Positions 1 through 64,000 of a DNA stretch of 64,000 nt are shown one piece after another. Numbering within the stretch: the stretch's first letter is position 1; each line of letters opens with the position of its first letter. The position numbers and the translations under genes are program-made. The stretch is from NCBI RefSeq assembly GCF_003856835.1, contig NZ_CP034145.1, positions 1,488,001 to 1,552,000 on the forward strand. The letters are read 5' to 3'. The notes under the pieces are model-generated. The model did not search any database. It saw only the letters and a program-made list of their open reading frames with translations, and was not told the origin of the DNA. Origin of the DNA: Haloplanus aerogenes (lineage in GTDB: Archaea; Halobacteriota; Halobacteria; Halobacteriales; Haloferacaceae).

Positions 1-401
1 TTGATCTGGCTGACCGTCGCTTCGATGGTCACCGTCTCGCCGATGTCGAGGGCTTCGATGGGCGTCACGGTCGGGTGGTGATCGACCGCGACCGTCCGGT
101 AGTCGTCGAGGTCGGCCTCCGCGAAGGCGACGTCACCGTTCTCACGGATCTCGTCGAGTCGGACGAGTAGGCGGTCGCTCACGTCGTAGTCGCCGGTCAG
201 GTTCGACTCGTGAACGAGGCCGGAGACGTCGTCCGAGATGTCGACGAAGACGCCGTAGGCGACGACGCCGTTGACGACGGCGTGGTAGTAGTTGCCGACC
301 TCGATATCGTCGGCGGTGCAATCGGGTGCGAGATCGTAGACGATGGGACGGGAGTCGTCGTCCGTGTCAGTGCCGGAATCCCCGGCAGTCCCTGCGGTCA
401 T
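1..401 (-). CDS. RecJ-like DHH phosphoesterase, N-terminal part (runs off the window)
   Basis: A continuous frame opens at the ATG at 401 (minus) and reads 133 codons to the window edge without a stop. After an acidic 20-residue lead comes VYDLAPDCTADDIEVGNYY, then an S1/OB-like stretch (VVAYGVFVDISDDVSGLVHES) and a second OB-type segment. This order is typical of the N-terminus of haloarchaeal RecJ-like DHH-family exonucleases, where an S1 domain precedes the DHH core. The DHH motifs lie outside the window, so the enzymatic call rests on family resemblance. The gene is divergent from ribL. Confidence 0.65.
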   Translation of the reverse strand, partial: MTAGTAGDSGTDTDDDSRPIVYDLAPDCTADDIEVGNYYHAVVNGVVAYGVFVDISDDVSGLVHESNLTGDYDVSDRLLVRLDEIRENGDVAFAEADLDDYRTVAVDHHPTVTPIEALDIGETVTIEATVSQI

Positions 402-558
402 ACAACTGTGTGGTGGGTGCCCGAAGTTAAGCCTTGCAGAATCCGGCGCCCCCGCTACGCACATCCGGAACCCTTAGAAGGCGACACCACCGACTCGGAG
501 ATATGCGGCTCTTCCGGTCCGAACACTCCGTCGACCAGCCGAGACGGGAGGCCGGCCC

Positions 559-984
559 ATGACGACGGTCGTCGCACAGGGCACGTTCGACATCCTCCAC
601 CCCGGCCACGTTCACTACCTCTCCGACGCCGCGGCGATGGGTGACCGCCTCCACGTCATCGTCGCTCGCAGCCAGAACGTCACCCACAAGCCCGAACCGA
701 TCCTCCCCGGGCGCCAACGGCGCGCGATGGTCGACGCCCTCGCCGTCGTCGACGAGGCCCACCTCGGCCACCCCGACGACATCTTCGTCCCCATCGAACG
801 CATCGACCCCGACATCATCGTCCTCGGCTACGACCAGCATCACGACGAGGACGGCCTCCGGCGGGCGCTCCGCTCGCGGGGCATCGACTGCGAGATCAGA
901 CGTGCCTCGGCGCGCGAACCGGAGGACGACGAACTCTGCTCGACGGGCCGGATCGTGGATCGCATCGTCGAGCGTCGCTGCTGA
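559..984 (+). CDS. ribL: FAD synthase / cytidylyltransferase-like nucleotidyltransferase
   Basis: The product is 141 aa and belongs to the small nucleotidyltransferase superfamily. The ATP/CTP-binding signature [14 protein letters not shown] (with the HPGH core) sits at residues 8-21, and a second conserved block, [17 protein letters not shown], follows. Length and motifs fit archaeal RibL, which transfers AMP from ATP to FMN to make FAD. Glycerol-3-phosphate cytidylyltransferases share the fold, so the substrate is inferred. The ATG at 559 places the signature at the usual distance from the N-terminus. The gene stands alone between the divergent RecJ-like gene and the convergent coxB. Confidence 0.85.
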
Positions 985-1070
985 TCGGGCGGCGACGATT
1001 CTCAGTGACGAACTGACGACAAAGAGCGGCCGCTATCGAGCGTCGGATAGAAACAAGACGGTCGTGTGGT

Positions 1071-1871
1071 TCAGGCTCGGATCGGCGCCTGCGACAGCGT
1101 CTCGTCGTGGGCGCGGATCACGTCGTCGTCGGGTTCTTCGAGGTCACCGGACGAGCCGCTCTGTTGCTCTTCGAGGTACTGCTGGTACTCCTCCTGCGAG
1201 ACGACTTGAATCTCGAAGTACATCTGGGAGTGCGCGACACCACAGAACTCGGCACAGTAGCCCTGGTAGGTTCCCTCCTCGGTGGCGACGGTCTTGATGA
1301 CGTTCGACTGGCCGGGCATGGCGTCCTGCTTCAGGCCCAGCTTGGGCACGTGGAACGCGTGTAACACGTCACTCGATGTGACGTTGAAGTAGACGTCCTG
1401 TCCGGCTGGTATCACCACCGTCGGCGACGTGCTCGCGATCTGGACGTCTTCCTGCGGATAGCTCGCTTGCCAGCCCCACTGGAACGCGTCCATGTGGACG
1501 ACTACGTCGTCGTCTTCGGGGGCGATCTGCTGTTCGTCCTGCTCGAAGGTGACGTTCTCGTTGGCTAACACGCCGTAGGAGGCGATGCCGACGAACAGGA
1601 GGATGATGGCCGTCGCGACCGTCCACGTGATCTCGAGTCGGCGGTTCTCCTTGGTCGGCTTGGCTTCGTCGGCGTCCTTGAACCGATAGACGGTGTAGAT
1701 CAGAATACCCTCGACGAGGAGGGTAATCGGGACGGCGACGAGCAGCAGTTTCTCGTTCAGACCATAAATCAGCTCTGCGGACTCTGATGGCTGGGCAACC
1801 ACGGGGTCGGCGGCGAGGGAGAGAACCACCGCCGAGAGCAGCGACGCCAGCACGAGGCGCGACCGTTTCAT
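1071..1871 (-). CDS. coxB: Cytochrome c oxidase subunit II (CuA domain)
   Basis: The protein (266 aa) carries a signal/anchor segment at 1-26 and two transmembrane helices (about 42-66 and 82-104), followed by an outward-facing cupredoxin domain. The binuclear CuA site is complete: His171 in LHAFHVP, then Cys206-x3-Cys210-x3-His214-x2-Met217 in CAEFCGVAHSQM. It would accept electrons from a small copper protein or cytochrome and pass them to heme a in subunit I, which is not in this window. The C-terminus is acidic and glutamine-rich. It is divergent from ctaB, which makes the heme precursor for the same complex; the 165-bp spacer holds both promoters. Confidence 0.93.
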   Translation of the reverse strand: MKRSRLVLASLLSAVVLSLAADPVVAQPSESAELIYGLNEKLLLVAVPITLLVEGILIYTVYRFKDADEAKPTKENRRLEITWTVATAIILLFVGIASYGVLANENVTFEQDEQQIAPEDDDVVVHMDAFQWGWQASYPQEDVQIASTSPTVVIPAGQDVYFNVTSSDVLHAFHVPKLGLKQDAMPGQSNVIKTVATEEGTYQGYCAEFCGVAHSQMYFEIQVVSQEEYQQYLEEQQSGSSGDLEEPDDDVIRAHDETLSQAPIRA

Positions 1872-2036
1872 ACTCTATGGGCCGTTAGAATCTCCCCCCT
1901 AAATAGCTACTGATAGGGACGGCAAGGAACCACACGGTGTGGCGGGGGCGGTCCGCTGGGCGCGTGTCGTCGCCACGTGAGAAAAAGCGCGGTACATAAA
2001 TAGGCGGATTTCCAAACGCCGATCAGTGATCGATTC
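1872..2036. promoter_or_regulatory. Divergent promoter region between coxB and ctaB
   Basis: An ATAAATA box lies at 1996-2002, 35-41 bases before the GTG of ctaB, so transcription would begin about 10 bases upstream of that codon. On the other strand a CTATTTAG box near 1899-1906 sits about 30 bases before the coxB ATG, consistent with a nearly leaderless coxB transcript. The spacing matches archaeal TATA promoters; no separate operator is obvious. Confidence 0.55.
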
Positions 2037-3443
2037 GTGCGAGACGTAACCGACCGCTTCCCGGGCCTCCTCGCGGCGAGCGCGATGGGCGTCTATCTGC
2101 TCTTGCTCGTCGGGACGACCATCGCCGTGACCGACGCGGTCGAGACGTGCGCGGCGTGGCCGGCCTGTGGCGACGGGTTGACGCTGCCGAGCACCGCCGC
2201 CGGTGCGCTCGTCATCGGGCACCGGATCGCGGCCGTCGTCGTCGGTCTCCTCGTCCTCGCGGCCGGCGTCGCCGCGTGGCAGTCCGACACCCGCCGTCGC
2301 GTCCGCGTCGCCCTCGGCGTCTCAGCCGTCTGTTATCCCGCCCAGGCTGCCCTCGGTGCGTTCGTCGCTACGACCGGCGCGGCCGGCCTCCTGCCCGCCG
2401 CCCACCTGCTCGTGGGCATGGTCATCTTCGGCGGCCTCGTCGCGGCGCTCGCGTGGACACTGGAGGAGAAGACTGGCGATCCGTCGGACGGTCCAGTCAC
2501 GGACCCCGACGCACTCGAACCACCCGAAGCGCCCAACGAACCAGCGGAGCGCCCCTCGCTCCCCGACGACCCGATCGCCCGGTTCCGCGTCGTCGCCGGC
2601 GCGTACGCGCGACTCACGAAACCGCGGCTGATGTGGTTGCTCTGTCTCGTCGCCTCCGCGGGCATGGGACTGGCCGCGGGGTCCGCGCTCGATGCCCGGA
2701 CGGTCGTCCTCACCTTGCTCGGCGGCGTCCTCTCCATCGGCGCCAGCGGCACCTTCAACCACGTCCTCGAGCGCGACGTGGATCGCCGGATGAACCGCAC
2801 CAGCGACCGTCCGCTCGCGACGGACGTGGTGTCAGTGCGTAACGCCCTCGCGTTCGGCGGCCTGCTGACGCTGGCGTCGCTCGCGGCCTTCGCCGCCGTC
2901 AACTGGCTGGTCGCCGTCCTCGGTCTCGTTGCCATCGTCTTCTACAGCGTGATCTACACGCTCGTGTTGAAGCCGAACACGGTCCAGAACACGGTGATCG
3001 GCGGCGCGGCGGGCGCGCTCCCGGCGCTGATCGGCTGGGCGGCCGTGACCGGGGAAGTCGGCCTCGGAGGTCTCGTCCTCGCGGCCGTCATCTTCCTCTG
3101 GACGCCCGCGCACTTCTACAATCTCGCGCTCGCGTACAAGGACGACTACGCTCGTGGCGGCTTCCCGATGATGCCCGTCGTGCGCGGCGAGACGGAGACC
3201 CGCAAGCATATCCTCTGGTGGCTCGGCGCGACGTTCGTCGGTGCGGGCGTGCTGGCGACGTGGAGCGACCTCGGCTGGCTCTACGTCGGGGCGACCGTCG
3301 TCCTCGGCGCGGCGTTCCTGTGGGCGGTCGTCCGTCTCCACGTGGACAAGACCGAAGCCGCTGCCTTCCGCGCCTTCCACGCCTCGAACGCCTACCTCGG
3401 GGCACTCCTCCTCGCGGTGGTCGTCGACACGTTGGCGATCTGA
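2037..3443 (+). CDS. ctaB: Heme O synthase (protoheme IX farnesyltransferase) with N-terminal CtaA-like half
   Basis: The 468-aa membrane protein has two parts. Residues 1-150 hold about four helices and a CtaA/COX15-like segment, with a conserved GHRIAA histidine around residue 62 and a CAAWPACGDG cysteine pair. An acidic linker (about 150-180) leads to a UbiA-family prenyltransferase domain (about 190-468) with the motif NHVLERDVDRRMNRTSDRPL near residues 241-260, whose aspartates bind Mg-farnesyl diphosphate. It converts heme B to heme O for the oxidase. GTG at 2037 is chosen because of the TATA box at 1996-2002. The N-terminal half is too short for a complete heme A synthase and may only bind or hand over heme. 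Confidence 0.88.
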   Translation: MRDVTDRFPGLLAASAMGVYLLLLVGTTIAVTDAVETCAAWPACGDGLTLPSTAAGALVIGHRIAAVVVGLLVLAAGVAAWQSDTRRRVRVALGVSAVCYPAQAALGAFVATTGAAGLLPAAHLLVGMVIFGGLVAALAWTLEEKTGDPSDGPVTDPDALEPPEAPNEPAERPSLPDDPIARFRVVAGAYARLTKPRLMWLLCLVASAGMGLAAGSALDARTVVLTLLGGVLSIGASGTFNHVLERDVDRRMNRTSDRPLATDVVSVRNALAFGGLLTLASLAAFAAVNWLVAVLGLVAIVFYSVIYTLVLKPNTVQNTVIGGAAGALPALIGWAAVTGEVGLGGLVLAAVIFLWTPAHFYNLALAYKDDYARGGFPMMPVVRGETETRKHILWWLGATFVGAGVLATWSDLGWLYVGATVVLGAAFLWAVVRLHVDKTEAAAFRAFHASNAYLGALLLAVVVDTLAI

Positions 3444-3488
3444 TGATCCAAGGGTAAACGGTAAGCCAGTGGCTTACGGGCAACGTGT

Positions 3489-4640
3489 ATGGAGAACGTA
3501 GCGATCATCGGCGCGTCGATGACCCAGTTCGGACAGCGGGACGGATGGGTGCTTGACCTCCTCTCGGAAGCCGGGACGGCGTGTCTGGACGACGCCGGCG
3601 TCCCGCCGGACGCGGTCGACCACCTCTACGTCTCGAACATGGCGAGTGGGGAGTTCGAGGGGCAGACGGGGATCATGAACGCCCTCGCACACGACCTCGC
3701 GGCGATGCCGGCGTACACCGCCCGCATCGACCAGACGAGTTCGAGCGGTGGCGCGGGCGTCAAACACGCGTGGCAGTCGGTCGCCAGCGGCGCCAGCGAC
3801 ATGACGCTTCTCGTGGGTGCGGAGAAGATGACCCACCGAACGACGGCGGAGGCGACGGACGTCATCGCCTCCATCACCCATCCCGTCGAGTACAAACACG
3901 GCGTGACGCTCCCGAGTTTCGCGGGGCTGACCGCACGCCTGTATCTGGACACCTACGACGCCCCCCGCGAGAGTCTGGGCAAGGTGGCAGTGAAGAACCA
4001 CCGCCACGGCGTCGACAACCCGCACGCGCAGTTCCAGAAGGAGGTTGACCTCGACACCGTGCTGAACTCGCCCATCGTGGCCGACCCGCTCCGCCTCTAC
4101 GACTTCTGTCCGATCACGGACGGGAGTGCGGCACTCATGTTCTGCCCCGAGTCCGTCGCGAAAGAGTACACCGACGACTACGTCCTCGTGCCGGGCGTCG
4201 GCGGCGCGACGGACACCCACGTCGTCCACGAGCGTGCGGATCCGACGACGATGCGCGGCGTCGTCGAGTCGAGTCGCATCGCCTACGACATGGCCGACAT
4301 GGGGCCGGAGGACATCGACGTGGCCGAACTCCACGACATGTTTACCATTCTGGAGTTCCTCCAGAGCGAGGATCTGGGCTTCTTCGAGAAAGGCGAGGGC
4401 TGGAAGGCAGTCGAGGAGGGTCGCACGGAACGCGGCGGCGACCTGCCGATCAACCCCTCCGGCGGCCTGAAGTCGAAGGGCCACCCGCTGGGTGCCAGCG
4501 GCGTCGCACAGGTGTACGAAATCTACGAACAGCTGATGGGTGACGCCGGCAAGCGACAGGTCGACGCCGACACCGGCCTGGCCTGTAACGTCGGCGGCTT
4601 CGGCAACTGCGTCATCACCACTCTCATGGAGGCAAACTGA
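3489..4640 (+). CDS. Haloarchaeal beta-ketothiolase, catalytic (alpha) subunit
   Basis: This thiolase-fold protein (383 aa) belongs to the SCP2/acetyl-CoA acetyltransferase branch. The segment that normally carries the nucleophilic Cys reads QTSSSGGAG (residues 82-90), so Ser84 occupies the Cys position. The GHPLGASG histidine motif and a C-terminal NVGGFGN motif are present. Two-subunit thiolases with an active-site Ser are known from Haloferax mediterranei (BktB alpha/beta), where they condense acyl-CoAs for PHBV synthesis. The next gene overlaps by one base and encodes the OB-fold partner, and the PHA genes follow within 2 kb, so a role in supplying PHA precursors is likely. A mevalonate-pathway role is the alternative. 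Confidence 0.82.
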   Translation: MENVAIIGASMTQFGQRDGWVLDLLSEAGTACLDDAGVPPDAVDHLYVSNMASGEFEGQTGIMNALAHDLAAMPAYTARIDQTSSSGGAGVKHAWQSVASGASDMTLLVGAEKMTHRTTAEATDVIASITHPVEYKHGVTLPSFAGLTARLYLDTYDAPRESLGKVAVKNHRHGVDNPHAQFQKEVDLDTVLNSPIVADPLRLYDFCPITDGSAALMFCPESVAKEYTDDYVLVPGVGGATDTHVVHERADPTTMRGVVESSRIAYDMADMGPEDIDVAELHDMFTILEFLQSEDLGFFEKGEGWKAVEEGRTERGGDLPINPSGGLKSKGHPLGASGVAQVYEIYEQLMGDAGKRQVDADTGLACNVGGFGNCVITTLMEAN

Positions 4641-4999
4641 TGATGGAAGCATACCGCTACCCCGACGGGAGTATCACGTACCCCGGCCACCCTATCGGTC
4701 CGGGCGGCGAGGAACCGGTCGACACGGTCGACCTCAGCGAGTACACCGCCGAGGTGATCACGTGGACGACGAGTACGGCGGCGCCGCCGGGCGTCCGCGA
4801 ACCCAACACGCTGGCCATCGTCGAGTTCGACGTGGACGGCGAACCCGTCCGCGCCATCGGCGGCGTCGTGACCGGTGCAGAGGTCGACATCGGCGACGAG
4901 GTGCGGCCGGTGTACGTCGAGGAGCTCCGGGAACCCGGGGCGGGCATCCGCGAACCCGAGAGTCAGGAGTGGGACGGCTACCGCTTCGAACCGGTCTGA
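4640..4999 (+). CDS. OB-fold (DUF35-type) thiolase partner subunit
   Basis: The product is 119 aa, with ATGs at 4640 and 4643; the first shares a base with the thiolase stop codon, so translation is probably coupled. The fold resembles the DUF35 OB domain that bridges acyl-CoA enzymes in archaea. The zinc-ribbon cysteines found in many DUF35 proteins are absent, as in the beta subunit of haloarchaeal two-subunit thiolases. It is expected to form a stable complex with the upstream thiolase and complete its substrate site. It has no catalytic motif of its own. Confidence 0.75.
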   Translation: MMEAYRYPDGSITYPGHPIGPGGEEPVDTVDLSEYTAEVITWTTSTAAPPGVREPNTLAIVEFDVDGEPVRAIGGVVTGAEVDIGDEVRPVYVEELREPGAGIREPESQEWDGYRFEPV

Positions 5000-5031
5000 C
5001 GTTTTTGATCGTCGGGGATGTGGTCCCGACG

Positions 5032-5517
5032 ATGCTCTCCACGTTTCGCACCAAACGCGGTCGCTGTCATCTCGATGGCGACCGACTCCGTCTGGAGTCG
5101 AGTCTGCGCAGACAGTGGCGCCGCTACCGCGAGGGTGAGCGACTTCCCGCGTTGTTGATGGCTGGGACCGTCTTCGGCGTCGTCGTCATCGTCGTCGAGG
5201 CGCTGGTGACCGGCGGCGTTCGACGGCTTCTGTTGATGGCTGGCGTCGTCGTCGCCCTCGTTGCGGTCGGCCGCCTGAGCAACTACGTGCGCGGGTTCAC
5301 GGCGACCGAGGAGATTCCGCTCGACGCGATCAGTCACGTGACGGCGAAGCAGGGGACGGAAGGGCTCACCCGCCCGCGGTTCGTCGTCACGTACGAGGCG
5401 GGCGGAGAGACGAAACGTCGGTACGTGATGATGCCGTCGCTGTGGCTCTCGTACGGGGAGGCGGAGTTCCGGCGCGCGAAAGCGGCGTTTCGGGACGCTG
5501 GGATCGCGGTCGAGTGA
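5032..5517 (+). CDS. Small membrane protein of unknown function
   Basis: From the ATG at 5032 the protein is 161 aa. A basic N-terminal stretch (about 1-38) is followed by two hydrophobic helices (about 40-63 and 67-86) and a soluble C-terminal half of beta-rich character, with some likeness to bacterial PH-type membrane domains. The frame is open further upstream but overlaps the OB-fold gene, so the later start is preferred. It begins 32 bases after the OB-fold gene and ends one base from the convergent MaoC gene. I do not recognise a specific family. Confidence 0.6.
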   Translation: MLSTFRTKRGRCHLDGDRLRLESSLRRQWRRYREGERLPALLMAGTVFGVVVIVVEALVTGGVRRLLLMAGVVVALVAVGRLSNYVRGFTATEEIPLDAISHVTAKQGTEGLTRPRFVVTYEAGGETKRRYVMMPSLWLSYGEAEFRRAKAAFRDAGIAVE

Positions 5518-5518
5518 T

Positions 5519-6178
5519 CTAGTCGTCGAGCGCGTCTTCCGGCACCTCGTCGATGAGGACGATGGCTTCGCCGTCGATGACGGTCTCGCCGTCCTCGTCC
5601 TCGACGACGGTCGTCAGGCGGTAGCGGCCGTCGCCGAGGTCCTCGACGACCTCGCAGATGGCGGTGACTTTCTCGCCGATGTCGACGGGGCCGAGGAACT
5701 GGAGGTCCTGCGAGAGGTAGATGGTCAGCCCGGGGAGGCGGGCGAGGGCGGCGCTGATGACGCCGGAGACGAGCGTGCCGTGGACGATCTGCCGGCCGAA
5801 CCGGGTCTCCTCGGCGAAGTCGGCGTCGAGGTGGAGGCGGTTGGTGTCACCGCTGGCATCCGCGAAGACCTGAATCTCCTCCTCGGTGAGTCGCTTCGAG
5901 AAGCGGATGCGGTCGCCGACGCTGACCACGCCGTCGCCCTCGTCCGTATGTTCGAACGTCCACTCCGCCTTGGAGTAGGTGAGTTCCGGTGCTACTGCCG
6001 GCTGTCGGTCGTCCGCGTCGGCGTCCGCGTCGTCACTGTCGGAAAGCGCCGGGAACATCGCCCGGTTGGCCGCCATCACACTGTTGTAGAAGTGCCCGAC
6101 GCTGTTCGAGAAGTGTTTCTGCGACTGGAGCCACGTGTCCGCGACCCCGCTCATCGGCGTGGTAGTTCGGTCCTGCAT
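5519..6178 (-). CDS. phaJ: MaoC-type (R)-specific enoyl-CoA hydratase, PhaJ-like, with N-terminal extension
   Basis: The 219-aa protein has a MaoC/hydratase-2 hot-dog domain at about 80-215. The signature reads FADASGDTNRLHLDADFAEE, with the Asp and His expected for hydration of trans-2-enoyl-CoA; the usual Pro after Asn is Arg here. PhaJ enzymes channel beta-oxidation intermediates to (R)-3-hydroxyacyl-CoA for PHA synthase. The first 70 residues are not part of the hydratase. They contain an aromatic/amphipathic segment (WLQSQKHFSNSVGHFYNSV) and an Asp-rich linker, reminiscent of granule-binding proteins. It is divergent from phaR, supporting a PHA role. Confidence 0.8.
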   Translation of the reverse strand: MQDRTTTPMSGVADTWLQSQKHFSNSVGHFYNSVMAANRAMFPALSDSDDADADADDRQPAVAPELTYSKAEWTFEHTDEGDGVVSVGDRIRFSKRLTEEEIQVFADASGDTNRLHLDADFAEETRFGRQIVHGTLVSGVISAALARLPGLTIYLSQDLQFLGPVDIGEKVTAICEVVEDLGDGRYRLTTVVEDEDGETVIDGEAIVLIDEVPEDALDD

Positions 6179-6282
6179 TGTTGGTTAGGGTTCCTTGGGG
6201 CTGGTTGGTTAAAGACTGGTCGCTTTCGCCGCCGGGCACAACCCAGCGCAACCACTGAATGTCTTTGAGTGGTATAGGATGG

Positions 6283-6302
6283 TAACAAAAGTAAAGCTTA
6301 TG
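6283..6302 (+). promoter_or_regulatory. Candidate promoter of the phaR-phaP operon
   Basis: An AT-rich patch in a GC-rich setting reads TAACAAAAGTAAAGCTTATG, with purine-rich BRE-like sequence followed by a TATA-like AAGCTTAT 30-37 bases before the phaR ATG. In Haloferax mediterranei PhaR represses the phaRP promoter; an operator here is plausible, but I cannot define its bases. Confidence 0.4.
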
Positions 6303-6330
6303 CCTCTGGCCGCCCTTCGTAGGAACAAGG

Positions 6331-6645
6331 ATGACGCAAGACGAGGACGATGGATCGCCGATGTGGCCGCCGATGCCCTTCGCCCAGCAGTTTCAGAACG
6401 CGAGCGAAGACGCCGTCGAACAGCAGATGAAGCTGTTCAAACAGTTTATGTCGGGAGGCGCCGGGAGCGGATTCGACGGGTTCTCGCAACTCGGCGCGAT
6501 GAGCATGGGCACGGCGATGTTCAAGACCCGCGTGCAGAGCGGGGGCCGCATCAGTATTCCCGATGCCGAGCGCGAGACGCTCGGCATCGAGGACGGCGAC
6601 ATCGTCCAGACAATCGTCATCCCCGTCAAACGAAATTCGGAGTAA
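6331..6645 (+). CDS. phaR: PHA regulator PhaR, AbrB/SpoVT-like DNA-binding protein
   Basis: The protein is 104 aa. Its N-terminal half is a hydrophobic/amphipathic stretch (PPMPFAQQFQNASEDAVEQQ) that could bind granules. The C-terminal 40 residues are a swapped-hairpin AbrB-like DNA-binding domain with VQSGGRISIPDAERETLGI followed by EDGDIVQTIVIPVK. This is the layout of haloarchaeal PhaR, which represses phaR-phaP and is released when granules form. The phaP start lies 4 bases after the stop codon. The function is inferred from this architecture and the locus. Confidence 0.85.
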   Translation: MTQDEDDGSPMWPPMPFAQQFQNASEDAVEQQMKLFKQFMSGGAGSGFDGFSQLGAMSMGTAMFKTRVQSGGRISIPDAERETLGIEDGDIVQTIVIPVKRNSE

Positions 6646-6649
6646 ACCA

Positions 6650-7120
6650 ATGAGTGTTTCCAACCCCTTCAGTTCAGCGTTCGAGATGCAGCGTACGATG
6701 ATCGACCAGAGCCGCCGCGCCGCGGAGACCAGTATCGACGCCCAGCGTGCCGCCGTCGAGACGTGGTTCGGTTCCTTCGAGTCGGCCAAGACCGTCCAGA
6801 AGAGCGGCGTCACGCTCTCGAAAACGGCAATCGAGGCCTACCTCGACGGCCTCAAGTCCGTCTTCCCCGAGGAAGCCGTCGCGGAACTCGAAGCCGCAGT
6901 CGACGAGCAGTTCGAGGCCGTCGACGAGATTCACGAGGACGCGTGGCAGTCCTTCCTCGAGGGTCTCGACGAGGCCGAAGCGACCTACGACGAGCTGACC
7001 GAGATGCAGCTCGAACTGCTGGCCGAGAGCTTCGACGCGCTCGAAGAGCTCCAGTCCGACGCCGCCGAGACGACCGAAGAGGCCGTCGCCTCCGCCGAGG
7101 AACTGGCGGAGTCGGCCTAA
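6650..7120 (+). CDS. phaP: Phasin PhaP, PHA granule-associated protein
   Basis: The 156-aa protein is acidic and almost wholly helical, without cysteines. It starts MSVSNPFSSAFEMQRTMIDQS and continues as long amphipathic helices rich in Glu, Ala and Leu, the pattern of haloarchaeal phasin PhaP, the main surface protein of PHA granules. The ATG at 6650 is only four bases past phaR. An in-frame codon upstream lies within phaR and is rejected. Co-transcription with phaR provides autoregulated supply of phasin as granules grow. Confidence 0.85.
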   Translation: MSVSNPFSSAFEMQRTMIDQSRRAAETSIDAQRAAVETWFGSFESAKTVQKSGVTLSKTAIEAYLDGLKSVFPEEAVAELEAAVDEQFEAVDEIHEDAWQSFLEGLDEAEATYDELTEMQLELLAESFDALEELQSDAAETTEEAVASAEELAESA

Positions 7121-7159
7121 CCGGAGCGTTTTCACCCCCAACCCCCCTATTTGTATACG

Positions 7160-7702
7160 ATGACCAACGACGCCAGCGGTACGTTCGACGGACAGATGGA
7201 CGCGTTCCTGGAACGCATGACAGAGACGTATATGAACGCCCTCGACCGGAACCTCGACGCGCAGTCGGCGTTCCTCGAATCCTGGATGGACTCGATGGAG
7301 GACAACCTCTCCGAGGAGCGCATTCAGGAGGGATACGAGGGATCGATGCGCGCCTACGAGGCGTGGATGGACGCCGCCGAGACCTCCTTCGAGCGCATGG
7401 GAAGCGCGTTCCAGGGCGAGGACGTCGAGCCCGAGGAGTTCCGCGACATCTGGCTCTCCTCGGCCAACGAGGCGTTCAAGGAGATGATGACCACCACCGC
7501 GTTCGCGGCCGCGACGGGCCAGACCGTCGAGGATGCGATGGACATGCGACAGAACATCGACGAGGCGTCCGAAGAGACCCTCCACGCGCTCAACTTCGCC
7601 ACCGTCGGCGACGTGCGCGAGGTTGGTGAACGGCTCGTCGAACTCGAACGCCGCCAGCACTCCATCGAGCAGAAGCTCGACCGGATCATCGAAGAGCTAT
7701 GA
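7160..7702 (+). CDS. phaE: PHA synthase subunit PhaE (haloarchaeal class III)
   Basis: The product is 180 aa from the ATG at 7160. It is acidic and helical, with a C-terminal heptad-like segment ([19 protein letters not shown]) typical of PhaE. PhaE is the non-catalytic partner that activates PhaC and helps assemble the synthase on granules. Haloarchaeal PhaE is about half the size of bacterial PhaE, which matches. Its stop overlaps the phaC start (ATGA, 7699-7702), so translation is coupled. A short TATTTGTAT stretch just upstream (7148-7156) may hold an internal promoter. Confidence 0.9.
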
Positions 7703-9063
7703 ACCCCTTCACCTTCCCGCTGGACGCCCAGCGCAACCTCTGGGAGCGTGCGGCCGACGACGCGGCCTCCGTCGGTGCCATCCCCGACGGGCTAGAGACG
7801 ATGTCCGAGGTGGAGGTCGGCCAGACGCCGAGTGAGGTGGTCTACGAGGAGAACAAACTCGAACTCCACCACTACGAGCCGCTGGTGCCGGAAGAGGAGC
7901 GCCACGACGTGCCCATTCTGTTCGTCTACGCGCTCATCAACCGGCCGTACATCCTCGACCTCCAGTCGGATCGGAGCGTCATCCGCCGGATGCTCGAAGC
8001 CGGCTTCGACGTGTACATGATCGACTGGGGCGAACCGTCCGACCTCGACACCGCCCTGTCGCTCCACGACTACGTCAACCGCTACATCGACAACTGCGTC
8101 GACGTGGTCCGGGAGCGCTCCGGCCAGGACTCGATCAACATCATGGGCTACTGCATGGGTGGGACGATGAGCGTCATGTACGCCGCGCTCCACCCCGAGA
8201 AGGTCCGTAACCTCGGGCTGATGGCCGCCGGTCTCTGTTTCGACGGCACCGGCGGCATCCTCGAGATGTGGGGCGACGAGGAGTTCTTCAGCCCCGGTGC
8301 CATCACCGAGACGTTCGGCAACGTCCCCGCCGAGTTCCTCGACGTGGGCTTCGCGCTGATGGATCCCGTCCACAACTACGTCACGAAGTACGGCAACCTC
8401 TACGACAACATCGACGACGAGGACTTCGTGGAGAACTTCGCGCGGATGGAGCGGTGGCTCAACGACCCCATCGACGTCGCCGGCACCGCCTATCGGCAGT
8501 TCCTGGAGGACGTCTACCAGGAGAACAAGCTCTACCGGGGCGAACTCGAACTGAACGGTGAACGGGTCGACCTCGACAACATCACGATGCCGGTGATTCA
8601 GGTGATCGGCGAGTACGACCACCTCATTCCGCCGGAGGCGAGCAAGCCGTTCAACGAGGTCGTCGCCAGCGACGACACCGAGATCATGGAGTACTCGACG
8701 GGCCACATCGGCCTCTCGGTGTCGCGCTCGACCCACGAGAACCTTTGGCCTGCGGTGGCCGAGTGGTTCGCCGAACGGTCGAACAGTGAGGCCGTCGAGG
8801 TGCCTGTCGAGGACCCCGAGGACGAGAGCGAGGACGGCCCGGACGCCGCCGTCGTCGAGGATGTCGAGACGACCGAGGCGGATGTGGCGGGCACCGACCT
8901 GCAGGAACTCGACGGCATCGGCCCCGCGTACGCGTCGCGACTCGAAGCCGCCGGCATCCTCTCCGTCGAGGACCTCGCCGAGGCCGAACCGGCTGTCGTC
9001 GCGGCCGAGACGGATATCGACGAGAGTCGCATCCGCCGCTGGGCCCGCGCAGCGAACGCGTAA
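7699..9063 (+). CDS. phaC: PHA synthase catalytic subunit PhaC, class III, with C-terminal helix-hairpin-helix
   Basis: The protein (454 aa) has an alpha/beta-hydrolase fold at about 50-370. The lipase-like box GYCMGG places the nucleophile at Cys152; the other triad members are Asp307 ([12 protein letters not shown]) and His336 (STGHIGLS). This spacing matches class III synthases. It polymerises (R)-3-hydroxyacyl-CoA into PHA together with PhaE. After an acidic linker (about 365-395), the last 55 residues read [20 protein letters not shown] and onward, a helix-hairpin-helix fold seen in DNA-binding proteins. This tail is extra to the synthase core. A T-rich run at 9076-9080 may end transcription. 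Confidence 0.93.
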
Positions 9064-9229
9064 CTGCCGCGAGCACTTTTTCGGATCTCTTCGACAGTCG
9101 TGCCACCAACCCGCACATTTACAATTGTGAAATGTATATTGGTATATTATTTCATACTAGGGGTTTTCAGAATATGGGTAATATATTGGGAGAGTTTATT
9201 ACTTAGCAAGTAGACATTCTGATTGAACC
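9064..9229. promoter_or_regulatory. AT-rich intergenic region with promoter for the small wHTH gene
   Basis: The 166 bases after phaC change from GC-rich to AT-rich. A GTTTATTA box at 9194-9201 lies about 29-36 bases before the ATG at 9230, predicting a leaderless transcript. Several other TATA-like patches (near 9133-9150 and 9176-9187) could serve as additional promoter or regulator contacts. Confidence 0.5.
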
Positions 9230-9472
9230 ATGAACGCGACACAGATGATCAACAGCGCCACGGACCGATTCGACCTGCCCGACGACCTAACCGCCGCCGA
9301 CTCGAAGCTCGTTTACTTGTTCGTCGCCGTTTCGGACGGCGCGACGGTCGACGACCTGCAGGCGTCGCTGGATATCAAGAAAATCTCGCTGTTCCCCGTC
9401 CTCGATACGCTGTCCAAGCGGGGCCTGATCGAGCGCGTCGACGACGAGTACGTCGCCGCGGCGGCGTCGTAA
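9230..9472 (+). CDS. Small winged-helix DNA-binding protein (TrmB/MarR-like)
   Basis: The product is 80 aa. A helix-turn-helix is visible at about 35-65 (TVDDLQASLDIKKISLFPVLDTLSKRGLIERVDDEY), with a wing at the C-terminus; there is no effector domain. The start fits the TATA box at 9194-9201. Because it follows the PHA genes it could regulate storage metabolism, but nothing in the sequence shows a target. Similar tiny wHTH proteins are common in haloarchaea. Confidence 0.7.
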   Translation: MNATQMINSATDRFDLPDDLTAADSKLVYLFVAVSDGATVDDLQASLDIKKISLFPVLDTLSKRGLIERVDDEYVAAAAS

Positions 9473-9513
9473 GCCCGGCGCACTCGGTAATCTCCCCTCC
9501 CTCTATCTGCAGC

Positions 9514-10083
9514 CTACTCTGCCGACTCGTCTTCCTCTTCCATCGACTCCTTGAGTGATGTCAGTTCCGCGTCCACGTCGACGGCATCTTCCTCCTCGAC
9601 CTCGATCGCGACACCACTCGTGTCCGTCCGCTCGGCTCGCCCCCGATCGGCCGACGCCTCGTCGAGACGGTCGTCGATTTCGTCGGTCAACTCGCGCGCG
9701 TCGGACAGAATCGAGCCGGCAGCCGAGTCCTTGGGGAGGTCTGCGCCGGTCAACGCATCGCGCAGATCCGTCAGCGCGTCGCGGAGGGCCGCCGTCTCGG
9801 GGGCGCTCCGTGAGGTCAGCCGCTCCCGGAGGCGGTCCTCCGTCGGTCGCGGCCCGGCGAGGCGGAGCACCGCCCGGAGCAGTTCCAGCGACTGTACCGT
9901 CGCTTCGAGGAGCGCGATGACCGTCGGGAGGGTGTACTCTTCGGTAAATCGGAGGATCTCGCCGGGCGTGGGCGGGCGGCGCCGCGGCCGGACGTCGTCC
10001 TCGATAGCCGACTGTAGCTCCGTCAGCGTCTCCTCCAGGTCGGCCAGTAGGACCGCCAGTTCCTCGTCGTCTCGACTCGACAT
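9514..10083 (-). CDS. Conserved haloarchaeal protein of unknown function
   Basis: The 189-aa protein is very acidic and predicted to be largely helical: a coiled-coil-like start (ELAVLLADLEETLTELQSAI), a Pro/Arg-rich patch (RPRRRPPTPGEILRF), a helical core, and a Glu/Asp-rich C-terminal tail. There is no signal peptide or catalytic motif. It lies in a minus-strand pair with the secreted protein downstream of it in coordinates, with a 39-bp gap. I do not recognise the family beyond its haloarchaeal appearance. Confidence 0.6.
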   Translation of the reverse strand: MSSRDDEELAVLLADLEETLTELQSAIEDDVRPRRRPPTPGEILRFTEEYTLPTVIALLEATVQSLELLRAVLRLAGPRPTEDRLRERLTSRSAPETAALRDALTDLRDALTGADLPKDSAAGSILSDARELTDEIDDRLDEASADRGRAERTDTSGVAIEVEEEDAVDVDAELTSLKESMEEEDESAE

Positions 10084-10122
10084 GGCCGACAGTTGGGGCC
10101 GGACCCGGATATATCGTTGCCG

Positions 10123-11061
10123 TCAGTCGCGCCATCGAGCGACGGCCGTGAGGGCCAGCAACGCGAGCAGCGCGACGAGCGGTCCGAAGCCGGCGCCGCC
10201 GCCCTCAGTGGGCGTCGGCGTCGCGGTCGGTTCGGGCGTGTCGGGCGGGTGGGGCGTCGGCGACTCCGTTGGGGTCGCCGTCGGTGTCGGCGTGGGTGTC
10301 GCCGTCGGTGTCGGCGTGGGTGTCGCCGTCGGCGTGGGTCTCGCAGTCGGCGTTGACGTGGCTGTCGGCGTGGGCGTCGGTTCTGGCGTCGGTGTCGCCG
10401 TCGGTTCCGCCGCCCCGCCGGCCACGGTCACCGTCGTCGTCGCTCGGCCGTCCTCGATGTCGCTCCCCTCGACGACGATTCGGTAGGTGCCGGGGTCCGC
10501 ACCGCTCGTGTCGACGGTGACGCTCCCGCCGCTCTCGGTGATCCGGCTATTGCCGGCGAGGTCGACGCCGTCCGGGTTCTCGAGGGTCACGTCGAGGCGG
10601 TCGGCCTCGGCGAAGTTGTACTCCGCCGTGATCGTCACCTCCTCGAAGTCGTTCCCTTCGACGGTGTCGCCCGCGATGTCGACGCCGCGTTCGTTGCGGA
10701 CCTCGAAGTCGGTGATCCGTGGCTGGACGACGACCAGTTCCGCCTCGTCGTCGTCGTCGCTGTCGGCATCGTACGAACCGGGTGCCACGCCGTCGAAGTC
10801 GGCGTTCTCGGGGTCGACGGTGAACACCTCGTCGCCGGCGACCGAGACGAACGTCGTCTGCTCGGTGCCGATGGTCCCGCCGCCGGTGAGTCCGACGTTC
10901 GAGATGTCGAGCGATTCGCTGGCGTAGACGCGGACCGGCGGGCTGGTGTTCGAGGGAGCATCGCGGGGTTCGTCGACGGCGACGCTCGCGCCCGTCGCGG
11001 CGGCGACGACGGCGAGGGCGACAGCGAGGACCACGAGTAGTCGGTGGAGGGTGGCGGTCAT
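10123..11061 (-). CDS. Secreted surface protein with Pro/Thr stalk and PGF-CTERM-like anchor
   Basis: The protein (312 aa) has a signal peptide (1-about 26), a beta-rich extracellular domain (about 30-215) with DUF-like surface repeats, then a stalk of TPTPTA-type repeats (about 219-284). It ends in a GAGFGP motif, a hydrophobic helix (LVALLALLALTAV) and a basic end (ARWRD). This tripartite tail resembles the PGF-CTERM signal recognised by archaeosortase A, which would remove the helix and attach a lipid. The stalk is a likely O-glycosylation site. The ligand or role is unknown. Confidence 0.75.
   Translation of the reverse strand: MTATLHRLLVVLAVALAVVAAATGASVAVDEPRDAPSNTSPPVRVYASESLDISNVGLTGGGTIGTEQTTFVSVAGDEVFTVDPENADFDGVAPGSYDADSDDDDEAELVVVQPRITDFEVRNERGVDIAGDTVEGNDFEEVTITAEYNFAEADRLDVTLENPDGVDLAGNSRITESGGSVTVDTSGADPGTYRIVVEGSDIEDGRATTTVTVAGGAAEPTATPTPEPTPTPTATSTPTARPTPTATPTPTPTATPTPTPTATPTESPTPHPPDTPEPTATPTPTEGGGAGFGPLVALLALLALTAVARWRD
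10203..10406 (-). repeat. Low-complexity Thr-Pro coding repeat
   Basis: About 200 bases encode a run of Thr-Pro-Thr-Pro-Thr-Ala units in the surface protein. On the plus strand this appears as repeated GTCGGCGTGGGTGTCGCC-like units. Length variation by slippage is expected, and the region could assemble poorly. Confidence 0.8.
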
Positions 11062-11152
11062 CGCACGGTCGTACGCTTCCCCGATAATTGATGTTGTCGG
11101 GGACGGCTCGTAATGGAAACGCTCTTTTGACAGTCACACCGAGTGTGCGCGT

Positions 11153-12385
11153 ATGACCGACGGGGACGACGAGACCGACCTACCGGCCGAGACCCTCGGC
11201 ACCCGCCTCGACGACGCGGCCGAGGCGCTCGACGCCGCCGAGACCGAAGACGACCTCGACGCGGTCGAGGAGCAACTCGACGGGATTGCCGAGGATCTCG
11301 AAGCCGCCGACCTCCCGGCCCCCGACGAAGACGACGAGGACGCGGAGGATCCCGCCGCGGAACTCGAGGACCGCCTCGACTCTCTCCGCGAGGATCTGGA
11401 AGCCGCCCGCGGCCCCTACGCCTCGGACGTGATCGACGACATCGAGGACGCGAAAGCGACGCTCACCGACACCCGGTGGACCGAAGACGGTGAGGACGAG
11501 GCCGCCGCCGCCGTCGAATCCTTCGTCGCGGACGTGAACGAGACGCTCGATACCGATCTGTCGGGCGACGACGCCGACGCCCTCGACGCCGCCGCGGAGG
11601 CCGTCGCGGACGCGAACCTCGACGCCGACGCCGACGCCGAAACCATCGCCGCTCTGCTGGAGGCGACCGACGACCTCGAAAGCGGTCTGGCGGACGCCGA
11701 GGAGTGGGACGACCTCGAAACTCACGAACAACTCCGCGCACAGGGCTACTACGACGTGCTCGGCCACTACAAGGACTACCCGCCCGAGTGGGCCGCGCTC
11801 AAGGAGTGGGAACAGCGCGGCAACGTCGAGATGGTGTTGCTCGCGCTCGATAGCTTCCAGTCCGACTTCATGGAGCGCCACTGCCTCGAAGCCCTCACCC
11901 GGATGAACGACGAGGGGGCGTTCGACGCCATGCACCAGCGCGCGGGCAAGCGCGACAAGCCCGGCATCAAGGCGCTGGGGAAGATGGCCGCCGAGGACGC
12001 GGTCGAGACGCTGATCGAGTACGTCGACGCCGACTCCGACCCCGGGCTCCAGAAGGTGACGTTCAAGGCACTCGGCGAAATAGGGAGCGAGGAGGCCACC
12101 GGACCGCTCGCGAACAAACTCGTCGCCGAGAACGAGCAGATCCGCCCGTATGCCGCTCGCGCCCTCGGCCTCATCGGTGACACGCGAGCCATCGAGCCCC
12201 TCGCCGACACGCTGGCCGACGACGATCACGACGAGACGCGCGCCGCGGCCGCGTGGGCGCTCCGACAGATCGGCACCGAGCGCGCGCTCGAAGCGGCCGC
12301 CGACTTCGTCGACGACCGCGCTTATCTCGTCCAGCACGAGGCCGAGCAGGCGTCCGAGTCGCTGTCGGTCGAGCAGCCGGCGTAA
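11153..12385 (+). CDS. HEAT-repeat (PBS-lyase type) protein with acidic N-terminus
   Basis: The 410-aa protein divides in two. The first ~190 residues are extremely Asp/Glu/Ala-rich and probably helical. From about residue 195 there are HEAT/PBS-lyase-type alpha repeats, clearest as DAVETLIEYVDADSDPGLQKVTFKALGEIG, then EATGPLANKL...ARALGLIGDTRAIEPLADTL, then AAWALRQIGTERALEAAADF. HEAT repeats form scaffolds for protein binding; no lyase activity is implied. The upstream gene is divergent and the DUF2237 gene follows 42 bp downstream. Confidence 0.8.
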   Translation: MTDGDDETDLPAETLGTRLDDAAEALDAAETEDDLDAVEEQLDGIAEDLEAADLPAPDEDDEDAEDPAAELEDRLDSLREDLEAARGPYASDVIDDIEDAKATLTDTRWTEDGEDEAAAAVESFVADVNETLDTDLSGDDADALDAAAEAVADANLDADADAETIAALLEATDDLESGLADAEEWDDLETHEQLRAQGYYDVLGHYKDYPPEWAALKEWEQRGNVEMVLLALDSFQSDFMERHCLEALTRMNDEGAFDAMHQRAGKRDKPGIKALGKMAAEDAVETLIEYVDADSDPGLQKVTFKALGEIGSEEATGPLANKLVAENEQIRPYAARALGLIGDTRAIEPLADTLADDDHDETRAAAAWALRQIGTERALEAAADFVDDRAYLVQHEAEQASESLSVEQPA

Positions 12386-12427
12386 CTCGACCCCAACGTT
12401 CTCCCCAGTCACTCCCGTTCTCCGTGT

Positions 12428-12808
12428 ATGTCCAGCGATTCGACCGAACAGAACGCCCTCGGCACCGACCTCGAACCGTGTAGCACCGACCCCGAGACCG
12501 GTTACCTTCGGGACGGCTGCTGTCGCCACCTCGAATCCGACCGCGGCCGTCACGAGGTCTGTGCCGTGATGACCGAGGAGTTCCTCGAATTCTCGAAGGC
12601 ACGGGGAAACGACCTGATCACGCCCCGTCCCCAGCTAAACTTCCCCGGTCTCGATCCCGGCGACCGGTGGTGTGTCTGTCTCGGTCGGTGGGTGGAGGCT
12701 GAGGAGGAAGGTGCCGCCCCGCCCGTCGTCCTCGAAGCGACGAGCGAGGCGGTACTGGAGGCGATTCCCTTCTCGACACTTTTAGATCACGAATACGAAG
12801 AGGGGTGA
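12428..12808 (+). CDS. DUF2237 family protein
   Basis: The product is 126 aa. It matches the DUF2237 pattern across its length: NALGTDLEPCSTDPETGYLRDGCC, CAVMTEEFLEFSKARGNDL, FPGLDPGDRWCVCLGRW, and PPVVLEATSEAVLE. The family is conserved from bacteria to archaea, but its biochemical role is not established. The conserved cysteines and the DRWC motif are intact. It ends 4 bases from the convergent peptide-transporter ATPase gene. Confidence 0.9.
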   Translation: MSSDSTEQNALGTDLEPCSTDPETGYLRDGCCRHLESDRGRHEVCAVMTEEFLEFSKARGNDLITPRPQLNFPGLDPGDRWCVCLGRWVEAEEEGAAPPVVLEATSEAVLEAIPFSTLLDHEYEEG

Positions 12809-12812
12809 CGGC

Positions 12813-13781
12813 CTACCGGTGGATGCAGTCCACCAAGTGAGTCTCGTCGCCCTCGAAGGGTTCGAGTCCCATGTCCGCCGTCTCACACTCCGCCGTCGCG
12901 TCCGGACATCGCGGTGCGAACGGACAGCCCGTCTCGTCGACGTCTATCGGGTCGGGCATGCTCCCTTCGAGCACCATGCGGTCCCGGTCGACGGACGGGT
13001 CGGGAATCGGATTCGCCGACAGTAACGCCTGCGTGTAGGGATGCTGTGGGTTCTCGAAGATGTCGTCTACGTCGCCGTATTCGACGATGCGTCCGAGATA
13101 CATCACCCCGATGGTGTCGCTGATCTTGCGGGCGATGCCGAGGTTATGGGTGACGTAGATGAGACCGAGACCGAACTCCTCCTGCAGGTCCATCAGGCGG
13201 TTCAGAATCTGCGCCTGTACGGAGACGTCGAGTCCGGACACCGGTTCGTCGGCCACGAGGAGCGACGGCTCGACGGCCAACGCCCGCGCGATGGCGATGC
13301 GCTGTTTCTGCCCGCCGCTGAAGGCCGACGGCTCCTGATACTTATCGCCGGGCGAGATACCGACACGGTCGAGCAGTTCGTCGACGCGTGCGTCCACCTC
13401 GCTGTCGGGGACGATGTCGTGGAACCGAATCGCCTCCGCGATAGCCTCACCGACGGACATCTTGGGGTTGAGCGTGTCCTGCTGGTCTTGGTAGATAAGC
13501 TGTGCCTCGCTACGGAGCTCCCGCTTCGAGTACATCTCGATTTCTTGGCCCTTGAACCGGACCTTCCCCGCAGTGGGATGCTGGTGTCGGAGAGCCGAGA
13601 GGACCGCGGTACTCTTGCCACACCCCGACTCGCCGACGAGGGTGAACGCTTCCCCCTCGTCGACGCTGAAGTCGATGCCATCGACGGCTTTCAGTTTCCG
13701 CGTCTCGCCGAGCAGCCCGCTCAGGAAGCCGGAATCGACGGTAAAGTGCTTCTCCAGCCCGTCAACGTCCAGCAGGGTCAT
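12813..13781 (-). CDS. dppF: Peptide/amide ABC transporter ATP-binding protein, DppF/OppF type
   Basis: The ATPase is 322 aa. It has a Walker A (GESGCGKST), Q-loop, signature (SGGQKQRIAIARAL) and Walker B (LLVADEPVSGLD), plus the C-terminal oligopeptide/dipeptide domain with a cysteine motif (GCPFAPRCPDATAEC) that may bind an Fe-S cluster or metal. It is the last gene of the five-gene operon and overlaps dppD by four bases. DppD and DppF are expected to form the heterodimeric motor of the importer. Confidence 0.92.
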   Translation of the reverse strand: MTLLDVDGLEKHFTVDSGFLSGLLGETRKLKAVDGIDFSVDEGEAFTLVGESGCGKSTAVLSALRHQHPTAGKVRFKGQEIEMYSKRELRSEAQLIYQDQQDTLNPKMSVGEAIAEAIRFHDIVPDSEVDARVDELLDRVGISPGDKYQEPSAFSGGQKQRIAIARALAVEPSLLVADEPVSGLDVSVQAQILNRLMDLQEEFGLGLIYVTHNLGIARKISDTIGVMYLGRIVEYGDVDDIFENPQHPYTQALLSANPIPDPSVDRDRMVLEGSMPDPIDVDETGCPFAPRCPDATAECETADMGLEPFEGDETHLVDCIHR

Positions 13782-14854
13782 CGGTCGCCCTCCCGGTCGG
13801 TCGGCTGACCGCCGTCAGTCTGCGAATCGGCGAGGGGTGCGCTCGGTTCGGGCGCGCTTGGCGATGCCGAGCGGGTCGGATTCCCCTCGTGGAGGAAGCA
13901 TTTCGACACCCATCCGTCTTCGTCGCCCACCTCGTAGTACGGCGGCCGCTCGTTTCGGCAGACCTCCATAGCGTCCGGACACCGCTCCTGAAAGACGCAA
14001 CCGCTCGGCAGGTTCTGCAGGTCCGGCGGCGACCCCTCGATGGTGTCGAACCGGGGTGCGGTGTCCAGATGGCTGGGGACGGTGCGAAGCAACGCCTCCG
14101 TGTACGGATGTTTCGGGTCGGCGAAGACGGATTCGACGGTGCCGTACTCGACGATGTTGCCCGCGTACATGACGCCCATGGTGTCGCAGGTTTCGGCCAC
14201 GACACCCATGTCGTGTGTCACCCACAGCATCGACAGGCCGAGGTCGGACTGCAGTTCCGTCAGCAGGTCGATGATCTGGGCTTGGATGGTCACGTCGAGC
14301 GCCGACGTGGGTTCGTCCGCGAGGACGAGTTCGGGTTCGCAGGCCAGCGCCATCGCGATGCAGACGCGCTGAGCCATCCCGCCGCTGAACTCGTGGGGGT
14401 ACGACTCCGCGCGTTCCTCGGGCGACGGGATTCCGAGACGACCCAGCAGGTCGTACACCCGTTCCCAGCGCTCGTCGCTGTCGAGATCGGTGTGTGCTTG
14501 CAACACGTCGGTAATCTGGTCGCCGACGGTGTAGGCCGGATTCAGGTGCGCGGTCGGCTCCTGAAAGATGAAGCTGATGTCGTTTCCGCGTAGTTCGCGG
14601 AGTTCGGCGTCCGACATCGTCGTCAGGTCACGGCCGCGGTACTCGATGCTGCCAGCAACGATTTCGCCGGGGTCCTCGACGAGTCCCATCACCGAGCGCA
14701 GGAGCGTCGATTTGCCGGATCCCGACTCGCCGACGATGCCGAGGACTTCGCCCTCGTGGAGCGTCAACGAGTTGTCGTCGACGGCTTTGACCGCCCCTTC
14801 GGCGGTCTTGAAGTGCGTACTGAGGCCGTCGACTTCGAGGAGCGGCGGCGTCAT
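13778..14854 (-). CDS. dppD: Peptide/amide ABC transporter ATP-binding protein, DppD/OppD type
   Basis: The ATPase is 358 aa. It carries Walker A (GESGSGKST), signature (FSGGMAQRVCIAMAL) and Walker B (LVLADEPTSALD), and the peptide-transporter C-terminal domain with GCVFQERCPDAMEVC. A Ser/Pro/Asp-rich tail of about 35 residues follows. It overlaps both neighbours by four bases (ATGA), which indicates translational coupling with the permease dppC and the partner ATPase. Confidence 0.92.
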   Translation of the reverse strand: MTPPLLEVDGLSTHFKTAEGAVKAVDDNSLTLHEGEVLGIVGESGSGKSTLLRSVMGLVEDPGEIVAGSIEYRGRDLTTMSDAELRELRGNDISFIFQEPTAHLNPAYTVGDQITDVLQAHTDLDSDERWERVYDLLGRLGIPSPEERAESYPHEFSGGMAQRVCIAMALACEPELVLADEPTSALDVTIQAQIIDLLTELQSDLGLSMLWVTHDMGVVAETCDTMGVMYAGNIVEYGTVESVFADPKHPYTEALLRTVPSHLDTAPRFDTIEGSPPDLQNLPSGCVFQERCPDAMEVCRNERPPYYEVGDEDGWVSKCFLHEGNPTRSASPSAPEPSAPLADSQTDGGQPTDREGDR

Positions 14855-15762
14855 TCGACCACCTCGTCGTAGTCCCCGCCGTAGAGGAGAACTTCACGCA
14901 GCCCCATACCGAGGAGATTGAACCCCAACACGGCGATGGCAATGGCGATAGTCGGGAAGACGATTGGCCACGGCGTTACGAGGATGTACTCCTGTGCGGC
15001 GTTGGCCATCGCTCCCCACGACGGTTTCGGTGGCTGGATGCCGAGGCCGAGGAAACTCAGCGTCGCCACGTCGATGAGCGCGTACGCCACGTCAGTCGTC
15101 CCGAGGACGACAATTGGCGGGACGGCATTCGGGAGGATGTGCTTCAGCATGACGCGCTTGCTGTCGTAGCCGAGGCCCTCGGCGGCCTGCACGTAGGTCT
15201 CTTCCCGAATCGACAGCGCGGACGACCGGACCGTCCGCGACATCATCGGGATGTAGACGATGCCGATGGCCAGCATCGCGTTCCAGATGTTGATGCCGAA
15301 CGTGGTGACGATGACCATCGCTAGCAGGAGCGGTGGGATCGACACCAGCACGTCGAGTCCGCGCATCACCGTCTCGTCGACCCGACCCTTGTAGTAGCCG
15401 GCGATGAGGCCGAGACTCACCCCGATGAGCGTTTCGAGGGTGACGACCACCAGCGCGATGGCGAGGGCGTACCGCGTCCCGAAGATGATTCGAGAGAGGA
15501 TGTCCCGCCCGGTGTTGTCCGTTCCCAGCGGGTGGTCTGCGCTGGGGGGTGCGAGAGTGCTGTCGAGGTCCTGTGCGCTCGGATCGTACGGCGCGAGGAA
15601 CGGGGCGAAGATGGCCACGAACACGAGCCCGAGGACTATCAGGAAGCCTGCGGTGGCCAGGTGGTTCGACCGGATGATACGCCAGCCTCTGGCGGCGCCG
15701 GCGAGGACACGCGAGCGTCCGGTCTTTCTGGACGCCGAGAAGTCCGCCGATTCCTGACTCAT
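14851..15762 (-). CDS. dppC: ABC transporter permease, DppC type
   Basis: The permease is 303 aa. A polar N-terminus is followed by about six transmembrane helices. The extracytoplasmic loop has the PLGTDNTGRDILSR motif typical of DppC/OppC proteins, and the EAA loop contains EGLGYDSKRVMLKHILPN. It pairs with DppB to form the membrane channel. The start at 15762 leaves a 51-bp gap to dppB, the only sizeable gap in this operon. Confidence 0.92.
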   Translation of the reverse strand: MSQESADFSASRKTGRSRVLAGAARGWRIIRSNHLATAGFLIVLGLVFVAIFAPFLAPYDPSAQDLDSTLAPPSADHPLGTDNTGRDILSRIIFGTRYALAIALVVVTLETLIGVSLGLIAGYYKGRVDETVMRGLDVLVSIPPLLLAMVIVTTFGINIWNAMLAIGIVYIPMMSRTVRSSALSIREETYVQAAEGLGYDSKRVMLKHILPNAVPPIVVLGTTDVAYALIDVATLSFLGLGIQPPKPSWGAMANAAQEYILVTPWPIVFPTIAIAIAVLGFNLLGMGLREVLLYGGDYDEVVE

Positions 15763-15813
15763 CGTCCAGCCTCCGTGAACTGCGAGTCGACTGTGGTGCT
15801 CCAGTGGCTCATG

Positions 15814-16776
15814 TCAGTTCTGCCCTCCGATGACGACCCGTGGGTCGATCTTGGTGTATAGTACGTCGACGACGATGTTCGAGACGACGAACACCACCGC
15901 CGTGATTATGGTCCCCGCCAACACGACGGGGGCGTCCTGTGCTTCGACGGCGTGAATAATCAAGCGGCCGAGTCCGCCCATTCCGAACACGTACTCGACC
16001 ACCATCGAGTAGACGATGAGGAAGCCGATCCACAGCCCCGACACCGTCAGGACGGGTGCGAGAGCGTTGATTGCCGCGTGTTTGATGACGATTTTCCGCT
16101 TCGGCAGCCCCATCGCGGTACAGGTTTCCATGTAATCTTTCTCCAGTACGTCCCGCATTCCTGCGCGCATCATCCGGAACATGAGCGCGCCGATCATCGC
16201 TCCGAGCAGGAGCGAGGGAACGAAGATGTGACTGAGCCGCCCGACGACACCGGTTCCGGCGCCGCCGGAGGGCAACACGTTCAGGTGGAACGAGAAGACG
16301 AGAATCGCCAGCACGCCGCTGACGAACACCGGGACGCTGACGCCGACGATGGCGCCGACGGTCAGCACCAGGTCCAGCTTCGAGCCGTGTTTGTAGCCCG
16401 CGAGGATGCCCGTCGGGATGGACAGGATCGTCGCCAGCACCATACTCAGCCCGACGATCTGTGCCGTGATCGCCCAGCGGTCGGCGATGAGCGTCGCCAC
16501 GGGGCGCTGCTGGGCGAACGAGTAGCCCAGATCACCGGTAAGGATGTCTTTCAGCCACAGTCCGTACTGCACGTACCACGGTTCGTTGAGGTTGTACTGC
16601 TCGATAACCGTGCGACGCATCTCCTCGGTGACGACGCCGCCGGACAGCAGTATGTCGGCCGGCGACCCCGGGGCGAGTTGCAACAGGGCGAAGACGAGGA
16701 ACGTTACCGCCCAGACGATGAACACGCCGAACCCGAGGCGTTTGAGCAGGTATCCAACCGTTTGTCCCGATACCAT
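15814..16776 (-). CDS. dppB: ABC transporter permease, DppB type
   Basis: The permease is 320 aa with six predicted transmembrane helices. It has the DppB N-terminal pattern (LLKRLGFGVFIVWAVTFLVFALLQLAPGSPADI), the region YNLNEPWYVQYGLWL, and a late EAA-type loop (CTAMGLPKRKIVIKHAAINALAPV). It lies two bases downstream of the substrate-binding protein gene and belongs to the same operon. Confidence 0.92.
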   Translation of the reverse strand: MVSGQTVGYLLKRLGFGVFIVWAVTFLVFALLQLAPGSPADILLSGGVVTEEMRRTVIEQYNLNEPWYVQYGLWLKDILTGDLGYSFAQQRPVATLIADRWAITAQIVGLSMVLATILSIPTGILAGYKHGSKLDLVLTVGAIVGVSVPVFVSGVLAILVFSFHLNVLPSGGAGTGVVGRLSHIFVPSLLLGAMIGALMFRMMRAGMRDVLEKDYMETCTAMGLPKRKIVIKHAAINALAPVLTVSGLWIGFLIVYSMVVEYVFGMGGLGRLIIHAVEAQDAPVVLAGTIITAVVFVVSNIVVDVLYTKIDPRVVIGGQN

Positions 16777-16778
16777 TG

Positions 16779-18434
16779 TCAGTCCGCGATATACATGTCA
16801 CGCAGGAACGTGCTGAAGTACGTGACGAACGCCGGAATCTGGCCCGCGTAACCCTCGAACTTCGTGTTGAACGCCTTCGTGGTGTCCGGGTGGAAGATCC
16901 AGACGCCGGGGGCTTCGTCGACGACGATTTGGTTGACCTGCTTGGCGTACTGGGCGCGCTGCTCGGTGTCGAGTGTCGTCTTGAACTGCTGGAGGAGTTG
17001 GTCCACCTTCTCGTTCTGGTAGCCGAACCAGTTGTTGCTCGGTGGGAGCTGTTCGGAGTCGAACAGCGGTCGGATGATCGCGTCCGGCGAGGGGAAGTCG
17101 GAAGCCCACAGCGTCATCTGCAGTCCGGGCCGTTTGCTGAAGTCCTCCTCGCCCCAGATGGTGTCGACGTACGTCGACTGCGACACCTTCTTGACGTTCA
17201 CTTTGATACCGACTTCGCTGAGGTACTGCTGGATGGCGATGGCTGGCTTCTGGCGCACCGTGTCCTTCGGCGTCATCAGCGTCGTCTCGAACCGAGGACT
17301 CCCGGTGAAGCCGGCGTCGTCGAGCATCGACTTCGCCTTCTCCGGGTCGTACGGGAAGCCGTTGTACTCTAGATCCTCGGGCTTGACGTGCCCCATCATC
17401 CCTTCCGGGAGCATGCTGTAGGCGTGGGAGCCGTACTTGCCGACGGTGCTCTCGGTGATGGCCTTCGTGTCGATCGCGTAACTCGCCGCCCGTCGCACGT
17501 CGGTGTTGCTGAACGGCCCCTCCATGCAGTTGAACACGAGATGGCTCGTCTGGAAGGACGTCACCGTGTGGAGTTCGACGTTGTCGATCTGATCGAGGAC
17601 CGACAGCTGGTCGATGGGAATGTCGTTCGTCCCGCCGTAGTTTCCGTTTTTCATCCCGGTGATACGCGAGGTTCCGTTGGGGACGATTTGGAACGTCGCC
17701 TCGTCGAGGTATGGGAGTTCGCCGTCCCAGTAGTCGTCGTGGCGGGTGATTCGCACGTAGTTTCCGCTCTTCCACTGGTCGAGTTTGAACGGTCCGGCAC
17801 CGACGGGCTCCTGCGCGAGGTCCGTCCCTTTCTCATCGATTTGGGATTTCGGTGCGACGGACCACGCCGTCGTCGCCGGGACGTATTTGAAGGATGCGTC
17901 CGGCTCGGCCATGTTTACCCGGACGGTGTACTCGTCGACCTTCTCGAAGTTGTCGACGGCGCCGAACATCCACGCGAGCGGGGACTTCGCCTCGTCCCGG
18001 AGGGTGAGCTTCGCGCTCGCGATGACGTCGTCTGCGGTCATTTCGCTTCCGTCGTGGAAGGTCACACCTTCACGAAGTTCGTACACGTACGTCGTGTCGT
18101 CCGTGGCTTCCCAGCTCTTGGCGAGCGCCGGCTGAAGCTCCATATCCGGTTCGCTGTACTCGAGCAGGCTGTCCCAAATCTGTGTCGTGAGGTTGTTGGT
18201 GACTGTGTCGTAGGACTGCCAGTACGAGAGGTTCGTGGGCGACCCACCGAGCGCGAACGTCATGCTCCCGCCATGCTTGCCGTCCCCTGACCCGCCGTTT
18301 CCGGATTCGGAGCCACCGCTATCGCCGCCGGTACAACCGGCCAGTACCGACGTACCGGCTGCTACCGACATCGCTTTCAGAACTTGTCGCCGCCGCTGGG
18401 CTGATTCCTCGGGACCTTTGTCAGGCATTGTCAT
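16779..18434 (-). CDS. dppA: Extracellular solute-binding lipoprotein (family 5), DppA type
   Basis: The protein is 551 aa. The N-terminus has a twin-arginine motif (RRRQVLK, residues 14-20) and a lipobox SVLAGC with Cys34 as the lipidation site, so it is probably a Tat-exported lipoprotein, the usual haloarchaeal arrangement. A Gly/Ser-rich linker precedes the family 5 binding domain (about 55-545), containing YVYELREGVTFHDGSEMTADDV. It captures the solute and delivers it to DppBC. The neighbouring divergent acetamidase suggests that the ligand may be an amide-containing compound; peptide, nickel and sugar binders share this family. MPDKG at codon 3 is an alternative start. Confidence 0.9.
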   Translation of the reverse strand: MTMPDKGPEESAQRRRQVLKAMSVAAGTSVLAGCTGGDSGGSESGNGGSGDGKHGGSMTFALGGSPTNLSYWQSYDTVTNNLTTQIWDSLLEYSEPDMELQPALAKSWEATDDTTYVYELREGVTFHDGSEMTADDVIASAKLTLRDEAKSPLAWMFGAVDNFEKVDEYTVRVNMAEPDASFKYVPATTAWSVAPKSQIDEKGTDLAQEPVGAGPFKLDQWKSGNYVRITRHDDYWDGELPYLDEATFQIVPNGTSRITGMKNGNYGGTNDIPIDQLSVLDQIDNVELHTVTSFQTSHLVFNCMEGPFSNTDVRRAASYAIDTKAITESTVGKYGSHAYSMLPEGMMGHVKPEDLEYNGFPYDPEKAKSMLDDAGFTGSPRFETTLMTPKDTVRQKPAIAIQQYLSEVGIKVNVKKVSQSTYVDTIWGEEDFSKRPGLQMTLWASDFPSPDAIIRPLFDSEQLPPSNNWFGYQNEKVDQLLQQFKTTLDTEQRAQYAKQVNQIVVDEAPGVWIFHPDTTKAFNTKFEGYAGQIPAFVTYFSTFLRDMYIAD

Positions 18435-18715
18435 ATTCCAACATCAATTGTCGAAATATATAGCTTGGGGTGGGGGATAAATTTCGCATACATGATTTGA
18501 TATCACGATATACACAACCATCTTGAAGCCTTATCGGACATTAGTTAAAAATGATCGAACATAAAAGACGAATGTTGGAAAATTATTGATAGGAGAGAAC
18601 TAGTCTTTCCTCTGTCAAATATTTAAATTTGTTGGCGGAATCGCCCTCTCCCTTCGGCCCCCTTCTTTATACCGGGGCAAAAATTTTTGTGCAATCGTTG
18701 TAATTTCCGGCTGTT
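18435..18715. promoter_or_regulatory. AT-rich divergent promoter region, dpp operon and amidase
   Basis: This 281-bp spacer is markedly AT-rich compared with both genes. Towards the amidase there are TTTATA (about 18666-18671) and AAATTTTT (about 18681-18688) before the ATG at 18716. Towards dppA there are ATATATAG (18456-18463) and several further AT tracts. The shared spacer is consistent with coordinated control; no clear palindromic operator was found. Confidence 0.5.
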
Positions 18716-19705
18716 ATGAAGACGTTGGCTAGAGAAGAGTCGGGTGTCTTCGAATTCGGCAGGGACATGGAGCCGGCTCTTCACGTCGAGCAGGGAGAAT
18801 CGTTCAAGATAGAAGTTTGGGATTCGTTCAAAGAGGAGTTGTTCGAACACGGCATGGGCGAGTTCGACGAGTCGGACGTGCCGACGATGAACACGCCGCC
18901 GCCGGGATTCGACGCCAATCCCGTGAGCGGGCCGGTGTACGTCGAGGGCGTCGAAGCCGGAGACACCCTCGCCGTCCACGTCGAGGAGATCGTGCCAGAA
19001 CGGGGGTACACCACGACCCTCGAGGAGTCCGGCAACCTCGCCGGAAAGGAAGGGTGGGAAGACTGCAAGGTGAACCGCGCTCACGAAGTCACGCTCGAAC
19101 CGGGACCCAGCGGGACGCCGGCCGACGGAACGGCACGGCTGGAACTCGACGGCCGCGAGTGGGAGTGGGAGCTCAACCCCCACATCGGGACGATTGCGAC
19201 GGCACCGGGACGAACGGTGCAGGACCCGCTCACCACGCAGGGGCCGTGGGGCGGTAATATGGACGTCCGTGACCTCTGTGAAGGGAGTACCGTCTGTCTC
19301 AGCACGTTCACCGACGGCGGCCAACTGTTCGTCGGCGACGTCCACGCATCACAGAGCGACTCTGAGTACACCGGCTTCGCCGTCGAGACGCGAGCCGAGG
19401 TGACGCTGCGCGTGGAAGTCGTCGACCACGAGGTCCCTGGCGTCTTCCGTATCGAGAACGACGACTCGATCATCCACGTCGACTCCGCGAGAAACGCCAG
19501 CGACCCGCGGTTCGCCCTCGACAACTGTTTCGAAGCCATGATGAACGAACTGATAGACGAACACGGGTTCAGCGAGCGGGAGGCGTACATCCAGATGAGC
19601 GTCAATCCGAACGTCACCGTCCGGACCTACCAGTTCGTCCAGCCAGGCTACTTCACGTTCGGCGTCAAACTGGACAAGGAACTGCTGGAGCAAGTGTCCG
19701 AGTAG
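18716..19705 (+). CDS. Acetamidase/formamidase family amidohydrolase
   Basis: The product is 329 aa, the usual length for the FmdA/AmdA family. Recognisable segments include VSGPVYVEGVEAGDTLAVHV, NPHIGTIATAPGR, GPWGGNMDVRDLCEGSTVCL and the C-terminal block with LIDEHGFSEREAYIQMSV. Enzymes of this family hydrolyse formamide or acetamide to ammonia and the acid. The divergent ABC importer upstream suggests that an amide or amino-acid amide is imported and then cleaved as a nitrogen source. Substrate specificity cannot be read from the sequence. Confidence 0.88.
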   Translation: MKTLAREESGVFEFGRDMEPALHVEQGESFKIEVWDSFKEELFEHGMGEFDESDVPTMNTPPPGFDANPVSGPVYVEGVEAGDTLAVHVEEIVPERGYTTTLEESGNLAGKEGWEDCKVNRAHEVTLEPGPSGTPADGTARLELDGREWEWELNPHIGTIATAPGRTVQDPLTTQGPWGGNMDVRDLCEGSTVCLSTFTDGGQLFVGDVHASQSDSEYTGFAVETRAEVTLRVEVVDHEVPGVFRIENDDSIIHVDSARNASDPRFALDNCFEAMMNELIDEHGFSEREAYIQMSVNPNVTVRTYQFVQPGYFTFGVKLDKELLEQVSE

Positions 19706-19735
19706 TTCGGACGGCGACAATCCTTCGGCCGACGC

Positions 19736-20350
19736 TCATTCGGACAGTTGCGGATACGACTGCGCGCCGCCCGTGGAGTTGCGACCAACCAGCGTCGCGA
19801 CGGCCTGCGTCCGCCCCTCGTCGTCGAGTCGCGTCCGCTCCTCGTAGTGGAGGATCGTCAGACCGAGACAGGCGTGGAGCAGGTGGTTCGACGGGTAGCG
19901 GTAGCGGTCGCTCGACGGGCCGATGTCGATGTCGTCGCTCGACCGGAGGTGATGCTCGTAGACGAGGACGCCGTCGGGTGCCAGTGCTGCCGTGATGTCG
20001 GGGATTCGATCCAGCGCGGCGAAGAAACTCACCGTGATCACGTCGTACGCGTCGCGTTCGAACTCGAAGTCGTCGATGTCGGACCGAATCCAGTTCACGT
20101 CGACGCCCTCGCGGTCGGCCGCCTGTGCGGCCCGGTCGATGGCCTCGTCGGACACGTCGACGGCGTCCACGTCGTAGCCCTCCCCGGCCAGAAAGCGCGC
20201 GTTCCGGCCGGTGCCCGTGGCCACGTCGAGTGCCCGGCCCGTCGGCAGGGTGTCGATCCGCCGCCGGAGTTCGGGGATTGGGTCGTCCGGTAACTCGAAC
20301 TCCTCGTCGGTGCTGTACTTCTCGTTCCAGCGTTCGCGGTCGTCGGTCAC
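19736..20350 (-). CDS. Class I SAM-dependent methyltransferase
   Basis: From a GTG at 20350 the protein is 204 aa and begins MTDDRERWNEKYSTDEE, a typical start for this haloarchaeal family. Motif I is LDVATGTGRNARFLA and motif II is VDAVDVSDEAI, followed by DAYDVITVSFF. It resembles TehB/UbiE-like small methyltransferases; the substrate is unknown. The frame stays open upstream but enters the divergent transporter gene with an arginine-rich translation, so the longer start is rejected. Confidence 0.85.
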   Translation of the reverse strand: MTDDRERWNEKYSTDEEFELPDDPIPELRRRIDTLPTGRALDVATGTGRNARFLAGEGYDVDAVDVSDEAIDRAAQAADREGVDVNWIRSDIDDFEFERDAYDVITVSFFAALDRIPDITAALAPDGVLVYEHHLRSSDDIDIGPSSDRYRYPSNHLLHACLGLTILHYEERTRLDDEGRTQAVATLVGRNSTGGAQSYPQLSE

Positions 20351-20452
20351 GAACGGACGAAGGGTCGCCGTCGGGTTAATACTGACAGCTGTAAGTCGGG
20401 TGACTCCGCCGATATCGACACACCCATTCCCGTCGGCGGAAAACGGGCAGGT

Positions 20453-21364
20453 GTGTCCCTCCATCGGTACCGCAATGCCGGGCTGTTCGTCCTCCTCGGG
20501 GTCCTTTTCGGCAGTTCGTTCGTGGCGATCAAGGCCGGACTCGACGCCCTGCCGCCGGTCTTCTTCGCAGCCCTCCGGTTCGACGTGGCGGCGCCCATCC
20601 TCCTCGTCTACGCGGCGTGGCGCCACGACGACTGGATTCCGCGGCACCGTGCCGACGTGGCCGGCCTCGTCGTCGGCGCCGTGACCATCGTCGCCGCCAA
20701 CAACGGCCTCCTCTTTCTCGGCCAGCGGACGATCACGCCCGCCGCCGCGTCCGTGATGTACGGGCTCAACCCCATCCTCTCGCCGGCCTTCGCCTTCCTG
20801 TTGCTCGGTCAGCGCCTCGACGTGCGGGGTATCGTGGGCATCCTCCTCGGTCTCGTCGGCGTCGTCATCATCGTCCAGCCGTCACCCGAGACGATCACGT
20901 CCGGGTCGACCATCGGGCAGTTGTACGTCCTCGCCGCGGCGGCGGTCATCGCCGTCGGGAGTGTCCTCATGCGGCGAATCGACGCCACCATCGAAAGCAT
21001 CCCGCTGACCGCGTGGGCGATGGCGCTCGGCGCCCTCCTCCTCCACACTTGGAGCCTCGCCATCGGCGAGAGCGCGGCCGGGACGGCGGTCACCCCCACG
21101 GTCGCACTTGCGGTCCTCGCCGTCGCCATCCCCTCCACCGCGGCCGCCTACCCCATCTACTTCACGCTCATCCGTCGGATCGGTCCCGTCCGCACGAACC
21201 TCGTCGCCTACGTCGTCCCCATCGTCGCCGCGCTCACGGGGTGGCTCCTTCTCGACGAACCGGTGACGCTCGCTACCGCCGCGGGCTTCTGTGTCGTCGT
21301 CGCCGGTGTCGCGCTCCTCGAACGCCGCATCGTCGCCACCGAACTGGCGCGATTCACGGGGTGA
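20453..21364 (+). CDS. DMT-superfamily (EamA) transporter
   Basis: The protein is 303 aa with ten predicted transmembrane helices arranged as two EamA repeats (about 8-140 and 150-295). The N-terminal helix has the familiar LLGVLFGSSFVAIKAGL, and repeat ends contain LLGQRLDVRGIVGILLGLVGVVII and LLLDEPVTLATAAGFCVVVAGVAL. Members export amino acids, purines or other small metabolites; the substrate is not evident. The start is GTG at 20453. It is divergent from the methyltransferase across a 102-bp spacer. Confidence 0.88.
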   Translation: MSLHRYRNAGLFVLLGVLFGSSFVAIKAGLDALPPVFFAALRFDVAAPILLVYAAWRHDDWIPRHRADVAGLVVGAVTIVAANNGLLFLGQRTITPAAASVMYGLNPILSPAFAFLLLGQRLDVRGIVGILLGLVGVVIIVQPSPETITSGSTIGQLYVLAAAAVIAVGSVLMRRIDATIESIPLTAWAMALGALLLHTWSLAIGESAAGTAVTPTVALAVLAVAIPSTAAAYPIYFTLIRRIGPVRTNLVAYVVPIVAALTGWLLLDEPVTLATAAGFCVVVAGVALLERRIVATELARFTG

Positions 21365-21912
21365 CGAATCGAGCGCGACGGAGACGGCCGGATCTGGACT
21401 ATTTTCCGGCACAAAATTGATAGAAGGATTTAATTTGTTCGATGACATATTATGGGTCGCTCGGAGTGGTATCGAGACCGATTCGTCTCCATCGATGCCG
21501 GCACGCAGAGCCGTTTCGTTTTCTCGTATCCGAGCAGCGTGCGACATGCCACCCTACGACCCCTCGCGTGGAACGGCCACGTCGGGGTGTCGTACGTCGA
21601 CGCCGCGAAATCTGCTACATTCAACATTGTTTTTAATGATATACACGTGCTAGACACCGGGCCCCGTCACTCCGGAAGCGCGCCCCGCTTTTCGGGATCC
21701 CCGCCGACAACAGGTCTCTGCCGCGGGAGTCGGCGAGTCAGGGGGGCTCATCTCCCCTTTCGCGGCATCACTTCGGCCTGTCTTTCCCAGTGGTGGCTCT
21801 TTCGACGGCGAGAGCCGGTTCAAACATGGCGTTCGCTACTCGTGGGAGTTCACAGCAGAACGGCGGTTCAAATCCCGCCGTAGCTTCCGCTGCTCACGTT
21901 GTTCGCAGCAGA
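21365..21912. other. Intergenic flank of the integrated element, no confident gene
   Basis: No acidic haloarchaeal-type coding frame is convincing over this stretch. A frame from the ATG at 21452 (about 70 plausible residues, with a TTTAATTT box at 21429-21436) and an overlapping minus frame are both basic and resemble nothing known to me. At 21861-21880 there is a perfect 6-bp hairpin with the loop TTCAAATC, which looks like a tRNA T-arm but does not pair as one. This may be a degenerate former attachment site. Confidence 0.4.
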
Positions 21913-21926
21913 AAGCCGGTGGAGGG
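21913..21926 (+). repeat. Candidate distal attachment site (copy of tRNA-Thr 3' end)
   Basis: Fourteen bases, AAGCCGGTGGAGGG, are identical and in direct orientation to 42547-42560. The match stops within the T-arm of the tRNA copy, as expected for a duplicated 3' end. Confidence 0.6.
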
Positions 21927-21975
21927 CTACCAAGAATTTCTCATCCAGCCCAGGGATAAAGGGAGGTGTCGGTGC

Positions 21976-22095
21976 GTGACGTGGTGCGATTCGTGCGGCT
22001 CAAAGAGCGACGAGTGCTACCGCTGTAGCGAGTGCGGCCACGACCTCGCCGGGAAAGGCAGTGCGCCCGGCCGCGGGCAAGGAGGTGACCGATGA
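21976..22095 (+). CDS. Small zinc-ribbon protein (39 aa)
   Basis: From a GTG at 21976 the micro-protein has two CxxC-type pairs: CDSCGSKSDECYRCSECGHDL. A GGAGG ribosome-binding site lies at 21962-21966, nine bases before the GTG, which decides the start; the frame is open further upstream but crosses the attachment repeat. Its stop overlaps the next ATG (ATGA, 22092-22095). Tiny double-CxxC proteins are frequent in haloviruses and integrative elements and often act in regulation or nucleic-acid binding. No specific function is known here. Confidence 0.6.
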   Translation: MTWCDSCGSKSDECYRCSECGHDLAGKGSAPGRGQGGDR

Positions 22096-22394
22096 GCGAC
22101 GCCGAGTCCGCCGACGAGTCGACTATCCAGACCGGTGCCGCTGAACGCGCGGACCGCGCCGCTGACGTAACCGAGGTCAACTGGCACGACGTATGGGCCA
22201 TCGCGAAGGCTGCGCCAGGCGAGCCGCTCTCGCCGACGCAGGCGTCGCTGTGTGTCCAAGTGAGCGACCAGTGCCCGCCCGAGACTGACGAGCCCGCACG
22301 CGAGTATCTCGGGCGCGCAGTCGAGAAGGGCCAGCTGAAGCCAGTCTCGAGTGTCGGTGGGGCCGACCTGTTCGTCACGGGGGAGAGTGCATGA
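22092..22394 (+). CDS. Hypothetical protein of the integrated element
   Basis: The product is 100 aa and acidic. A strong GGAGGTGA Shine-Dalgarno (22081-22088) precedes the ATG at 22092, and the gene overlaps both neighbours by four bases. The second half (about 30-95) may form a small helical domain with NWHDVWAIAKAAPGEPLSP, which could be a winged-helix-like fold. No family is recognised. Tight coupling with the genes on either side indicates a single functional unit. Confidence 0.6.
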   Translation: MSDAESADESTIQTGAAERADRAADVTEVNWHDVWAIAKAAPGEPLSPTQASLCVQVSDQCPPETDEPAREYLGRAVEKGQLKPVSSVGGADLFVTGESA

Positions 22395-23023
22395 GCGCCG
22401 ACAACGTGCTCACCGAGGACGACCGGCAGCTCTTGGACCACATCGACGGCCAGATCGACGACGCCGATGACGCCACGGAGTTCGAGGAGATCGCTCGGGA
22501 GCTACGGGATACATTCGCCCGCCATCGCGCCGAGTTCCGCCAGTTCCAACACGAAGTGACCGACCGCCTTGAACGCCTCGAGGACGGTGTCGAGCGCGAC
22601 ACGGCCGAGGAGGACGTGCCCGTCATCGACCGCTACGCGCGGATGAGCGAAGCAGAACGCGAGGACGTACTCTCGACGGCTGAGCACATCGCGGTAACGC
22701 TACACGACAACTGGCGCGACATCGCGTGGAAGCTCGGGGACGCAAACAACCGCAAGGTCGGCGTCGACACGAAGACGAAGGCGAACGCGAAGTACAACCC
22801 GTCGCGGCTCAAGCACCGGCTGAAACAACACATGGATCGCGACCTGCAGTCCACGGAGATCTACCGCGGGCTGCAACGGCTCGCGAAGCTCAGCGGCGGC
22901 GAGGAACACGTCGACGCAGAGACCAGCCGCGTCCAGATCGCCGGCGGCCGCTACGAGTACCGCGAGCGCCGCACCGCGGACAACAAAGAGACGCGCCGTG
23001 TCCTCTGGAGGCGCACAGAATGA
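22391..23023 (+). CDS. Hypothetical protein of the integrated element, helical N-terminus
   Basis: The 210-aa protein starts with a long acidic, coiled-coil-like region (about 8-75), followed by a more basic C-terminal domain (about 110-210) with DTKTKANAKYNPSRLKHRLKQHM, plausible for nucleic-acid binding. It overlaps the previous gene by four bases. Directly downstream is the inverted-repeat block at 23032-23282, so a replication- or partition-related role is possible; that is inference from position only. Confidence 0.6.
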   Translation: MSADNVLTEDDRQLLDHIDGQIDDADDATEFEEIARELRDTFARHRAEFRQFQHEVTDRLERLEDGVERDTAEEDVPVIDRYARMSEAEREDVLSTAEHIAVTLHDNWRDIAWKLGDANNRKVGVDTKTKANAKYNPSRLKHRLKQHMDRDLQSTEIYRGLQRLAKLSGGEEHVDAETSRVQIAGGRYEYRERRTADNKETRRVLWRRTE

Positions 23024-23031
23024 CGCAAACC

Positions 23032-23282
23032 CTCTTACACTGTTGTAAGCGATGTACCCCGAAACCGTGTAAGAGAATTCGCGGTTTCGCCGGGAGGGAC
23101 GGCAAACCGCCACCTCCGACGTATTCCCGGAAATAATTAGAGAAACGGTTGTTGATGCGCAAGGCGCATCAACGCTTACACTCTCTCTTTTCGTTAGTGT
23201 TGGCGCCGCGCCGCTTGTTTGCCAGAAGGAGGGAACGTGACTGACGGCGCGCCGGCTGAAAGTGCTTACAACAGTGTAAGAG
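23032..23282. repeat. Non-coding structured block: 19-bp perfect inverted repeats plus hairpins
   Basis: CTCTTACACTGTTGTAAGC at 23032-23050 is the exact reverse complement of 23264-23282. Each arm is itself palindromic (CTTACA-4-TGTAAG). Further GTGTAAG/CTTACAC half-sites occur at about 23067-23073 and 23175-23181. Between the arms are a hairpin with 7+3 bp arms (23081-23111, GCGGTTT/AAACCGC) and a perfect 10-bp stem with a 3-base loop (23151-23173, GTTGATGCGC/GCGCATCAAC). No convincing gene lies in 23024-23460. Such a density of dyads suits a replication origin or a multi-site operator. Confidence 0.7.
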
Positions 23283-23460
23283 AGTTTGAGTAGGGTCGAC
23301 GACATCTGCGGTCTCCTTGAGGAGACCACCGACTACGTGGCTCGTGCAGCTGATCGCCGTGCCGACGTAACTGGTCTCGTCGCGTCCGACTCGATTCCAT
23401 CGACGATCTCGGCTGATGGTTCTCTCAAACTACTTCCGGTCACAGACACAATGTATGCAT

Positions 23461-23655
23461 ATGAGCACGTCAATTCATGTCTCTGATGAGACAAAAGAGA
23501 AATTGGCGAGGCTGAAGCGTGAAGATGAGAGTTGGGACGAGTTTCTCGACCGACTAGCGAACGAGGGATCTGGGATGAAGGCCGGCGTCTGGAACGGTAC
23601 CGACAAAGCCGAAAAGGCGCACGAGGCAATCAAGCGGTCTCGTGGAAATCGTTGA
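23461..23655 (+). CDS. vapB: VapB-family antitoxin
   Basis: The 64-aa protein starts MSTSIHVSDETKEKLARLKR, the ribbon-helix-helix type N-terminus of haloarchaeal VapB antitoxins, then EDESWDEFLDRLAN and a basic end. VapB binds DNA and neutralises a PIN-domain RNase encoded directly downstream. In this case the downstream toxin is broken. The ATG at 23461 fits the family; the frame is open further upstream, but that part has no family features. Confidence 0.75.
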   Translation: MSTSIHVSDETKEKLARLKREDESWDEFLDRLANEGSGMKAGVWNGTDKAEKAHEAIKRSRGNR

Positions 23656-23819
23656 GTTCGTCGATAAACGATCGGCCTTAGTTACGTCCAGCATCTGTAT
23701 TTACGAAGTTCTCGGCCGGTGAGATGGATCTCATCGGTGCACGTGAAAATGCCTCCGACGCTGACTTCGAGACAGAAGGCCTCAGAAAATTACTCTCTGT
23801 CCGAAAATTCGGTCCGTAG
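23642..23819 (+). pseudogene. vapC: Truncated, frame-broken VapC (PIN-domain) toxin remnant
   Basis: Starting at a GTG overlapping the vapB end, the frame reads VEIVEFVDKRSALVTSSICIYEVLGR and then stops. This resembles the central part of PIN toxins (an alpha/beta segment ending in the conserved acidic position of xYE). A second frame, MDLIGARENASDADFETEG, follows to a TAG at 23817-23819. The N-terminal strand with the first catalytic Asp is missing, and the two parts are in different frames. The toxin is therefore probably inactive while the antitoxin is still intact. Confidence 0.5.
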
Positions 23820-23968
23820 GAGTCCCTCAGAGTCTGGTGTCTGTGCGTGGCAGATCGCATGGCTACTTGCAACCAGTCCAATTTTACGAACGAGGAAGTG
23901 ATCCGAGCAGTCCGAACTTAGCGCTATGAGATTGATTCTATCCCACCCCCGTCGAAAGAGGAGAGTGC

Positions 23969-24676
23969 TTAGGTGAGACGTCGAAGCAGGAGCAGTGCGA
24001 TCAACGCCAGTGCGATGATTCCGACGAGGTAACGGGGGTCCTGCGTGAGTTCGTCCAATCTCGTGTTCCGTACCTGGTTTTCGACCGCCGGCCCATCCGA
24101 AGACGAGTCCATCGAGGCGGCTTCGTCGGATTGGTCGGTGCCGATGCTCCCGCTCTCTCCGTTACCGTCTCCGAGGACGGTCAGGCTCGTGGTTTCGGTC
24201 CCGACGGTGTAACTGTCGCCTCGCTCGTCGCCGAGCGCCGCCACCGTCAGGTCGAGACCGGTCGACCCCGTTCCGTCGGCCCTGAGCGTTACCCTGGCGA
24301 TGGTCACGGTTCCGGTGTCCGCGGTATCCATCAGCGCCGCGACCATCGTCACCGACGAGCCGTCCGCCGCACGTTCCACTCGACTGGTTCTGTCCGACGG
24401 ATTGCCCAGCAGTTCGACATCGGTGATGCTTGCTATACTCGGGTTCGTGAGCGCGACTGTGACATTGTACGCACCGACGCCGCTGTCGGCGTCGTTGACG
24501 ACGACGTCGACCGTCGTGGTTTCGGAGACGCTGACGTCGTCGGCCGACGACAACCGCACTGTCGTGGCTCCTGCCGCACCGACCGTCGCGACAGCGACGA
24601 CGAGCGTCACCAGGACGACGGCCGCGAGTCGCCGCCCGTGTACCGTCAGCAGGTCGCGAACTGTGTGTCCGTTCAT
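23969..24676 (-). CDS. Membrane-anchored cohesin-like surface protein
   Basis: The protein is 235 aa: a signal peptide (about 18-38), one cohesin-like beta-sandwich (about 40-165; VSETTTVDVVVNDADSGVGAYNVTVAL, then VARVTLRADG-type and VAALGDERGDSYTV strands), an acidic Ser-rich linker, and a C-terminal helix YLVGIIALALIALLLLRRL ending in basic residues. It has the layout of an anchoring scaffoldin: one cohesin displayed outside the cell on a membrane stem. The domain is closely similar to the two cohesin-like domains of the next gene. A CGATAC motif abuts its ATG (24677-24682). Confidence 0.7.
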   Translation of the reverse strand: MNGHTVRDLLTVHGRRLAAVVLVTLVVAVATVGAAGATTVRLSSADDVSVSETTTVDVVVNDADSGVGAYNVTVALTNPSIASITDVELLGNPSDRTSRVERAADGSSVTMVAALMDTADTGTVTIARVTLRADGTGSTGLDLTVAALGDERGDSYTVGTETTSLTVLGDGNGESGSIGTDQSDEAASMDSSSDGPAVENQVRNTRLDELTQDPRYLVGIIALALIALLLLRRLT

Positions 24677-24739
24677 GTATCGTGTGGTGGGTTCGTTCGG
24701 GGGTTCGAGCGCGAACGAGAGAGAAAGAGCGGAGCCGAC

Positions 24740-26539
24740 CTAGTTGATCAGCTCGAAGAAGAGCGCCTGGACGTCGACGATGTTGACGCTGCCGTCGTTG
24801 TTGAAGTCGAACTTGTCCGGGTTGTTCTGGATCGCGTCGTCGTTCAGGTTGGCGAACATCGCCTGCACGTCGACGATGTTGAAGTTCCCGTCACCGTTGA
24901 TGTCCTCGTACTGGGAGTCGCTATCGGGGTCGCTCACCGGGTTCACGAAGTTCCCGACGACGACTTCCGTGACGGTGAGCGACGCGCCGGTGGTGCCGGT
25001 GACGGCGTAGTTGTTGCCGTCCTCGTCACCGAGCGCGGCGACCGAGGTAGAGAGGTCGGCCGATCCGTCGTCCACTCCCTCGACAGTGATCGTCGCGACG
25101 GTCACGCTTCCGGTGTCGGCGGTGTTCATCAACGCGGCGTCGATGGTGACCGACGAGCCGTCCGGAGCGATAGTAACCTGGGAGGTCTGTTCCGCCGGGT
25201 TGCCCTGCAACTCGACGTCGGTGATCTCCGCGACGCTCGCGTCGTCCAGCGAGACCGTCGCCGTGTACGCGCCGACGCCACCGTTCGCGTCGTCGACCAC
25301 GAGGTCGAACGTGGTCGTCTGGTCGACGGTGATCTCGCTACTGCTCGGCTGGATGCTCACCGACGTCGACTTCGCGGTGACGTCGAGCGACGCCCCGCTG
25401 GTGCCGGCCACCGTGTAGCTGGTGCCCTGTTCGTTGCCGAGCGCCGAAACCGACGGCGTGAGACCGGTCGAGCCGGCGGCTCCGCCCTGCACCGTAATCG
25501 TCGCGATGGCCACGCTCCCGGTGTCGGCGGTGTTCATCAACGCGGCGTCGATGGTGACCGACGAGCCGTCCGGAGCGATGGCCACGTTCGTCGTCTGTCC
25601 GGCCGGACTTCCCTTCAGGTCGACGTCGCTGATCTGGGCGATACTCGCGTCGTCCAGCGAGACCGTCGCGGAGTACGCGCCGACGCCGCCGTTCGCGTCG
25701 TCGACCACGAGGTCGAACGTGGTCGTGCCGCCGACGAACGTCTGGCTACTCGCCGGCTGTATGCTCACCGACGTCTCCATGTCGGGCGAGGGTTCCGCCT
25801 CGGAGACGGTGACGGTCTGTGTGGCCGTCGCCGTCTCGCTGTCGTTGTCGGTGACGGTGAGTTCGACCGTGTAGGTGCCCGCGCTGTCGTAGGTGTGCGA
25901 GGGCGTGGCGCCGGTCGCGTTCGACCCGTCGCCGAAGTCCCACTCGTAGCTCGCGATCGAACCGTCGGGGTCGCTCGACGCCGAAGCGTCGAAGCTCACC
26001 GACTCGCCGGTCGTCGGATCGGACGGCGAGTAGGTGAACGACGCGCTCGGCGCCGCGTTGTCGGGCGCCGTCTGGACGGTTATCGTCGTGGTCGTGGTGT
26101 CGGTTATCTGGCCGCTCGTGTTCGGATCGATACCGGAGCCCTCGGTGGTGACCGTGTAGTCGCCGGCAGTCGCGTCGCTTGGCACCTCCACGTCGTAGGT
26201 CACCTCGTACGTGCCGTTGGTGAGCCAGATGACTTCGAGCACGTTCGCGGTTCCGGAGGTCGGGTTCGGTGCGCCCCCGTCCGCGTCGGTGATCGAGCCT
26301 TGCCAGCCCGTCGGGAGGAAGGCCTGCATCCCCTGTCCGTTGATGTCGGACCCGGAGATGGTCGTCGTAATCGTCACCGTGTCACCGGGTGCTGCCGTCG
26401 TCGTCGACGGCGAATTCGATACCGAGACGCTCTGTGCCGCGGCCGTCCCCACCGGCGCGTAGCCGAACGCCGAGAGGACGACCGTCAGCGCGACGAGCGT
26501 CACAACCGTTTGTCTGATTCTAGTCTGAGTCGTTGTCAT
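24740..26539 (-). CDS. Secreted scaffold: PKD domain, two cohesin-like domains, C-terminal dockerin
   Basis: From the ATG at 26539 (MTTTQTRIRQTVV) the protein is 599 aa. A signal peptide (to about 35) is followed by a beta-sandwich (about 36-160), a PKD domain (about 165-255; ASFTYSPSDPTTGESVSFDAS and YEWDFGDGS), two nearly identical cohesin-like domains (about 265-395 and 400-530), and a dockerin (about 540-599) with two Ca-binding repeats: DINGDGNFNIVDVQAMF and DFNNDGSVNIVDVQALF. Cohesins bind dockerins in multi-enzyme surface complexes. This protein has both, so it can both receive and dock. It has no membrane anchor of its own. An upstream in-frame ATG would add a non-secretory lead and is rejected. 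Confidence 0.72.
   Translation of the reverse strand: MTTTQTRIRQTVVTLVALTVVLSAFGYAPVGTAAAQSVSVSNSPSTTTAAPGDTVTITTTISGSDINGQGMQAFLPTGWQGSITDADGGAPNPTSGTANVLEVIWLTNGTYEVTYDVEVPSDATAGDYTVTTEGSGIDPNTSGQITDTTTTTITVQTAPDNAAPSASFTYSPSDPTTGESVSFDASASSDPDGSIASYEWDFGDGSNATGATPSHTYDSAGTYTVELTVTDNDSETATATQTVTVSEAEPSPDMETSVSIQPASSQTFVGGTTTFDLVVDDANGGVGAYSATVSLDDASIAQISDVDLKGSPAGQTTNVAIAPDGSSVTIDAALMNTADTGSVAIATITVQGGAAGSTGLTPSVSALGNEQGTSYTVAGTSGASLDVTAKSTSVSIQPSSSEITVDQTTTFDLVVDDANGGVGAYTATVSLDDASVAEITDVELQGNPAEQTSQVTIAPDGSSVTIDAALMNTADTGSVTVATITVEGVDDGSADLSTSVAALGDEDGNNYAVTGTTGASLTVTEVVVGNFVNPVSDPDSDSQYEDINGDGNFNIVDVQAMFANLNDDAIQNNPDKFDFNNDGSVNIVDVQALFFELIN
25103..25171. repeat. 69-bp repeat, copy 1 (inside the scaffold gene)
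   Basis: This 69-base stretch is repeated at 25511-25579 with a single mismatch. It encodes the same part of the two cohesin-like domains. Such DNA-level identity points to recent tandem duplication or gene conversion rather than ancient domain repetition. Confidence 0.85.
25511..25579. repeat. 69-bp repeat, copy 2 (inside the scaffold gene)
   Basis: Second copy of the repeat at 25103-25171, one mismatch (a C for a T near the 5' end). Flanking sequence is also similar but more diverged. Confidence 0.85.
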
Positions 26540-26844
26540 CGATGGTCTCTGTTGGTGTCGTGTTTCGTGTCGTTGGTCGTCTGGCTGTGCAGTCCACGTC
26601 GGAACGGTCCTCGGGTCGGTCACTCGCCCCCGCTCCCACCGAAACGACTGGCTCGTCACCGGGACGACCGGGCGTCACCGGACGAAGCCGAAGTGTATCG
26701 AACGGAACCGTATCCGGGCCGTCATCGGCCGTTCCGCGTCCCCCGACTGCGCCACTACTGGCGACGTGGGCGACCGACTGAATCGCCCGCGAACCGGCGA
26801 CGGTGGGGACTGAGGTGGTCATGGCGCTGTGCTGTGGCCGATGC
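26540..26844. promoter_or_regulatory. Intergenic region upstream of the scaffold gene, with GTATC motifs
   Basis: This 305-bp spacer holds no convincing gene. A GTATCG at 26695-26700 and a GTATCC at 26710-26715 lie 156-176 bases before the scaffold ATG, arranged as GTATCGAAC then CCGTATCCGG. The same GTATCGAAC core occurs in the larger array at 33969-34090, suggesting a common regulator. Confidence 0.4.
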
Positions 26845-29800
26845 TCAGCTACTCCCCTCCGATTCGACGATTTCGATGGCGTTGACCTGCGGATTCTCGA
26901 CCGTTCCCTGGTCGAAGGTCACCGTGATGTTCCCGTCCCCGTCGTCGGTAACGGTGAAGTTCTTCATCGTTCCCGTCTGATGGCCGACGTCGGCGACCGG
27001 GTCGTAGTTGGTCAGCACCTGCGTCCCCTCGATGGAGACGTTGAACTGCCGGTCGCCGGGGTCGCTGGTCCCAGAGAACTGGTTCCCGAGGTAGAGTCGC
27101 ACCTTGACCTCCTGACCGCTGGTCACCGAGAATTCCCAGGTAGAGTTCCCGTAGCGCTCGCAGTCGTAGACCGCGTCGGGCGTCGACGAGGGAACGTCGG
27201 CAGTCGTCGACGTGATGGAGCCGTCGCAGTAGTTACCCGAGGACGACGGCGCGACCGAGACAAGGTACGGCGAACTCGTATCCGTCACGCCGGTCCAGTC
27301 GGGACCGTCGTCGATGGCAGAGAGCGCCGTACTCTCGCCCGCGTTCACGCGGTGCAGCACCTGCGCCTCCGTCGTCGCGCTCGAATTGTAGTCGAGGACG
27401 ACCGTGTTCGAGGTTTCCCCAGTGTTCCCATCGCCGTCCTCGGCGGCGGCGACGAAGTAGTTCAGGTTCGACTCGGAGAGCGTCACCGACGTGGTTGCCT
27501 GGCCGTTCGAGTCGAGCGTGACGCTCTGGTAGCTCACCGCCTCGGCAGTGTCCGCCTCGAAGTCGTCGAGGTCGTAGCCGACGGACGGGGGTTCGCTGGC
27601 CTCGACGTGGATGAGCTGGACTGTCGCGTCCGCCGGCCCGCTGAGGGTCAGCGTCTGTGACGCCGACCCGACGGTCGCCGCCTCATGGGCGGGGAAGTCC
27701 GTCGACTGGAGGCCCACGCCGTCGACGCCGAGCGTCGGCGCGGCGGAGATAGTCGTGTCCCCGGTCGCCTGTGCGCCGCCGGCGCTCCCGTCGCCGAACA
27801 GGTCCGTCGCCTGGGTCGAGCCGTCGGCGTAGCCGAACGTGACGGCACTGCCGGAGAGTTCGAGACCGGAGACCGACCCCGCATCGCCTGTCGTGGACGC
27901 GCCCTTGATCGCCGTCGGGTCGATGTCGACCGAGAACGTGACCGTCTCGCCGGATTCGAAGTCGTCGAACTCGACGGCCATCGCGTCGTAGCCATCGGAG
28001 TCGTTCACGCCGTTGTGGGGCTGGCTGAACACGTCGCCGTCGGCCGTGCTGACGACGCCCGCGCCGTCGCCTGACTCGCTGTCGATCACGAGCCCCTTCG
28101 CCGTGGTGTCACCCGCTGTTCCCTCGGGATCGAACACCGCGTCCGGGATCAGGCTCTCGCTCAGGTCGATCGTCACCGACGAGAGCTGTTGGTCGCCGGT
28201 GTTCGTCACCTCGAAGGAGCCGCTGCCGAAGGTACTCGCGCCGAGTCCGCCGTTCTCGGTAACGGCGATCTCGGCGGATTTGGCGCCGCTACCGCCGCCA
28301 CCGTTGCCGTCGAGTTGTTCGACCTTGATGGCGCTGATCTTGGCGTTGTCGTTGACGACGCTGAAGTCGACGTTCAGCGTGCCGTCGGTCACCTCGACCG
28401 TGTAAGTCTTCTCCGTCGCGGTGGCCGGACCGACCTCGGAGAAGATGTCGTACGACGTGACGACCGTCTGGCCCTCGATCGACGCGTCGAACAGCCGGTC
28501 GTTCTCGTTGGTGCCGTCGGACGGACCGGAGGAGTCCGGCGAGTCCGCCGATGCGACACCCTGGTAGATTTCGGCGAACTGCAGGGTGACCTCGTAGGTG
28601 CCGTTGTCAACCGGGATGTCGTAGCTGAACGAACCGCCGTAGCGTTCGGTCTGGTACAGCGTGTCGTCGTCCGTGCCGGCGACCTCACCGCTGAAGCTGT
28701 AGGTGCTTCCGGTGTCGAAGTTCGTGTCGGCCTGGTAGGTGGTGCCGTCACCGGCGGTGTACTGCGATCCACCGGCGTTGGTCGCGAACACGACCGTGCC
28801 GTTCTGGTCGGGTTCGTCGACGTACACCGCGAACTCTTCGGTGGCCGTCGCCGTGCCGTCGCTGGCCGTGACCGTCACCGTGTGCGTGCCGATAGTGCCG
28901 GATCCGGGCGCGAGGCTGACGGTGCCGCTGCCGTCACCGCCGTCCGTGATCGAGACGAAGCTCGGGCCGCTAACCGAGAGGCTCAGCGCGTCGCCGTCAC
29001 CGTCGGACGCGTTCACCTCGACCGTCGTCGAGCCGCCCTCGGAGACCCCCTGGTCAGTGATGCTCTCGACCGTGGGCGCCGTGTTGTCGCCGCCGCCGCC
29101 CGCTTCGAGTTCCAGAACGACCACGTTCGAGGTGAGCCCCGCGTCCGCGTTCGGCTCGCCCTGAACCGCCGTGAAGTAGTTGAGGCCGGCGTTGTTGTCT
29201 CCGTCCGACGTGGTGTTCGTCAGCGTGACCGGGATGGTCGCCTCGCCGTTGGCGTCGAGCGTCGCCGTGTAGTACTCGACGTCCTCGGCGTCGTTGGCCT
29301 CGTAGGCCTCGATATCGTATCCCGGTTCGCCGTCACCGTCGGCGTCCGGGACGTTCGTGAGCGTCAGTTCGCCCTCCGCGCGGACGAGCGTAACCGTCTC
29401 GCCGGGCTGGCCGGTGACCGTAATGGTCTGGCTGGCCGACGTGACGGTCGCCGCGCTATGACGGGCGTCGAGGACGCCCGAATCGAGCGTGACGCCCTGA
29501 GCTCCGATGGTCGGCGCGGACGCCTCGTCCGCGGTGACGTTGGCGGTGGAGCCGCCAGCACTGCCGTCACCCATCAACTGCGTCGTCTGCGTTGTGCCGT
29601 CCTCGTAGGTAACCGTCACCGTCGAGCCGGCGAGTTCGAGCCCCGAGACGGGGCCGGCCTCCTGCGAGCCGACCGTCGCACCCTTGATGCTCGTCGGGTC
29701 GTTATCCGCCCAGAAGGTGGCCGTCTCGCCGGTGTTGAAGTCGCCGAACTCGACAGTCATCACGTCGTAGCCGTCCGAGTCGTTCACGCCGTTGTGCGGC

Positions 29801-32800
29801 TGCGAGAACGCGTCTCCCGTCCCCGGTTGAGTGAGGATGTTCGTACCGCCGTCGCTGACGATGTTGAGGCCCTCACCGGTCGGGTCGCCCGCTGTCCCCG
29901 CGGGGTCGAACACCATGTCCGGGTAGGACGCGCTACTCAGGTCGAACGACACCGCAGTGATGTTCTTCTCGTCGGTGTTCGTCACCTGATAGGAGCCCTG
30001 TCCGTAGGTCGTCGCTTCGAGCCCCGAGTCGGGCGTGATCTCGACGAGCGCCGACCCGGTTGCGCCGGTATCGCCGTCGCCAATGGTCGCGCCGGTCTGC
30101 CAGAGGTTGACGATCTGCTGGATCTTCTGGAAGTCGATGGTCTGCCCGCCCGTGTTGGGCACCTCGGTGCCGGTCTGCCACCAGTTGATGGCCGTCTGCA
30201 CTTCGGCGAATTCGATCTGCGAGTCGTTGCCGGTCTCGTCCGCCTGCGCAACGGCCTCGTTGATCGTCACGTTACCGTCGCCGGCGTCGGTGTCCTGCAC
30301 AGTCACGTTGACCGTGTCGGTGGACGTGTTCTGCCCGTCGGAGACGTCGACCTCGAACGTGTATGTCGTGTTACCGTTCACGTCCGGTGCGGTGAACGAC
30401 ACCTGCTCGGCGTCGAAGGTATCGAGGAGATCCGAGGGGGTGCCGGCCGTCTGTGTCCAGGTGTATCCGAGGTTGGCATCGTCGCCGTCCGGATCGGTGG
30501 ACCCGCTGGCGTCGAGCGTGACCGTCGTTCCCTCGTCGACCGTCTGGTCCGCGCCCGCGTCGGCAACCGGTGGCTGGTTGTCCGGCGACGTGACGTACTC
30601 GACGTTCAGGTTCGTCCACGTCGCGTCGAAGGTCGACCCCGACTGGTAGGACGTCGAGATGACGCCGATGGCGAGGCCGGTGCCGTCGGACGAGTTCAGC
30701 CAGGACGCCGGAACGGCTCCGGTGCCGACCTCGCTCAACTGTCCTCCGTCGGTGGCGTACGCGGCGGTGACCGCAACCTCGTCCTGTCCGTTGTTCGGTG
30801 CCGGGTCAGTGGTCGGGTCGACCGTTAGCTGGAGGTCCGTGTTCGTGGCCGGGCCCGTGACGTTCGAATCGTCGGGTTGCGCGATATTCTGGAAGCTCCC
30901 GCCGGTCTCCTTGGCGAACTGGGTTCCGCCGGTGCCGCCGTTCGCGGAGACGATGAGCTTCGCGTAGTTGTCCTGGTCGCCGTTACCGATGTAGATCCCC
31001 ATTCCCTGGTAGTTCGAAGGGTTCTCGGGGTAGCCGTTGACCGTCGTGGAGACCGTGAACGGCTCGTCCGGGGCGTCGACGCCGAACTGGAACGCGTACT
31101 GCTGGTCGTTGTTCACCGCGTCACCCGTCGGCACGTTCTCGACCGTCAGAACCTGCGCCGCGCCCCCGACCGTCATCTGGCCGGGGTCGTAGAGGTCCTG
31201 GTAGTCCGACCCGTTCGTCATCAGTCCCGTCCAGACCTGACTATTCGAGCCGAACAGGTTCGTCTCGGAGAACTCTCCCTGAACCGGGAGCGTCGTCGTC
31301 GTCCCGTCGTCCGGGTCGACGGCGAACGGGTCGGACGTGTCGGGCTGACCGTCGTTGTCGTCGTCCGGATCGTTGACGTTCGAGGTGCCGTCACCGTCGA
31401 AGTCGGCCGGCGTCGACGCGGCAGAACACGGGTCGGTGCCCGCGTCTATCTCGTCGGCGTTGTCGTAGCCGTCACCGTCCTCGTCCAGCGACGGGTCGTC
31501 GGCGCCGGAACACGTCTCGCCGGTGCCGCCGTCGTAGTCGTTCGGCTCGAACACCGTGATGTCGCCGCGAGCGGTCCAGACGGTCCCCGGGAAGGGCCCC
31601 TCGTCACCCTGTGCGGCGATGCCGAGCGCGCTCCCGGGCGTGAAGAAGTTGTTCTCCTGGTTCGTCACGCCCGTGCCGGTGGCGTTGAGTTCGACCCGCT
31701 CGACGTTGCTGCCGCCCTCGACGACCAGCAGGTCACCCTGCATCGCGCCGCCGAAGTTGGAGGCGGTGTACTCGTCGATGCCACCGGTCCACCCGAAGGT
31801 GTCGCCGATGGAGTTGTCCTCGGTGGGGTCCTGGTAGTCACACTCGATCGGATTCACCAGCGACGCGGGCACGGGGCTGTTCGACGAGTTGATGTCGAAG
31901 ATGACGTTCCCGTTCTCGTCGTAGATGTCCGCGCCGGTCGGGTTGGCCCGGATGGGCGCGCCGTGTCCGCCGTAGCTTCCCTGCGTCGCGATGTGGAGTT
32001 GATCGCCGGTGCCGTAGCTCCCGTCCTCGTTGGGTGCGTTGGTACACACGCCCGAGGGCCCCTCGTTGACTGGCTGGCCGCCCCAGCCGCCGTTGGGGCC
32101 GTTGTCGATGACGTAGAGCTGGTCGTCCTCGGAGAGGATGAGGTCGTAGGGGTTCCGGTAGCCCGACGAGTACACCTGCACCGGGCCGTCGGCAATCCAC
32201 TTGGCCTGGTTGATGCCGTCGTTCCCGCCGAACGGCAGGTCGTCGCCGTCCGTGGCGTCGTCGTTCTGGATCGTCGGGATGGCGTACAGGAAGTCGACGC
32301 TCGGGTAGTTGCTGTTGTAACTCTGGAGGTTCTTCTCCTGGTAGTTGTTGTCGATCTGTGCGAGGTCTATCGAGAGCGTCGCGCCCGAGAGCGCGTACTC
32401 CGGGGTGTGGCCGAAGTTATCGCCGGGGGCGCCCTTGTTGGTGTGGCCTCCTTGCGCGACGTACAACGTGTTCTCGTCGTCACTCAGGTCGAGGCCGTTC
32501 GTGGCGTGGTTCTCCTCGGAGCGCGGGAGGCCCAGCACCATCACCGTGTGGTCGACACTCGCCAGCGACCCGTCGCTGTTCCAGTCGAACGTCAACCGGG
32601 AGATAGCCCCCGAGTTCGTGTCGGTGTCGTCGTCGTCCGTCCCGACGTCGATGGTCGGGTCACTGGAGGAGACGTACACCACGGGTTGGGTGGCGGTCCC
32701 GCCGACCGTCAGCCCGGTCACTTGCCGGCTGGTTTCGCCAGCGACGTAGTTCCCGTTGTCGTCGTGGTTCGGGATATCCTTGATCGCGCCGATCTGCACC

Positions 32801-33906
32801 TGGTTGGTGACGCTGTAGGAGTTTTCGCCGTTCCGGGTGATGTTCAGCACGTAGATGTCGCCGTCCTGCTGGGCGACGTAGAGCCGGCCGTCGGGGCCGA
32901 ACTCCAGTGCCGTGAGCGAGCCCTGTCCGAAGTTCTGCAGGTCGCTCGACCCGAAGCCGACCGGGGTGTCGCTCGTACCCTCGCCGGTCAGGTCGATCGT
33001 GAGCGGCGAGTTGGCGCCGCTGTGTGTAACTTCGAGCGTGGCCGCGTGTGCCTGCGCCTCGGTCGGCGAGTACGTCACCTGCAGATCGCTCGACTCACCG
33101 GGTGCGATCGTCGTGCTCCCGGAGAAGTTGTGCGAGAACTGTCCTGAATCCGTTCCCGTGATGGCGACATCACTGACGGTGATGTCCGGGTGCGAGGTGT
33201 TGCTCGCGTTCCCGAGGTTCGTCAGCGTCACCGTCTCGGTGGCGGTGTTGCCGGTGACGACGGTGCCAAAGTCCGCGCTCGACGGGGCACCGAGAGTGTC
33301 GGGTTCGGCTGACGTCGAGACGATTTCGATGGCGTTGATCTGCGGATTCTCGGTCACGTGACCGAAGTCGATGTCGATCGTTCCGTCGCTCGTGACGGTG
33401 AACGACTCCATCGCGGCCGTGTCGTCGCCGTAGGTCTCGACGATGTCGAAGTCGTCGAGGACGGTCTGGCCTTCGATGCTGACGTCGAAGACCCTATCAC
33501 CGACGCTGTCGGTGCCACTGTATCCGTCGTAGAAGTACAGCCGCACCTCGACTTGCTGCCCGTCAGGCACGTCGAACTCGTACTGCATCTCCTCGCCGCC
33601 GCTCGGATCCCATCGCTCTGTCTCCCAGATTTGACTGGGTGTCCCGGCTGGGACCGAGCTGTGTATCGTACTCGGTTGGCCGTGGGAGGACGTCTGGTCC
33701 TCTCCGGCGACTTGGTAGTTCTGGAGCGTGTCCCACTGAGCACCGTCCACAGTGAAACTCCCGCCCGCGTTCGCGCGATACAATGGTGTCTCGGCGGCAC
33801 TCGCGACATTGGTGCCGATGGCGACCGTGCCCGCGAACACTGATGTCACCATAAACACCGAAATAAGTACCGCTGTCAGTCGATTTCGATTGTCCGGCAA
33901 GTGCAT
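26845..33906 (-). CDS. Giant secreted multidomain protein (malectin, beta-propeller, Ca-repeats, dockerin-like, cohesin-like)
   Basis: The protein is 2353 aa with a signal peptide (to about 37). In order it shows: malectin-like domain 1 (about 40-200), choice-of-anchor/HYDIN-like Ig (200-305), a beta-propeller resembling PQQ-dependent glucose/sorbosone dehydrogenases (310-795; ALEFGPDGRLYVAQQDGDIYV, SGYRNPYDLIL), thrombospondin type-3-like Ca repeats (about 805-860; DEDGDGYDNADEIDAGTDP), a lectin-like domain (870-1105), REJ/PKD (1112-1210), a dockerin-like pair (about 1228-1275), cohesin-like beta domain (1285-1470), cadherin-like Ig (1605-1700), malectin 2 (1703-1865), a second cohesin-like domain (1870-2070), and malectin 3 (2180-2350). 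There is no C-terminal anchor. A sugar-binding, possibly sugar-oxidising, extracellular role is inferred. Confidence 0.75.
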   Translation of the reverse strand: MHLPDNRNRLTAVLISVFMVTSVFAGTVAIGTNVASAAETPLYRANAGGSFTVDGAQWDTLQNYQVAGEDQTSSHGQPSTIHSSVPAGTPSQIWETERWDPSGGEEMQYEFDVPDGQQVEVRLYFYDGYSGTDSVGDRVFDVSIEGQTVLDDFDIVETYGDDTAAMESFTVTSDGTIDIDFGHVTENPQINAIEIVSTSAEPDTLGAPSSADFGTVVTGNTATETVTLTNLGNASNTSHPDITVSDVAITGTDSGQFSHNFSGSTTIAPGESSDLQVTYSPTEAQAHAATLEVTHSGANSPLTIDLTGEGTSDTPVGFGSSDLQNFGQGSLTALEFGPDGRLYVAQQDGDIYVLNITRNGENSYSVTNQVQIGAIKDIPNHDDNGNYVAGETSRQVTGLTVGGTATQPVVYVSSSDPTIDVGTDDDDTDTNSGAISRLTFDWNSDGSLASVDHTVMVLGLPRSEENHATNGLDLSDDENTLYVAQGGHTNKGAPGDNFGHTPEYALSGATLSIDLAQIDNNYQEKNLQSYNSNYPSVDFLYAIPTIQNDDATDGDDLPFGGNDGINQAKWIADGPVQVYSSGYRNPYDLILSEDDQLYVIDNGPNGGWGGQPVNEGPSGVCTNAPNEDGSYGTGDQLHIATQGSYGGHGAPIRANPTGADIYDENGNVIFDINSSNSPVPASLVNPIECDYQDPTEDNSIGDTFGWTGGIDEYTASNFGGAMQGDLLVVEGGSNVERVELNATGTGVTNQENNFFTPGSALGIAAQGDEGPFPGTVWTARGDITVFEPNDYDGGTGETCSGADDPSLDEDGDGYDNADEIDAGTDPCSAASTPADFDGDGTSNVNDPDDDNDGQPDTSDPFAVDPDDGTTTTLPVQGEFSETNLFGSNSQVWTGLMTNGSDYQDLYDPGQMTVGGAAQVLTVENVPTGDAVNNDQQYAFQFGVDAPDEPFTVSTTVNGYPENPSNYQGMGIYIGNGDQDNYAKLIVSANGGTGGTQFAKETGGSFQNIAQPDDSNVTGPATNTDLQLTVDPTTDPAPNNGQDEVAVTAAYATDGGQLSEVGTGAVPASWLNSSDGTGLAIGVISTSYQSGSTFDATWTNLNVEYVTSPDNQPPVADAGADQTVDEGTTVTLDASGSTDPDGDDANLGYTWTQTAGTPSDLLDTFDAEQVSFTAPDVNGNTTYTFEVDVSDGQNTSTDTVNVTVQDTDAGDGNVTINEAVAQADETGNDSQIEFAEVQTAINWWQTGTEVPNTGGQTIDFQKIQQIVNLWQTGATIGDGDTGATGSALVEITPDSGLEATTYGQGSYQVTNTDEKNITAVSFDLSSASYPDMVFDPAGTAGDPTGEGLNIVSDGGTNILTQPGTGDAFSQPHNGVNDSDGYDVMTVEFGDFNTGETATFWADNDPTSIKGATVGSQEAGPVSGLELAGSTVTVTYEDGTTQTTQLMGDGSAGGSTANVTADEASAPTIGAQGVTLDSGVLDARHSAATVTSASQTITVTGQPGETVTLVRAEGELTLTNVPDADGDGEPGYDIEAYEANDAEDVEYYTATLDANGEATIPVTLTNTTSDGDNNAGLNYFTAVQGEPNADAGLTSNVVVLELEAGGGGDNTAPTVESITDQGVSEGGSTTVEVNASDGDGDALSLSVSGPSFVSITDGGDGSGTVSLAPGSGTIGTHTVTVTASDGTATATEEFAVYVDEPDQNGTVVFATNAGGSQYTAGDGTTYQADTNFDTGSTYSFSGEVAGTDDDTLYQTERYGGSFSYDIPVDNGTYEVTLQFAEIYQGVASADSPDSSGPSDGTNENDRLFDASIEGQTVVTSYDIFSEVGPATATEKTYTVEVTDGTLNVDFSVVNDNAKISAIKVEQLDGNGGGGSGAKSAEIAVTENGGLGASTFGSGSFEVTNTGDQQLSSVTIDLSESLIPDAVFDPEGTAGDTTAKGLVIDSESGDGAGVVSTADGDVFSQPHNGVNDSDGYDAMAVEFDDFESGETVTFSVDIDPTAIKGASTTGDAGSVSGLELSGSAVTFGYADGSTQATDLFGDGSAGGAQATGDTTISAAPTLGVDGVGLQSTDFPAHEAATVGSASQTLTLSGPADATVQLIHVEASEPPSVGYDLDDFEADTAEAVSYQSVTLDSNGQATTSVTLSESNLNYFVAAAEDGDGNTGETSNTVVLDYNSSATTEAQVLHRVNAGESTALSAIDDGPDWTGVTDTSSPYLVSVAPSSSGNYCDGSITSTTADVPSSTPDAVYDCERYGNSTWEFSVTSGQEVKVRLYLGNQFSGTSDPGDRQFNVSIEGTQVLTNYDPVADVGHQTGTMKNFTVTDDGDGNITVTFDQGTVENPQVNAIEIVESEGSS

Positions 33907-34197
33907 TCACCTACTATGGGAAAGGACCACACACCCTCCGGACGTAGTTATTAGCTCAGTGATATGTGGTATCGATTCGGTGTGAATCGGAATCGTTTCG
34001 ATACCGGCCAGTATCGGTTCGATATCCGGTTCCGCTCGCCCGGTATCGAACCAGTACGAGGACGAACCGGGCAGTATCGTTCGCGTATCGGCAGTTTTCC
34101 CATCAGTTCGTCTCTCGGCTCTACGTCACCCGATTAACAGCCACTTAGTGCCGTTCTGGTCGCTGGCGGCTGGCTCCAACACGGGACGAACCACGGC
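33907..34197. promoter_or_regulatory. Regulatory region of the giant surface gene
   Basis: This 291-bp spacer separates the giant gene and the wHTH gene, whose stop codon is at 34198. A frame from 33966 is basic and motif-free and is not taken as a gene. The promoter of the giant gene should lie at about 33930-33950, where TAGTTATTAGC (33943-33953) is the best TATA candidate. The GTATCG array lies just upstream of this. Confidence 0.5.
33969..34090. promoter_or_regulatory. Array of six GTATCG/CGATAC motifs
   Basis: Exact GTATCG (or its complement) occurs at 33969-33974, 33999-34004, 34011-34016, 34043-34048, 34074-34079 and 34085-34090, plus near-matches such as CGATAT at 34019-34024. Several are embedded in longer partly dyad units (GTATCGGTTCGATATCC; GGTATCGAACC). 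About 0.06 copies would be expected by chance in 122 bases. It looks like a multi-site operator for the surface protein gene 63 bases away. Confidence 0.65.
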
Positions 34198-34713
34198 CTA
34201 CTTCGTCAACACGTAGCCTACGGCGAGGAGGCTGAGACCGAACCCGACGCCCTGTACGAAGCCGACAGCTGGCACCAACGTCCGCACGGAGAACCAGCTG
34301 CCGAGAAACAGTCCGATTCCGAACGCGGACAAAGCCACGTACAGGACATTCGAGGTGCGAGACTGCTCGTCCGCCCCGTTCAGACGCTGCTGGATTTCGG
34401 ATCCCTGGTCGGTGATTTCGATTCTATCCCATCCGTTCTCCGACCGAATCAGCCCCGCCCGTTCCATCAGCGGGAGGTGATTCTGGTAGAGGCCGGTGTA
34501 TACGCTCTTACGCTGGTCGTAGGAGATTTCGCCGACCGACTGGTCGTTCTCCAGACTGGCGACCCGCTCCGCCAGCGTTCCGATGTCGATAGGCTCCTCC
34601 TGCTGGGTCAAGAGCTCGAGGACGAAGCGCCGTCGCTCGTTGCCGAGTACCTGATAGACGATGTCCGAGAGGGGCGAGTCCACCTCGGCACTCGCCCGTT
34701 CGGATCGAGTCAT
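34198..34713 (-). CDS. Winged-helix protein with C-terminal membrane helices (DUF7344-like)
   Basis: From the ATG at 34713 the protein is 171 aa. A wHTH domain covers about 10-105 (LSDIVYQVLGNERRRFVLELLTQ, then DQRKSVYTGLYQNHLPLMERAGLI), followed by two hydrophobic helices (about 118-140 and 147-168). This is a common haloarchaeal arrangement found next to surface-structure and exopolymer genes, where it probably works as a membrane-tethered regulator. It is transcribed towards the giant surface gene on the same strand. The frame remains open upstream to about 35007, but the added part is basic and unconserved in appearance. Confidence 0.75.
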   Translation of the reverse strand: MTRSERASAEVDSPLSDIVYQVLGNERRRFVLELLTQQEEPIDIGTLAERVASLENDQSVGEISYDQRKSVYTGLYQNHLPLMERAGLIRSENGWDRIEITDQGSEIQQRLNGADEQSRTSNVLYVALSAFGIGLFLGSWFSVRTLVPAVGFVQGVGFGLSLLAVGYVLTK

Positions 34714-35257
34714 CGGTCGGGTCCCGGTCGGACGCATCCCGGCGACCACTCTGCGAATCGGCGAGCCGTCCGACTGCGCCCAGCGCTCGGCCACACGTCG
34801 AGTCGGCCGATTCGGCACCCGCTGTAGTGACCGGCGTCCGTGGATTCCCTTGGTTGATCCCCTGTCTCCCCAAACAGGCTCGACCGCCCCAATGGTCGTC
34901 CCAGCACCCCCCGTGATGGCACCTGATTCACGACGAGACTCTGCCACTGGCGAGTGTCGTCGTTCGTCGATATTGCCCCTTGTCGACCAATCATGCCAAA
35001 TCATCAATATTTCTGAGGCCTGATTACCCTATCTACTACCCATCTCCGCATCGTCTGCAAATCGCTGCGTGAAACACGGTGTGCACACGGAGTGAGTGCG
35101 GGAGGCGGTGTTGCATACAGTGGTCTATTTGACAGAAATTGGTGATTACATCACACTGTGCACGTGACTATCTAGGTGATCGTTCGCGAGTTTTCCTACC
35201 AAGCTGTCATTTAATTGGACAATATTGATACCCTCGGAATGTGTGGGGGTTACACAC
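34714..35257. promoter_or_regulatory. Intergenic region with dyads upstream of two regulators
   Basis: No confident gene in 544 bases. Dyads visible: GTGTGCACAC at 35079-35088, GTGAT-3-ATCAC at 35142-35154, and TGTGTG-7-CACACA at 35241-35259, the last overlapping the start codon of the next gene. AT content rises sharply after about 35100. The arrangement suggests autoregulation of the downstream HTH gene. Confidence 0.45.
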
Positions 35258-36301
35258 ATGGTTGACTCTCGGGAGTTAATGGAACTCGCTCTCACGCACG
35301 AGGGGGTTCTGAACTCTCTGCTCTCCGAACCGAAAACGAAACCTGAACTCGTAGCGGAATGTGATGTCTCACGAACGACAATCGACCGATGGGTCAATCA
35401 ACTTCAGGCGACGATGCTCATGCACCGTCCGGGAAAGCGGTTCGAACTAACACTATTCGGACAAATATACGTATTGAAATTCAACCGCATTCGACAGCAG
35501 TTGTCTCACTTGGTCAAACTGCGCGAGCCGCTACAGCAGCTGTCGGACGAGATCGACATCGACCCCGAGGTGCTGGAAGGGGCGAACATTTCGTTCTACG
35601 AGGGATTGGCCCCAGAGCTCGCCGAGAAGCTGTTGACTCGCCCCGGCCGGGTTCGTCTGATCGCCCCGCGTATTACCTGTGTCTTCTCCGTCCTCTTCTT
35701 CCAAACCCCTGATCCGGACCTGGAATTCGAGATTCTCATTGCGGAAGAGGTGGCCTCTCAGCTCGACACCTACCTCACGAACCAACAACTGTCGTTGCTC
35801 TCGATAGCCTCCGTCCGCATCTACGAGATGTACGATTCATCCCCGTTCTGCCTCGCACTCGTCGAACGCGATGAAAGGCAAGTGGTGTACTTCATTTTCG
35901 AGGGATCACAGACCGGCGTGGGTGTCATCGAAAGCGGGGCCAAGGAAGCCCTCGCGTGGGGGGAAGAACTCTACGACGAATACCGCGACCGAGCCACCGA
36001 ACACGAATGGCACTCTCCAAGCCAGCCGTTCGGAGCCCTTCCGAATCGGGAGCAGTGTATCATCCTCGTTGAATTGATGGCCGGAAACGTCCAACACGAA
36101 ACCGACGTGATGCGGCGAGTAACTTCCGACGAGGCGGACAACTCGTGTCGTAGCGAGTCACTCTGTGCGTTGGACAAGGCGGATTACATCGAGTGGAACC
36201 GCGAAACGGGAGCCATTTCGACTGGGCCGAACTTCGACGACATTCGACCGATACTCGAGTTGATGATGAACAATCCCGAGAAATTCCCGTCAGATTGGTA
36301 G
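35258..36301 (+). CDS. HTH transcriptional regulator with FilR1-like C-terminal domain
   Basis: The 347-aa protein has an N-terminal wHTH (about 10-75; KPELVAECDVSRTTIDRWVNQL) and a long C-terminal effector domain similar to FilR1/DUF1724 regulators (about 110-260; ALVERDERQVVYFIFEGSQTGVGVIES). A further C-terminal segment (260-347) has another wHTH-like look (PFGALPNREQCIILVELMAG). ATG at 35258 is favoured because the family begins with SRELMELALTHEGVL-like sequence and an inverted repeat abuts it. GC is lower than that of the flanking chromosome, indicating acquisition with the element. Confidence 0.8.
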   Translation: MVDSRELMELALTHEGVLNSLLSEPKTKPELVAECDVSRTTIDRWVNQLQATMLMHRPGKRFELTLFGQIYVLKFNRIRQQLSHLVKLREPLQQLSDEIDIDPEVLEGANISFYEGLAPELAEKLLTRPGRVRLIAPRITCVFSVLFFQTPDPDLEFEILIAEEVASQLDTYLTNQQLSLLSIASVRIYEMYDSSPFCLALVERDERQVVYFIFEGSQTGVGVIESGAKEALAWGEELYDEYRDRATEHEWHSPSQPFGALPNREQCIILVELMAGNVQHETDVMRRVTSDEADNSCRSESLCALDKADYIEWNRETGAISTGPNFDDIRPILELMMNNPEKFPSDW

Positions 36302-36543
36302 CGACGCGGACAGGGGCGAGCCCACCGAGATCCTCCAACACGTGCGAATCTCCGTTTCGATTCCCGAGGTAGATCCGCCACTGCTCGCTCCCATCCTCCG
36401 GTGCGAGCCCATGAATCCCGTAACTGGACTGTAGGTAGACCGTGTCAGGGGTAGACAACGGGAGCAGCGAGAACCGATCTGACGAAGTCCGGGCCCAGTG
36501 AGAAACCGGTCGGGAACGATCTCATCAAGTCGCTCGTGGAGAT
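36290..36543 (-). pseudogene. Beta-propeller (PQQ-like) repeat remnant
   Basis: On the minus strand one frame (about 36500 to 36300) reads SLLPLSTPDTVYLQSSYGIHG then LAPEDGSEQWRIYLGNRNGD, the rhythm of one PQQ-type propeller blade. It has no start of its own, and the frame continues antisense into the HTH gene. It is probably a leftover fragment; confidence is low and the borders are approximate. Confidence 0.25.
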
Positions 36544-36861
36544 TCACTCGCCATCGGCCTCGATATCATTCAGTATCGACTCGATCCGATCGGTGAGGTC
36601 GACCGTCGTCGGCTGGGGATCCTTGGACAAGATGTGGTCGATGTGTCAAGCACGAGTACCCAGGGCAGCCAACGTCCCGGTTGCGGCGAGGATTGCCTCG
36701 CGATGCTCGGTGTCGTCGAGCGTCTCGGCGTGGCTGTTGATGACGTCGAGTTGGTTTCGGAGATTGTGGCGGAGGATTCGATTGAGGATCTCGAGTCGGG
36801 TGAGGAACTGTTGCAGATCGTAGTGCATCGTCGCAACCGACTCGTGCCCTATATTCAGCAC
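36544..36861 (-). pseudogene. Histidine kinase remnant with internal TGA
   Basis: A 71-residue frame starts at 36861 and contains LEILNRILRHNLRNQLDVINSHAETLDD, the phospho-acceptor (HisKA) helix typical of haloarchaeal sensor kinases, with the H-box RHNLRN. The frame meets TGA at 36646-36648 where relatives would have a residue, then continues HIDHILSKDPQPTTVDLTDRI to a second stop at 36544-36546. Both the sensor domain and the ATPase domain are missing. It is a decayed fragment, and it begins exactly at a repeated sequence (36836-36862). Confidence 0.6.
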
Positions 36862-36862
36862 G
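36836..36862 (+). repeat. 27-bp dispersed repeat, copy A
   Basis: Matches 39021-39047 at 23 of 27 positions. A shorter related copy lies inverted at 37921-37940. The shared core is TATTCAGCA[C/T]G. It could be the end of an insertion sequence or a small mobile repeat that framed the intervening low-GC genes. Confidence 0.5.
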
Positions 36863-36904
36863 GTTTTGAGAAAATACCACCTACCAAGGATTCAACGACG
36901 CCGT

Positions 36905-37060
36905 TTATTCCGGAATCTCGTACCAGCAGAAGTCAGTCGCACCACACTCAGGACAGATTTCCGTCTCGGGAGTAACTGTCATTCCGCATTGACGGCATTC
37001 GACTGCAACGGTCGGCCCGGAATCACTGAGTAGTCGAGTAAGTACTGTCCGAATGCTCAT
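36905..37060 (-). CDS. Small double-CxxC zinc-ribbon protein (51 aa)
   Basis: From the ATG at 37060 the protein reads MSIRTVLTRLLSD, then a zinc ribbon with CRQCGMTVTPETEICPECG and an aromatic end (FCWYEIPE). Two CxxC pairs should bind one zinc ion. Small zinc-ribbon proteins of this size are common in haloarchaea and often regulatory. The frame extends upstream to 37129, but that part has no recognisable features. Confidence 0.65.
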   Translation of the reverse strand: MSIRTVLTRLLSDSGPTVAVECRQCGMTVTPETEICPECGATDFCWYEIPE

Positions 37061-37199
37061 CGTCGGGAATGGGGGTGCGAGTGAATTAGGTTTGGCGACG
37101 ACACTCGTCACAGGTACTGTTCCACACAAAGTTTACACCAGACGATAGCGCTACAGCAAGTTGGAAGGGAACCTGTCACACGCTCTCTTCCTTCCCCTG

Positions 37200-37352
37200 A
37201 TGACCGACGAGACTCCGAACCACGGGCGATGTCCGGAGTGTGATGAGGATATTTCTACCACACATATCTTGGTTGAATATGAGAAAGACGATGGGACGAC
37301 TGGAATCTGGGCAGAGTGCCCGGTTTGCGATGATGTCGTAAGTCCGAGGTGA
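37200..37352 (+). CDS. Small zinc-binding protein (50 aa)
   Basis: The product begins MTDETPNHGRCPECDEDI and ends AECPVCDDVVSPR, with CPEC and CPVC knuckles separated by a beta-hairpin (ILVEYEKDDGTTGIW). It resembles a haloarchaeal family of putative zinc-binding micro-proteins. It is divergent from the other zinc-ribbon gene across 139 bases. No function is known. Confidence 0.7.
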   Translation: MTDETPNHGRCPECDEDISTTHILVEYEKDDGTTGIWAECPVCDDVVSPR

Positions 37353-37421
37353 GTATTCAGGACGACGTTGCGACAGCAGAGTCAAGTGTTCTGCTCTATT
37401 ATCCTGCCGAGAGGCTAATTA

Positions 37422-37844
37422 ATGGAAATCTCTGAAGAACTCGAATGTCTGTTTTCAGCTTCGATTGCGGAACAGGACGGCTCGTATATCATCGATATCC
37501 CGGAACGAGAACTGCAACTGGGCGATCTCCAGCAGGGAAAAACGTACCGAGTGGCAATTGTCTCCTCTCCATCGAGAGATGAATCGGAGCCAACCGAACA
37601 AGCAGAGCCGGAGTCACAGCAAGAGCGCGAGCCGCCGGTACCACCTGTTGAGGAAGGAGAGACCCGGACAGTCGAGATTGAGGATATTGGCGACCAGGGC
37701 GACGGTCTCACTCGGGTTGAACGCGGCTTCGTCGTGATCATCCCGGATACCGAACAGGGGGAGCGAGTCAAGATTAAGATTACAGATGTGCGACAGAACG
37801 TTGCCTTCGCTGACGTAATCGAACGATTGAGCTACTACGAATAG
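37422..37844 (+). CDS. TRAM-domain protein
   Basis: The 140-aa protein has a C-terminal TRAM domain (about 80-138; GETRTVEIEDIGDQGDGLTR then GFVVIIPDTEQGERVKIKI and VAFADVIE). TRAM is a small OB-like RNA-binding domain; stand-alone archaeal TRAM proteins act as RNA chaperones. The N-terminal part (1-48) is a separate conserved-looking segment (SYIIDIPERELQLGDLQQGKTYRVAIV) joined by a Glu/Pro-rich linker. An AT-rich promoter (CTAATTAATGG around the start) is present. Confidence 0.85.
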   Translation: MEISEELECLFSASIAEQDGSYIIDIPERELQLGDLQQGKTYRVAIVSSPSRDESEPTEQAEPESQQEREPPVPPVEEGETRTVEIEDIGDQGDGLTRVERGFVVIIPDTEQGERVKIKITDVRQNVAFADVIERLSYYE

Positions 37845-38066
37845 TTCGCCGCATTCCGCTGCTGGAAGGGTGAAGGCGTGCTTTTTTGGCTCTGTTGAAA
37901 CCCTCAACAGCTGGTAGGAACCGCGTGCTGAATACAGAGGATTGAATCATCGATGTACTCATTGCTTTGGTGATCGGCAGGAGGGCCAGTTTCGACGATA
38001 GAATCGACGGCTAGGGAAAGTTTGTTGTATTCCGTGAGTGGTGTTTACAATCCACGGATATAGAAT
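37845..38066. other. Intergenic region with possible insertion-sequence footprint
   Basis: Holds CTGTTGAAACCCTCAACAG (37891-37909), an inverted repeat CTGTTGA-5-TCAACAG, and then the inverted copy of the dispersed TATTCAGCACG repeat (37921-37940). No coding frame is convincing. Confidence 0.4.
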
Positions 38067-39002
38067 ATGGGTATGAGTCACGGTACTGCATTGCGGGTGT
38101 TATCGTGGAATGTCCAAGGTGCAGTTCCACCGAACGGAAGTATCGAGCGAATCCAGAATCAAGTAACATATCTTGAGGATAGCGCGGGTCTGCCGGATAT
38201 TGTGTTGTTGAATGAGGTGACGACAATTCAGCGTGAGCGTTGGCGAGACTTCTTAACAGAAATTGGATATGGAGAGATCGTTGATACGTTAGAGTGGGCG
38301 GCAGAACTGCGTGAAAGCACTGTCCCACCCCATCAAGATTACAACCACGTGAACGGTAATCTGATAGCTGTCCACGAAACGAGTCCTGCAAGCGATCTTG
38401 AACGGATGCCTGCGAGCATCCGATATGGGCCATGGGAGGGTTCAGATTTGAAGGACTGGGATACAAACGTCCCTGAGAAGATCCTGAACGCCAACGTTTC
38501 ACTCGGGGATACGACACTTGAGTTGTGGAATGTGCGGGCGGTGCCGGGCAGTATGCACGGCGAGGAGAAAATCAAGATTCTGGAAAATGCGTACAATCGA
38601 ATCAGGAAAGGGAGCGGCATGCCCTGTATTTTGGCGGGCGATTTCAATAGTCCGAATCGAGAGTTGGCAGATGGGACGATCATTCCTTGGCGGTACGAGG
38701 ACAAAGGGGAGATCGCCGAACGGTGGGTAGAGGCTGAAATGAATATTCTACGCGGGTTAGAGGACCAGGGGATGGTAGATGTATTCCGGGAACAACACGG
38801 TTACGGCGATTTGGATATTCTGGACGTGAGTCACGCTACCCAAACGGAGGAACCGTTAGCGGTGGCACCAGCGGAGGTTGAAGGAAAGCGATTTGACCAT
38901 ATGATAGCTTCAACCGACCTCAATCCACAGGAGTGTTGGTACGAACATGAGGGCTTCAGTTGTAGTGACCATGCCCCTCTCATTGCGGAGTTCAGTCCGT
39001 AA
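38067..39002 (+). CDS. Endonuclease/exonuclease/phosphatase family protein
   Basis: The protein is 311 aa and shows the EEP-family catalytic blocks in order: LSWNVQG (residues 10-16), LLNEV (Glu), LAGDFNSP (Asp, Asn), FDHMIAS and SDHAPLIAEF (the final Asp-His pair). These bind divalent metal and cleave phosphodiester bonds in DNA/RNA or other phosphoesters. GC and codon use are clearly lower than in the chromosome, indicating transfer. MSHGT at codon 3 is an alternative start. It lies between dispersed repeats, so it may be cargo or a defence-related nuclease; that is inference. Confidence 0.8.
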   Translation: MGMSHGTALRVLSWNVQGAVPPNGSIERIQNQVTYLEDSAGLPDIVLLNEVTTIQRERWRDFLTEIGYGEIVDTLEWAAELRESTVPPHQDYNHVNGNLIAVHETSPASDLERMPASIRYGPWEGSDLKDWDTNVPEKILNANVSLGDTTLELWNVRAVPGSMHGEEKIKILENAYNRIRKGSGMPCILAGDFNSPNRELADGTIIPWRYEDKGEIAERWVEAEMNILRGLEDQGMVDVFREQHGYGDLDILDVSHATQTEEPLAVAPAEVEGKRFDHMIASTDLNPQECWYEHEGFSCSDHAPLIAEFSP

Positions 39003-39020
39003 TCTGGAATCTCTTCGGTG

Positions 39021-39047
39021 ACCGACTCGCACCCTGTATTCAGCATG
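39021..39047 (+). repeat. 27-bp dispersed repeat, copy C
   Basis: Related to 36836-36862 (23 of 27 bases). Immediately afterwards a small hairpin, TTCAGCAT-GAATGCTGAA (39038-39055), is formed around its end. The repeat lies 19 bases after the nuclease stop codon. Confidence 0.5.
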
Positions 39048-39133
39048 AATGCTGAAATCTATCACCGATCGAGGATTTCGAGAATGGCTCTAGGATAACA
39101 TCTGTCCTTCGCCGACCAAACTGCCGTCGACGA

Positions 39134-39496
39134 TCAATCAGACTGCGCGCCCAACGCCTCAACCCCACCATCCCCGAGCCACTGCTGAAACGCCGCGGGC
39201 GGCTGGGACAACTCAACATCTTCGGGCGGCCGCACTACCTCGAATAGCGTCTCGGAGTCGTCTTGCCGGGGTAGCATGACGATCGGATCACCGGGCTCCA
39301 GCCCAGCGGCTTCCAATTGCCCTTTCGGTAGTGTCGTCGTGGGCGTCCCACTCCGATCTTGGATAGTGTAGATCTGGGCGTGTTGGAGTAGGTAGTAAAT
39401 CTCGGCCTAGGAGTGGCCATCGATCACCGCGCTCCACCCTCGCCGTTCGGGCGCCGCCTCACCACCACGGTCCGAATCCAGATCCTCGGTCGCCAT
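39134..39496 (-). pseudogene. AbrB-like regulator gene interrupted by an in-frame TAG
   Basis: A frame from the ATG at 39496 (MATEDLDSDRGGEAAPERRG) runs 29 codons to a TAG at 39407-39409 and then continues in the same frame for 91 codons to the stop at 39134. The downstream part is coherent: IYTIQDRSGTPTTTLPKGQL then EAAGLEPGDPIVML, the swapped-hairpin AbrB DNA-binding fold, and an acidic C-terminus. It is either a pseudogene with one nonsense change, or a shorter gene using a non-ATG start such as the TTG at 39316. A CTAG tetramer, rare in haloarchaea, lies at the interruption. Confidence 0.5.
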
Positions 39497-39619
39497 ACCC
39501 ACTCGTCGCCGCTACGCCCACATAAGCAATCCTACGTGTGCAGACATGTCCACGCGTAGCCACGGGTGGCCACGTATAGCCTTCCTGACAGATTATGTAA
39601 GCGAGCGCACGGTAGGCGG

Positions 39620-39676
39620 ATGTACCGCCCCAGCGGTCGGGGCGAGTACCCCTACCTCTACGGGAGGAAACAGTAG
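39620..39676 (+). CDS. Micro-ORF of the virus-like block (18 aa)
   Basis: ATG at 39620 reads MYRPSGRGEYPYLYGRKQ and its stop (TAG, 39674-39676) shares a base with the GTG of the next frame. A TTATGTAA box at about 39592-39599 lies about 25 bases upstream. It is supported only by the overlapping stop/start chain and the promoter position, so it is tentative. Confidence 0.3.
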   Translation: MYRPSGRGEYPYLYGRKQ

Positions 39677-39759
39677 TGAAATCGGAAGACACAGACGCCG
39701 ACGCGAGTCCGCGGTGGACTCGCGAGTGGCACAACGTGCGAGGACGCACCGATGAGTAA
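39676..39759 (+). CDS. Micro-ORF of the virus-like block (27 aa)
   Basis: A GTG at 39676 opens MKSEDTDADASPRWTREWHN and seven more residues, acidic then aromatic/basic. A GGAGG-like GGGAGGAAA (39662-39670) precedes it. Its stop overlaps the ATG of the following small gene by eight bases. Function unknown. Confidence 0.4.
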   Translation: MKSEDTDADASPRWTREWHNVRGRTDE

Positions 39760-39886
39760 GGGCCGTGGCTGGCATGGTGACTCCGAGGGACATCGCGAGG
39801 CCGGAAAGCGGGCCCACGAGACTCTCCTGCAGACGACCGCTCGTCGTCTGAAAGAACGCCTCCCTATCTTCGGAGGTGGTAAATGA
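39752..39886 (+). CDS. Small basic protein of the virus-like block (44 aa)
   Basis: The product reads MSKGRGWHGDSEGHREAGKR and onward, Gly/His/Arg-rich with a helical second half (LLQTTARRLKERLP). Small basic proteins of this look are frequent in haloviruses and may bind nucleic acid. The stop codon overlaps the next ATG (ATGA, 39883-39886). Confidence 0.5.
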   Translation: MSKGRGWHGDSEGHREAGKRAHETLLQTTARRLKERLPIFGGGK

Positions 39887-40308
39887 ACTCGAACGGCGAG
39901 GTGGCCGTCAAGCGAGACGGCCACGTTCACGCGGTTGCGGCGCCGGAACTGTCCGGCCCGATCAGCGTCGACGTCGACGCCGAACACGTTCAACTACCCC
40001 CAGGGACGCACGTTTCTTTTCAGGATCTCGACGAGCCTGACCACGCCGGGACAGCCGACAATCTCACGGCCGAAACGGATGGTGGCGCCGTCCCGACGCG
40101 GTCCGAAATCGAGATGCGTGGCGGCCTTGCGCTCGGCGAAGAGGCATCGGCGTACTGCATGGCGTTCACCGTCCTGGGGTTGCTCGTCGCCGGCTACACG
40201 TGGGGCAACGGCCAGGCCATCGTCTCTCTCTTCGTGGCGCTGGCATCTGTCGCCCTCGGCTGGTTCGCGTCTGGATCGTTCTGGCGGTGGCGGGGGGCTG
40301 GCGAGTGA
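39883..40308 (+). CDS. Membrane protein of the virus-like block (141 aa)
   Basis: A GGAGGTGG Shine-Dalgarno (39871-39878) precedes the ATG. The N-terminal ~85 residues are acidic and beta-rich, followed by two transmembrane helices (about 90-108 and 112-131). Size, topology and position before a secreted spike-like gene recall the VP3-type internal membrane protein of pleolipoviruses, but the resemblance is positional. It overlaps the next gene by four bases (GTGA). Confidence 0.6.
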   Translation: MNSNGEVAVKRDGHVHAVAAPELSGPISVDVDAEHVQLPPGTHVSFQDLDEPDHAGTADNLTAETDGGAVPTRSEIEMRGGLALGEEASAYCMAFTVLGLLVAGYTWGNGQAIVSLFVALASVALGWFASGSFWRWRGAGE

Positions 40309-40523
40309 CGACTGCCTCGAAGGATGCGAAACTCGTCGCGATCGCGGTGGCGATGGGCTTCGGGGCGCTGGTGTTCACGCTCATCGAAATCTTCGCCCCG
40401 GAGACGGGGCTGCTCGAGACGATGGCACCGGCGATGCTCCCGATTTCGATCGTCATGATCGCGGACTTGGTTGGCTTCGCCGACAGTCCGACGCTCGGCG
40501 ATCCGGAGGAGGTCCCAGAATGA
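40305..40523 (+). CDS. Small two-helix membrane protein (72 aa)
   Basis: From a GTG at 40305 the protein reads MTTASKDAKLVAIAVAMGFG; two transmembrane segments (about 9-28 and 34-52) are followed by an acidic tail. The GTG overlaps the stop of the previous gene, which decides the start. The stop overlaps the next ATG. Function unknown; likely part of the same membrane-associated virus-like module. Confidence 0.55.
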   Translation: MTTASKDAKLVAIAVAMGFGALVFTLIEIFAPETGLLETMAPAMLPISIVMIADLVGFADSPTLGDPEEVPE

Positions 40524-40663
40524 CCCACTCGACCGGCATCGCCGTCTCCGAGGCCTTTGCCGAGTACCTCGATGAACTCCGGCGGACGGCCCACTTCCCG
40601 CGCTGTGCATCGCTTCGCACCCAAGGCTCGCCCGGCCTGAATCCGGGCTTCACCCTTTCATGA
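40520..40663 (+). CDS. Small protein of the virus-like block (47 aa)
   Basis: The frame starts MTHSTGIAVSEAFAEYLDEL and ends in a Gly/Pro/Ser-rich stretch. It overlaps both neighbours by four bases (ATGA on each side), the chief argument that it is translated. No motif is recognised. Confidence 0.45.
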   Translation: MTHSTGIAVSEAFAEYLDELRRTAHFPRCASLRTQGSPGLNPGFTLS

Positions 40664-42117
40664 ACACTAACAGACTGACAGCAGCGCTGCTCGCGATGCT
40701 CGTCCTCGTCTCGGCGGTCGCCGGGACGGCGGGCGTCGCCCTGGCACAGTCCTCCGCGGGGGCTCCGATGCCGGAGACTTCGGCGGAGTACACGAACGAG
40801 AACTACAACATGTCCTGGTCGTCGCCACTCACCTACGAGAACGACCAGGGCGAAACCGTAACCCTCGACGCGCGCGTCAACGAGTCGGCGGACAACCCGT
40901 ACTCGTTCGTCGCGACCGACGTTGAGTTCGAGGATGCGGGCGCGTTCCCGCACGACAAGTCGGGCGTCTCCGCGCTCGACGCCTCGGAGTGGTCGACCTC
41001 TGGCGCTTCGATCTCGGCGACCGACGCCGACCGTGGCCAGCTGAACATCGCCACGGACGGCTCGGTCACGGCGGGCACGACGACCACGGCCACCTTCGAC
41101 AACTTCTCGATCACCTCGGATGTCCAGAAGAAGCATCTCGCCATCGCGGCGGACGTGAACACGCTGGACGCCGGTGCCACCGTCGAGATTCGTGCGATGG
41201 ACTCTGACGGCGACTACGTCGCGGCGACGGTCAACGCCTCGTCTGCGGAGTCCCAGAACCTCCTGGCCAACCAGACGGGCGAGGGCTTCGTCCTCCAGCG
41301 CCAGATGGGCAAGATGTCGGTGATGGGCTCGGGCGACGGGACCATGACCGAAATCCAGAGCGTCGAGGTCGTCGTGATGGATGGTGACGCCGATGTCACG
41401 GTCTCGATGCTGAACCTCGACAAGATGTCGAAGTACACGTACGGTGTCGAGAAGGCCGACACCGACGACGATGACGACCTCGAAGAAGAGGACATCCACG
41501 AGGTCGACTCCCCCGGTGCGATTTCGATCCACGCGCTCTCATCGATGGGCGACACGTTCAGCGAGGCAACGATCAACGGCCTCACGACGGACATCGTCAA
41601 GTCGACGAGCACGCTCGACGGCGAGGATGTCGAGTACGAGTTCAACCGGACTGAGGACCGACCGGGCTACTACGGCACGGCGACGGTCTACATCCCGTCC
41701 GGTCTCCCTGCTGCCTACGACATCTCGTTCAGCAACGCAGTGACCGAGGAAGAGCAGGTGTTCCTCGAGGACCGCTACCTCGAAGTGGCCTACGCTGAGG
41801 GCGTCGGCGACACGAACCCGAAGGACGTGGATTCTTGGACGGACATCACGTCGTCGTACTCCGAGCAGGATGCGAACGTCACCATCGACGACACGATCCA
41901 GCCGGGCCAGACGAGCTACGTCAAGTACCGCCTCCAACTCCAGCAGAGCGAGTACAACGCCGCGCAGAGCTTCCTGAGTAACCTCGGCTCCGGCGGCGGT
42001 GGCGGCATGGGTCCGGGCGGCACTGGTGGCGGCATCTTCAGCTGGATCAACGGCCTCTACGCGAGTATCGTCGCGGCAGTCGGCGGCCTCTTCGCCCGCG
42101 CCAAGGGCGTGGTCTAA
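40660..42117 (+). CDS. Secreted spike-like protein of a putative pleolipovirus-type provirus
   Basis: The protein is 485 aa. A signal peptide (about 6-30, ending GVALAQ) is followed by a large acidic beta-rich ectodomain. A Gly-rich hinge (GGGGGMGPGGTGGG, about 446-460) then leads into a C-terminal amphipathic/hydrophobic segment (WINGLYASIVAAVGGLFARAK). This matches the general plan of pleolipovirus VP4-type spikes: Sec-exported, one large ectodomain, membrane-attached C-terminus. The preceding small membrane proteins and coupled starts fit the same comparison. Sequence homology was not tested; a plasmid vesicle protein or a cellular surface protein is possible. Confidence 0.55.
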   Translation: MNTNRLTAALLAMLVLVSAVAGTAGVALAQSSAGAPMPETSAEYTNENYNMSWSSPLTYENDQGETVTLDARVNESADNPYSFVATDVEFEDAGAFPHDKSGVSALDASEWSTSGASISATDADRGQLNIATDGSVTAGTTTTATFDNFSITSDVQKKHLAIAADVNTLDAGATVEIRAMDSDGDYVAATVNASSAESQNLLANQTGEGFVLQRQMGKMSVMGSGDGTMTEIQSVEVVVMDGDADVTVSMLNLDKMSKYTYGVEKADTDDDDDLEEEDIHEVDSPGAISIHALSSMGDTFSEATINGLTTDIVKSTSTLDGEDVEYEFNRTEDRPGYYGTATVYIPSGLPAAYDISFSNAVTEEEQVFLEDRYLEVAYAEGVGDTNPKDVDSWTDITSSYSEQDANVTIDDTIQPGQTSYVKYRLQLQQSEYNAAQSFLSNLGSGGGGGMGPGGTGGGIFSWINGLYASIVAAVGGLFARAKGVV

Positions 42118-42118
42118 C

Positions 42119-42350
42119 ATGTCCAGTTCCGACAGCGGTGTCGGCAAGTGGACGAGCCGGCTCCAGCAGATCGCGAGCGTCAACGAGGGCAGCTGGACGA
42201 ACGTCGTCCCGAAGACGCTCCTCTTGCCGTTCATCGCGTTCCTGACCTCGGTCGCGGACGCGATCGGCGCCATTCTGGGCATCCCGATCAACATCGCGGA
42301 TGCGACCGCCGAGGCCGGCGTGTTCGCTGATGCGGACGTTGTGTCTGAGG
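42119..42350 (+). pseudogene. Truncated virus-like membrane protein gene, fused into the attachment region
   Basis: The frame starts one base after the spike stop (MSSSDSGVGKWTSRLQQIAS, then LLLPFIAFLTSVADAIGAIL as a membrane segment). It reads sensibly to about residue 78. It then continues with no stop of its own across a truncated antisense integrase and the tRNA. The true C-terminus is missing, so a deletion has joined this gene to the integrase end. The 3' border is approximate. Confidence 0.5.
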
Positions 42351-42505
42351 AGCTTTTCGTGGCGATAGTGCCCGTACTCCTCACGCCGGAGCTTCAGTTC
42401 GTCGCTGAAATCAAGCAGCAACGACCGGTCCTCGGGGCCGCCACCGCGATCACCTGCCCGGAGTCTCGAACGGAGTGTATCGACAGCCTGCTTCGGATCC
42501 GGCAT
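42345..42505 (-). pseudogene. int: Tyrosine-recombinase-like integrase, N-terminal fragment
   Basis: From the ATG at 42505 the minus strand reads MPDPKQAVDTLRSRLRAGDR, then LLLDFSDELKLRREEYGHYRHEKLLRHNVR. This is the look of the N-terminal core-binding region of haloarchaeal phage/provirus integrases. It starts 44 bases beyond the 3' end of tRNA-Thr, the expected place for an integrase beside its attachment site. The catalytic domain with the R-H-R-Y residues is absent; the frame soon enters the antisense of the truncated viral gene. The 5'-proximal part is clear, the end approximate. Confidence 0.55.
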
Positions 42506-42546
42506 GAACGATCCCAAACAGCGTGGGATGTTAAAGGAATGAGTCG

Positions 42547-42560
42547 AAGCCGGTGGAGGG
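42547..42560 (+). repeat. Candidate proximal attachment site inside tRNA-Thr
   Basis: AAGCCGGTGGAGGG, the complement of the tRNA acceptor stem and the first part of the T-arm plus two flanking bases; identical to 21913-21926. Confidence 0.6.
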
Positions 42561-42620
42561 ATTTGAACCCTCGGCCTATTCCTTACGAAGGAATCGCTCT
42601 GCCAGCTGAGCTACACCGGC
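42549..42620 (-). tRNA. tRNA-Thr (anticodon CGT)
   Basis: The complement folds as a 72-base cloverleaf: acceptor GCCGGTG/CACCGGC, D-stem GCTC/GAGC, anticodon stem ATTCC/GGAAT with loop TTCGTAA (anticodon CGT, reading ACG), variable region AGGCC, T-stem GAGGG/CCCTC with loop TTCAAAT. CCA is not encoded and there is no intron. It is intact, so integration at its 3' end preserved function. Confidence 0.95.
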
Positions 42621-42669
42621 GCGCACTCAATCGTACTGCCATGGTTCAAATAAGGGTTCCGAAACGCCC

Positions 42670-43671
42670 CTACCGCGACAGCCGTACGTCGAGGCAGACG
42701 TTGAGTTCGTGGGGGGCGTACGAGCGCACGACGTGCCGGGTCAGCACGTCCACGTCGTACCCCGCTGCAGCGGCCCGAATCGCCCGCTCGCCCGGCCCGA
42801 ACGGGTCGTCCTCGTGCTGGATGTCGTAGTAGTGGAGGACACAGTCGTCGCTCGCGAGCGTGACGGCGGCGTCGAGAAAGTCGTCGGCGCTGTGGGGGAG
42901 GTTCATCACGATGCGGTCGGCCCACCCGTCGTAGTCGACGGCCACGTCGCGCACGTCATCCTCGATGGCCGTCACGCGGTCCGCGACGCCGTTTCGCCGG
43001 GCGTTCTCCCGCAGATACTCGACGGCGGCGGGGTTGAGGTCGACGCCGACGACGGTCGCACCGCGTGCGGCCATCGGGATCACGAACGGGCCGACGCCGG
43101 CGAACATGTCCACGGCCTGTTCGCCCGCCTCGACCTGCTCCGTGACGCGGTGGCGCTCGGTCGCCAGACGGGGAGAGAAGTACACCCGCGAGAGGTCGAG
43201 CAGATACTCGAAGCCGTACTCGCGGTGGACGGTCTCGGTAACGGGACGATCGTCCGCCGCGTCGTCGGCAGTGGCGACGACCGTCCAGTCGCGCACCCGG
43301 AGGTCGCCTTTCACCTTCGAGGCCCGGTCGATCACGGCCCGGACGGGCAGGTCGGAGTCGAGGATGGCCTCGGCAATCTCGTGCGCTCGCTCGGAGTCGT
43401 CCTCGTCGAGGATCGCCACGTCGCCGAGGCGTTCGTAGGAGGGATCGAAGCCGAGTAGGTCGGCGGGCGTCTGCTGGCGGTCGTACGCGGGCACGTCCCG
43501 GTAGACCACCTCGTACGACTCGCCCGCCGCGTCGGGATCGGTCACGGGGAGGTAGAGCGTCCCGTCCGCGACGACGATTTCGTACTCGTCGTCGAGGAGG
43601 CCCGCCGCGGCGAGATCCTGTCGCGTTCGCTCGCCTGCCTCGCGGGACACGCGCACGCAGGGCCGGTCCAT
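42670..43671 (-). CDS. trm5: tRNA (guanine-N1)-methyltransferase, Trm5/TYW2 family
   Basis: The protein is 333 aa. N-terminal D1/D2-like regions (1-150; VRAVIDRASKVKGDLRVRDW) precede a Rossmann methyltransferase domain with motif I DMFAGVGPFVIPMAARGA, an acidic VVGVDLNPAAVEYL, and the motif NLPHSADDFLD (N-L-P-H, the Trm5 active-site NPPY equivalent). It methylates G37 of tRNAs to m1G, preventing frameshifting; paralogues make wyosine derivatives. It lies next to the tRNA-Thr gene and is transcribed in the same direction. Confidence 0.88.
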   Translation of the reverse strand: MDRPCVRVSREAGERTRQDLAAAGLLDDEYEIVVADGTLYLPVTDPDAAGESYEVVYRDVPAYDRQQTPADLLGFDPSYERLGDVAILDEDDSERAHEIAEAILDSDLPVRAVIDRASKVKGDLRVRDWTVVATADDAADDRPVTETVHREYGFEYLLDLSRVYFSPRLATERHRVTEQVEAGEQAVDMFAGVGPFVIPMAARGATVVGVDLNPAAVEYLRENARRNGVADRVTAIEDDVRDVAVDYDGWADRIVMNLPHSADDFLDAAVTLASDDCVLHYYDIQHEDDPFGPGERAIRAAAAGYDVDVLTRHVVRSYAPHELNVCLDVRLSR

Positions 43672-43702
43672 ACTGGCGACTCGCTGTCCGGGGGAGTAAG
43701 GG

Positions 43703-44980
43703 CTACGGTCGGGGATCGGTCTCGGCAGGGCGGCGGTCGGTCGCGACAGCCCGGCGCACCGCCGCGACGACGCCGTCCACGTCGTCGACGACGGTCCCGC
43801 GGTCGCGGAGACGAGAAACGAGCCGTCGTCCCCGTGCGCCGGCGACGTTGCGAGCGTCGACGGGCCGGCCGTCGACGACGACGACCGGCGTGTCGGTATC
43901 GAGGACGGCGTCGAGATTCGGGCAGTTCCCCGGCGCGACGGTCACGTCCGCGACGACGACGGTATCCGCCCGACGGACCCGCTCGGCCACCGCCGTGCGC
44001 GCCTCGTCGTCGACGGGTGCGTACGGCGGGACGGTCACGAGGTCGGCGTCGATAGTCCGGGCCGTCTCGGCGTCGGCGTCGTCGGTGCTCACGGCGCCGA
44101 CCGAGCACTCGATGCCGACGGCGCCGAGACGGTGAAGCAGGGGCGTGGCGGCCCCGCCCCCGCCGACGACGTGGACGGTGGCCGGGGTCGTCTCCGGCGC
44201 GTCGTCCGCGAACGCGGTCACCGAGGCCGTCCCCGTGACCGGATGTGTCGTCACCGTCGCTCGCGCGCCGAACGCCGCCGCGACGGTCTCGTCGGTCAGC
44301 ACCGATTCGGGTGGCCCGGCCGCGCGAATCCGGCCGTCGTGGAGGAGGCGGAGTTCGTCACAGTAGCGCGCCGCGAGGTCGAGGTCGTGGATGGCCGCGA
44401 CGACGGTCCGCCCCTCGTCGACGAGGTCGGCCACGAGATCCAGCGTCCGGACCTGATGGTTCACGTCGAGGTCGGAGGTGGGTTCGTCGAGGAGGAGGAC
44501 GGGCGTATCCTGTGCGAGCGCGCGGGCGAGGAAGACCCGCTGCCGTTCGCCCCCACTCACTTCGGTTACGGGGCGGTCGGCGAGGTGATCGACCGCGGCG
44601 CGGTCCATCGCCTCGTCGACGGCGTCGCGGTCGGCGGCCGTCCGGGTGCCGAACCGGCTGATGTGCGGAGTGCGCCCCATCTCGACGATCCGGCGGACGG
44701 GGAACTCGAAGGTCGACGCGGTCGACTGCGGGACCGTCGCCACCAGCCGACTCGCCGCGCGCGAATCGAGTTCGGCCACGTCCTGCCCGTCGACCCGGAC
44801 CGACCCTCGATTGGGAGTGAGAACGCCGTTGATCGTCCGGAGGAGCGTCGTCTTCCCCGCGCCGTTCGGACCGACGAGGCCCACCAGCCGTCCCTCGTCG
44901 ACGGTCGTCGACACCGCGTCGAGGACGGCCGTGCCGCCGAGGGTGACGGAGATTCCGTCGACCTCGATGGCGGGCGTCAC
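43703..44980 (-). CDS. btuD: Cobalamin-type ABC transporter ATPase with C-terminal extension
   Basis: From a GTG at 44980 the protein is 425 aa. Residues 1-250 are a FecE/BtuD-class ATPase: Walker [10 protein letters not shown] (37-45), signature [15 protein letters not shown], Walker [13 protein letters not shown] and the H-loop. Residues about 265-425 form an extra domain ([46 protein letters not shown]) with a Rossmann-like look. The gene overlaps btuC by four bases (GTGA). Divergent btuF supports a corrinoid/B12 role; siderophore transport is the alternative for this ATPase class. Confidence 0.85.
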
Positions 44981-45987
44981 GGCGCGTGCACCTCCCGCTT
45001 GCGGAGCAGGTAGAGGAAGAAGGGCGCGCCGACCGCGGCGGTGACGATGCCGACGGGAAGTTCGGCGGTGCCGGCGCGGGCGACGGTGTCGGTGGCGACG
45101 AGGAAGGCGGCGCCCGCGAGCGCGCTCGTCGGCAGGAGGATGCGGTGGTCCGGGCCGACGAGCAGGCGCATAACGTGGGGGACGACGAGGCCGACGAAGC
45201 CGATGACGCCCGCGACGGCGACGGCAGCCGCGGTCAACAGGCTCGACACGGTGAGCAGGAGGCGTTTGGTCCGTTCGACCTCGATGCCGAGCGAGTGGGC
45301 GTCCTCCTCGCCGAGCAAGAGGACGTTGAGGTCGCGCGCGTACGCGAGAAGGCCGAGAAAGCCGGGGACGACGACCGCGGCGGCGATGGTCGCTTCCGTC
45401 CACGTGCTGTGGTGGAGGTGGCCCATCAGCCAGTAGATCGCCTCCCGGAGGTCGCGCCCCGCGCTGACGAGCATAAAGGAGACGGCCGCGCCGAGAAACG
45501 TCTGGACCGCGATCCCCGCGAGCAACAGGGTCTGGACGGGGGTCCGTCCGCCCTCCGACGCGAGGACGTAGACGCCGAAGGCGGCGACCAGCGCGCCGAC
45601 GAAGGCGGCGATAGGGAGCGCGACCGGAACGGCGACTGGCGCGACGATGGCCGCGACGGCACCCGTCGCCGCCCCGGCGGAGACGCCGACGATGGAGGGA
45701 TCGGCCATCGGGTTCCGGAAGAAGCCCTGCATCACCGTCCCTGCCGACGCGAGCGCGAAGCCGACGACCGCGCCGAGGACGATCCGCGGAAGGCGAATCG
45801 ACATGACGATCGTCCGGTGGCTCTCCGGGGCGTTCGCCGTACTGCCGAGAACCGCTGCGAGCGCGATCTCCGCGACACTCCTGGCACCGATCTCGACGGG
45901 TCCGATCGTGGCGCTGGCGAGCGTCACGGCCACGAGCGCACCGAGTAGCCCGCCGACCCACGCGCCCGTGCGGACGCTCGTTCTCAT
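44977..45987 (-). CDS. btuC: FecCD-family permease, BtuC type
   Basis: The permease is 336 aa with around ten transmembrane helices. Family segments include [39 protein letters not shown], the cytoplasmic loop [11 protein letters not shown] and the C-terminal [20 protein letters not shown]. It forms the channel for BtuD and the lipid-anchored BtuF. The 60-bp spacer to btuF holds no room for a full cobalamin riboswitch; a TAAATATTTG box at 46010-46019 is shared by the divergent promoters. Confidence 0.9.
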
Positions 45988-46047
45988 GGGTTACAGCCGC
46001 GCTTGCAGTAGGTAAATATTTGTTGCATACCGCCACAGAATCGACCA

Positions 46048-47154
46048 GTGCGACTCGTCTCGGCGGTCCTCGTGTTTACCCTCGTCGTGGCGCTCGGCGT
46101 CGGAGCGACGGCCCCGACGGCCACGGCGGCCGATTCGTCGGACTCACTTGCCCAGCGAACTGCCGGCGACTGTTCGTTCCCAGTGACGCGGACCGACGCC
46201 ACCGGGACCGCCGTGACGCTCTCCGAGCGCCCGGAGCGGATCGCTACCCTCAGTCCGAGCGCCGCGCAGACGCTCTGGGAGATCGGCGCTCGCGACCGTG
46301 TCGTCGGCGTCTCCGAGTTCGCGGGCTACCTCGACGGCGCCGCGTCTCTGCCCGTCGTCAACACGGCCAGCGGCGGCATCCAGTCCGAACGGCTGGTAGC
46401 GCTCGATCCCGACCTCGTGATCGCGCCCGGGACGATCTCGAACGAGACGGTCGCGACGCTCCGCGACCAGGGCCTGACCGTCTACGCTATGGACTCCCCG
46501 GCGACCATCGAGGGCGTCGCCGACGCGACGACGCGTCTCGGCCGCCTCACCGGCGAGTGTGCCGGCGCCGCCGAGACGAACGCCTGGATGCGCGCGAACG
46601 TCGCCGCCGTCCGCGAAGCCGTCGACGACGACCCCCGCCCGACCGCACTCTACGTCTTCTCCGACGGCTGGACGGTCGGTGCGGACACGTTCATCAGCGA
46701 CGTGATGACGGCCGCGGGGACGCGCAACGCCGTTGCCGGCGTGGTGTCGGGTTACGCGCGGGTCAGTCCGGAAGTCGTCCGGGAGCGCGATCCCGCGTGG
46801 ATCGTCTACAACTCCCGCGACGGCATCCCCGACGCGGCCGCGTATCGGGGGACGAAGGCGGTGCAGGAGAACCGGACCGTCGAGGTGAACGTGAACTACC
46901 TCAACCAGCCGGCGCCCCGGAGCATCGTCCGCACCGTCCGAACCATCGCCACCGCGATCCACCCCGCTGCCGTCGACGAGTCGAGTTACGTGCCGCGGTC
47001 GGCCGTCGAGTCGGCGAACGCGACTGCGACGGCCACCGCCACGCCGACGCCGACGGACCGCGCGACGACCGGCGGCGGCCCGGGGTTCGGCGTCGGCACT
47101 GCCCTCGTCGGAGTCCTGTTCGCTCTCCTCGTCGCCCGCGGACGCCGTCGCTGA
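46048..47154 (+). CDS. btuF: Cobalamin/siderophore-type substrate-binding protein with PGF-CTERM anchor
   Basis: The protein is 368 aa from a GTG at 46048. A signal peptide (1-about 28) precedes a class III periplasmic-binding domain (about 50-300; [33 protein letters not shown]). A Thr/Pro linker (about 320-338) leads to [20 protein letters not shown] with a basic end, a good PGF-CTERM archaeosortase signal. It is thus displayed on the cell surface near BtuCD. Homology and the divergent btuCD support corrinoid uptake; ligand identity is inferred. Confidence 0.87.
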
Positions 47155-47203
47155 CGCCGCCGCTATCCAAAACCGTATTACGGCCGGCCCGCCGCGTAGG
47201 CGT

Positions 47204-47482
47204 ATGGTAGAGAACGTCATCTGGCCCGCCTATCTCGACGCGTCGAAGACGCGTGCGGAGGGGCGGCGCGTCCCTCGCGATCAGGCGGTCGATGAGCCGA
47301 CCGTCGACGAAATCGCCGAGGCCGTCCAGCAGGTCGGCTACGATGCGGTCATCGAACGCGACAAGACCTACTCCCGGGAGTTCGAACCCCGTGGACGGGT
47401 GCTGGTGCAGGGCGCCGACGACGCGACGAAAAACGACCTCGTGCAGGCCGTCGCGGCCTACGTGGGGATTCTCCGGGACTGA
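47204..47482 (+). CDS. srp19: Signal recognition particle 19 kDa protein
   Basis: The product is 92 aa, starting [24 protein letters not shown], the SRP19 N-terminal RNA-binding signature. It binds helices 6 and 8 of 7S RNA and prepares the site for SRP54 in archaeal signal recognition particles. The full family length is present. The gar1 GTG lies four bases after its stop codon, so the two are probably translated from one message. Confidence 0.95.
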
Positions 47483-47486
47483 TCTC

Positions 47487-47717
47487 GTGTACCGTCTCGG
47501 CACCGTCACCCGGACCGCACAGGGATTGGCTATCGTCCGCTGTGACGAGGGCGCGGACGCGCCCGACATCGGCCTGACCGCGGTCGACGAGTCGCTCTCG
47601 GGCGTCGGCCGCGTCGTCGACGTGTTCGGTCCCGTGGACCGCCCGTATCTCGCCGTCTCGCCGGCCGACCGCGTTCGCCTCCCCGACCTCCTCGGGACGA
47701 AACTCTACGCGCGATGA
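47487..47717 (+). CDS. gar1: H/ACA ribonucleoprotein subunit Gar1
   Basis: From a GTG at 47487 the protein is 76 aa: a small beta-barrel with YRLGTVTRTAQGLAIVRC, VDVFGPVDRPYLAVSP and the C-terminal LLGTKLYAR. Gar1 binds the pseudouridine synthase Cbf5 and helps H/ACA guide RNPs release product. Length is typical for archaeal Gar1. Pairing with SRP19 in a short operon is a recurrent haloarchaeal arrangement as I recall it. Confidence 0.9.
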   Translation: MYRLGTVTRTAQGLAIVRCDEGADAPDIGLTAVDESLSGVGRVVDVFGPVDRPYLAVSPADRVRLPDLLGTKLYAR

Positions 47718-47769
47718 GTGGACGGATGCCGCAACCCCCAAACCGCCCGCCGTCTAACGGACGACTACC

Positions 47770-48813
47770 ATGAACGCGCGCGAGGTTCGCGGCGTCGCCG
47801 TCGCCGCGTTGCTCTTCTTGCTCATCCAGGTCGGCGCACTCGCGATGGTCGGTCCCTTCGAGACGGCGGGCTATCAGGCCGTCGAGGACCCCTCCGATCC
47901 GACCAACAGCCTCGTCTACATCGGTGCCATCCTCGTCGCCACGGCGCTGATGCTCGCGGCGTTCAAGTACGCCTTCGAGCAGGCGGTCAAGGCCGTCGTC
48001 GTCGGCTCCAGCGCCCTCGTCTCGTGGTACGTCTTCGCCGTCGTCGCCCCGCCACTGGTCACGGTCGCGTCGGTCAACCTCGTCGCCGTCGCGCTCTCGG
48101 TGGGCGTCGCCATCGCCCTCCTGCTGTATCCGGAGTGGTACGTCATCGACGCCGCGGGAGTGGTGATGGGTATCGGCGCCGGCGCCCTCTTCGGCATCAG
48201 TTTCGGCCTGCTCCCGGCCGTCGTCCTCCTCTCCGTGCTGGCCGTCTACGACGCCATCAGCGTCTACGGCACCGAACACATGCTCAGCCTCGCGGAAGGC
48301 GTGATGGAACTGCGCATCCCCGTCATCCTCGTCGTCCCGCTCTCCTTCTCGTACTCCCTGCTGGCGGACGACTTCTCGGGGGCGAGTGGGGTACACGAGG
48401 ACGAAGACGAGTCCGAGAACGCCGGCGACGACGCCCCCGACACTCCCACCCCAGCGACCGACGGTGAAGGGGAAAGCGACGACCCGGATTCGGACACGGT
48501 GGCCAACCGCGACGCCTTCTTCATCGGCCTCGGCGACGCCGTCATGCCGACCGTCATGGTCGCCAGCGCCGCCTTCTTCTCGCCGGCGGCGTCGCTCGGC
48601 GTCGCTGTCCTTCCCGCGCTCAACCTCCCCGCACTGCTGTCGATGATCGGGACGTTCCTCGGCCTCGGCATCCTGCTCTGGGCCGTGATGAAAGGCCGCG
48701 CGCACGCCGGCCTTCCGCTCCTGAACGGCGGCGCTATCGGCGGCTACCTCCTCGGGTCGGCCCTCGCGGGCATTCCCCTGATCCGGGCGCTGGGGCTGGC
48801 GCCGTACCTCTAG
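47770..48813 (+). CDS. Presenilin-like intramembrane aspartyl protease (A22)
   Basis: The protein is 347 aa with about nine transmembrane helices. The two catalytic motifs are intact: AVYDAISVYGTEHM (YD) near residue 160 and GLGDAVMPTVM (GxGD) near 255, and a PAL-type motif follows (LNLPALLSM). An acidic cytoplasmic loop (about 205-245) separates the catalytic helices, as in archaeal presenilin homologues. It would cleave transmembrane helices of membrane proteins; substrates are unknown. The stop codon overlaps the convergent PUA gene by four bases. Confidence 0.9.
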   Translation: MNAREVRGVAVAALLFLLIQVGALAMVGPFETAGYQAVEDPSDPTNSLVYIGAILVATALMLAAFKYAFEQAVKAVVVGSSALVSWYVFAVVAPPLVTVASVNLVAVALSVGVAIALLLYPEWYVIDAAGVVMGIGAGALFGISFGLLPAVVLLSVLAVYDAISVYGTEHMLSLAEGVMELRIPVILVVPLSFSYSLLADDFSGASGVHEDEDESENAGDDAPDTPTPATDGEGESDDPDSDTVANRDAFFIGLGDAVMPTVMVASAAFFSPAASLGVAVLPALNLPALLSMIGTFLGLGILLWAVMKGRAHAGLPLLNGGAIGGYLLGSALAGIPLIRALGLAPYL

Positions 48814-49283
48814 TCCGCCTTCGCTTCCGCGCCTGCCCGCACCTTCACGGCCATCCCCGCCTCGAAGTCACGCATGGCGTCCGCGGCGAGTTCCGCCCGC
48901 CCGACCGCGAGTACGTCGCCGTCGGTGTGGACCACCGCCACCTCGTCGTTCGGGCGCACGTCGTCGTCGACGGCCTGCACGAACTTCGCGAAGACGTTCT
49001 TCCCGTCACGGACGAAGGGTTCGCTCTCGGAGCCAACGACGACACGGGCCGCCGGTTTGGGAAGCGTCGCGACCAGTCGGCGGCCACCTTCGAGGCCGAG
49101 CGTGAAGCGGCCGTCCGTCCCGTAGGAGACGAGACGCCCTGCCTCGGCGCGCACCTGTCGCGGCCGTCCGCTCGTCGAGTGGGTGACCTCGAACTCCTCT
49201 GTCGGCGGAAAGAGTGCCGCTCCCGCGCCGGCACCGAACTGGTAGTCGGCCACCGTCCGGAGGCGGGCGAGTTCGTCGTCCAT
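48810..49283 (-). CDS. PUA-domain RNA-binding protein
   Basis: From the ATG at 49283 (MDDELARLRTVADYQFGAG) the protein is 157 aa. Its C-terminal part is a PUA domain (about 80-150; VVGSESEPFVRDGKNVFAKFV, DEVAVVHTDGDVLAVGRAEL), similar to the one in archaeal tRNA-guanine transglycosylase-type proteins. The N-terminal region (LFPPTEEFEVTHSTSGRPRQV) also belongs to this haloarchaeal PUA family. It likely binds structured RNA. A GTG at 49295 is an alternative start. Confidence 0.8.
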   Translation of the reverse strand: MDDELARLRTVADYQFGAGAGAALFPPTEEFEVTHSTSGRPRQVRAEAGRLVSYGTDGRFTLGLEGGRRLVATLPKPAARVVVGSESEPFVRDGKNVFAKFVQAVDDDVRPNDEVAVVHTDGDVLAVGRAELAADAMRDFEAGMAVKVRAGAEAKAD

Positions 49284-49328
49284 GGGCACCGTCACCCGGC
49301 CACGCTCAAAAGGCTTCCCAGTGTGGTG

Positions 49329-50195
49329 TCACTCCGATTCGAGCCCCTCGGTCAGCCAGTCGGGGGCTGCGTGCGTATCGAGCGTCTCCACGACGTCGAG
49401 GACCTTGTGCCGGAAGGCCCGGAGCGCCGCCTCGCCGGTCGGCGTCAGCGTGATCGGGTCGGACCGACCGACACTGTCGTCGTCGATGGTGACGTACTCG
49501 CGGGTTTCGAGTTCGGCCAACGCGCGCTCCCGGAAGGTGCGGTACGCGCCCTTCTGCTGGCTGGGGCCGATGTCACCGAAGCCGGTCACCTGCCCGGCGG
49601 GCACGTCCGCGCTCCGAACGATCCGTTCGGCGAACGGAATCGCCCCGTCGAGTTCGGCCTGCAGCCGGATCGCCTCGTCGATCAGGTCGCGTTTCTTGGG
49701 CGTGTACACGTCCGTATCGAGCGTGGCGATGATCGCCATCGTCGCCACCTCGTCGCGCGAGGGCGACTCGATGGGGTAGTCGGGGACGACGGACACCTCG
49801 TTCTCGCGGTCCGTGACCGTCTCCATGTCGGCCGTCGGCACGTGGTACGCCTCGGCGTCCGTATCGTCGTCCATACAGGCGAGCGCGGCGCCGATGGTCG
49901 CGAGTCGACTCCCGGTCGAGACGTTCACCCGCACCGTGTCGTCCGGGGCGTGACGGTCCGCGAGCGTCGTCACCAGCCCCAGTATCGCGTACACCGTCCC
50001 GTGGTCGACCGACTCGACCGCGGTCTCGACCCCCTCGGACGCGAGTCGCTCGACGACCGTCTCGGCCCGCGCTACCGACGACTCCGCCTCGTCGGCCAGG
50101 AGGTACACGCGGTCGGCGGCCATCTTGCGCACCGGCGAGACCATCCGCTCGATATCCTCCCCCACCGGTACGATGTGAACGCGCTTGGCAAACAT
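49329..50195 (-). CDS. CARF-domain wHTH regulator (DUF6293 type)
   Basis: From the ATG at 50195 the protein is 288 aa. The N-terminal half is a Rossmann-like CARF domain (MFAKRVHIVPVGEDIERMV; RVNVSTGSRLATIGAALAC as the nucleotide-contact loop). The C-terminal half (about 170-285) is a winged helix (QQKGAYRTFRERALAELETREYV, then LTPTGEAALRAF). CARF domains sense cyclic oligoadenylates or related nucleotides in CRISPR type III systems, but this lineage is widespread in haloarchaea and often acts outside CRISPR. No CRISPR array or cas gene is visible in the window. Confidence 0.82.
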   Translation of the reverse strand: MFAKRVHIVPVGEDIERMVSPVRKMAADRVYLLADEAESSVARAETVVERLASEGVETAVESVDHGTVYAILGLVTTLADRHAPDDTVRVNVSTGSRLATIGAALACMDDDTDAEAYHVPTADMETVTDRENEVSVVPDYPIESPSRDEVATMAIIATLDTDVYTPKKRDLIDEAIRLQAELDGAIPFAERIVRSADVPAGQVTGFGDIGPSQQKGAYRTFRERALAELETREYVTIDDDSVGRSDPITLTPTGEAALRAFRHKVLDVVETLDTHAAPDWLTEGLESE

Positions 50196-50340
50196 CCGTA
50201 CCGTCCGATAGGATGGTGGGGTAGTAATTCTATGGCCGTTACAATCGTTACTGGCGCTCGTCGTGGGGCTGTGGTTCTCGCGTCCAGTCGAGCGGACCGC
50301 CACCGCAACGCTTAGACGCCGACCGGCCGGACGAGCCACT

Positions 50341-51183
50341 ATGGCACACCGACTCGGCGAGAGCGACTGGGGTGACTGGCTCCCGACGGCCGTGGCCGAC
50401 GCCGACCCCGACGGCGTCGCAGTCTGGTATCTGGGGTGTAACGGCTTCGTCCTCAAGGGTCGCGATGGGACGACACTCTTCATCGACCCCTACTGTGGTC
50501 TCGGCGATCCACCGCGGACGCTCCGGATGCTCCCGGTACCCTTCGACCCGTCGGACGTGCAGGACGCGGACGCGATTCTCGCCACGCACGAACACTCAGA
50601 TCACGTCCACGGCCCGACGCAGGCGCCCATCCTCGCGGCGACCGGCGCCGACTACTACGCCCCCGACGCCAGCATGGCGATCGTCGAGCGACAGGGATGG
50701 ATCGACGAGTGGAGCGCCGTCGCCGAACAGTTCGTCACCGTCTCGGAGGACGAGACGTTCGACATCGGGGAGTTCACGATCCACGTCGTTCCCGTGAACG
50801 ACCCCGACGCCGACCACCCCGTCGGGTACGTGATCGAACACGACGCGGGCACCGTCTTCCACGGCGGTGACACGCGCCACGCCGACTCCTTCACCGGCCT
50901 CGCCGACCGGTTCGACATCGACCTCGGCGTCCTCGCGTTCGGGTCGGCCGGGCGCATTCCGGACAAGCAGACCCGCGAGCCGAAACGGACGCAGTGGTAC
51001 GCCGACGAGAACGAGGTGATCCGCGCGGCGAACGCGCTCGAACTCGATCGTCTGATCCCGAGTCACTGGGACATCTGGAAGGGATTGAACGCCGATCCGA
51101 CCGTTCTCCACCACCACGCCCGGAGTTTCGACTACCCCGAACGACTGGAGATCGTCGAGATCGGGGATCGCGTCGATCTGTAG
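50341..51183 (+). CDS. Metallo-beta-lactamase fold hydrolase (UlaG-like)
   Basis: The product is 280 aa. Metal-binding motif HEHSDH (in LATHEHSDHVHGPT) lies near residue 84; further ligands appear in HGGDTRHADSF and in the C-terminal IPSHWDIWKG. WYLGCNGFVLKGRDGTTLFIDPY is the typical start of UlaG-type MBL proteins, which include L-ascorbate-6-phosphate lactonase. The substrate is not evident. The ATG at 50341 is preferred; a longer frame enters the divergent promoter region of the CARF gene. Confidence 0.82.
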   Translation: MAHRLGESDWGDWLPTAVADADPDGVAVWYLGCNGFVLKGRDGTTLFIDPYCGLGDPPRTLRMLPVPFDPSDVQDADAILATHEHSDHVHGPTQAPILAATGADYYAPDASMAIVERQGWIDEWSAVAEQFVTVSEDETFDIGEFTIHVVPVNDPDADHPVGYVIEHDAGTVFHGGDTRHADSFTGLADRFDIDLGVLAFGSAGRIPDKQTREPKRTQWYADENEVIRAANALELDRLIPSHWDIWKGLNADPTVLHHHARSFDYPERLEIVEIGDRVDL

Positions 51184-51249
51184 GTCGCCGGGACTGCGCG
51201 ATTCTCTCCTGCCGGTTGTTTTATGCTCCCACTCGGAACAGTATGGCGC

Positions 51250-52563
51250 ATGGCGGAGGACCCAGACCCCGACATCCCGGTATCCGTGACGACGGGCGAG
51301 GTGCGCGTGGGGAAGGCGTTCGAGGCCGACCGGTTTCCGGTCCCGGCCATCGCCTTCGAGATCGAATCGCTGGCCGACGAGCCGATCCGAATCCAGCTCG
51401 TCGACGACATCCCCGAGTCGTTCCCGATGGAGGGCGTAGGTTTCCATCCCGATTACGAGGGCGACAACTGGACCGCGTACCGCGACAACCGCGTCGCCTA
51501 CGAGCGGGCGCTCGAACCCGGCGAGTCCGTACTCACCGTCTACGGCATCCGTATCGACGACCCCGAAGAGGCCGAGGACTTCCTCAACGACCCCGAGATC
51601 GAACTGATCGAACACGGCGAGGCCGCGGAGGCCGGCGACGTACTCGGCCGGGAGACGACGCAGGTCGTTCGCGACGCCCTCTCGGGCGAGGAATCCGACG
51701 ATCTCGGGGAACTCAGATCCGGATCCGGCCCACTCCTCGACGCGCCCGAACCGCGCGACCGGGTCGCGGACCCCGTTCGCGTCACCGGGGACCGGGACGA
51801 GAGCGTGGTGGCCATCGCTATCGACGAGGAAGCCGAAGCGGAGGACGAGGAAGCCGAAGCGGAGGACGAGGGCGACGACACCGTGCCGTCCACAGTGGCC
51901 GCCGAGACGCTCGATCCGCGGTCGACTGACGACGACGCGGAGGCGGCCGAGGATGCGCAGGCCGAATCGGAGGTGGAGGCGGACGACGATGCCGACGAGA
52001 CGCCGGCACCCGCCGTCACCACAACGACCGAATCGGTCGCCGCCACCCTCGCCGCCGAGATCCGGGCCGGTACGGTCGACGACGACGATCTGGCCGTCCT
52101 GCAGGAGGCGTTCGAGGGGGAGGTCCCGACGAGCGTCGACGTGCGGGTGGGGCGACTCCAGTCGCAGATCGAGGATCTGCTCGCCTACCGCGACGCCCTC
52201 GCGGACTTCCTCGACGAGAACGGGACTGCCGAGGAAGTGGTGGGCGAGGTGAGCGAGGACCTGCGCGACCTGACCGACCGGGTCGAGTCGCTCGAAGACG
52301 CGCTAGCTGAGGCCGACGACGACCGGGCGGCGATTCGGGAGGAGGTGTCGGCCGTGACCGACCGCGTCGACGACGTGGCCGACCGGGTCGAGACGGTCGC
52401 GGACGACCTCGACGAACTGGAGACGACCGCCGAGACCCTCGAAGAACGCCTCGACTCGGTCGAAGAACTCGAATCGGACATCGAGGACATCGAGACGGAA
52501 CTGGACGAACTCCGTTCGTTCCGCGACCGCCTGAGTAGCGCTTTCGGCACTGGCGACGAGTAG
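51250..52563 (+). CDS. Acidic coiled-coil protein of unknown function
   Basis: From the ATG at 51250 the protein is 437 aa. A globular N-terminal domain (about 1-130; PVSVTTGEVRVGKAFEADRF, LEPGESVLTVYGIRI) is followed by a long Asp/Glu/Ala linker (about 180-260) and a C-terminal coiled coil (about 300-425) with regular VESLEDAL and VDDVADRVETV heptads. A TTTTATG box at 51217-51223 lies 27-33 bases upstream, giving a leaderless transcript and favouring this start over the ATG at 51223. The family is haloarchaeal in appearance, with no known function. Confidence 0.7.
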   Translation: MAEDPDPDIPVSVTTGEVRVGKAFEADRFPVPAIAFEIESLADEPIRIQLVDDIPESFPMEGVGFHPDYEGDNWTAYRDNRVAYERALEPGESVLTVYGIRIDDPEEAEDFLNDPEIELIEHGEAAEAGDVLGRETTQVVRDALSGEESDDLGELRSGSGPLLDAPEPRDRVADPVRVTGDRDESVVAIAIDEEAEAEDEEAEAEDEGDDTVPSTVAAETLDPRSTDDDAEAAEDAQAESEVEADDDADETPAPAVTTTTESVAATLAAEIRAGTVDDDDLAVLQEAFEGEVPTSVDVRVGRLQSQIEDLLAYRDALADFLDENGTAEEVVGEVSEDLRDLTDRVESLEDALAEADDDRAAIREEVSAVTDRVDDVADRVETVADDLDELETTAETLEERLDSVEELESDIEDIETELDELRSFRDRLSSAFGTGDE

Positions 52564-52646
52564 CGTAGTCAGGGTCCTCGCGCCGCGCGAGCCTCCGCCG
52601 CGCCGAAAGCGCAATCGGTAAAGCCCGCGCCCGTGTGCATTCGACA

Positions 52647-53588
52647 ATGACCGAGACGGTCCGGGTCGCCGTCCCGCGGAAGGGACGCCCGCTGGAGGCA
52701 GTTCTCGAACGCTTCGCGGCCGTCGCCGGGGCCGACGCCCTCGCGGACGACGTCTCCTCGACGCTTCGGTACGAGAAAGCGATCACCAAAGGGAAGACGA
52801 CCCCCGAGCGCGACGTGTACGAACGGCTGGCGGCCTACAGCGACCTCTCGGACCCGCATCGACCGGAGTACACGCTCCTCCGCGACGACCGCGAGGGCAA
52901 GCCTCGTCGGATCGTCTTCGACAGCGTCTCTGTCACGATCGACGGAGAGGGACCACGTCCCTCAGGCAGTCGGCCGTCGGCCGACGACGGGGTGACGGTC
53001 GAACTGATCGGCCGGGAGGAACCCTTCCGCGCCCTCCGCACCCACGAGTTCGGTCTCGGCTTCGACAGCGCCGACCTCGTGTTGGAGGAAGTCGTCACGC
53101 TGGGCGAGACGGGTGTCGAGTCCATCGCCGACGTGAACGCCCGGATCGATCCGCGCGATACGGACGTGCGGGTCGTCAGCGGCCTCGGCGACACCGTGTA
53201 TCACACGCTCCTAGCGACGCCAGAGGTGCTCCCGCCCGGTGCGGAGCTAGACCGCGAGTTCGTCACCGACTACGAGGGGCCGCTGTGTATCTCACCGCGG
53301 TACGAACGGCTCGTCGAGGCCGTTCTCGGCACACGGGCCATCGAAACCGTCGAGTTCGTCTATCCCGATCCGGCGGTAGAGGAGGAGGCCGCCATCGCGG
53401 ACGCCGGATTGGGCGTCTACCTCACGATGACGGGGTCGACGGCGCGGGAACACGGTCTCGTCGTCGGTGACGATCTGTTCCCGAGCGAGACGGTGTTGAT
53501 GGAGAACGTCGCGGAGGCGGGGCCGGCCGCGGAACGACTGAAGTCGGCGCTGACTGGAGCGGATCTGGAGACGGCGATCCGACCCTAG
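52647..53588 (+). CDS. HisG-like (ATP phosphoribosyltransferase-related) protein
   Basis: The product is 313 aa. The start VRVAVPRKGRPLEAVLERF resembles the phosphoribosyltransferase HisG, and the body has the bilobal binding-protein character of that fold (RTHEFGLGFDSADLVLEEV, DVRVVSGLGDTVYHTLL). However, clear HisG substrate motifs are not obvious and no his genes are nearby. It is either a divergent HisG paralogue or a haloarchaeal protein sharing the fold. It overlaps the convergent tfb gene by four bases. Confidence 0.5.
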   Translation: MTETVRVAVPRKGRPLEAVLERFAAVAGADALADDVSSTLRYEKAITKGKTTPERDVYERLAAYSDLSDPHRPEYTLLRDDREGKPRRIVFDSVSVTIDGEGPRPSGSRPSADDGVTVELIGREEPFRALRTHEFGLGFDSADLVLEEVVTLGETGVESIADVNARIDPRDTDVRVVSGLGDTVYHTLLATPEVLPPGAELDREFVTDYEGPLCISPRYERLVEAVLGTRAIETVEFVYPDPAVEEEAAIADAGLGVYLTMTGSTAREHGLVVGDDLFPSETVLMENVAEAGPAAERLKSALTGADLETAIRP

Positions 53589-54571
53589 GCGGCGCGCGCC
53601 GCGTCCGGATCGGTTCCGGCTTCCAGCAGTTCGGTGTAGCGGTTGCGGACGGTCACTTCGGACACGTCGCTCACGGAGCACACCTCCTTCTGCGTGATTT
53701 TCTCGCCTTCCAGGATCGAGGCGGCGTAGAGCGCCGCCGCCGCGAGGCCGACGGGACTTTTCCCGCTGTGGACGCCGCTCTCCATGCCCTCTTCGAGGAG
53801 GTTGCGGGCGCGGGTCGTCGTGTCGCCGTCGAGTTCGAGGTCGGACGCGAACCGCGGGAGATATTCGAGCGGGTTGGCGGGTTCGATGGCGAGGCCGAGT
53901 TCGCGGACGATGTAGCGGTAGGCCCGCGAGAACTCCTTGCGGTCGACGCGGCTGACGGGTTCGAACTCGTCGAGACTCCGCGGCACCGACGCCTGCCGGG
54001 CGGCGGCGTACAGGGAGGCCGTCGCCATCGCCTCGATGGATCGACCACGGAGGAGGTCGTCCTCGAGTGCCCGGCGGTAGACGACGCTCGCGGTCTCGCG
54101 GACGTTCTCGGGGAGGCCGAGCGCCGACGACATCCGGTCGATCTCGCCAAGCGCCTGCTTCAGGTTGCGCTCCTGCGCGTTCTTCGAGCGGAAGCGCTCG
54201 TCCCAGGTCCGGAGGCGCTGGAGTTTCCGACGCTTGCTCCCGTCGATGGTTCGGCCTTTGGCGTCGCGGTCCTGCCAGTCGATGACCGACGAGAGACCGT
54301 CGTCGTGGAGGAGTTTCGTCGTCGGGGCGCCGACCCGGCTCTTCTCGGCGCGCTCGTTCGAGTCGAAGGCGCGCCACTCGGGGCCGTGGTCGATTTCGTC
54401 CGCCTCGACGACGAGACCACACGCCTCACACACCGTCTCGCCGCGTGCTTCGTCGACGACGAGCGCCGAATCACACTCCGGACAGACGCGTTCGTCGGTC
54501 TCCGTCCGTGTCTCGGTCGTCGTACGCTGTTCCCCACCGGTCTCTCGGAGGGTTTCGGACTGCTGACTCAT
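53585..54571 (-). CDS. tfb: Transcription initiation factor IIB (TFB)
   Basis: The protein is 328 aa. An N-terminal zinc ribbon (CPECDSALVVDEARGETVCEACG, first Cys near residue 30), a B-finger/linker (DHGPEWRAFDSNERAEKSRVG) and two cyclin-like repeats (about 125-215 and 225-315) are all present. TFB recruits RNA polymerase to TBP-bound promoters and contacts the BRE. Haloarchaea carry several TFB paralogues; this one has a longer Thr/Glu-rich N-terminal tail. A TATA-like ACTATGTTTTG stretch and AT-rich sequence lie before the start. Confidence 0.96.
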   Translation of the reverse strand: MSQQSETLRETGGEQRTTTETRTETDERVCPECDSALVVDEARGETVCEACGLVVEADEIDHGPEWRAFDSNERAEKSRVGAPTTKLLHDDGLSSVIDWQDRDAKGRTIDGSKRRKLQRLRTWDERFRSKNAQERNLKQALGEIDRMSSALGLPENVRETASVVYRRALEDDLLRGRSIEAMATASLYAAARQASVPRSLDEFEPVSRVDRKEFSRAYRYIVRELGLAIEPANPLEYLPRFASDLELDGDTTTRARNLLEEGMESGVHSGKSPVGLAAAALYAASILEGEKITQKEVCSVSDVSEVTVRNRYTELLEAGTDPDAARAA

Positions 54572-54763
54572 GATTGGGTGTCGCGGCGCGTGGCCGCAGT
54601 TTTCCTCTGGCTCACACCTATGATTGGTAGTATCTTAATAGTTTCCACTATGTTTTGATTCCAATAGAAACAGCATATGTGTCGAGACCTCATAGCACAC
54701 GGCGGTCGACCCGACTCTTTTTGGTGGTGTCAACCTTACCCAGGAGCGACACGGGAGACACGC

Positions 54764-55579
54764 GTGACGAACAACATCACACCGGACACTGGAACGGACT
54801 CGCTCGTCGAGGAGGTCGTCAGTACGCTCCGGACGTTCGAGCTCACCGAGTACGAGGCGAAATGTTTCGTGGCCCTGACGCGCCTGCGCGAGGGCACGGC
54901 GAAAGAGGTGAGCGACGTCGCGGACGTGCCGCGGGCGCGCATCTACGACAGCATGGACGCGCTCCAGGATCGGGGGCTGGTGAGCGTTCAGGAGTCCAAA
55001 CCACGCCGGTTCCGGGCCGTCTCCCCCCGCGAAGCGGTCGACCTCCTCGAACGTGAGTGTCGGAGCCGACTGGATCGCCTCGGTACCGTCCTCCCCCGGC
55101 TGGGCTCACCGGAGCGGTCGACCGGCGCCGGCGAAGTCTGGACGATGGAGGGCGAGGCCGCCGTCTCGGAACGCCTCGCCACGCTCGTCATCGACGCCGA
55201 CGACGAGGTGTTGTTCGCCGTCGCCACCGAGGCGCTCCTCGGTGACGACCTGATCGACGCGCTGGCCGATGCGACCGACCGCGGCGTCGACGTGGTGATC
55301 GGCTCGCCCGCCGAGCCGATCCGGGAGCGCCTGCAGGAGGCAGTCCCCGACGCCGACGTGGTCGAGACGTGGACGTGGTGGGAGTCTCATCCCATTCAGC
55401 CCGGCGCCGTCACGAGCGTTTGCATGGTCGACGGCGACGCCCTCCTCGTCAGCGCCGACGCCGCGACCGACCTCCCCGGCGTCCGCAAACACCGCGCCAT
55501 CTGGACCGACAGCGCCGAGGCACCGGTCGTCGGCCTGATGCGGCCACTCCTCTCGACGGCGATCCGCAGTGGCGATTAG
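54764..55579 (+). CDS. TrmB-family transcriptional regulator
   Basis: From a GTG at 54764 the protein is 271 aa. The N-terminal winged helix reads VVSTLRTFELTEYEAKCFVAL then VADVPRARIYDSMDALQDRGLV, the hallmark of TrmB regulators, followed by a coiled linker and a C-terminal PLD-like effector domain (about 120-265). TrmB proteins often sense sugars, but this lineage also regulates other pathways. The longer frame from 54677 includes Cys/Trp-rich sequence untypical of the family. It overlaps the convergent panB by four bases. Confidence 0.85.
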   Translation: MTNNITPDTGTDSLVEEVVSTLRTFELTEYEAKCFVALTRLREGTAKEVSDVADVPRARIYDSMDALQDRGLVSVQESKPRRFRAVSPREAVDLLERECRSRLDRLGTVLPRLGSPERSTGAGEVWTMEGEAAVSERLATLVIDADDEVLFAVATEALLGDDLIDALADATDRGVDVVIGSPAEPIRERLQEAVPDADVVETWTWWESHPIQPGAVTSVCMVDGDALLVSADAATDLPGVRKHRAIWTDSAEAPVVGLMRPLLSTAIRSGD

Positions 55580-56346
55580 GGAAAAGAACCGTCCTCGACC
55601 GCGTCGCGGTACGCTGCCACCGCGTCCTCGATTTCTCTCCGCACGTCCCCGAACTGCTCGGCAAAGGGCGGAACCGACTCCGAGAGTCCGATCACGTCCG
55701 TCAGCACGAGTACCTGTCCGTCGGTCTCCGGGCCGGCACCGATACCGATCACCGGGATGTCGAGAGCAGCGGTCACCTCGGCGGCCAACTCGTCGGGAAC
55801 GTGTTCGAGGACGAGCGAGAACGCCCCCGCGGACTCGTGTTTCGCGGCGAGATCACGGATCTCCGCCGCCGCCTCCTCGGTCGTCCCCTGTCGCGCGTAG
55901 CCGCCGATCTGGTTGCGCCGCTGGGGCGTCAGTCCGAGATGCGCCATCACCGGAATCCCGAGGTCCACGAGGCGTTCGGTCAGGTCGACCGTATGTGGTC
56001 CGGATTCGATTTTGACCGCGTTGGCCCCCGCTTCCTTGATCAGGCGCCCCGCGTTCTCGATGCCCACACCCTTCGTCGTCCCGTAACTCAGGAAGGGCAT
56101 GTCGGCGACGACGAGGGCGTCGTCCACCGCCCGGGCGACTGCGCCGGTGTGACTGGCCACTTCTTCCATCGTCACCGGGAGCGTCGACTCGTAGCCGAGC
56201 ACCGCGTTGCCCATGCTGTCGCCGACGAGGATCAGGTCGATGCCCGCCTCGTCGACGATGGCCGCCGTCGGCGCGTCGTACGCCGTCAGCATCGTCAGCG
56301 GTTCGTCGCCCTCCGGTGCCCGCTGAATCTCCTGTACCGTTGGCAT
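55576..56346 (-). CDS. panB: 3-methyl-2-oxobutanoate hydroxymethyltransferase
   Basis: From the ATG at 56346 (MPTVQEIQRAPEGDEPLTMLTAYDA) the protein is 256 aa, close to the usual 260-270. Conserved segments include LVGDSMGNAVLGYESTLPVT, VVADMPFLSYG, VKIESG, MAHLGLTPQ and DIPVIGIGAG. It transfers a hydroxymethyl group to 2-oxoisovalerate, giving ketopantoate for coenzyme A synthesis. Metal- and substrate-binding Asp/Glu/His residues appear intact. The next gene on the strand is the reductase for the following step. Confidence 0.95.
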   Translation of the reverse strand: MPTVQEIQRAPEGDEPLTMLTAYDAPTAAIVDEAGIDLILVGDSMGNAVLGYESTLPVTMEEVASHTGAVARAVDDALVVADMPFLSYGTTKGVGIENAGRLIKEAGANAVKIESGPHTVDLTERLVDLGIPVMAHLGLTPQRRNQIGGYARQGTTEEAAAEIRDLAAKHESAGAFSLVLEHVPDELAAEVTAALDIPVIGIGAGPETDGQVLVLTDVIGLSESVPPFAEQFGDVRREIEDAVAAYRDAVEDGSFP

Positions 56347-56440
56347 CGTCCGTGGATCGGTCGCCGGGGAATTAACGCTACTCCCTTTCACCCGGACACG
56401 ACTCGGCCCTTTGGTTCCTGACTGTACGCCGCACGCCGAT

Positions 56441-57361
56441 CTACTCGTGTTCGGGCGTACTGACGCCGGCGCCCGTCTCCCAGCCCCGGATCAGCGCCGC
56501 GAGCGTGCGGTTGATCGGCGCAGACGCGCCGGTCGCTCTGGCTCGATCTACCACGTAACCGTTGATGGCGTCGATCTCGGTGCGACGGCCGCGCGTCACG
56601 TCCCGGTGCATCGACGATCGATTGCGTGCCGTCTCGCGTGCGACGGTCGCGACGGCGTCTTTCGCCGTCTCGTCGGCGAGGTCGACGCCGTCCGCCCGCG
56701 CGACCGTCGCCGTCTCGACCGCCGCCGCCCGCGCGAGGTCCGCGAGCGGTCCCGGCTCGGCCAGCGCACCGTTTGCGACCCGCGCGAGCGCCGTGACGGG
56801 ATTGATCGCGGCGTTGATCGCCAGTTTCTCCCAGAGTCGACGCCGCATATCGGCCGCCACCTCGGTCGGCAGGTCGGCCGCACGAAACGCCGCCGCCACG
56901 CGCTCGGCCGCCTCCGCGTCGTCCGCGGGTCGCCACGGGCCGAGCGTGATCGTTCCCCGCCCGGTCCACTCGACGTGCCCCGGATCGGCCAGTCGCGCGC
57001 CGCAGGTCGCCGTCCCCGCGAGGACGGGCGCGTCGACGTGGGCGGCGAGTACGTCCTCGTTCCCCATCCCGTTCTGGAGGGATAGCACGGCGTCGTAGTC
57101 GCCGTTCGCGAGGACCGTCGCCGCCGTCTCGGTGTCGTAGGCTTTCACCGCCACGACGGCGAGGTCGGCGCTCGCACCCGTGGCGTCGGTCGTCGCCGCT
57201 GGGGACACGTCGAGCGTCTCGACGCCGGTGATTCGGAGGCCGTCGCGCCGCACCGCCGCGATATGGGGGTCACGCCCGACGAGCGTCACGTCGTGCGTGC
57301 GTGCGAGGAGGCCGCCGACGAGGCTGCCGAGACTCCCGGCGCCGAAGACGAGAATATCCAT
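56441..57361 (-). CDS. panE: 2-dehydropantoate 2-reductase (ketopantoate reductase)
   Basis: The protein is 306 aa. The N-terminal Rossmann motif is FGAGSLGSLVGGLLA; the catalytic Lys region reads LWEKLAINAAINPVTALARV, and the C-terminal segment has HRDVTRGRRTEIDAINGYVV with the conserved Glu. It reduces ketopantoate to pantoate with NAD(P)H. It lies 94 bp upstream of panB in the direction of transcription, so the two pathway steps are neighbours and probably co-transcribed. Confidence 0.93.
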   Translation of the reverse strand: MDILVFGAGSLGSLVGGLLARTHDVTLVGRDPHIAAVRRDGLRITGVETLDVSPAATTDATGASADLAVVAVKAYDTETAATVLANGDYDAVLSLQNGMGNEDVLAAHVDAPVLAGTATCGARLADPGHVEWTGRGTITLGPWRPADDAEAAERVAAAFRAADLPTEVAADMRRRLWEKLAINAAINPVTALARVANGALAEPGPLADLARAAAVETATVARADGVDLADETAKDAVATVARETARNRSSMHRDVTRGRRTEIDAINGYVVDRARATGASAPINRTLAALIRGWETGAGVSTPEHE

Positions 57362-57368
57362 TCCCTGC

Positions 57369-58028
57369 TTACGTCCCCTCTTCGAACGGCTGAACGACGA
57401 CGAATCCCTCGTCTCCCGTGAATTCGAGCTGGTAGGTTTCCTCCGAGGACTGCCCCACCAGATCGCTCAGACTCCGGTTTACGTCGGCGCTGGGCGAGAG
57501 CGACCCGCTCCACGCGACGGTGGCACTCGGGTCGGTACGGACCGGCGGGCGCAGGACGACCGGGTCGCCGTGAGTGGTGATCGCCACGTCGCCCGGACCG
57601 GTGAGGTAGACGTTGGTCAGGCCGCCGGCCGACGATCCGGCGAGGCTGTCGATCGTGCCGATCTCGTAGTCGACGGAGGATGCGAACGCGAGGACGTCGT
57701 TCCCGTTGACGGAGACGGACTCCCCGTCCGCGAGGTTGATGATTCCCACCTCCTTGCCCTGATCGGCGAGGTAGAGCCGTCCCGTCCCCTGGGCTTCCAT
57801 CACGTCCGTCCCTTCGCTCGTCGCCTTGCTCTTCAGAAATCCGGTCACGCCTCCCTCCGCGGAGGCCTTGCCGGAGAACGTCACGTCGCCGCTGTAGGCG
57901 ACCATCGACCCCGCGAGGGCCGTTACCGACCCGTCGAGGTCGATCGAGAGAAGTTTGCGATTCTGTAGCTGGAAGGTGTCTCCCTCTTGGGTCGGTTCGT
58001 TCGCTGTGGCGAAATCTTCGAGTGTCAT
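57369..58028 (-). CDS. AIM24 family protein
   Basis: From the ATG at 58028 (MTLEDFATANEPTQEGDTFQLQN) the protein is 219 aa and made of beta strands throughout: LLSIDLDGSVTALAGSMVAYSGDVTF, GRLYLADQGKEVGIINLADGESVSVNGNDVLAF, LTGPGDVAITTHGDPVVL. This matches the AIM24/DUF124 (TRAP-like beta-barrel) family, of unknown biochemical function. It is upstream of panE by only seven bases and could share its transcript. Confidence 0.82.
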   Translation of the reverse strand: MTLEDFATANEPTQEGDTFQLQNRKLLSIDLDGSVTALAGSMVAYSGDVTFSGKASAEGGVTGFLKSKATSEGTDVMEAQGTGRLYLADQGKEVGIINLADGESVSVNGNDVLAFASSVDYEIGTIDSLAGSSAGGLTNVYLTGPGDVAITTHGDPVVLRPPVRTDPSATVAWSGSLSPSADVNRSLSDLVGQSSEETYQLEFTGDEGFVVVQPFEEGT

Positions 58029-58180
58029 CGTCGGTCCGAGCCGCGTGCGGCGACTCGTCTCGCCTTTCCCCACATGGTGTCAAATGAGTGTTGGTCGGAT
58101 CCCCCGTCTCCGGCAGATTTTGCTATCATTGGAGATAATCGGACCGGTGCATTTATATTAGTTGACGGGAACTCACAGCT

Positions 58181-58468
58181 ATGTCAGCGACGGGCGACGA
58201 GAACACGACGGTGACGACGGCCCCGCATCAGTACGATATCGACTGGGATCGGCGCGAACCGGTCAGCTTCGCGGTGCAGGCGGCGCTCGGTGAACTCGAA
58301 GACTGCTCGCCGACGGATCTGGCGCCGCTCGCGGATTACGTCGATCCGGACGCGCTCGAAGCCTTCTTCAGCGGGCCGCCGGCCGAGGTGGCGACCCGAA
58401 GCCTCACGTTCGACTACGAGGGGTACACGATTCACGTCGACGGCAGCGGTCAGGTTCGCATCGACTGA
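58181..58468 (+). CDS. HalOD1 output-domain protein
   Basis: The product is 95 aa. The domain (about 25-92; EPVSFAVQAALGELEDCSPTDLAPLADYVDPDAL, then TFDYEGYTIHVDGSGQVRI) is the haloarchaeal HalOD1 module, predicted as an output domain in signalling and often encoded alone. An ATTTATATTAG box at 58150-58160 lies 21-31 bases upstream, so the message is probably leaderless. The partner protein is unknown. Confidence 0.85.
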   Translation: MSATGDENTTVTTAPHQYDIDWDRREPVSFAVQAALGELEDCSPTDLAPLADYVDPDALEAFFSGPPAEVATRSLTFDYEGYTIHVDGSGQVRID

Positions 58469-58666
58469 CTGCTACTCTTTTCACCGTCCGTCGTTCTCGG
58501 GCGTGTACGGGCCTGAAACCGCGACACGCCGACGGCTGGAGTGGCGACTCGGATATTCACAACATATATACTTCCCTCTGGCTACCATTCTTACGTATCC
58601 AGCCGAGAGTTACACCGACGGGCGGTCCTCGTCGCCGGTTCTCACCGCCACAGCACGCCTCCATCC

Positions 58667-60313
58667 ATGCCAGCTACACACCGATCACTCCTCCTCGTTG
58701 GACTCGTTGTTCTCGCTACAGTCGCCGCGACGGGTATCGTCGCCGGCCAGTCCTCGTCAGGCACTGTCATCGGTCGCCCCGACATCGAGGTGTTCACCTC
58801 GACGACCGAGGTCGAACCCGGGACCGAGACCGACCTCGACCTCGTCATCTCGAACGACGGCCAGTTGCGTCGCGGCGGTCCGGCGGAACACGAGAGTCGC
58901 GTCACCACCGCCCGCGGCCTCGCGGTCGAAGTCGAGGACGGCGAGACCCCGTTCGAGATCAACACCGGTCGCGTGGCCGTCGGTGAGGTCCCGCGTGGGA
59001 CGACCCCGGTCGACCCCATCTCGATCACCGTCCCCGAGGATGTCGATCCGGGTCGGTATCGCATCCCCGTGACGGTCTCTTACAGTTACACCGTCAGCGT
59101 CGAGTACAACTCGGTCGGTTCCCCCGAGTACAACGACCTCACGCGCGAGACGACGCAGTATATCACCGTCCGGGTTCGCAATCAGGCACAGTTCGATGTC
59201 GTCGATACGACGACGACGAGCCAGATCGGTGACACCGGAAACGTGTCGGTGACGCTCCAGAACGACGGGACGCGGCCGGCCCGCGACGCGAGCGTCGTCC
59301 TCGACTCGCCGACCGACGAACTCACCTTCGGGAGCGGCTCGGCCAGTTCGACCGGCTACGTCGGTACGTGGGAGCCGGGCACGAACGCGACGGTCGAGTA
59401 CACCGTCTCCTTCGACGACGACGCGGCACTTCGGAACTACAGCCTCACGGCGACCGTCGAGTACGAGGACACGGACGGCATCGCTCGCACCTCCGAACCG
59501 CTCGCAGTCGGCCTCCGACCCGTCCCCGAACAGACCTTCGCGCTCCGTGAGACGAACGCCACGCTCCGCGTGGGCGAGGAAGGAACGTTCGCCGGGACTG
59601 TGGTCAATCGCGGCCCCGACACTACCCGTCAGCCCGTCGTCGTCTTCCAGTCGACGAACCCGAACGTCGACGTCGAGTCCAACGAGTACGCCCTCGATAC
59701 GCTCGATCCGGGCGAGGCGGGCGCGTTCGAGTTCGACGTGGCGATCAGCGACGGCGCGAGCGCCACCACCCAGCAGTTCAACGTCACGGTGCGCTACCGC
59801 AACGAACGCGACGACGTGCGCCGGAGCGACTCGCTCAACGAACGGGTGGTGTTCGAACCGCAGCGTGACCGCTTCCGCGTCGAGGCGATCAATCGGACCG
59901 TCGTCGCGGGGCAGACGACGACACTCGAACTCCGCGTGACCAACGAGGGCGACGAGCCACTCCGCGACGTGGAGGCCAAGGCGTTCGTTCAGGACCCCCT
60001 CAGTAGCGACGACGACGAGGGACTCGTCTCTACGCTTGCACCCGGCGAATCCGCAACCGTCCTCGTCAGTCTGAGTGTGGGTGGCTCGGCGGTGGCGCAA
60101 AAGACCTACCCCGTCTCCGTCGACTTCCAGTACGAACTCCCGGACGGCGACACGGAGGTGTCGGAGACGTACCGTGTCCCAGTCACGGTCGAACCACAGG
60201 AGCGGCGCGGATTCAGCCTCCCCTTCCTGCCCATCACGCTCGGAGCGCTGGCCGTGGTGGGTGTCGGGTTGTTCGTCTGGCTTCGACGGGATCGGAATAG
60301 TGGCGGGCTCTGA
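58667..60313 (+). CDS. COG1361-like secreted surface protein with C-terminal membrane helix
   Basis: The 548-aa protein has a signal peptide (about 1-27), a series of Ig-like/CARDB-type beta-sandwich domains (recognisable by EVEPGTETDLDLVISNDGQ, TGNVSVTLQNDGTRPA, VGEEGTFAGTVVNRGPDT, VVAGQTTTLELRVTNEGDEP), and a C-terminal helix ITLGALAVVGVGLFVWL with a basic end. Similar COG1361 proteins in haloarchaea often sit beside RND-type exporters; none is adjacent here. An adhesion or envelope role is likely. Confidence 0.78.
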   Translation: MPATHRSLLLVGLVVLATVAATGIVAGQSSSGTVIGRPDIEVFTSTTEVEPGTETDLDLVISNDGQLRRGGPAEHESRVTTARGLAVEVEDGETPFEINTGRVAVGEVPRGTTPVDPISITVPEDVDPGRYRIPVTVSYSYTVSVEYNSVGSPEYNDLTRETTQYITVRVRNQAQFDVVDTTTTSQIGDTGNVSVTLQNDGTRPARDASVVLDSPTDELTFGSGSASSTGYVGTWEPGTNATVEYTVSFDDDAALRNYSLTATVEYEDTDGIARTSEPLAVGLRPVPEQTFALRETNATLRVGEEGTFAGTVVNRGPDTTRQPVVVFQSTNPNVDVESNEYALDTLDPGEAGAFEFDVAISDGASATTQQFNVTVRYRNERDDVRRSDSLNERVVFEPQRDRFRVEAINRTVVAGQTTTLELRVTNEGDEPLRDVEAKAFVQDPLSSDDDEGLVSTLAPGESATVLVSLSVGGSAVAQKTYPVSVDFQYELPDGDTEVSETYRVPVTVEPQERRGFSLPFLPITLGALAVVGVGLFVWLRRDRNSGGL

Positions 60314-60388
60314 CACCCCTTCGAACGAGTATCACTCTTGAGAACCCGGCGCCCGCATTTATTATGGGGTGGCGCAAAGCCCGTCGCA

Positions 60389-61036
60389 ATGACCGAACCG
60401 ACCACGGAGCCCGATTCGGCGGCCGACGACGCGGCCGACCTCGACGAGGAGATGGTTGCGACCCTCGAGAACATCGACACGTCCGACGTGTCGTCCGTCG
60501 CGTCCGCTGCCGAGGACGCTCAGGATACCGAGGCGGCGTCGCCGTTCGACGCCGCCGTGGACGACGACCCGGCCGACGACGAGTCGGAGACGGAGGACGA
60601 CGAGACGATCTCCGTACTGGAGTTCGTTCTGGCCGACGAGCGCTACTGTCTCGACATCACCTTCATCGAGCAGATCGTCGAGCGCGGGACGGTCACGCGG
60701 ATTCCGAACGCGCCCGACTTCGTCGAGGGCGTCATCGACCTCCGCGGGGATATTACGACGGTCATCGATCCGAAGGAGACGCTGGCGGCGGACGACGCGG
60801 AGGACGGCGAACTGATCATCGTCTTCGACTCGACGCGGATGGACGACGAGTGGAGTGTCGGGTGGGCCGTCGACGGCGTCCGTCGCGTCTCGACCGTGTC
60901 GCTGTCGGAGGTCAAGGAGTCGCCAGTCGACGAACCGTGGATCAACGGCGTGGTCAAGCGGGACGACGACGGCGAGTTCGTCATCTGGACCGAGCCGGGC
61001 GAACTCATGCGCACCGACGGCGGCGACGAACCGTAG
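60389..61036 (+). CDS. cheW: Chemotaxis coupling protein CheW with acidic N-terminal extension
   Basis: From the ATG at 60389 the protein is 215 aa. The CheW domain covers about 72-210 (VLEFVLADERYCLDITFIEQIVERGTVTRIPNAPDFVEGVIDLRGDITTVIDP), with the expected IP..P..V.G..NLRG-like region. The first 70 residues are Asp/Glu/Ala-rich and not part of the fold. CheW links transducers to CheA. An ATTTATTATG box at 60357-60366 lies 23-32 bases before the start. No other che genes are in the window, so this may be an accessory CheW. Confidence 0.88.
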   Translation: MTEPTTEPDSAADDAADLDEEMVATLENIDTSDVSSVASAAEDAQDTEAASPFDAAVDDDPADDESETEDDETISVLEFVLADERYCLDITFIEQIVERGTVTRIPNAPDFVEGVIDLRGDITTVIDPKETLAADDAEDGELIIVFDSTRMDDEWSVGWAVDGVRRVSTVSLSEVKESPVDEPWINGVVKRDDDGEFVIWTEPGELMRTDGGDEP

Positions 61037-61042
61037 CCGACC

Positions 61043-61441
61043 TTATCGTCGTCGGAGCAGTTCGGGCAGTCGCACGCGGTCGAGGCCGTCCTCGGGGACG
61101 ACCGTCGGTTCGGGACGGGACATCATCTCCGGGCGGCCGGTTCGGGATGGCGGGCCGCCGTCGTCATCGCTGATTTCGAGATCGGCCGTCTCGACGACCA
61201 GTTCCTCCCAGACGGCCGTCGATTCCTCGGCCGTCCGGCCCGACGCTTTGCGCCGTCCTTCTTCGTAGGAGAGTTCGATCAGGCTCCGTTCGTAGGTCGT
61301 ATCGGCGGCTTCGCGGACTCGTTCGTACTCCTCGCGATTCGGTTCACCGAGGCTCCGAGCGACGCCGAGTGCGAACGCGCGTTCGAGCGCGCCTTCCTTG
61401 TCCAGGTCGTCCCAGTCGGTGTCGAACTCGGATTCGTACAT
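61043..61441 (-). CDS. Conserved haloarchaeal protein of unknown function
   Basis: The product is 132 aa. It begins MYESEFDTDWDDLDKEGALERAFALGVARSLGEPN, is helical and acidic through about residue 85, and ends with a Pro/Arg-rich tail (LDRVRLPELLRRR). It starts directly after the stop codon of the KaiC-like gene, so co-expression and a joint role are likely. I know no function for the family. Confidence 0.65.
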   Translation of the reverse strand: MYESEFDTDWDDLDKEGALERAFALGVARSLGEPNREEYERVREAADTTYERSLIELSYEEGRRKASGRTAEESTAVWEELVVETADLEISDDDGGPPSRTGRPEMMSRPEPTVVPEDGLDRVRLPELLRRR

Positions 61442-62146
61442 CTATGCCTCTAATTTCCGTTCGGGCCGGATGTGCAGACCGTCGTCGTCGAACTCGACGG
61501 GGTGGATGTTGCTGTCGATGTCCGTTCCGCGCATCTTGATGATCTGGACGCCGCGGTGCATGCCGTCGCTCTCCATGTAGTTGTGCATGAAGATGACGCC
61601 GTGGGCGAGGTAGTGTTCGTCGGCGTAGGACGTGGGGTCGGTCATCTCGGAGATGAGGAGCGTCGTCGCGTCGACCCGTTTGAGCGAGGTGAGAAACTGG
61701 ACGAAGGCCTCGTGGTTGTCGGGGTAGAAGTACTGGAGGATCATCGTCGAGTCGATGACGAGGCGGTCGATTTCCCGGGAGTTGATGAACCCGACCAGTC
61801 GGTTCGTCATGTTCTTGACGCCGGACGAGAAGTCGTTGCCGCCGGGGCCTTTCAGGAGTCGTTTCGCGTTCGAGTCGAAGACGTTTCGAAACTGGAATTT
61901 CCCCGACTGCGCCGCCTTCTCGAAGCCGAAGTCGTAGGCGCTCATGTCGTGGGTCAACTCCGCTTCGGTCTCGTGCATGCTCAGAAAGAGGCACTTCTCC
62001 CCCACCCGGGCTCCCTCGGTGACGAACTGCGAGGAGAACGTTGTCTTCCCGCTTCCCGGTGGTCCGCTGAGAATGTACAACCGATTCCGGAGGAGTCCCC
62101 CGTCGACGAGTTCGTCGAAACCGTCCACACCGGTGGAAAGCCTCAT
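61442..62146 (-). CDS. KaiC/RecA-like signalling ATPase
   Basis: From the ATG at 62146 (MRLSTGVDGFDELVDGG) the protein is 234 aa with one KaiC-like domain: Walker A GPPGSGKTT, then GEKCLFLSMHETEAEL, Walker B region RLVIDSTMILQYF, and DATTLLISEMTD. Single-domain KaiC-like ATPases in archaea are signalling or regulatory rather than clock proteins and often act with chemotaxis or motility. A longer frame to 62296 adds sequence opposite the divergent promoter and is rejected. Confidence 0.85.
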   Translation of the reverse strand: MRLSTGVDGFDELVDGGLLRNRLYILSGPPGSGKTTFSSQFVTEGARVGEKCLFLSMHETEAELTHDMSAYDFGFEKAAQSGKFQFRNVFDSNAKRLLKGPGGNDFSSGVKNMTNRLVGFINSREIDRLVIDSTMILQYFYPDNHEAFVQFLTSLKRVDATTLLISEMTDPTSYADEHYLAHGVIFMHNYMESDGMHRGVQIIKMRGTDIDSNIHPVEFDDDGLHIRPERKLEA

Positions 62147-62308
62147 TGCTCGGAACTCGGCGGTCCGAATCAAATAGGTTGCGCCCGGGTTCTCAGGCAT
62201 GAAAATCGGGGCACGCCGACTTACGTTCGACAGTACGAGCGGCGTCCGTTGCACGCCATCACCGCGTTGCGAATTTATTTCAGGCAGTCCACGCAACTAT
62301 GTGTCGTA
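62147..62308. promoter_or_regulatory. Bidirectional promoter between two KaiC-like genes
   Basis: A GAATTTATTTC box at 62270-62280 lies about 29-39 bases before the plus-strand ATG at 62309; on the other strand CTATTTGATT (complement of 62167-62176) lies about 20-30 bases before 62146. Two related ATPase genes facing away from each other may be co-regulated. Confidence 0.5.
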
Positions 62309-63043
62309 ATGACCGAGTTGACACGAACTGGGATCGAGGGGCTCGATTCGATCCTCGGTGGCGGGATCGTCGATAACGCGACCGTACTGATCAGCGGGAA
62401 CCCGGGGACCGGAAAGAGTATTCTCGGCCTCCAGTACATCTACAACGGCGTACAGGAGTTCGACGAGAAGGGTATCTATCTCTCTTTCGAGGAGAACGCG
62501 GAAGACATCGCGCAGGCTGCCGAATCCATCGGGTTCGAGAACTGGCGCGAACTGGTCGAGAACGACGATATCCTCGTCTACGACAAGCAGCGCCTTCTCC
62601 GGCACAACGACTTCAACGACACGCTGGAACTGTTGCTGGACGAGTTCGAGGAGATGGAGTACGAGCGGCTCGTCCTCGACTCGCTGACGATGTTCGAACT
62701 GTTCTTCGCGGACGAACAGGAGAAGCGGACTTATCTCCTCAAGTTCTCCGACATCCTGAAAGCCAACGGCCTCACGTCGCTGCTCATCGCCGAGCAGTCC
62801 GCCGTGTTCCCGGAACAGGACATCGGTTTGGAGAACTTCCTCACCGACGGGAACATCTACCTCATCCAGACACCCACCGAGTCGGGCGTCAACCGGTACA
62901 TCTGGGTCGCCAAGATGCGCAAGCAGGATATCGAGACGGACATCTTTCCGATGGACATCACCGACGGGGGGATCACGGTCCACGAACGCGCGGCCGGCTT
63001 CTCGATGATGGGCCGTCGCGACGACCCCTTCCCCGGGGAATAG
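62309..63043 (+). CDS. KaiC/RecA-like signalling ATPase
   Basis: From the ATG at 62309 the protein is 244 aa. Walker A is GNPGTGKS in MTELTRTGIEGLDSILGGGI...; then QEFDEKGIYLSFEENAEDI and Walker B YERLVLDSLTMFEL, followed by LTSLLIAEQSAVFPEQD. It is a paralogue of the divergent gene (same fold and length) but not a close copy. The pair may form heteromers or opposing regulators. The frame upstream, overlapping the divergent gene, is antisense and rejected. Confidence 0.85.
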   Translation: MTELTRTGIEGLDSILGGGIVDNATVLISGNPGTGKSILGLQYIYNGVQEFDEKGIYLSFEENAEDIAQAAESIGFENWRELVENDDILVYDKQRLLRHNDFNDTLELLLDEFEEMEYERLVLDSLTMFELFFADEQEKRTYLLKFSDILKANGLTSLLIAEQSAVFPEQDIGLENFLTDGNIYLIQTPTESGVNRYIWVAKMRKQDIETDIFPMDITDGGITVHERAAGFSMMGRRDDPFPGE

Positions 63044-63100
63044 CGTTCCGCCGGCTACGCGGGACTCACCGACTGCATCGAGGGTTCGTCCGACAGGCTA

Positions 63101-63436
63101 CTACTCCGACAGCGTCCGCCAGGCCTCGTCGAGCCGGTTCTTGATCCGCCGCCGCTCTTCGACTTCGACGGATACGTCCCCCTCGCTGAAACTCACGACG
63201 ACCTCCTCGATGTTTCGACGGTAGACGTTGACTCGCCGCCGCTCGTCGGACAACACTCGATCGTGGTGCTCGAGCAGGTTAGCCTCCTGCAGTTCCTCTA
63301 TCCGACGGTAACAGGTGGCGATCGGTACGTCGAGTTCGTCGCTGAGTTCCTGGGCCGAGCGCGGTTCGTGAGCGAAACTCAGTATTTGCGGGTTGTACTC
63401 GTTGCCCAGAACCCGCAGCATCTCGATCCCGTCCAT
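63101..63436 (-). CDS. Winged-helix transcriptional regulator (ArsR-like)
   Basis: The product is 111 aa. The wHTH (about 5-75) reads MLRVLGNEYNPQILSFAHEPRSAQELSDELDVPIATCYRRIEELQEANLL, followed by a wing (EHHDRVLSDERRRVNVYRRNIEEV) and a Glu/Arg-rich C-terminal helix. It is a typical haloarchaeal regulator paired with a small membrane protein gene (63604), to which it is divergent; membrane-protein/wHTH pairs like this are widespread in haloarchaea. Confidence 0.85.
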   Translation of the reverse strand: MDGIEMLRVLGNEYNPQILSFAHEPRSAQELSDELDVPIATCYRRIEELQEANLLEHHDRVLSDERRRVNVYRRNIEEVVVSFSEGDVSVEVEERRRIKNRLDEAWRTLSE

Positions 63437-63603
63437 TCGTTATCAGTTTAGATATAGGGGAACACCATAAAATGTACCGTCGGACGCGTGCATGACATGG
63501 TCGGACGTGACACCAACCACGACTCCGATCCCGGGGGTATCAGCACTGAGAATATCACGATCAGATTTATAACTCGGTGCGGCAACTTCACTCACGAAAC
63601 TCA

Positions 63604-63885
63604 ATGCTCGTCGTCGAATACCTCTACCTCGCCGCGACTGGTGTCTTGGTCCTGTCCGGATTGACGATGGTCGGCATGGCGATCAAGGCGTACCTCCAGA
63701 CAACTCGCCGTGCGATGATCCACGTCTCGCTCGGCTTCGGTCTCATCGCTGCCGCCGCAATTGCGACCGCGATCAGCGCGTTCGTCACCGACTTCGAAGG
63801 GGTTCGCTCGCTCCTCTTGGTCAACAACGGGCTCTCGTCGCTCGGCTTCATCCTCGTCGTCTACAGCCTCATTATCTACGACTGA
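63604..63885 (+). CDS. Small membrane protein (DUF7521-like)
   Basis: The product is 93 aa with three transmembrane helices (about 4-28, 38-60, 69-90). It resembles the small integral membrane family that accompanies wHTH regulators in haloarchaea and may act as a membrane sensor for them. A GATTTATAAC box at 63563-63572 lies 32-41 bases before the ATG. Confidence 0.75.
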   Translation: MLVVEYLYLAATGVLVLSGLTMVGMAIKAYLQTTRRAMIHVSLGFGLIAAAAIATAISAFVTDFEGVRSLLLVNNGLSSLGFILVVYSLIIYD

Positions 63886-64000
63886 TAGTCGGGGTTGCGC
63901 GGAATTTGGGGGTTTCGACGGCCTGAAACCTGAATTTTCACGAGTGATATTTTGGTACGTAGCTTTATTACTGTTTTCGAGAACGATACGAGCAGAGCCC
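63886..64000. promoter_or_regulatory. AT-rich region, possible promoter for a gene beyond the window
   Basis: GCTTTATTACTG (63962-63973) is a TATA-like box, with GTGATATTTTGG nearby (63945-63956). No start codon with a usable frame follows before the window ends. Confidence 0.3.

What the first reader, a model, noticed from the sequence alone, without database searches (positions are those of the whole stretch)
23032..23282. Perfect 19-bp inverted repeats with nested hairpins: candidate replication origin or multi-operator
The outer arms (23032-23050 and 23264-23282) are exact reverse complements and each is itself a dyad of GTGTAAG half-sites. Two more half-sites and two long hairpins lie between them, one with a perfect 10-bp stem. 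The block directly follows a gene with a basic, possibly DNA-binding C-terminus. Such density of dyads in 250 bases is unlike ordinary intergenic DNA here and suits an element origin.
Basis: partly seen in the sequence, partly recalled or inferred. Interest (0 to 1): 0.6.

Follow-up and report, generated by a model that had tools for sequence, protein, structure and literature searches.

The report
Candidate replication origin beside small DNA-binding gene
Inside a 20.6-kb piece of foreign DNA inserted in a salt-loving archaeon's chromosome, a small DNA-binding-protein gene is followed by a conserved block of mirror-image DNA sites that also follows the same gene in related viruses and other haloarchaeal elements, and that is most likely the place where such elements start copying their DNA.

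Summary
The repeats are real. The 19-bp arms are the longest exact inverted repeat (within 400 bp) in the 64-kb window and are reached in 0 of 2000 shuffles of the stretch. The block is not a local oddity. The 210-aa gene upstream belongs to an unnamed family with an N-terminal coiled coil and a predicted C-terminal winged helix. The same block follows its homologues at 30-53% protein identity: two inverted 16-bp dyads 208-231 bp apart, single half-sites, hairpins and a GC-rich core. A search by DNA site alone found 40 viral contigs. The 3 with paired inverted sites are the only 3 that encode the protein; one was new. In 382 haloarchaeal genomes the site occurs only as block arms. The module sits at one end of a 20.6-kb element inserted in tRNA-Thr(CGT), flanked by a 14-bp repeat. 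Records carrying the family include a tailed virus, a virus-like plasmid and a 4.5-kb plasmid; most lack Orc/Cdc6, all lack Rep-Arvir, most lack ParA. I favour a plasmid/provirus replication origin bound by its own initiator (0.6). Replication and binding are inferred, not shown. Partition or regulation remain possible.

The parts
21913..42560 (.). Integrated element (20,648 bp) in the 3' end of tRNA-Thr(CGT)
   Evidence: 14-bp direct repeat at both ends. In five related species (L130-L134) tRNA-Thr is directly followed by sequence that here lies left of 21913, beyond the element.
21913..21926 (+). attL-like 14-bp repeat (copy of the tRNA-Thr 3' end)
42547..42560 (+). attR-like 14-bp repeat, within or adjoining the tRNA-Thr(CGT) gene 42548-42620 (-)
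42305..42505 (-). N-terminal remnant of a haloarchaeal tyrosine integrase
   Evidence: 67-aa query matches the start of longer ORFs in other genomes of the family (15 of 60 genomes including its own; best foreign matches 70-77% identity, ORFs 434-529 aa; one read). The rest of the gene was not seen in any of the three frames. No Pfam match for the fragment itself.
21976..22095 (+). Small zinc-ribbon-like ORF (CxxC motifs) upstream of the module; start uncertain
   Evidence: ORF; start inferred by eye; no Pfam match over cut-off
22092..22394 (+). Small hypothetical protein (100 aa), overlaps the next gene
22391..23023 (+). 210-aa protein P0001: coiled coil + predicted winged helix; candidate initiator
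23034..23049 (+). Outer dyad S1, CTTACACTGTTGTAAG
23061..23088 (.). Hairpin, 7-bp stem GAAACCG/CGGTTTC
23067..23073 (+). Half-site GTGTAAG; its GTAAG lies 35 bp after S1 start (same offset, 34-35, in L006, L096, L050; lost in L005)
23129..23146 (.). AT-rich stretch, candidate unwinding region
   Evidence: sequence; AT-rich or mixed at the same place in the homologues
23151..23173 (.). Central hairpin, perfect 10-bp stem, 3-nt loop
23175..23181 (-). Central half-site CTTACAC (TCTCTTACAC in L006 and L096)
23202..23212 (.). GC-rich core GGCGCCGCGCC, in the place of GGGCCCGGCCC of the homologues, about 10 bp further from the half-site than in most
23265..23280 (-). Outer dyad S2, inverted copy of S1

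Best explanation
The block is the replication origin of a haloarchaeal plasmid/provirus-type element, now integrated in tRNA-Thr, and the 210-aa protein just upstream is its dedicated initiator (origin-binding protein). Proposed working: the protein dimerises through its coiled coil; its winged helices bind the two inverted outer dyads and the single half-sites between them; this folds the roughly 230-bp block into a loop or wrapped complex; the AT-rich stretch or hairpin next to the central half-site opens; and host replication proteins, or an element-encoded primase/helicase where present, load there. SHOWN by computation: the repeats, the element and its att ends, the gene-plus-block association across divergent homologues, and the near restriction of the sites to the block. 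INFERRED: binding, melting, replication. In this genome the integrase is truncated, so the element probably cannot excise by itself and the origin is probably dormant (inference).
For: (1) Gene and block travel together. The paired 16-bp dyads follow the homologues in L005 (53% identity), L006, L096 and L050/L051; a diverged form follows L008, and different dyads (GTAACA..TGTTAC type) follow L009 and the tailed virus HCTV-2 gp86. (2) Site-only scan of viral contigs: 40 contigs, 3 with two inverted sites, and tblastn of all 40 loci found the protein in exactly those 3; two were already known, one (L096) was new. (3) Site in 382 whole genomes: 3 genomes, block arms only, 0 reversed-pattern controls. 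(4) Spacing: S1 to central half-site is 129, 129, 141, 141 or 152 bp; half-site to GC core 15-17 bp in four of five. (5) More distant family members: 10 of 17 loci have a dyad 120-200 bp after the stop, against 1.1 expected from shuffles (maximum 5 in 300 runs) and 1 to 4 of 17 in the 130-bp intervals before 130 and beyond 260. (6) Replicons with family members mostly lack other known initiators: Orc/Cdc6 absent in 9 of 10 records, Rep-Arvir in 10 of 10; the 4,491-bp plasmid NZ_CP084094 shows no recognisable Rep among the seven other ORFs scanned. (7) The nearest Cdc6 gene in the own genome is over 1.2 Mb away. (8) Layout resembles the experimentally tested SNJ2 origin, 156-197 nt downstream of its rep gene (PMC13107129, sections 25, 26 and 28 read).
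Against: No binding or replication data. GC skew does not mark the site in five of six circular replicons, although skew is weak in archaea (PMC3119063, passages). Some elements carry other replication genes: an Orc/Cdc6 about 1 kb beyond the block in L015, two Cdc6 matches on NZ_CP034942, a NrS-1-polymerase-like protein on NZ_CP085334, an annotated P4-type primase on PL47. Two truncated homologues, L007 and L010, lack the block. The protein has no recognised initiator or nickase domain. In 7 of 17 distant loci no dyad was found at 120-200 bp.
Confidence: 0.6

Rival explanations
1. Partition (centromere-like) site: the protein is a centromere-binding protein and the dyads are the segregation site of the element.
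For: A wHTH protein with clustered palindromes next to its own gene is also the layout of many centromere-binding proteins (recalled). ParA genes occur in L015, L017, PL47 and NZ_CP034942.
Against: ParA (PF13614) over the cut-off in only 2 of 11 records that carry the family, none on the 4.5-kb plasmid. Where ParA is present in L015 and L017 a small gene of its own lies next to it, apart from the family gene and block. A homologue sits in the tailed virus HCTV-2.
Confidence: 0.15
2. Transcriptional control: the protein is a repressor or activator and the dyads are its operators, or part of a terminator/regulatory region for a downstream gene.
For: Winged-helix proteins are commonly regulators; the model's structural neighbours include RosR and Fur. 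L006 has a third dyad about 40 bp further on, before a small gene.
Against: The block lies downstream of the gene, not before its promoter; the downstream genes seen differ between elements. The searched pattern occurs only within the block in L015 (14 kb), L016 (15 kb) and L051 (20 kb). Internal layout and spacing are kept, which simple operators do not need.
Confidence: 0.15
3. Recombination site (resolution, inversion or excision) made of two inverted core sites.
For: Each arm has the two-arms-plus-short-spacer shape of a tyrosine-recombinase core site (recalled shape).
Against: The protein has no recombinase match. The element's att sites are elsewhere, at the tRNA. The interior has the same orientation relative to the gene in all six blocks aligned, so no inversion is seen. 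Of five records with the family searched for Phage_integrase, four have no match.
Confidence: 0.05

Closest known systems
SNJ2 RepSNJ2 (Rep-Arvir, DUF7845) and its downstream hairpin origin (PMC13107129)
   Same: Haloarchaeal integrative element; gene directly followed by a noncoding origin with an inverted repeat and a hairpin about 150-200 nt after the stop; replication genes at an end of the integrated element; wHTH in the protein.
   Different: P0001 is 210 aa, has no DUF7845/Rep_trans match and no known nicking residue; its block has two inverted outer dyads and a GC core. Nothing seen here points to the rolling-circle mode.
Orc1/Cdc6-dependent haloarchaeal origins
   Same: Inverted repeats around an AT-rich stretch beside an initiator gene.
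   Different: No Cdc6 gene within 1.2 Mb of the block; 9 of 10 family-bearing records have none; the dyad CTTACAnnnnTGTAAG is not the ORB motif as I recall it (ORB not scanned for).
Iteron-type plasmid origins (recalled)
   Same: wHTH initiator next to clustered sites plus AT-rich DNA; RctB domains appear among weak structural neighbours.
   Different: Sites are two inverted dyads and single half-sites, not a row of direct iterons; no sequence relation found; structural Z below 6.
Partition loci with wHTH centromere-binding proteins (recalled)
   Same: DNA-binding gene adjacent to palindromic sites.
   Different: No ParA over cut-off in 9 of 11 records.

Membership tests
Rep-Arvir (DUF7845) replicon | Initiator with N-terminal DUF7845/TBP-like nickase domain | tested here: not met
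   No such match in P0001 by Pfam; PF25227 in 0 of 10 family-bearing records.
Rep-Arvir (DUF7845) replicon | Hairpin plus inverted repeat downstream of the rep gene | tested here: met
   Dyads and hairpins within 270 bp downstream; compared with the published layout, not by sequence.
Orc1/Cdc6 origin | orc/cdc6 gene next to the origin | tested here: not met
   Nearest PF09079 match over 1.2 Mb away. One homologous element does have one about 1 kb away (L015).
Orc1/Cdc6 origin | ORB motifs | not tested
   Only compared from memory.
Plasmid/provirus origin with own initiator (functional class) | Gene and cis site co-conserved and co-localised | tested here: met
Plasmid/provirus origin with own initiator (functional class) | Module suffices for autonomous replication | not testable with these tools
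   Needs an assay; the gene-poor 4.5-kb plasmid is only suggestive.
Plasmid/provirus origin with own initiator (functional class) | Skew inflection at the site | tested here: inconclusive
   Six circular replicons; only the 4.5-kb plasmid has an extreme near the site (the maximum, 130 bp away).
Type I partition system | ParA ATPase encoded with the DNA-binding protein | tested here: not met
   PF13614 over cut-off in 2 of 11 records; in L015 and L017 ParA is present but apart from the gene.
Winged-helix DNA-binding proteins | wHTH fold | tested here: inconclusive
   Model mean pLDDT 75 from 4 sequences; C-terminal half aligns to wHTH chains at Z up to 5.8; Foldseek has no match at E<=0.001.

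The most novel reading that the evidence does not exclude
A previously undescribed class of haloarchaeal replicon: a small coiled-coil/winged-helix initiator without nickase, AAA+ or Orc domains, acting on a two-ended looped origin placed directly after its own gene, and shared by tailed viruses, virus-like plasmids, small plasmids and integrated elements of haloarchaea.
Probability: 0.4. Interest if true: 0.75.

Novelty: new variant of a known kind. Interest (0 to 1): 0.55.

Why it matters
How many haloarchaeal plasmids and tailed viruses start replication is unknown; several records here have no recognised initiator. If right, this family supplies one, gives a compact module of about 0.9 kb for shuttle vectors, and makes the replication of viruses such as HCTV-2 directly testable. 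It would also be a further haloarchaeal example, beside SNJ2, of an origin placed directly behind its initiator gene, with an unrelated protein.

Tried and rejected
GC skew as an origin test: uninformative. Rfam: only the tRNA. Single-protein scans of genome contigs and viral contigs: nothing. Foldseek against PDB and viral models: no match at E<=0.001; the VIA-align list shows winged helices at middling Z only, so no family is claimed from it. I first took the distant relatives for pL6/betapleolipovirus F3 replicases; reading the papers showed F3 is 567-581 aa with another domain, so this was dropped. A tRNA suspected near 21863 is not predicted by ARAGORN; the att copy is at 21913-21926. The central half-site is in a hairpin loop in L005 and L050 but not clearly in L006 or L008, so a nick-site claim was not made. 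Integrase remnant: no match in the plasmid collection, found only in genomes. Of 39 of 391 genomes with a profile match, 15 have E<1e-9; some weaker ones align only the N-terminal coiled coil. For the dyad test I used 24 loci (7 close, 17 distant) and left out L007/L025 and L010/L028 (truncated), L039, L045-L049 and hits without loci; some of the 17 are related (60-85% identity).

Full report
OBSERVATION. The repeats are as described. Arms 23032-23050 and 23264-23282 are exact reverse complements. They are the longest exact inverted repeat with start-to-start distance up to 400 bp in the 64-kb window (next 15 bp), and 0 of 2000 dinucleotide shuffles of 23024-23291 reached 19 bp (maximum 16). 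Each arm is a dyad CTTACA-nnnn-TGTAAG. Half-sites lie at 23067 and 23175 and a perfect 10-bp stem at 23151-23173. The genome has no second copy.

SETTING. The window is haloarchaeal chromosome (C1:1488001-1552000 of the assembly). A 14-bp direct repeat at 21913-21926 and 42547-42560 matches the 3' end of tRNA-Thr(CGT) at 42548-42620. In five related species whose loci I fetched, tRNA-Thr(CGT) is followed directly by sequence that here continues to the left of 21913. So 21913-42560 (20,648 bp) is an integrated element. Next to the right end lies an N-terminal integrase remnant (about 42305-42505, -). Its relatives are long ORFs in other genomes of the family (15 of 60 genomes, own included), and the rest of the gene was not seen. 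The module of interest starts right after the left end.

THE PROTEIN. P0001 (210 aa) has no Pfam match over cut-off. A single-sequence search finds it in 11 of 391 haloarchaeal genomes; a five-sequence profile in 39 of 391, 15 of them at E<1e-9. A model from four sequences (mean pLDDT 75) has a long N-terminal helix (25-75) and a C-terminal winged-helix-like half. VIA-align puts that half on winged-helix chains at Z up to 5.8, while Foldseek has nothing at E<=0.001 in PDB or viral models. The fold is therefore likely but not certain.

THE BLOCK IS CONSERVED. Behind homologues of 30-53% identity in L005, L006, L096 and L050/L051 lies the same block: dyad S1 close behind the stop, a half-site 34-35 bp after it (lost in L005), a central half-site 129-152 bp after S1, GGGCCCGGCCC (or GCGCCCGGCCC) 15-17 bp further, and inverted dyad S2 208-231 bp after S1. 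The window has GGCGCCGCGCC about 10 bp further out. L008 has a diverged form. L009 and HCTV-2 gp86 have other dyads (GTAACAGCGTTGTTAC, CGTAACGCTGTTGTTACG) downstream. Truncated copies L007 and L010 have no block.

INDEPENDENT CHECKS. A scan of viral contigs with the site alone (CTCTTACANNGTYGTAAG) gave 40 contigs. Three had two inverted sites, and tblastn of all 40 loci with six family proteins hit exactly these three. L098 and L099 are the already known contigs; L096 is new. In 382 whole genomes the pattern CTTACRACRNTGTAAG(N0-1)R occurs in 3, all matches being block arms, with 0 matches of the reversed control pattern; those three genomes were already known from the protein. Within the element stretches already fetched the pattern lies only in the block; L006 has a third dyad of slightly different sequence about 40 bp beyond S2. 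In 17 more distant family loci, 10 have a dyad 120-200 bp after the stop, against 1.1 expected by shuffling (maximum 5 in 300) and 1 to 4 of 17 in the 130-bp intervals before 130 and beyond 260. Some of these loci are related to each other.

WHAT CARRIES IT. Family members sit on a virus-like 58-kb plasmid with a tail tube gene, the tailed virus HCTV-2, two IMG/VR contigs, a third with a tyrosine integrase transcribed away from the module, and plasmids from 4.5 kb upward. Cdc6 is missing in 9 of 10 records, DUF7845 in 10 of 10, ParA over cut-off in 9 of 11. The 4,491-bp plasmid has, beside the family gene, only small ORFs; the seven scanned gave a CopG-type match and otherwise nothing over cut-off. 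Against exclusivity: L015 has Orc/Cdc6 and ParA, NZ_CP034942 has two Cdc6 matches, NZ_CP085334 a NrS-1-polymerase-like protein, and PL47 an annotated P4-type primase.

MECHANISM. A probably dimeric winged-helix protein facing two inverted dyads and half-sites at kept spacing, beside AT-rich DNA and hairpins, placed behind its own gene on autonomous elements that mostly lack another known initiator, is best read as an initiator with its origin. Spacing differences of 11-12 bp between S1 and the central half-site (129, 141, 152) would suit helical phasing; this is an inference from five blocks. Binding, opening and loading are inferred. Partition and regulation are the rivals that an assay must exclude; recombination is unlikely because the interior never changes orientation in six blocks.

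AGAINST WHAT IS KNOWN. The closest published case is SNJ2: rep gene followed by an essential hairpin (176-197 nt) and inverted repeat (156-166 nt) (PMC13107129; abstract, passages and sections 25, 26 and 28 read). The layout is alike, the protein is not. pL6 plasmids carry F3 replicases of 567-581 aa (PMC5974055 and PMC11431627, passages). PMC4441112 and PMC3119063 were read in passages only. My literature searches listed no paper that, from titles and starts of abstracts, describes this small protein family or its block; subscription journals are mostly not held, so this is weak evidence of novelty.

Noticed in passing
window 21913-42560: A 20.6-kb element integrated in tRNA-Thr(CGT), carrying very large predicted ORFs on the minus strand (2353 aa at 26845-33906; 639 aa at 24740-26659, whose end looks dockerin-like by eye) and a truncated integrase.
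   Followed up: partly
window 23464-23655: VapB-type antitoxin reading frame (DNA 73-76% identical to annotated vapB genes of three haloarchaeal plasmids) with only a stub of a partner behind it (by eye).
   Followed up: no
L007 (G135, same genus) and L010 (G279): Decayed fragments of the P0001 gene without the block, suggesting repeated past integrations.
   Followed up: no
L035, L036, L037, L038 downstream of the family gene: In distant family members a larger inverted repeat (about 10-bp arms, 20-30-nt loop) at roughly 175-240 bp downstream, after a dyad in three of the four; resembles the SNJ2 bind-plus-hairpin layout.
   Followed up: partly
L054 (NZ_CP084094, 4,491 bp): Very small complete Halomicrobium plasmid with no recognisable replication gene apart from the family member; a good test replicon.
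   Followed up: partly
L006 1207-1222 (-): A third dyad about 40 bp beyond S2, before a small gene; two dyads only in the other close blocks.
   Followed up: no
L070 17179-18261 (-) (NZ_CP100358): The virus-like plasmid encodes a DpdA-type deoxypurine DNA modification protein (E 1e-25).
   Followed up: no
L055 12721-15270 (-) (NZ_CP085334): 849-aa protein with a NrS-1 polymerase HBD domain (E 1.5e-30): possible plasmid primase-polymerase.
   Followed up: no
L096 3827-4435 (-): HNH endonuclease gene directly upstream of the family gene.
   Followed up: no

Follow-up and report, generated by a model that had tools for sequence, protein, structure and literature searches.

Three adjacent genes of Haloplanus aerogenes probably encode a small plug-and-socket assembly on the surface of this salt-loving archaeon, consisting of a membrane-held socket, a linker and a giant sugar-binding protein. 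The genes lie in a window of 64,000 nucleotides (contig NZ_CP034145.1, positions 1,488,001 to 1,552,000), where all three open reading frames were located on the minus strand as the original prediction had described them, in the order 235, 599 and 2353 aa (Table 1). The gene layout and its conservation across families, the cohesin fold, the canonical nature of the dockerin, and the covariation of this dockerin with the anchor cohesin were established computationally. We consider it fairly likely that the three genes use cohesin-dockerin pairing for non-cellulosomal display on the haloarchaeal surface, with an anchor, an adaptor, and a docked client.

The physical contacts, client docking and client activity that we infer for this system are as follows. 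The C-terminal helix of the 235-aa protein would hold it in the membrane, leaving a single cohesin exposed, into which the calcium-loaded two-repeat dockerin of the 599-aa adaptor would plug. The docked adaptor would offer two further cohesins, and the giant client, which lacks an anchor of its own, would most likely be held by docking of its dl module onto them. The likely job of the assembly would be to keep a large glycan-binding, possibly sugar-oxidizing protein at the cell surface.

Table 1. Features of the operon, in positions of the window.
Feature	Position	Strand	Basis
Gene 1, P0001, 235 aa, anchor protein with one cohesin and a membrane helix	23969..24676	(-)	ORF call
Anchor C-terminal transmembrane anchor, DPRYLVGIIALALIALLLLRRLT	23978..24040	(-)	sequence
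Anchor cohesin domain, aa 38-167	24176..24565	(-)	family profile, alignment
Gene 2, P0002, 599 aa, secreted adaptor, PKD-cohesin-cohesin-dockerin	24740..26539	(-)	ORF call, Pfam
Type I dockerin, aa 535-595, two F-hand repeats, DINGDGNFNIVD / DFNNDGSVNIVD	24755..24937	(-)	PF00404
Adaptor cohesin 2, beside dockerin	24971..25366	(-)	family profile, AF2 model, Foldseek
Adaptor cohesin 1	25379..25774	(-)	family profile; AF2 pLDDT about 90
PKD domain of P0002, aa 161-245	25805..26059	(-)	PF18911, E 7.7e-26
Gene 3, P0003, 2353 aa, giant secreted client with three malectins, an ASH domain, a GSDH-like propeller, a PKD domain and a candidate docking module	26845..33906	(-)	ORF call, Pfam
Malectin domain 3	26869..27282	(-)	Pfam search
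Malectin domain 2	28327..28794	(-)	PF11721
dl module, aa 1213-1278, helix repeat present twice (NDSQIEFAEVQTAINWW / GGQTIDFQKIQQIVNLW), candidate for docking	30073..30270	(-)	internal duplication
PKD (K319L-like) domain of P0003	30298..30558	(-)	PF22352, E 3.7e-15
DGD-rich TSP3-like calcium stretch, aa 808-868	31303..31485	(-)	sequence
Glucose/sorbosone-dehydrogenase-like beta-propeller, aa 318-800	31507..32955	(-)	PF07995, below cut-off
Malectin domain 1	33322..33801	(-)	Pfam search

A conserved three-gene operon

The anchor, adaptor, and client genes are a conserved operon, and an anchor and adaptor with a malectin/propeller client recur in about 17 further operons (families f1, f4, and f17). 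P0001, expected to combine a single cohesin with a C-terminal membrane helix, has both: its hydrophobic C-terminal helix reaches a Kyte-Doolittle mean of 2.28, and its N-terminus forms a signal-like helix. In several orthologous anchors a PGF-CTERM-like tail replaces the membrane helix. A phmmer search of P0001 against PDB gave no match, and neither did a scan of the genome contigs with P0001 alone. P0002 carries a signal peptide and is 599 aa long when counted from its ATG; an alternative GTG start at 26659 would extend it to 639 aa. No membrane helix was found in P0002 or P0003. In operons with dl clients, a membrane helix is confined to the cohesin-only protein except at one locus (L046), and in several orthologous operons the cohesin-only protein is without one.

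The operon had been assigned to an integrated archaeal element, an assignment that our results do not support. Its GC content (0.658) is host-like, the tested ORFs from 22-23 and 34-42 kb of the window include no integrase or PHROG element gene, and in another genus (G314) the same operon directly adjoins tRNA-Thr/trm5. An element boundary at tRNA-Thr was considered and rejected, as no att repeat of this tRNA was found. An IMG/VR scan with the adaptor returned no relatives and thus gave no viral link.

The adaptor dockerin and its putative partners

The dockerin of P0002 is a canonical type I module. Its Dockerin_1 match (PF00404, E 1e-7) lies above the Pfam cut-off, the two repeats are identical at 13 of 20 residues with the full set of calcium ligands (positions 1, 3, 5, 9, and 12), and the AF2 model contains dockerin-like helices. 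The two cohesin-like domains and the classic two-repeat dockerin foreseen in this soluble protein were both recovered. When the whole genome was searched with Pfam for further dockerin proteins, the adaptor's own Dockerin_1 was the only one found.

Once propeller distance is accounted for, distances of the anchor cohesin still covary with those of the adaptor dockerin (partial r 0.52, p 0.001), in support of docking between anchor and adaptor. Covariation is strongest between adaptor cohesin and adaptor dockerin (r 0.69), though both lie in one protein. This value, and a sole genomic Dockerin_1 that belongs to the adaptor itself and is matched by three cohesins, would also fit an assembly of anchor and adaptor only. 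In such an assembly, the adaptor dockerin binds the anchor as well as the cohesins of other adaptors, COH-COH-DOC units polymerize into a branched surface chain, and the client is co-regulated and undocked. We regard this alternative as possible but rather unlikely, and the properties of the client bear on it in both directions.

The client and its candidate docking module

In addition to its malectins, P0003 has a choice-of-anchor D/ASH domain and a propeller that matches PF07995 at E 1e-4 (22.1 bits against a cut-off of 25). Weak matches to this family recur in 6 of 6 orthologous clients (best E 6.5e-6). The resemblance lies in a short motif around YRNPYDL...DNGPNGG; no full-length PF07995 match was found in P0003, and the propeller profile had no relative in PDB at E < 0.05. 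Compared with PQQ-dependent glucose/sorbosone dehydrogenases (PF07995), the client shares the motif, and its activity is putative. A Pfam search for a hydrolase domain in P0003 found none. The DGD-rich stretch at aa 808-868 was considered as a dockerin pair and rejected as TSP3-like.

The original description of P0003 stands for the malectins, for the weak propeller likeness, and for the dl repeat pair as a genuine internal duplication, whose score was reached in 0 of 1000 shuffles, but not for this pair as a dockerin. The dl module had no match in Pfam, its hhalign score against the dockerin profile was 12.2 with shuffles reaching up to 11.9 (P 0.088), and repeat 1 resembled a dockerin repeat at p 0.013-0.11 while repeat 2 showed no similarity; neither sequence nor profile comparison identified dl as a dockerin. 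AF2 predicted two helices at pLDDT 60, and at that low confidence Foldseek gave no meaningful match. Furthermore, dl distances covaried with neither cohesin (partial r -0.08 and -0.21). These non-significant homology tests and the lack of cohesin covariation favor an undocked client. The client, with a helix-pair repeat for which a dockerin profile or fold could not be shown, is the weak link of the assembly model.

Against an undocked client, dl fills the place of a dockerin in protein and genome context. Every one of 18 orthologous clients carries a docking candidate, either dl (11) or a true C-terminal dockerin (7), with none having both, and the two were exchanged at least three times on the client propeller tree. 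At one locus (L042), dl directly follows a cohesin, the usual position of the dockerin in adaptors. The cohesins accompany a strong dl in 18 of 19 genomes; the genome studied here has a single copy of the module.

Cohesins beyond the Pfam model

The cohesin-like domains of the operon are, as judged from modeled fold and family profile, cohesins, though the Pfam Cohesin model misses them: PF00963 matched no cohesin-like domain in this genome, the three of the window included. PF00963 is a detection tool, not the cohesin fold itself. In the AF2 model of the adaptor COH-COH-DOC region (pLDDT 87), the adaptor cohesins have the nine-stranded jelly-roll cohesin fold. The top Foldseek match is the type II cohesin dyad of Acetivibrio cellulolyticus ScaA (E 4.6e-12), followed by many single cohesins that align over about 145 residues at a target TM of 0.71-0.74, including Archaeoglobus fulgidus 2xdh. 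A family profile built from 68 members found as its best PDB match the NagJ cohesin, over the full length (E 0.05), and five of its six matches were Ruminococcus flavefaciens cohesins. PF00963 finds 4 of these 68 members, weakly (best 1.5e-4); their alignment is too diverse for pattern scans.

The same cohesins, so far unrecognized, recur beside dockerins across haloarchaea. A dockerin is present in 51 of 60 cohesin-centered loci of other haloarchaea, mostly with 1-10 dockerins per genome. Dockerins were detected in 112 of 134 cohesin-positive genomes and in 58 of 258 others (odds ratio 17.6, from raw counts that ignore relatedness).

It is improbable that these domains are generic Ig-like adhesin domains of a glycan-binding surface layer without docking, the dockerin being a calcium-binding stabilizer. 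The silence of PF00963 in the window, integrin Ig domains among the Foldseek matches, and Big_2 matches in 6 of the 68 family members would suit such a layer. However, the best fold and profile matches are cohesins, not unrelated Ig folds, so that the original cohesin call, which went beyond the Pfam model, is upheld; the strong co-occurrence and adjacency with dockerins and the anchor-dockerin covariation also argue against it.

A probable display system rather than a cellulosome

Two parts of a cellulosome, a cell-anchored cohesin and a cohesin-bearing adaptor, are present in P0001 and P0002, whereas several dockerin-bearing polysaccharide-degrading enzymes are not, as the genome has one Dockerin_1 and one dl; with a single dockerin there is no multi-enzyme cellulosome. 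The proposed cellulosome-like scaffold is supported in its anchor/adaptor architecture and fails in the multi-enzyme sense, with one dockerin, three cohesins, and one possible oxidoreductase client. A true cellulosome-like machine that concentrates several polysaccharide-degrading enzymes in this host, for which the anchor, adaptor, and carbohydrate-binding client and the many dockerin enzymes of relatives might speak, is already disfavored by the genome-wide dockerin count and by a client without a detected hydrolase domain, and we think it very improbable.

Outside the window, related haloarchaea encode true scaffoldins. For example, one has a membrane-anchored 14-cohesin scaffoldin beside dockerin-subtilases, and the genome of another yields 64 dockerin matches; the sampled proteins that carry them include cellulases.

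Discussion

Across haloarchaea, and Halobacteriota more widely, there is perhaps an even chance that this Pfam-missed cohesin family underlies a general surface-assembly system. Such a system would have an ancient two-gene anchor-adaptor core and dl as a second docking module, not recognized before and interchangeable with the dockerin, and would scale to cellulosome-like and proteolytic scaffolds, as in the two related genomes above. Dockerins of haloarchaeal polysaccharide enzymes have been described as substrate-binding modules (PMC10963439, PMC13260240). Neighboring cohesins would give them their usual meaning, docking, which is directly testable in culturable organisms. The finding also bears on the statement, cited in PMC9012536, that large scaffoldins are absent from archaea. 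In addition, a salt-stable cohesin-dockerin pair would be useful for protein display in Haloferax.

We place the operon among the non-cellulosomal cohesin-dockerin systems, as a previously undescribed variant. Archaeal modules of this kind, known from A. fulgidus as well as from methanogens and ANME (review: PMC9012536), likewise place cohesins and dockerins in surface proteins, ANME being reported to have proteins with a dockerin and several cohesins (PMC9012536), and the A. fulgidus cohesin 2xdh matches the fold of the adaptor cohesins. The operon differs from them in its fixed set of a TM-anchored cohesin, an adaptor, and a giant malectin/propeller client, in cohesins of a family that PF00963 mostly fails to detect, and in a second, so far unrecognized docking candidate, dl. 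Bacterial cellulosomes such as that of A. cellulolyticus (ScaA) follow the same logic of a cell-bound cohesin, an adaptor with dockerin and cohesins, and cargo, but here there is one dockerin in the genome, a two-cohesin adaptor, and no hydrolase cargo, and anchoring is by a C-terminal membrane helix, unlike the SLH or sortase anchoring of bacterial cellulosomes. Clostridium perfringens NagJ (GH84) is similar in that non-cellulosomal cohesins occur in glycan-active proteins; its cohesin lies within the enzyme itself, whereas those of the operon lie on a separate anchor and adaptor.

A conserved operon of cohesin and dockerin proteins

The three adjacent minus-strand genes of the original prediction are present as open reading frames in Haloplanus aerogenes, with intergenic gaps of 63 bp (genes 2/1) and 305 bp (genes 3/2). 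In the 235-aa anchor P0001, a single cohesin-like domain is followed by a C-terminal membrane helix; the 599-aa adaptor P0002 comprises, in order, a signal peptide, a PKD domain, two cohesin-like domains and a dockerin; and the 2353-aa client P0003 matches malectin three times and further carries an ASH/choice-of-anchor D domain, a beta-propeller, a PKD domain and a duplicated helix-repeat module (dl, aa 1213-1278). Each of them is acidic, in line with expectation for exported haloarchaeal proteins. The adaptor dockerin is canonical: each of its loops has the calcium ligands, and its two repeats agree at 13 of 20 residues, a symmetry typical of type I dockerins.

The order of client, adaptor (one or two cohesins, then dockerin) and cohesin-only gene is kept across families f1, f4 and f17, with carriers including the related genomes G367 (same genus), G314, G216 (contig matching Halobellus inordinatus), G269, G281, G352, G017, G124 and others. 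Among the three products of dl-client operons, a C-terminal membrane helix occurs in the cohesin-only protein (locus L046 is the exception) and in neither adaptor nor client; some anchors (L039, L067, L078) end in a PGF-CTERM-like tail. One cohesin anchor (L086) ends in ...SGLPITGIAAGGGLVALLAVAALARRL, which is LPxTG-like, unlike the PGF-CTERM or plain-helix tails elsewhere. Other haloarchaea show a variant layout that places a single cohesin-TM gene next to a giant with an N-terminal dockerin, and a COH-DOC plus COH gene pair also occurs in non-haloarchaeal members of the phylum.

Coordinates of features in the window and in loci of related haloarchaea
Feature	Sequence or locus	Position	Strand
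P0001, anchor	window	23969-24676	-
P0002, adaptor	window	24740-26539	-
P0003, client	window	26845-33906	-
Low-GC stretch	window	34200-42540	
tRNA-Thr and trm5	window	42.5-43.7 kb	
14-cohesin protein	L103 (G264:C1:76001-96000)	5161-11424	-
Listed with L103 scaffoldin region	L104	5619-7490	-
Seven-cohesin protein	L106 (G087:C1:485001-500000)	3-3341	+
Dockerin cluster	L135 (G353:C3:157001-177000)		
LPxTG-like anchor	L086 (G324)	9718-10614	+
G003:C1 loci	L107, L108, L123-L132		
Lone cohesin-TM gene with N-terminal-dockerin giant	L062-L064, L070, L071, L073, L085, L090, L095, L096		

Between the operon and tRNA-Thr/trm5 lies a low-GC stretch that has no counterpart at the corresponding site in G314. 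The operon had been assigned to an integrated element, a label that found no support: the operon's GC of 0.658 is like that of its surroundings, the adjacent 34.2-42.5 kb stretch stands at 0.586, and the parts tested yielded neither an integrase nor a viral family nor an att repeat. In G314 the operon directly adjoins tRNA-Thr and trm5, which suggests that the operon may occupy a chromosomal site and that the intervening stretch may be the insertion.

Identity of the cohesins

Pfam Cohesin (PF00963) matches none of the three window domains, and we therefore assembled our own cohesin family from a scan of 392 genomes in the order, 134 of which were positive, together with 60 loci retrieved from them. 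Pfam Cohesin matches 4 of its 68 members (best 1.5e-4). Searched against the PDB with a ceiling of E 10, the 68-row profile retrieved six sequences. Five of them are cohesins, with C. perfringens NagJ first (E 0.05, spanning nearly the whole domain) and R. flavefaciens scaffoldin cohesins next. An AF2 model of the adaptor COH-COH-DOC region, built from sequences of the window and related loci only, has a mean pLDDT of 87; its top Foldseek match is the A. cellulolyticus ScaA cohesin dyad (E 4.6e-12). Cohesin structures, among them A. fulgidus 2xdh at 20% identity, make up about half of the top 50 matches, and integrins and other sandwiches also appear. Unrelated Ig folds were the anticipated alternative, but the best fold matches of the predicted structure are cohesins. 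Profile and modeled fold provide good evidence that the window domains are cohesins, though pairwise sequence matches fall short of significance.

Order-wide and with kinship ignored, dockerins occur in 112 of the 134 cohesin-positive genomes and 58 of the 258 others (odds ratio 17.6). Among 60 loci picked by cohesin score, 51 also contain a dockerin inside their 20 kb, and the two kinds of domain are spread over two or more ORFs. Most of the genomes concerned have only ~1-10 dockerins per 3-4 Mb.

Possible docking partners and the dl module

Across ten dl-client operons, with propeller distance controlled, adaptor-dockerin distances track anchor-cohesin distances (partial r 0.52, permutation p 0.001), a covariation that fits an adaptor plugging into the anchor; dl-module distances in these operons track neither cohesin. 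Each of 18 orthologous clients has exactly one docking candidate (11 dl, 7 a C-terminal canonical dockerin, none both, none neither), and well-supported propeller-tree branches force at least three swaps between the two. In L042, dl directly follows a cohesin, where adaptors have their dockerin, and cohesins are present in 18 of 19 strong-dl genomes. Candidate number, L042 position and co-occurrence make dl dockerin-like in context; we lean slightly towards its working like a dockerin. What survives of the proposed dockerin-like pair in P0003 is this duplicated module and its context; homology to dockerins found no backing, as dl has no Pfam match, its comparison with the dockerin profile is at the level of shuffled controls, and its structure model is weak and without a fold match. 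Proteins of ~336 aa in G158, G263, G269:C3, G124:C9 and G212 contain a dl-like module with a weaker match (E 1e-11 to 1e-16), apparently away from cohesin loci.

A proposed display chain and larger candidate scaffolds

The suggested analogy to a cellulosome did not hold for H. aerogenes, whose whole genome encodes one Dockerin_1 (PF00404), one dl and three cohesins, all in the operon. The sole cargo candidate is the carbohydrate-binding P0003, with a sub-threshold propeller match to glucose/sorbosone dehydrogenase, and 'surface display chain' is the more fitting name for the system.

Our search of open-access literature found no description of a haloarchaeal cohesin system; in the paper on Halococcoides cellulosivorans HArcel1 (PMC10267330) the word 'dockerin' is absent and the cellulosome is cited as one of four bacterial models. 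The single-contig genome G003 (2,723,120 bp) has 64 Dockerin_1 and 16 cohesin-family matches, and it encodes cohesin-TM proteins. Among ten proteins scanned there, GH9-CBM3, GH5 and GH43 proteins have sub-threshold dockerin matches and a GH3 protein has a dockerin detected only by our own profile. By gene content, G003 is a candidate for an archaeal cellulosome. In G264, a membrane-tailed scaffoldin of 2087 aa has 14 Pfam cohesins (E 1.4e-83) and adjoins no fewer than six S8 subtilases with dockerins, several of which bear cohesins of their own; this cluster is a candidate for an archaeal 'cellulosome' of a proteolytic kind. G264 also encodes a three-cohesin TM protein. The seven-cohesin protein of G087 has a PGF-CTERM-like membrane tail and lies amid dockerin proteins. 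At L135, many dockerin proteins cluster around one three-cohesin and one one-cohesin protein.
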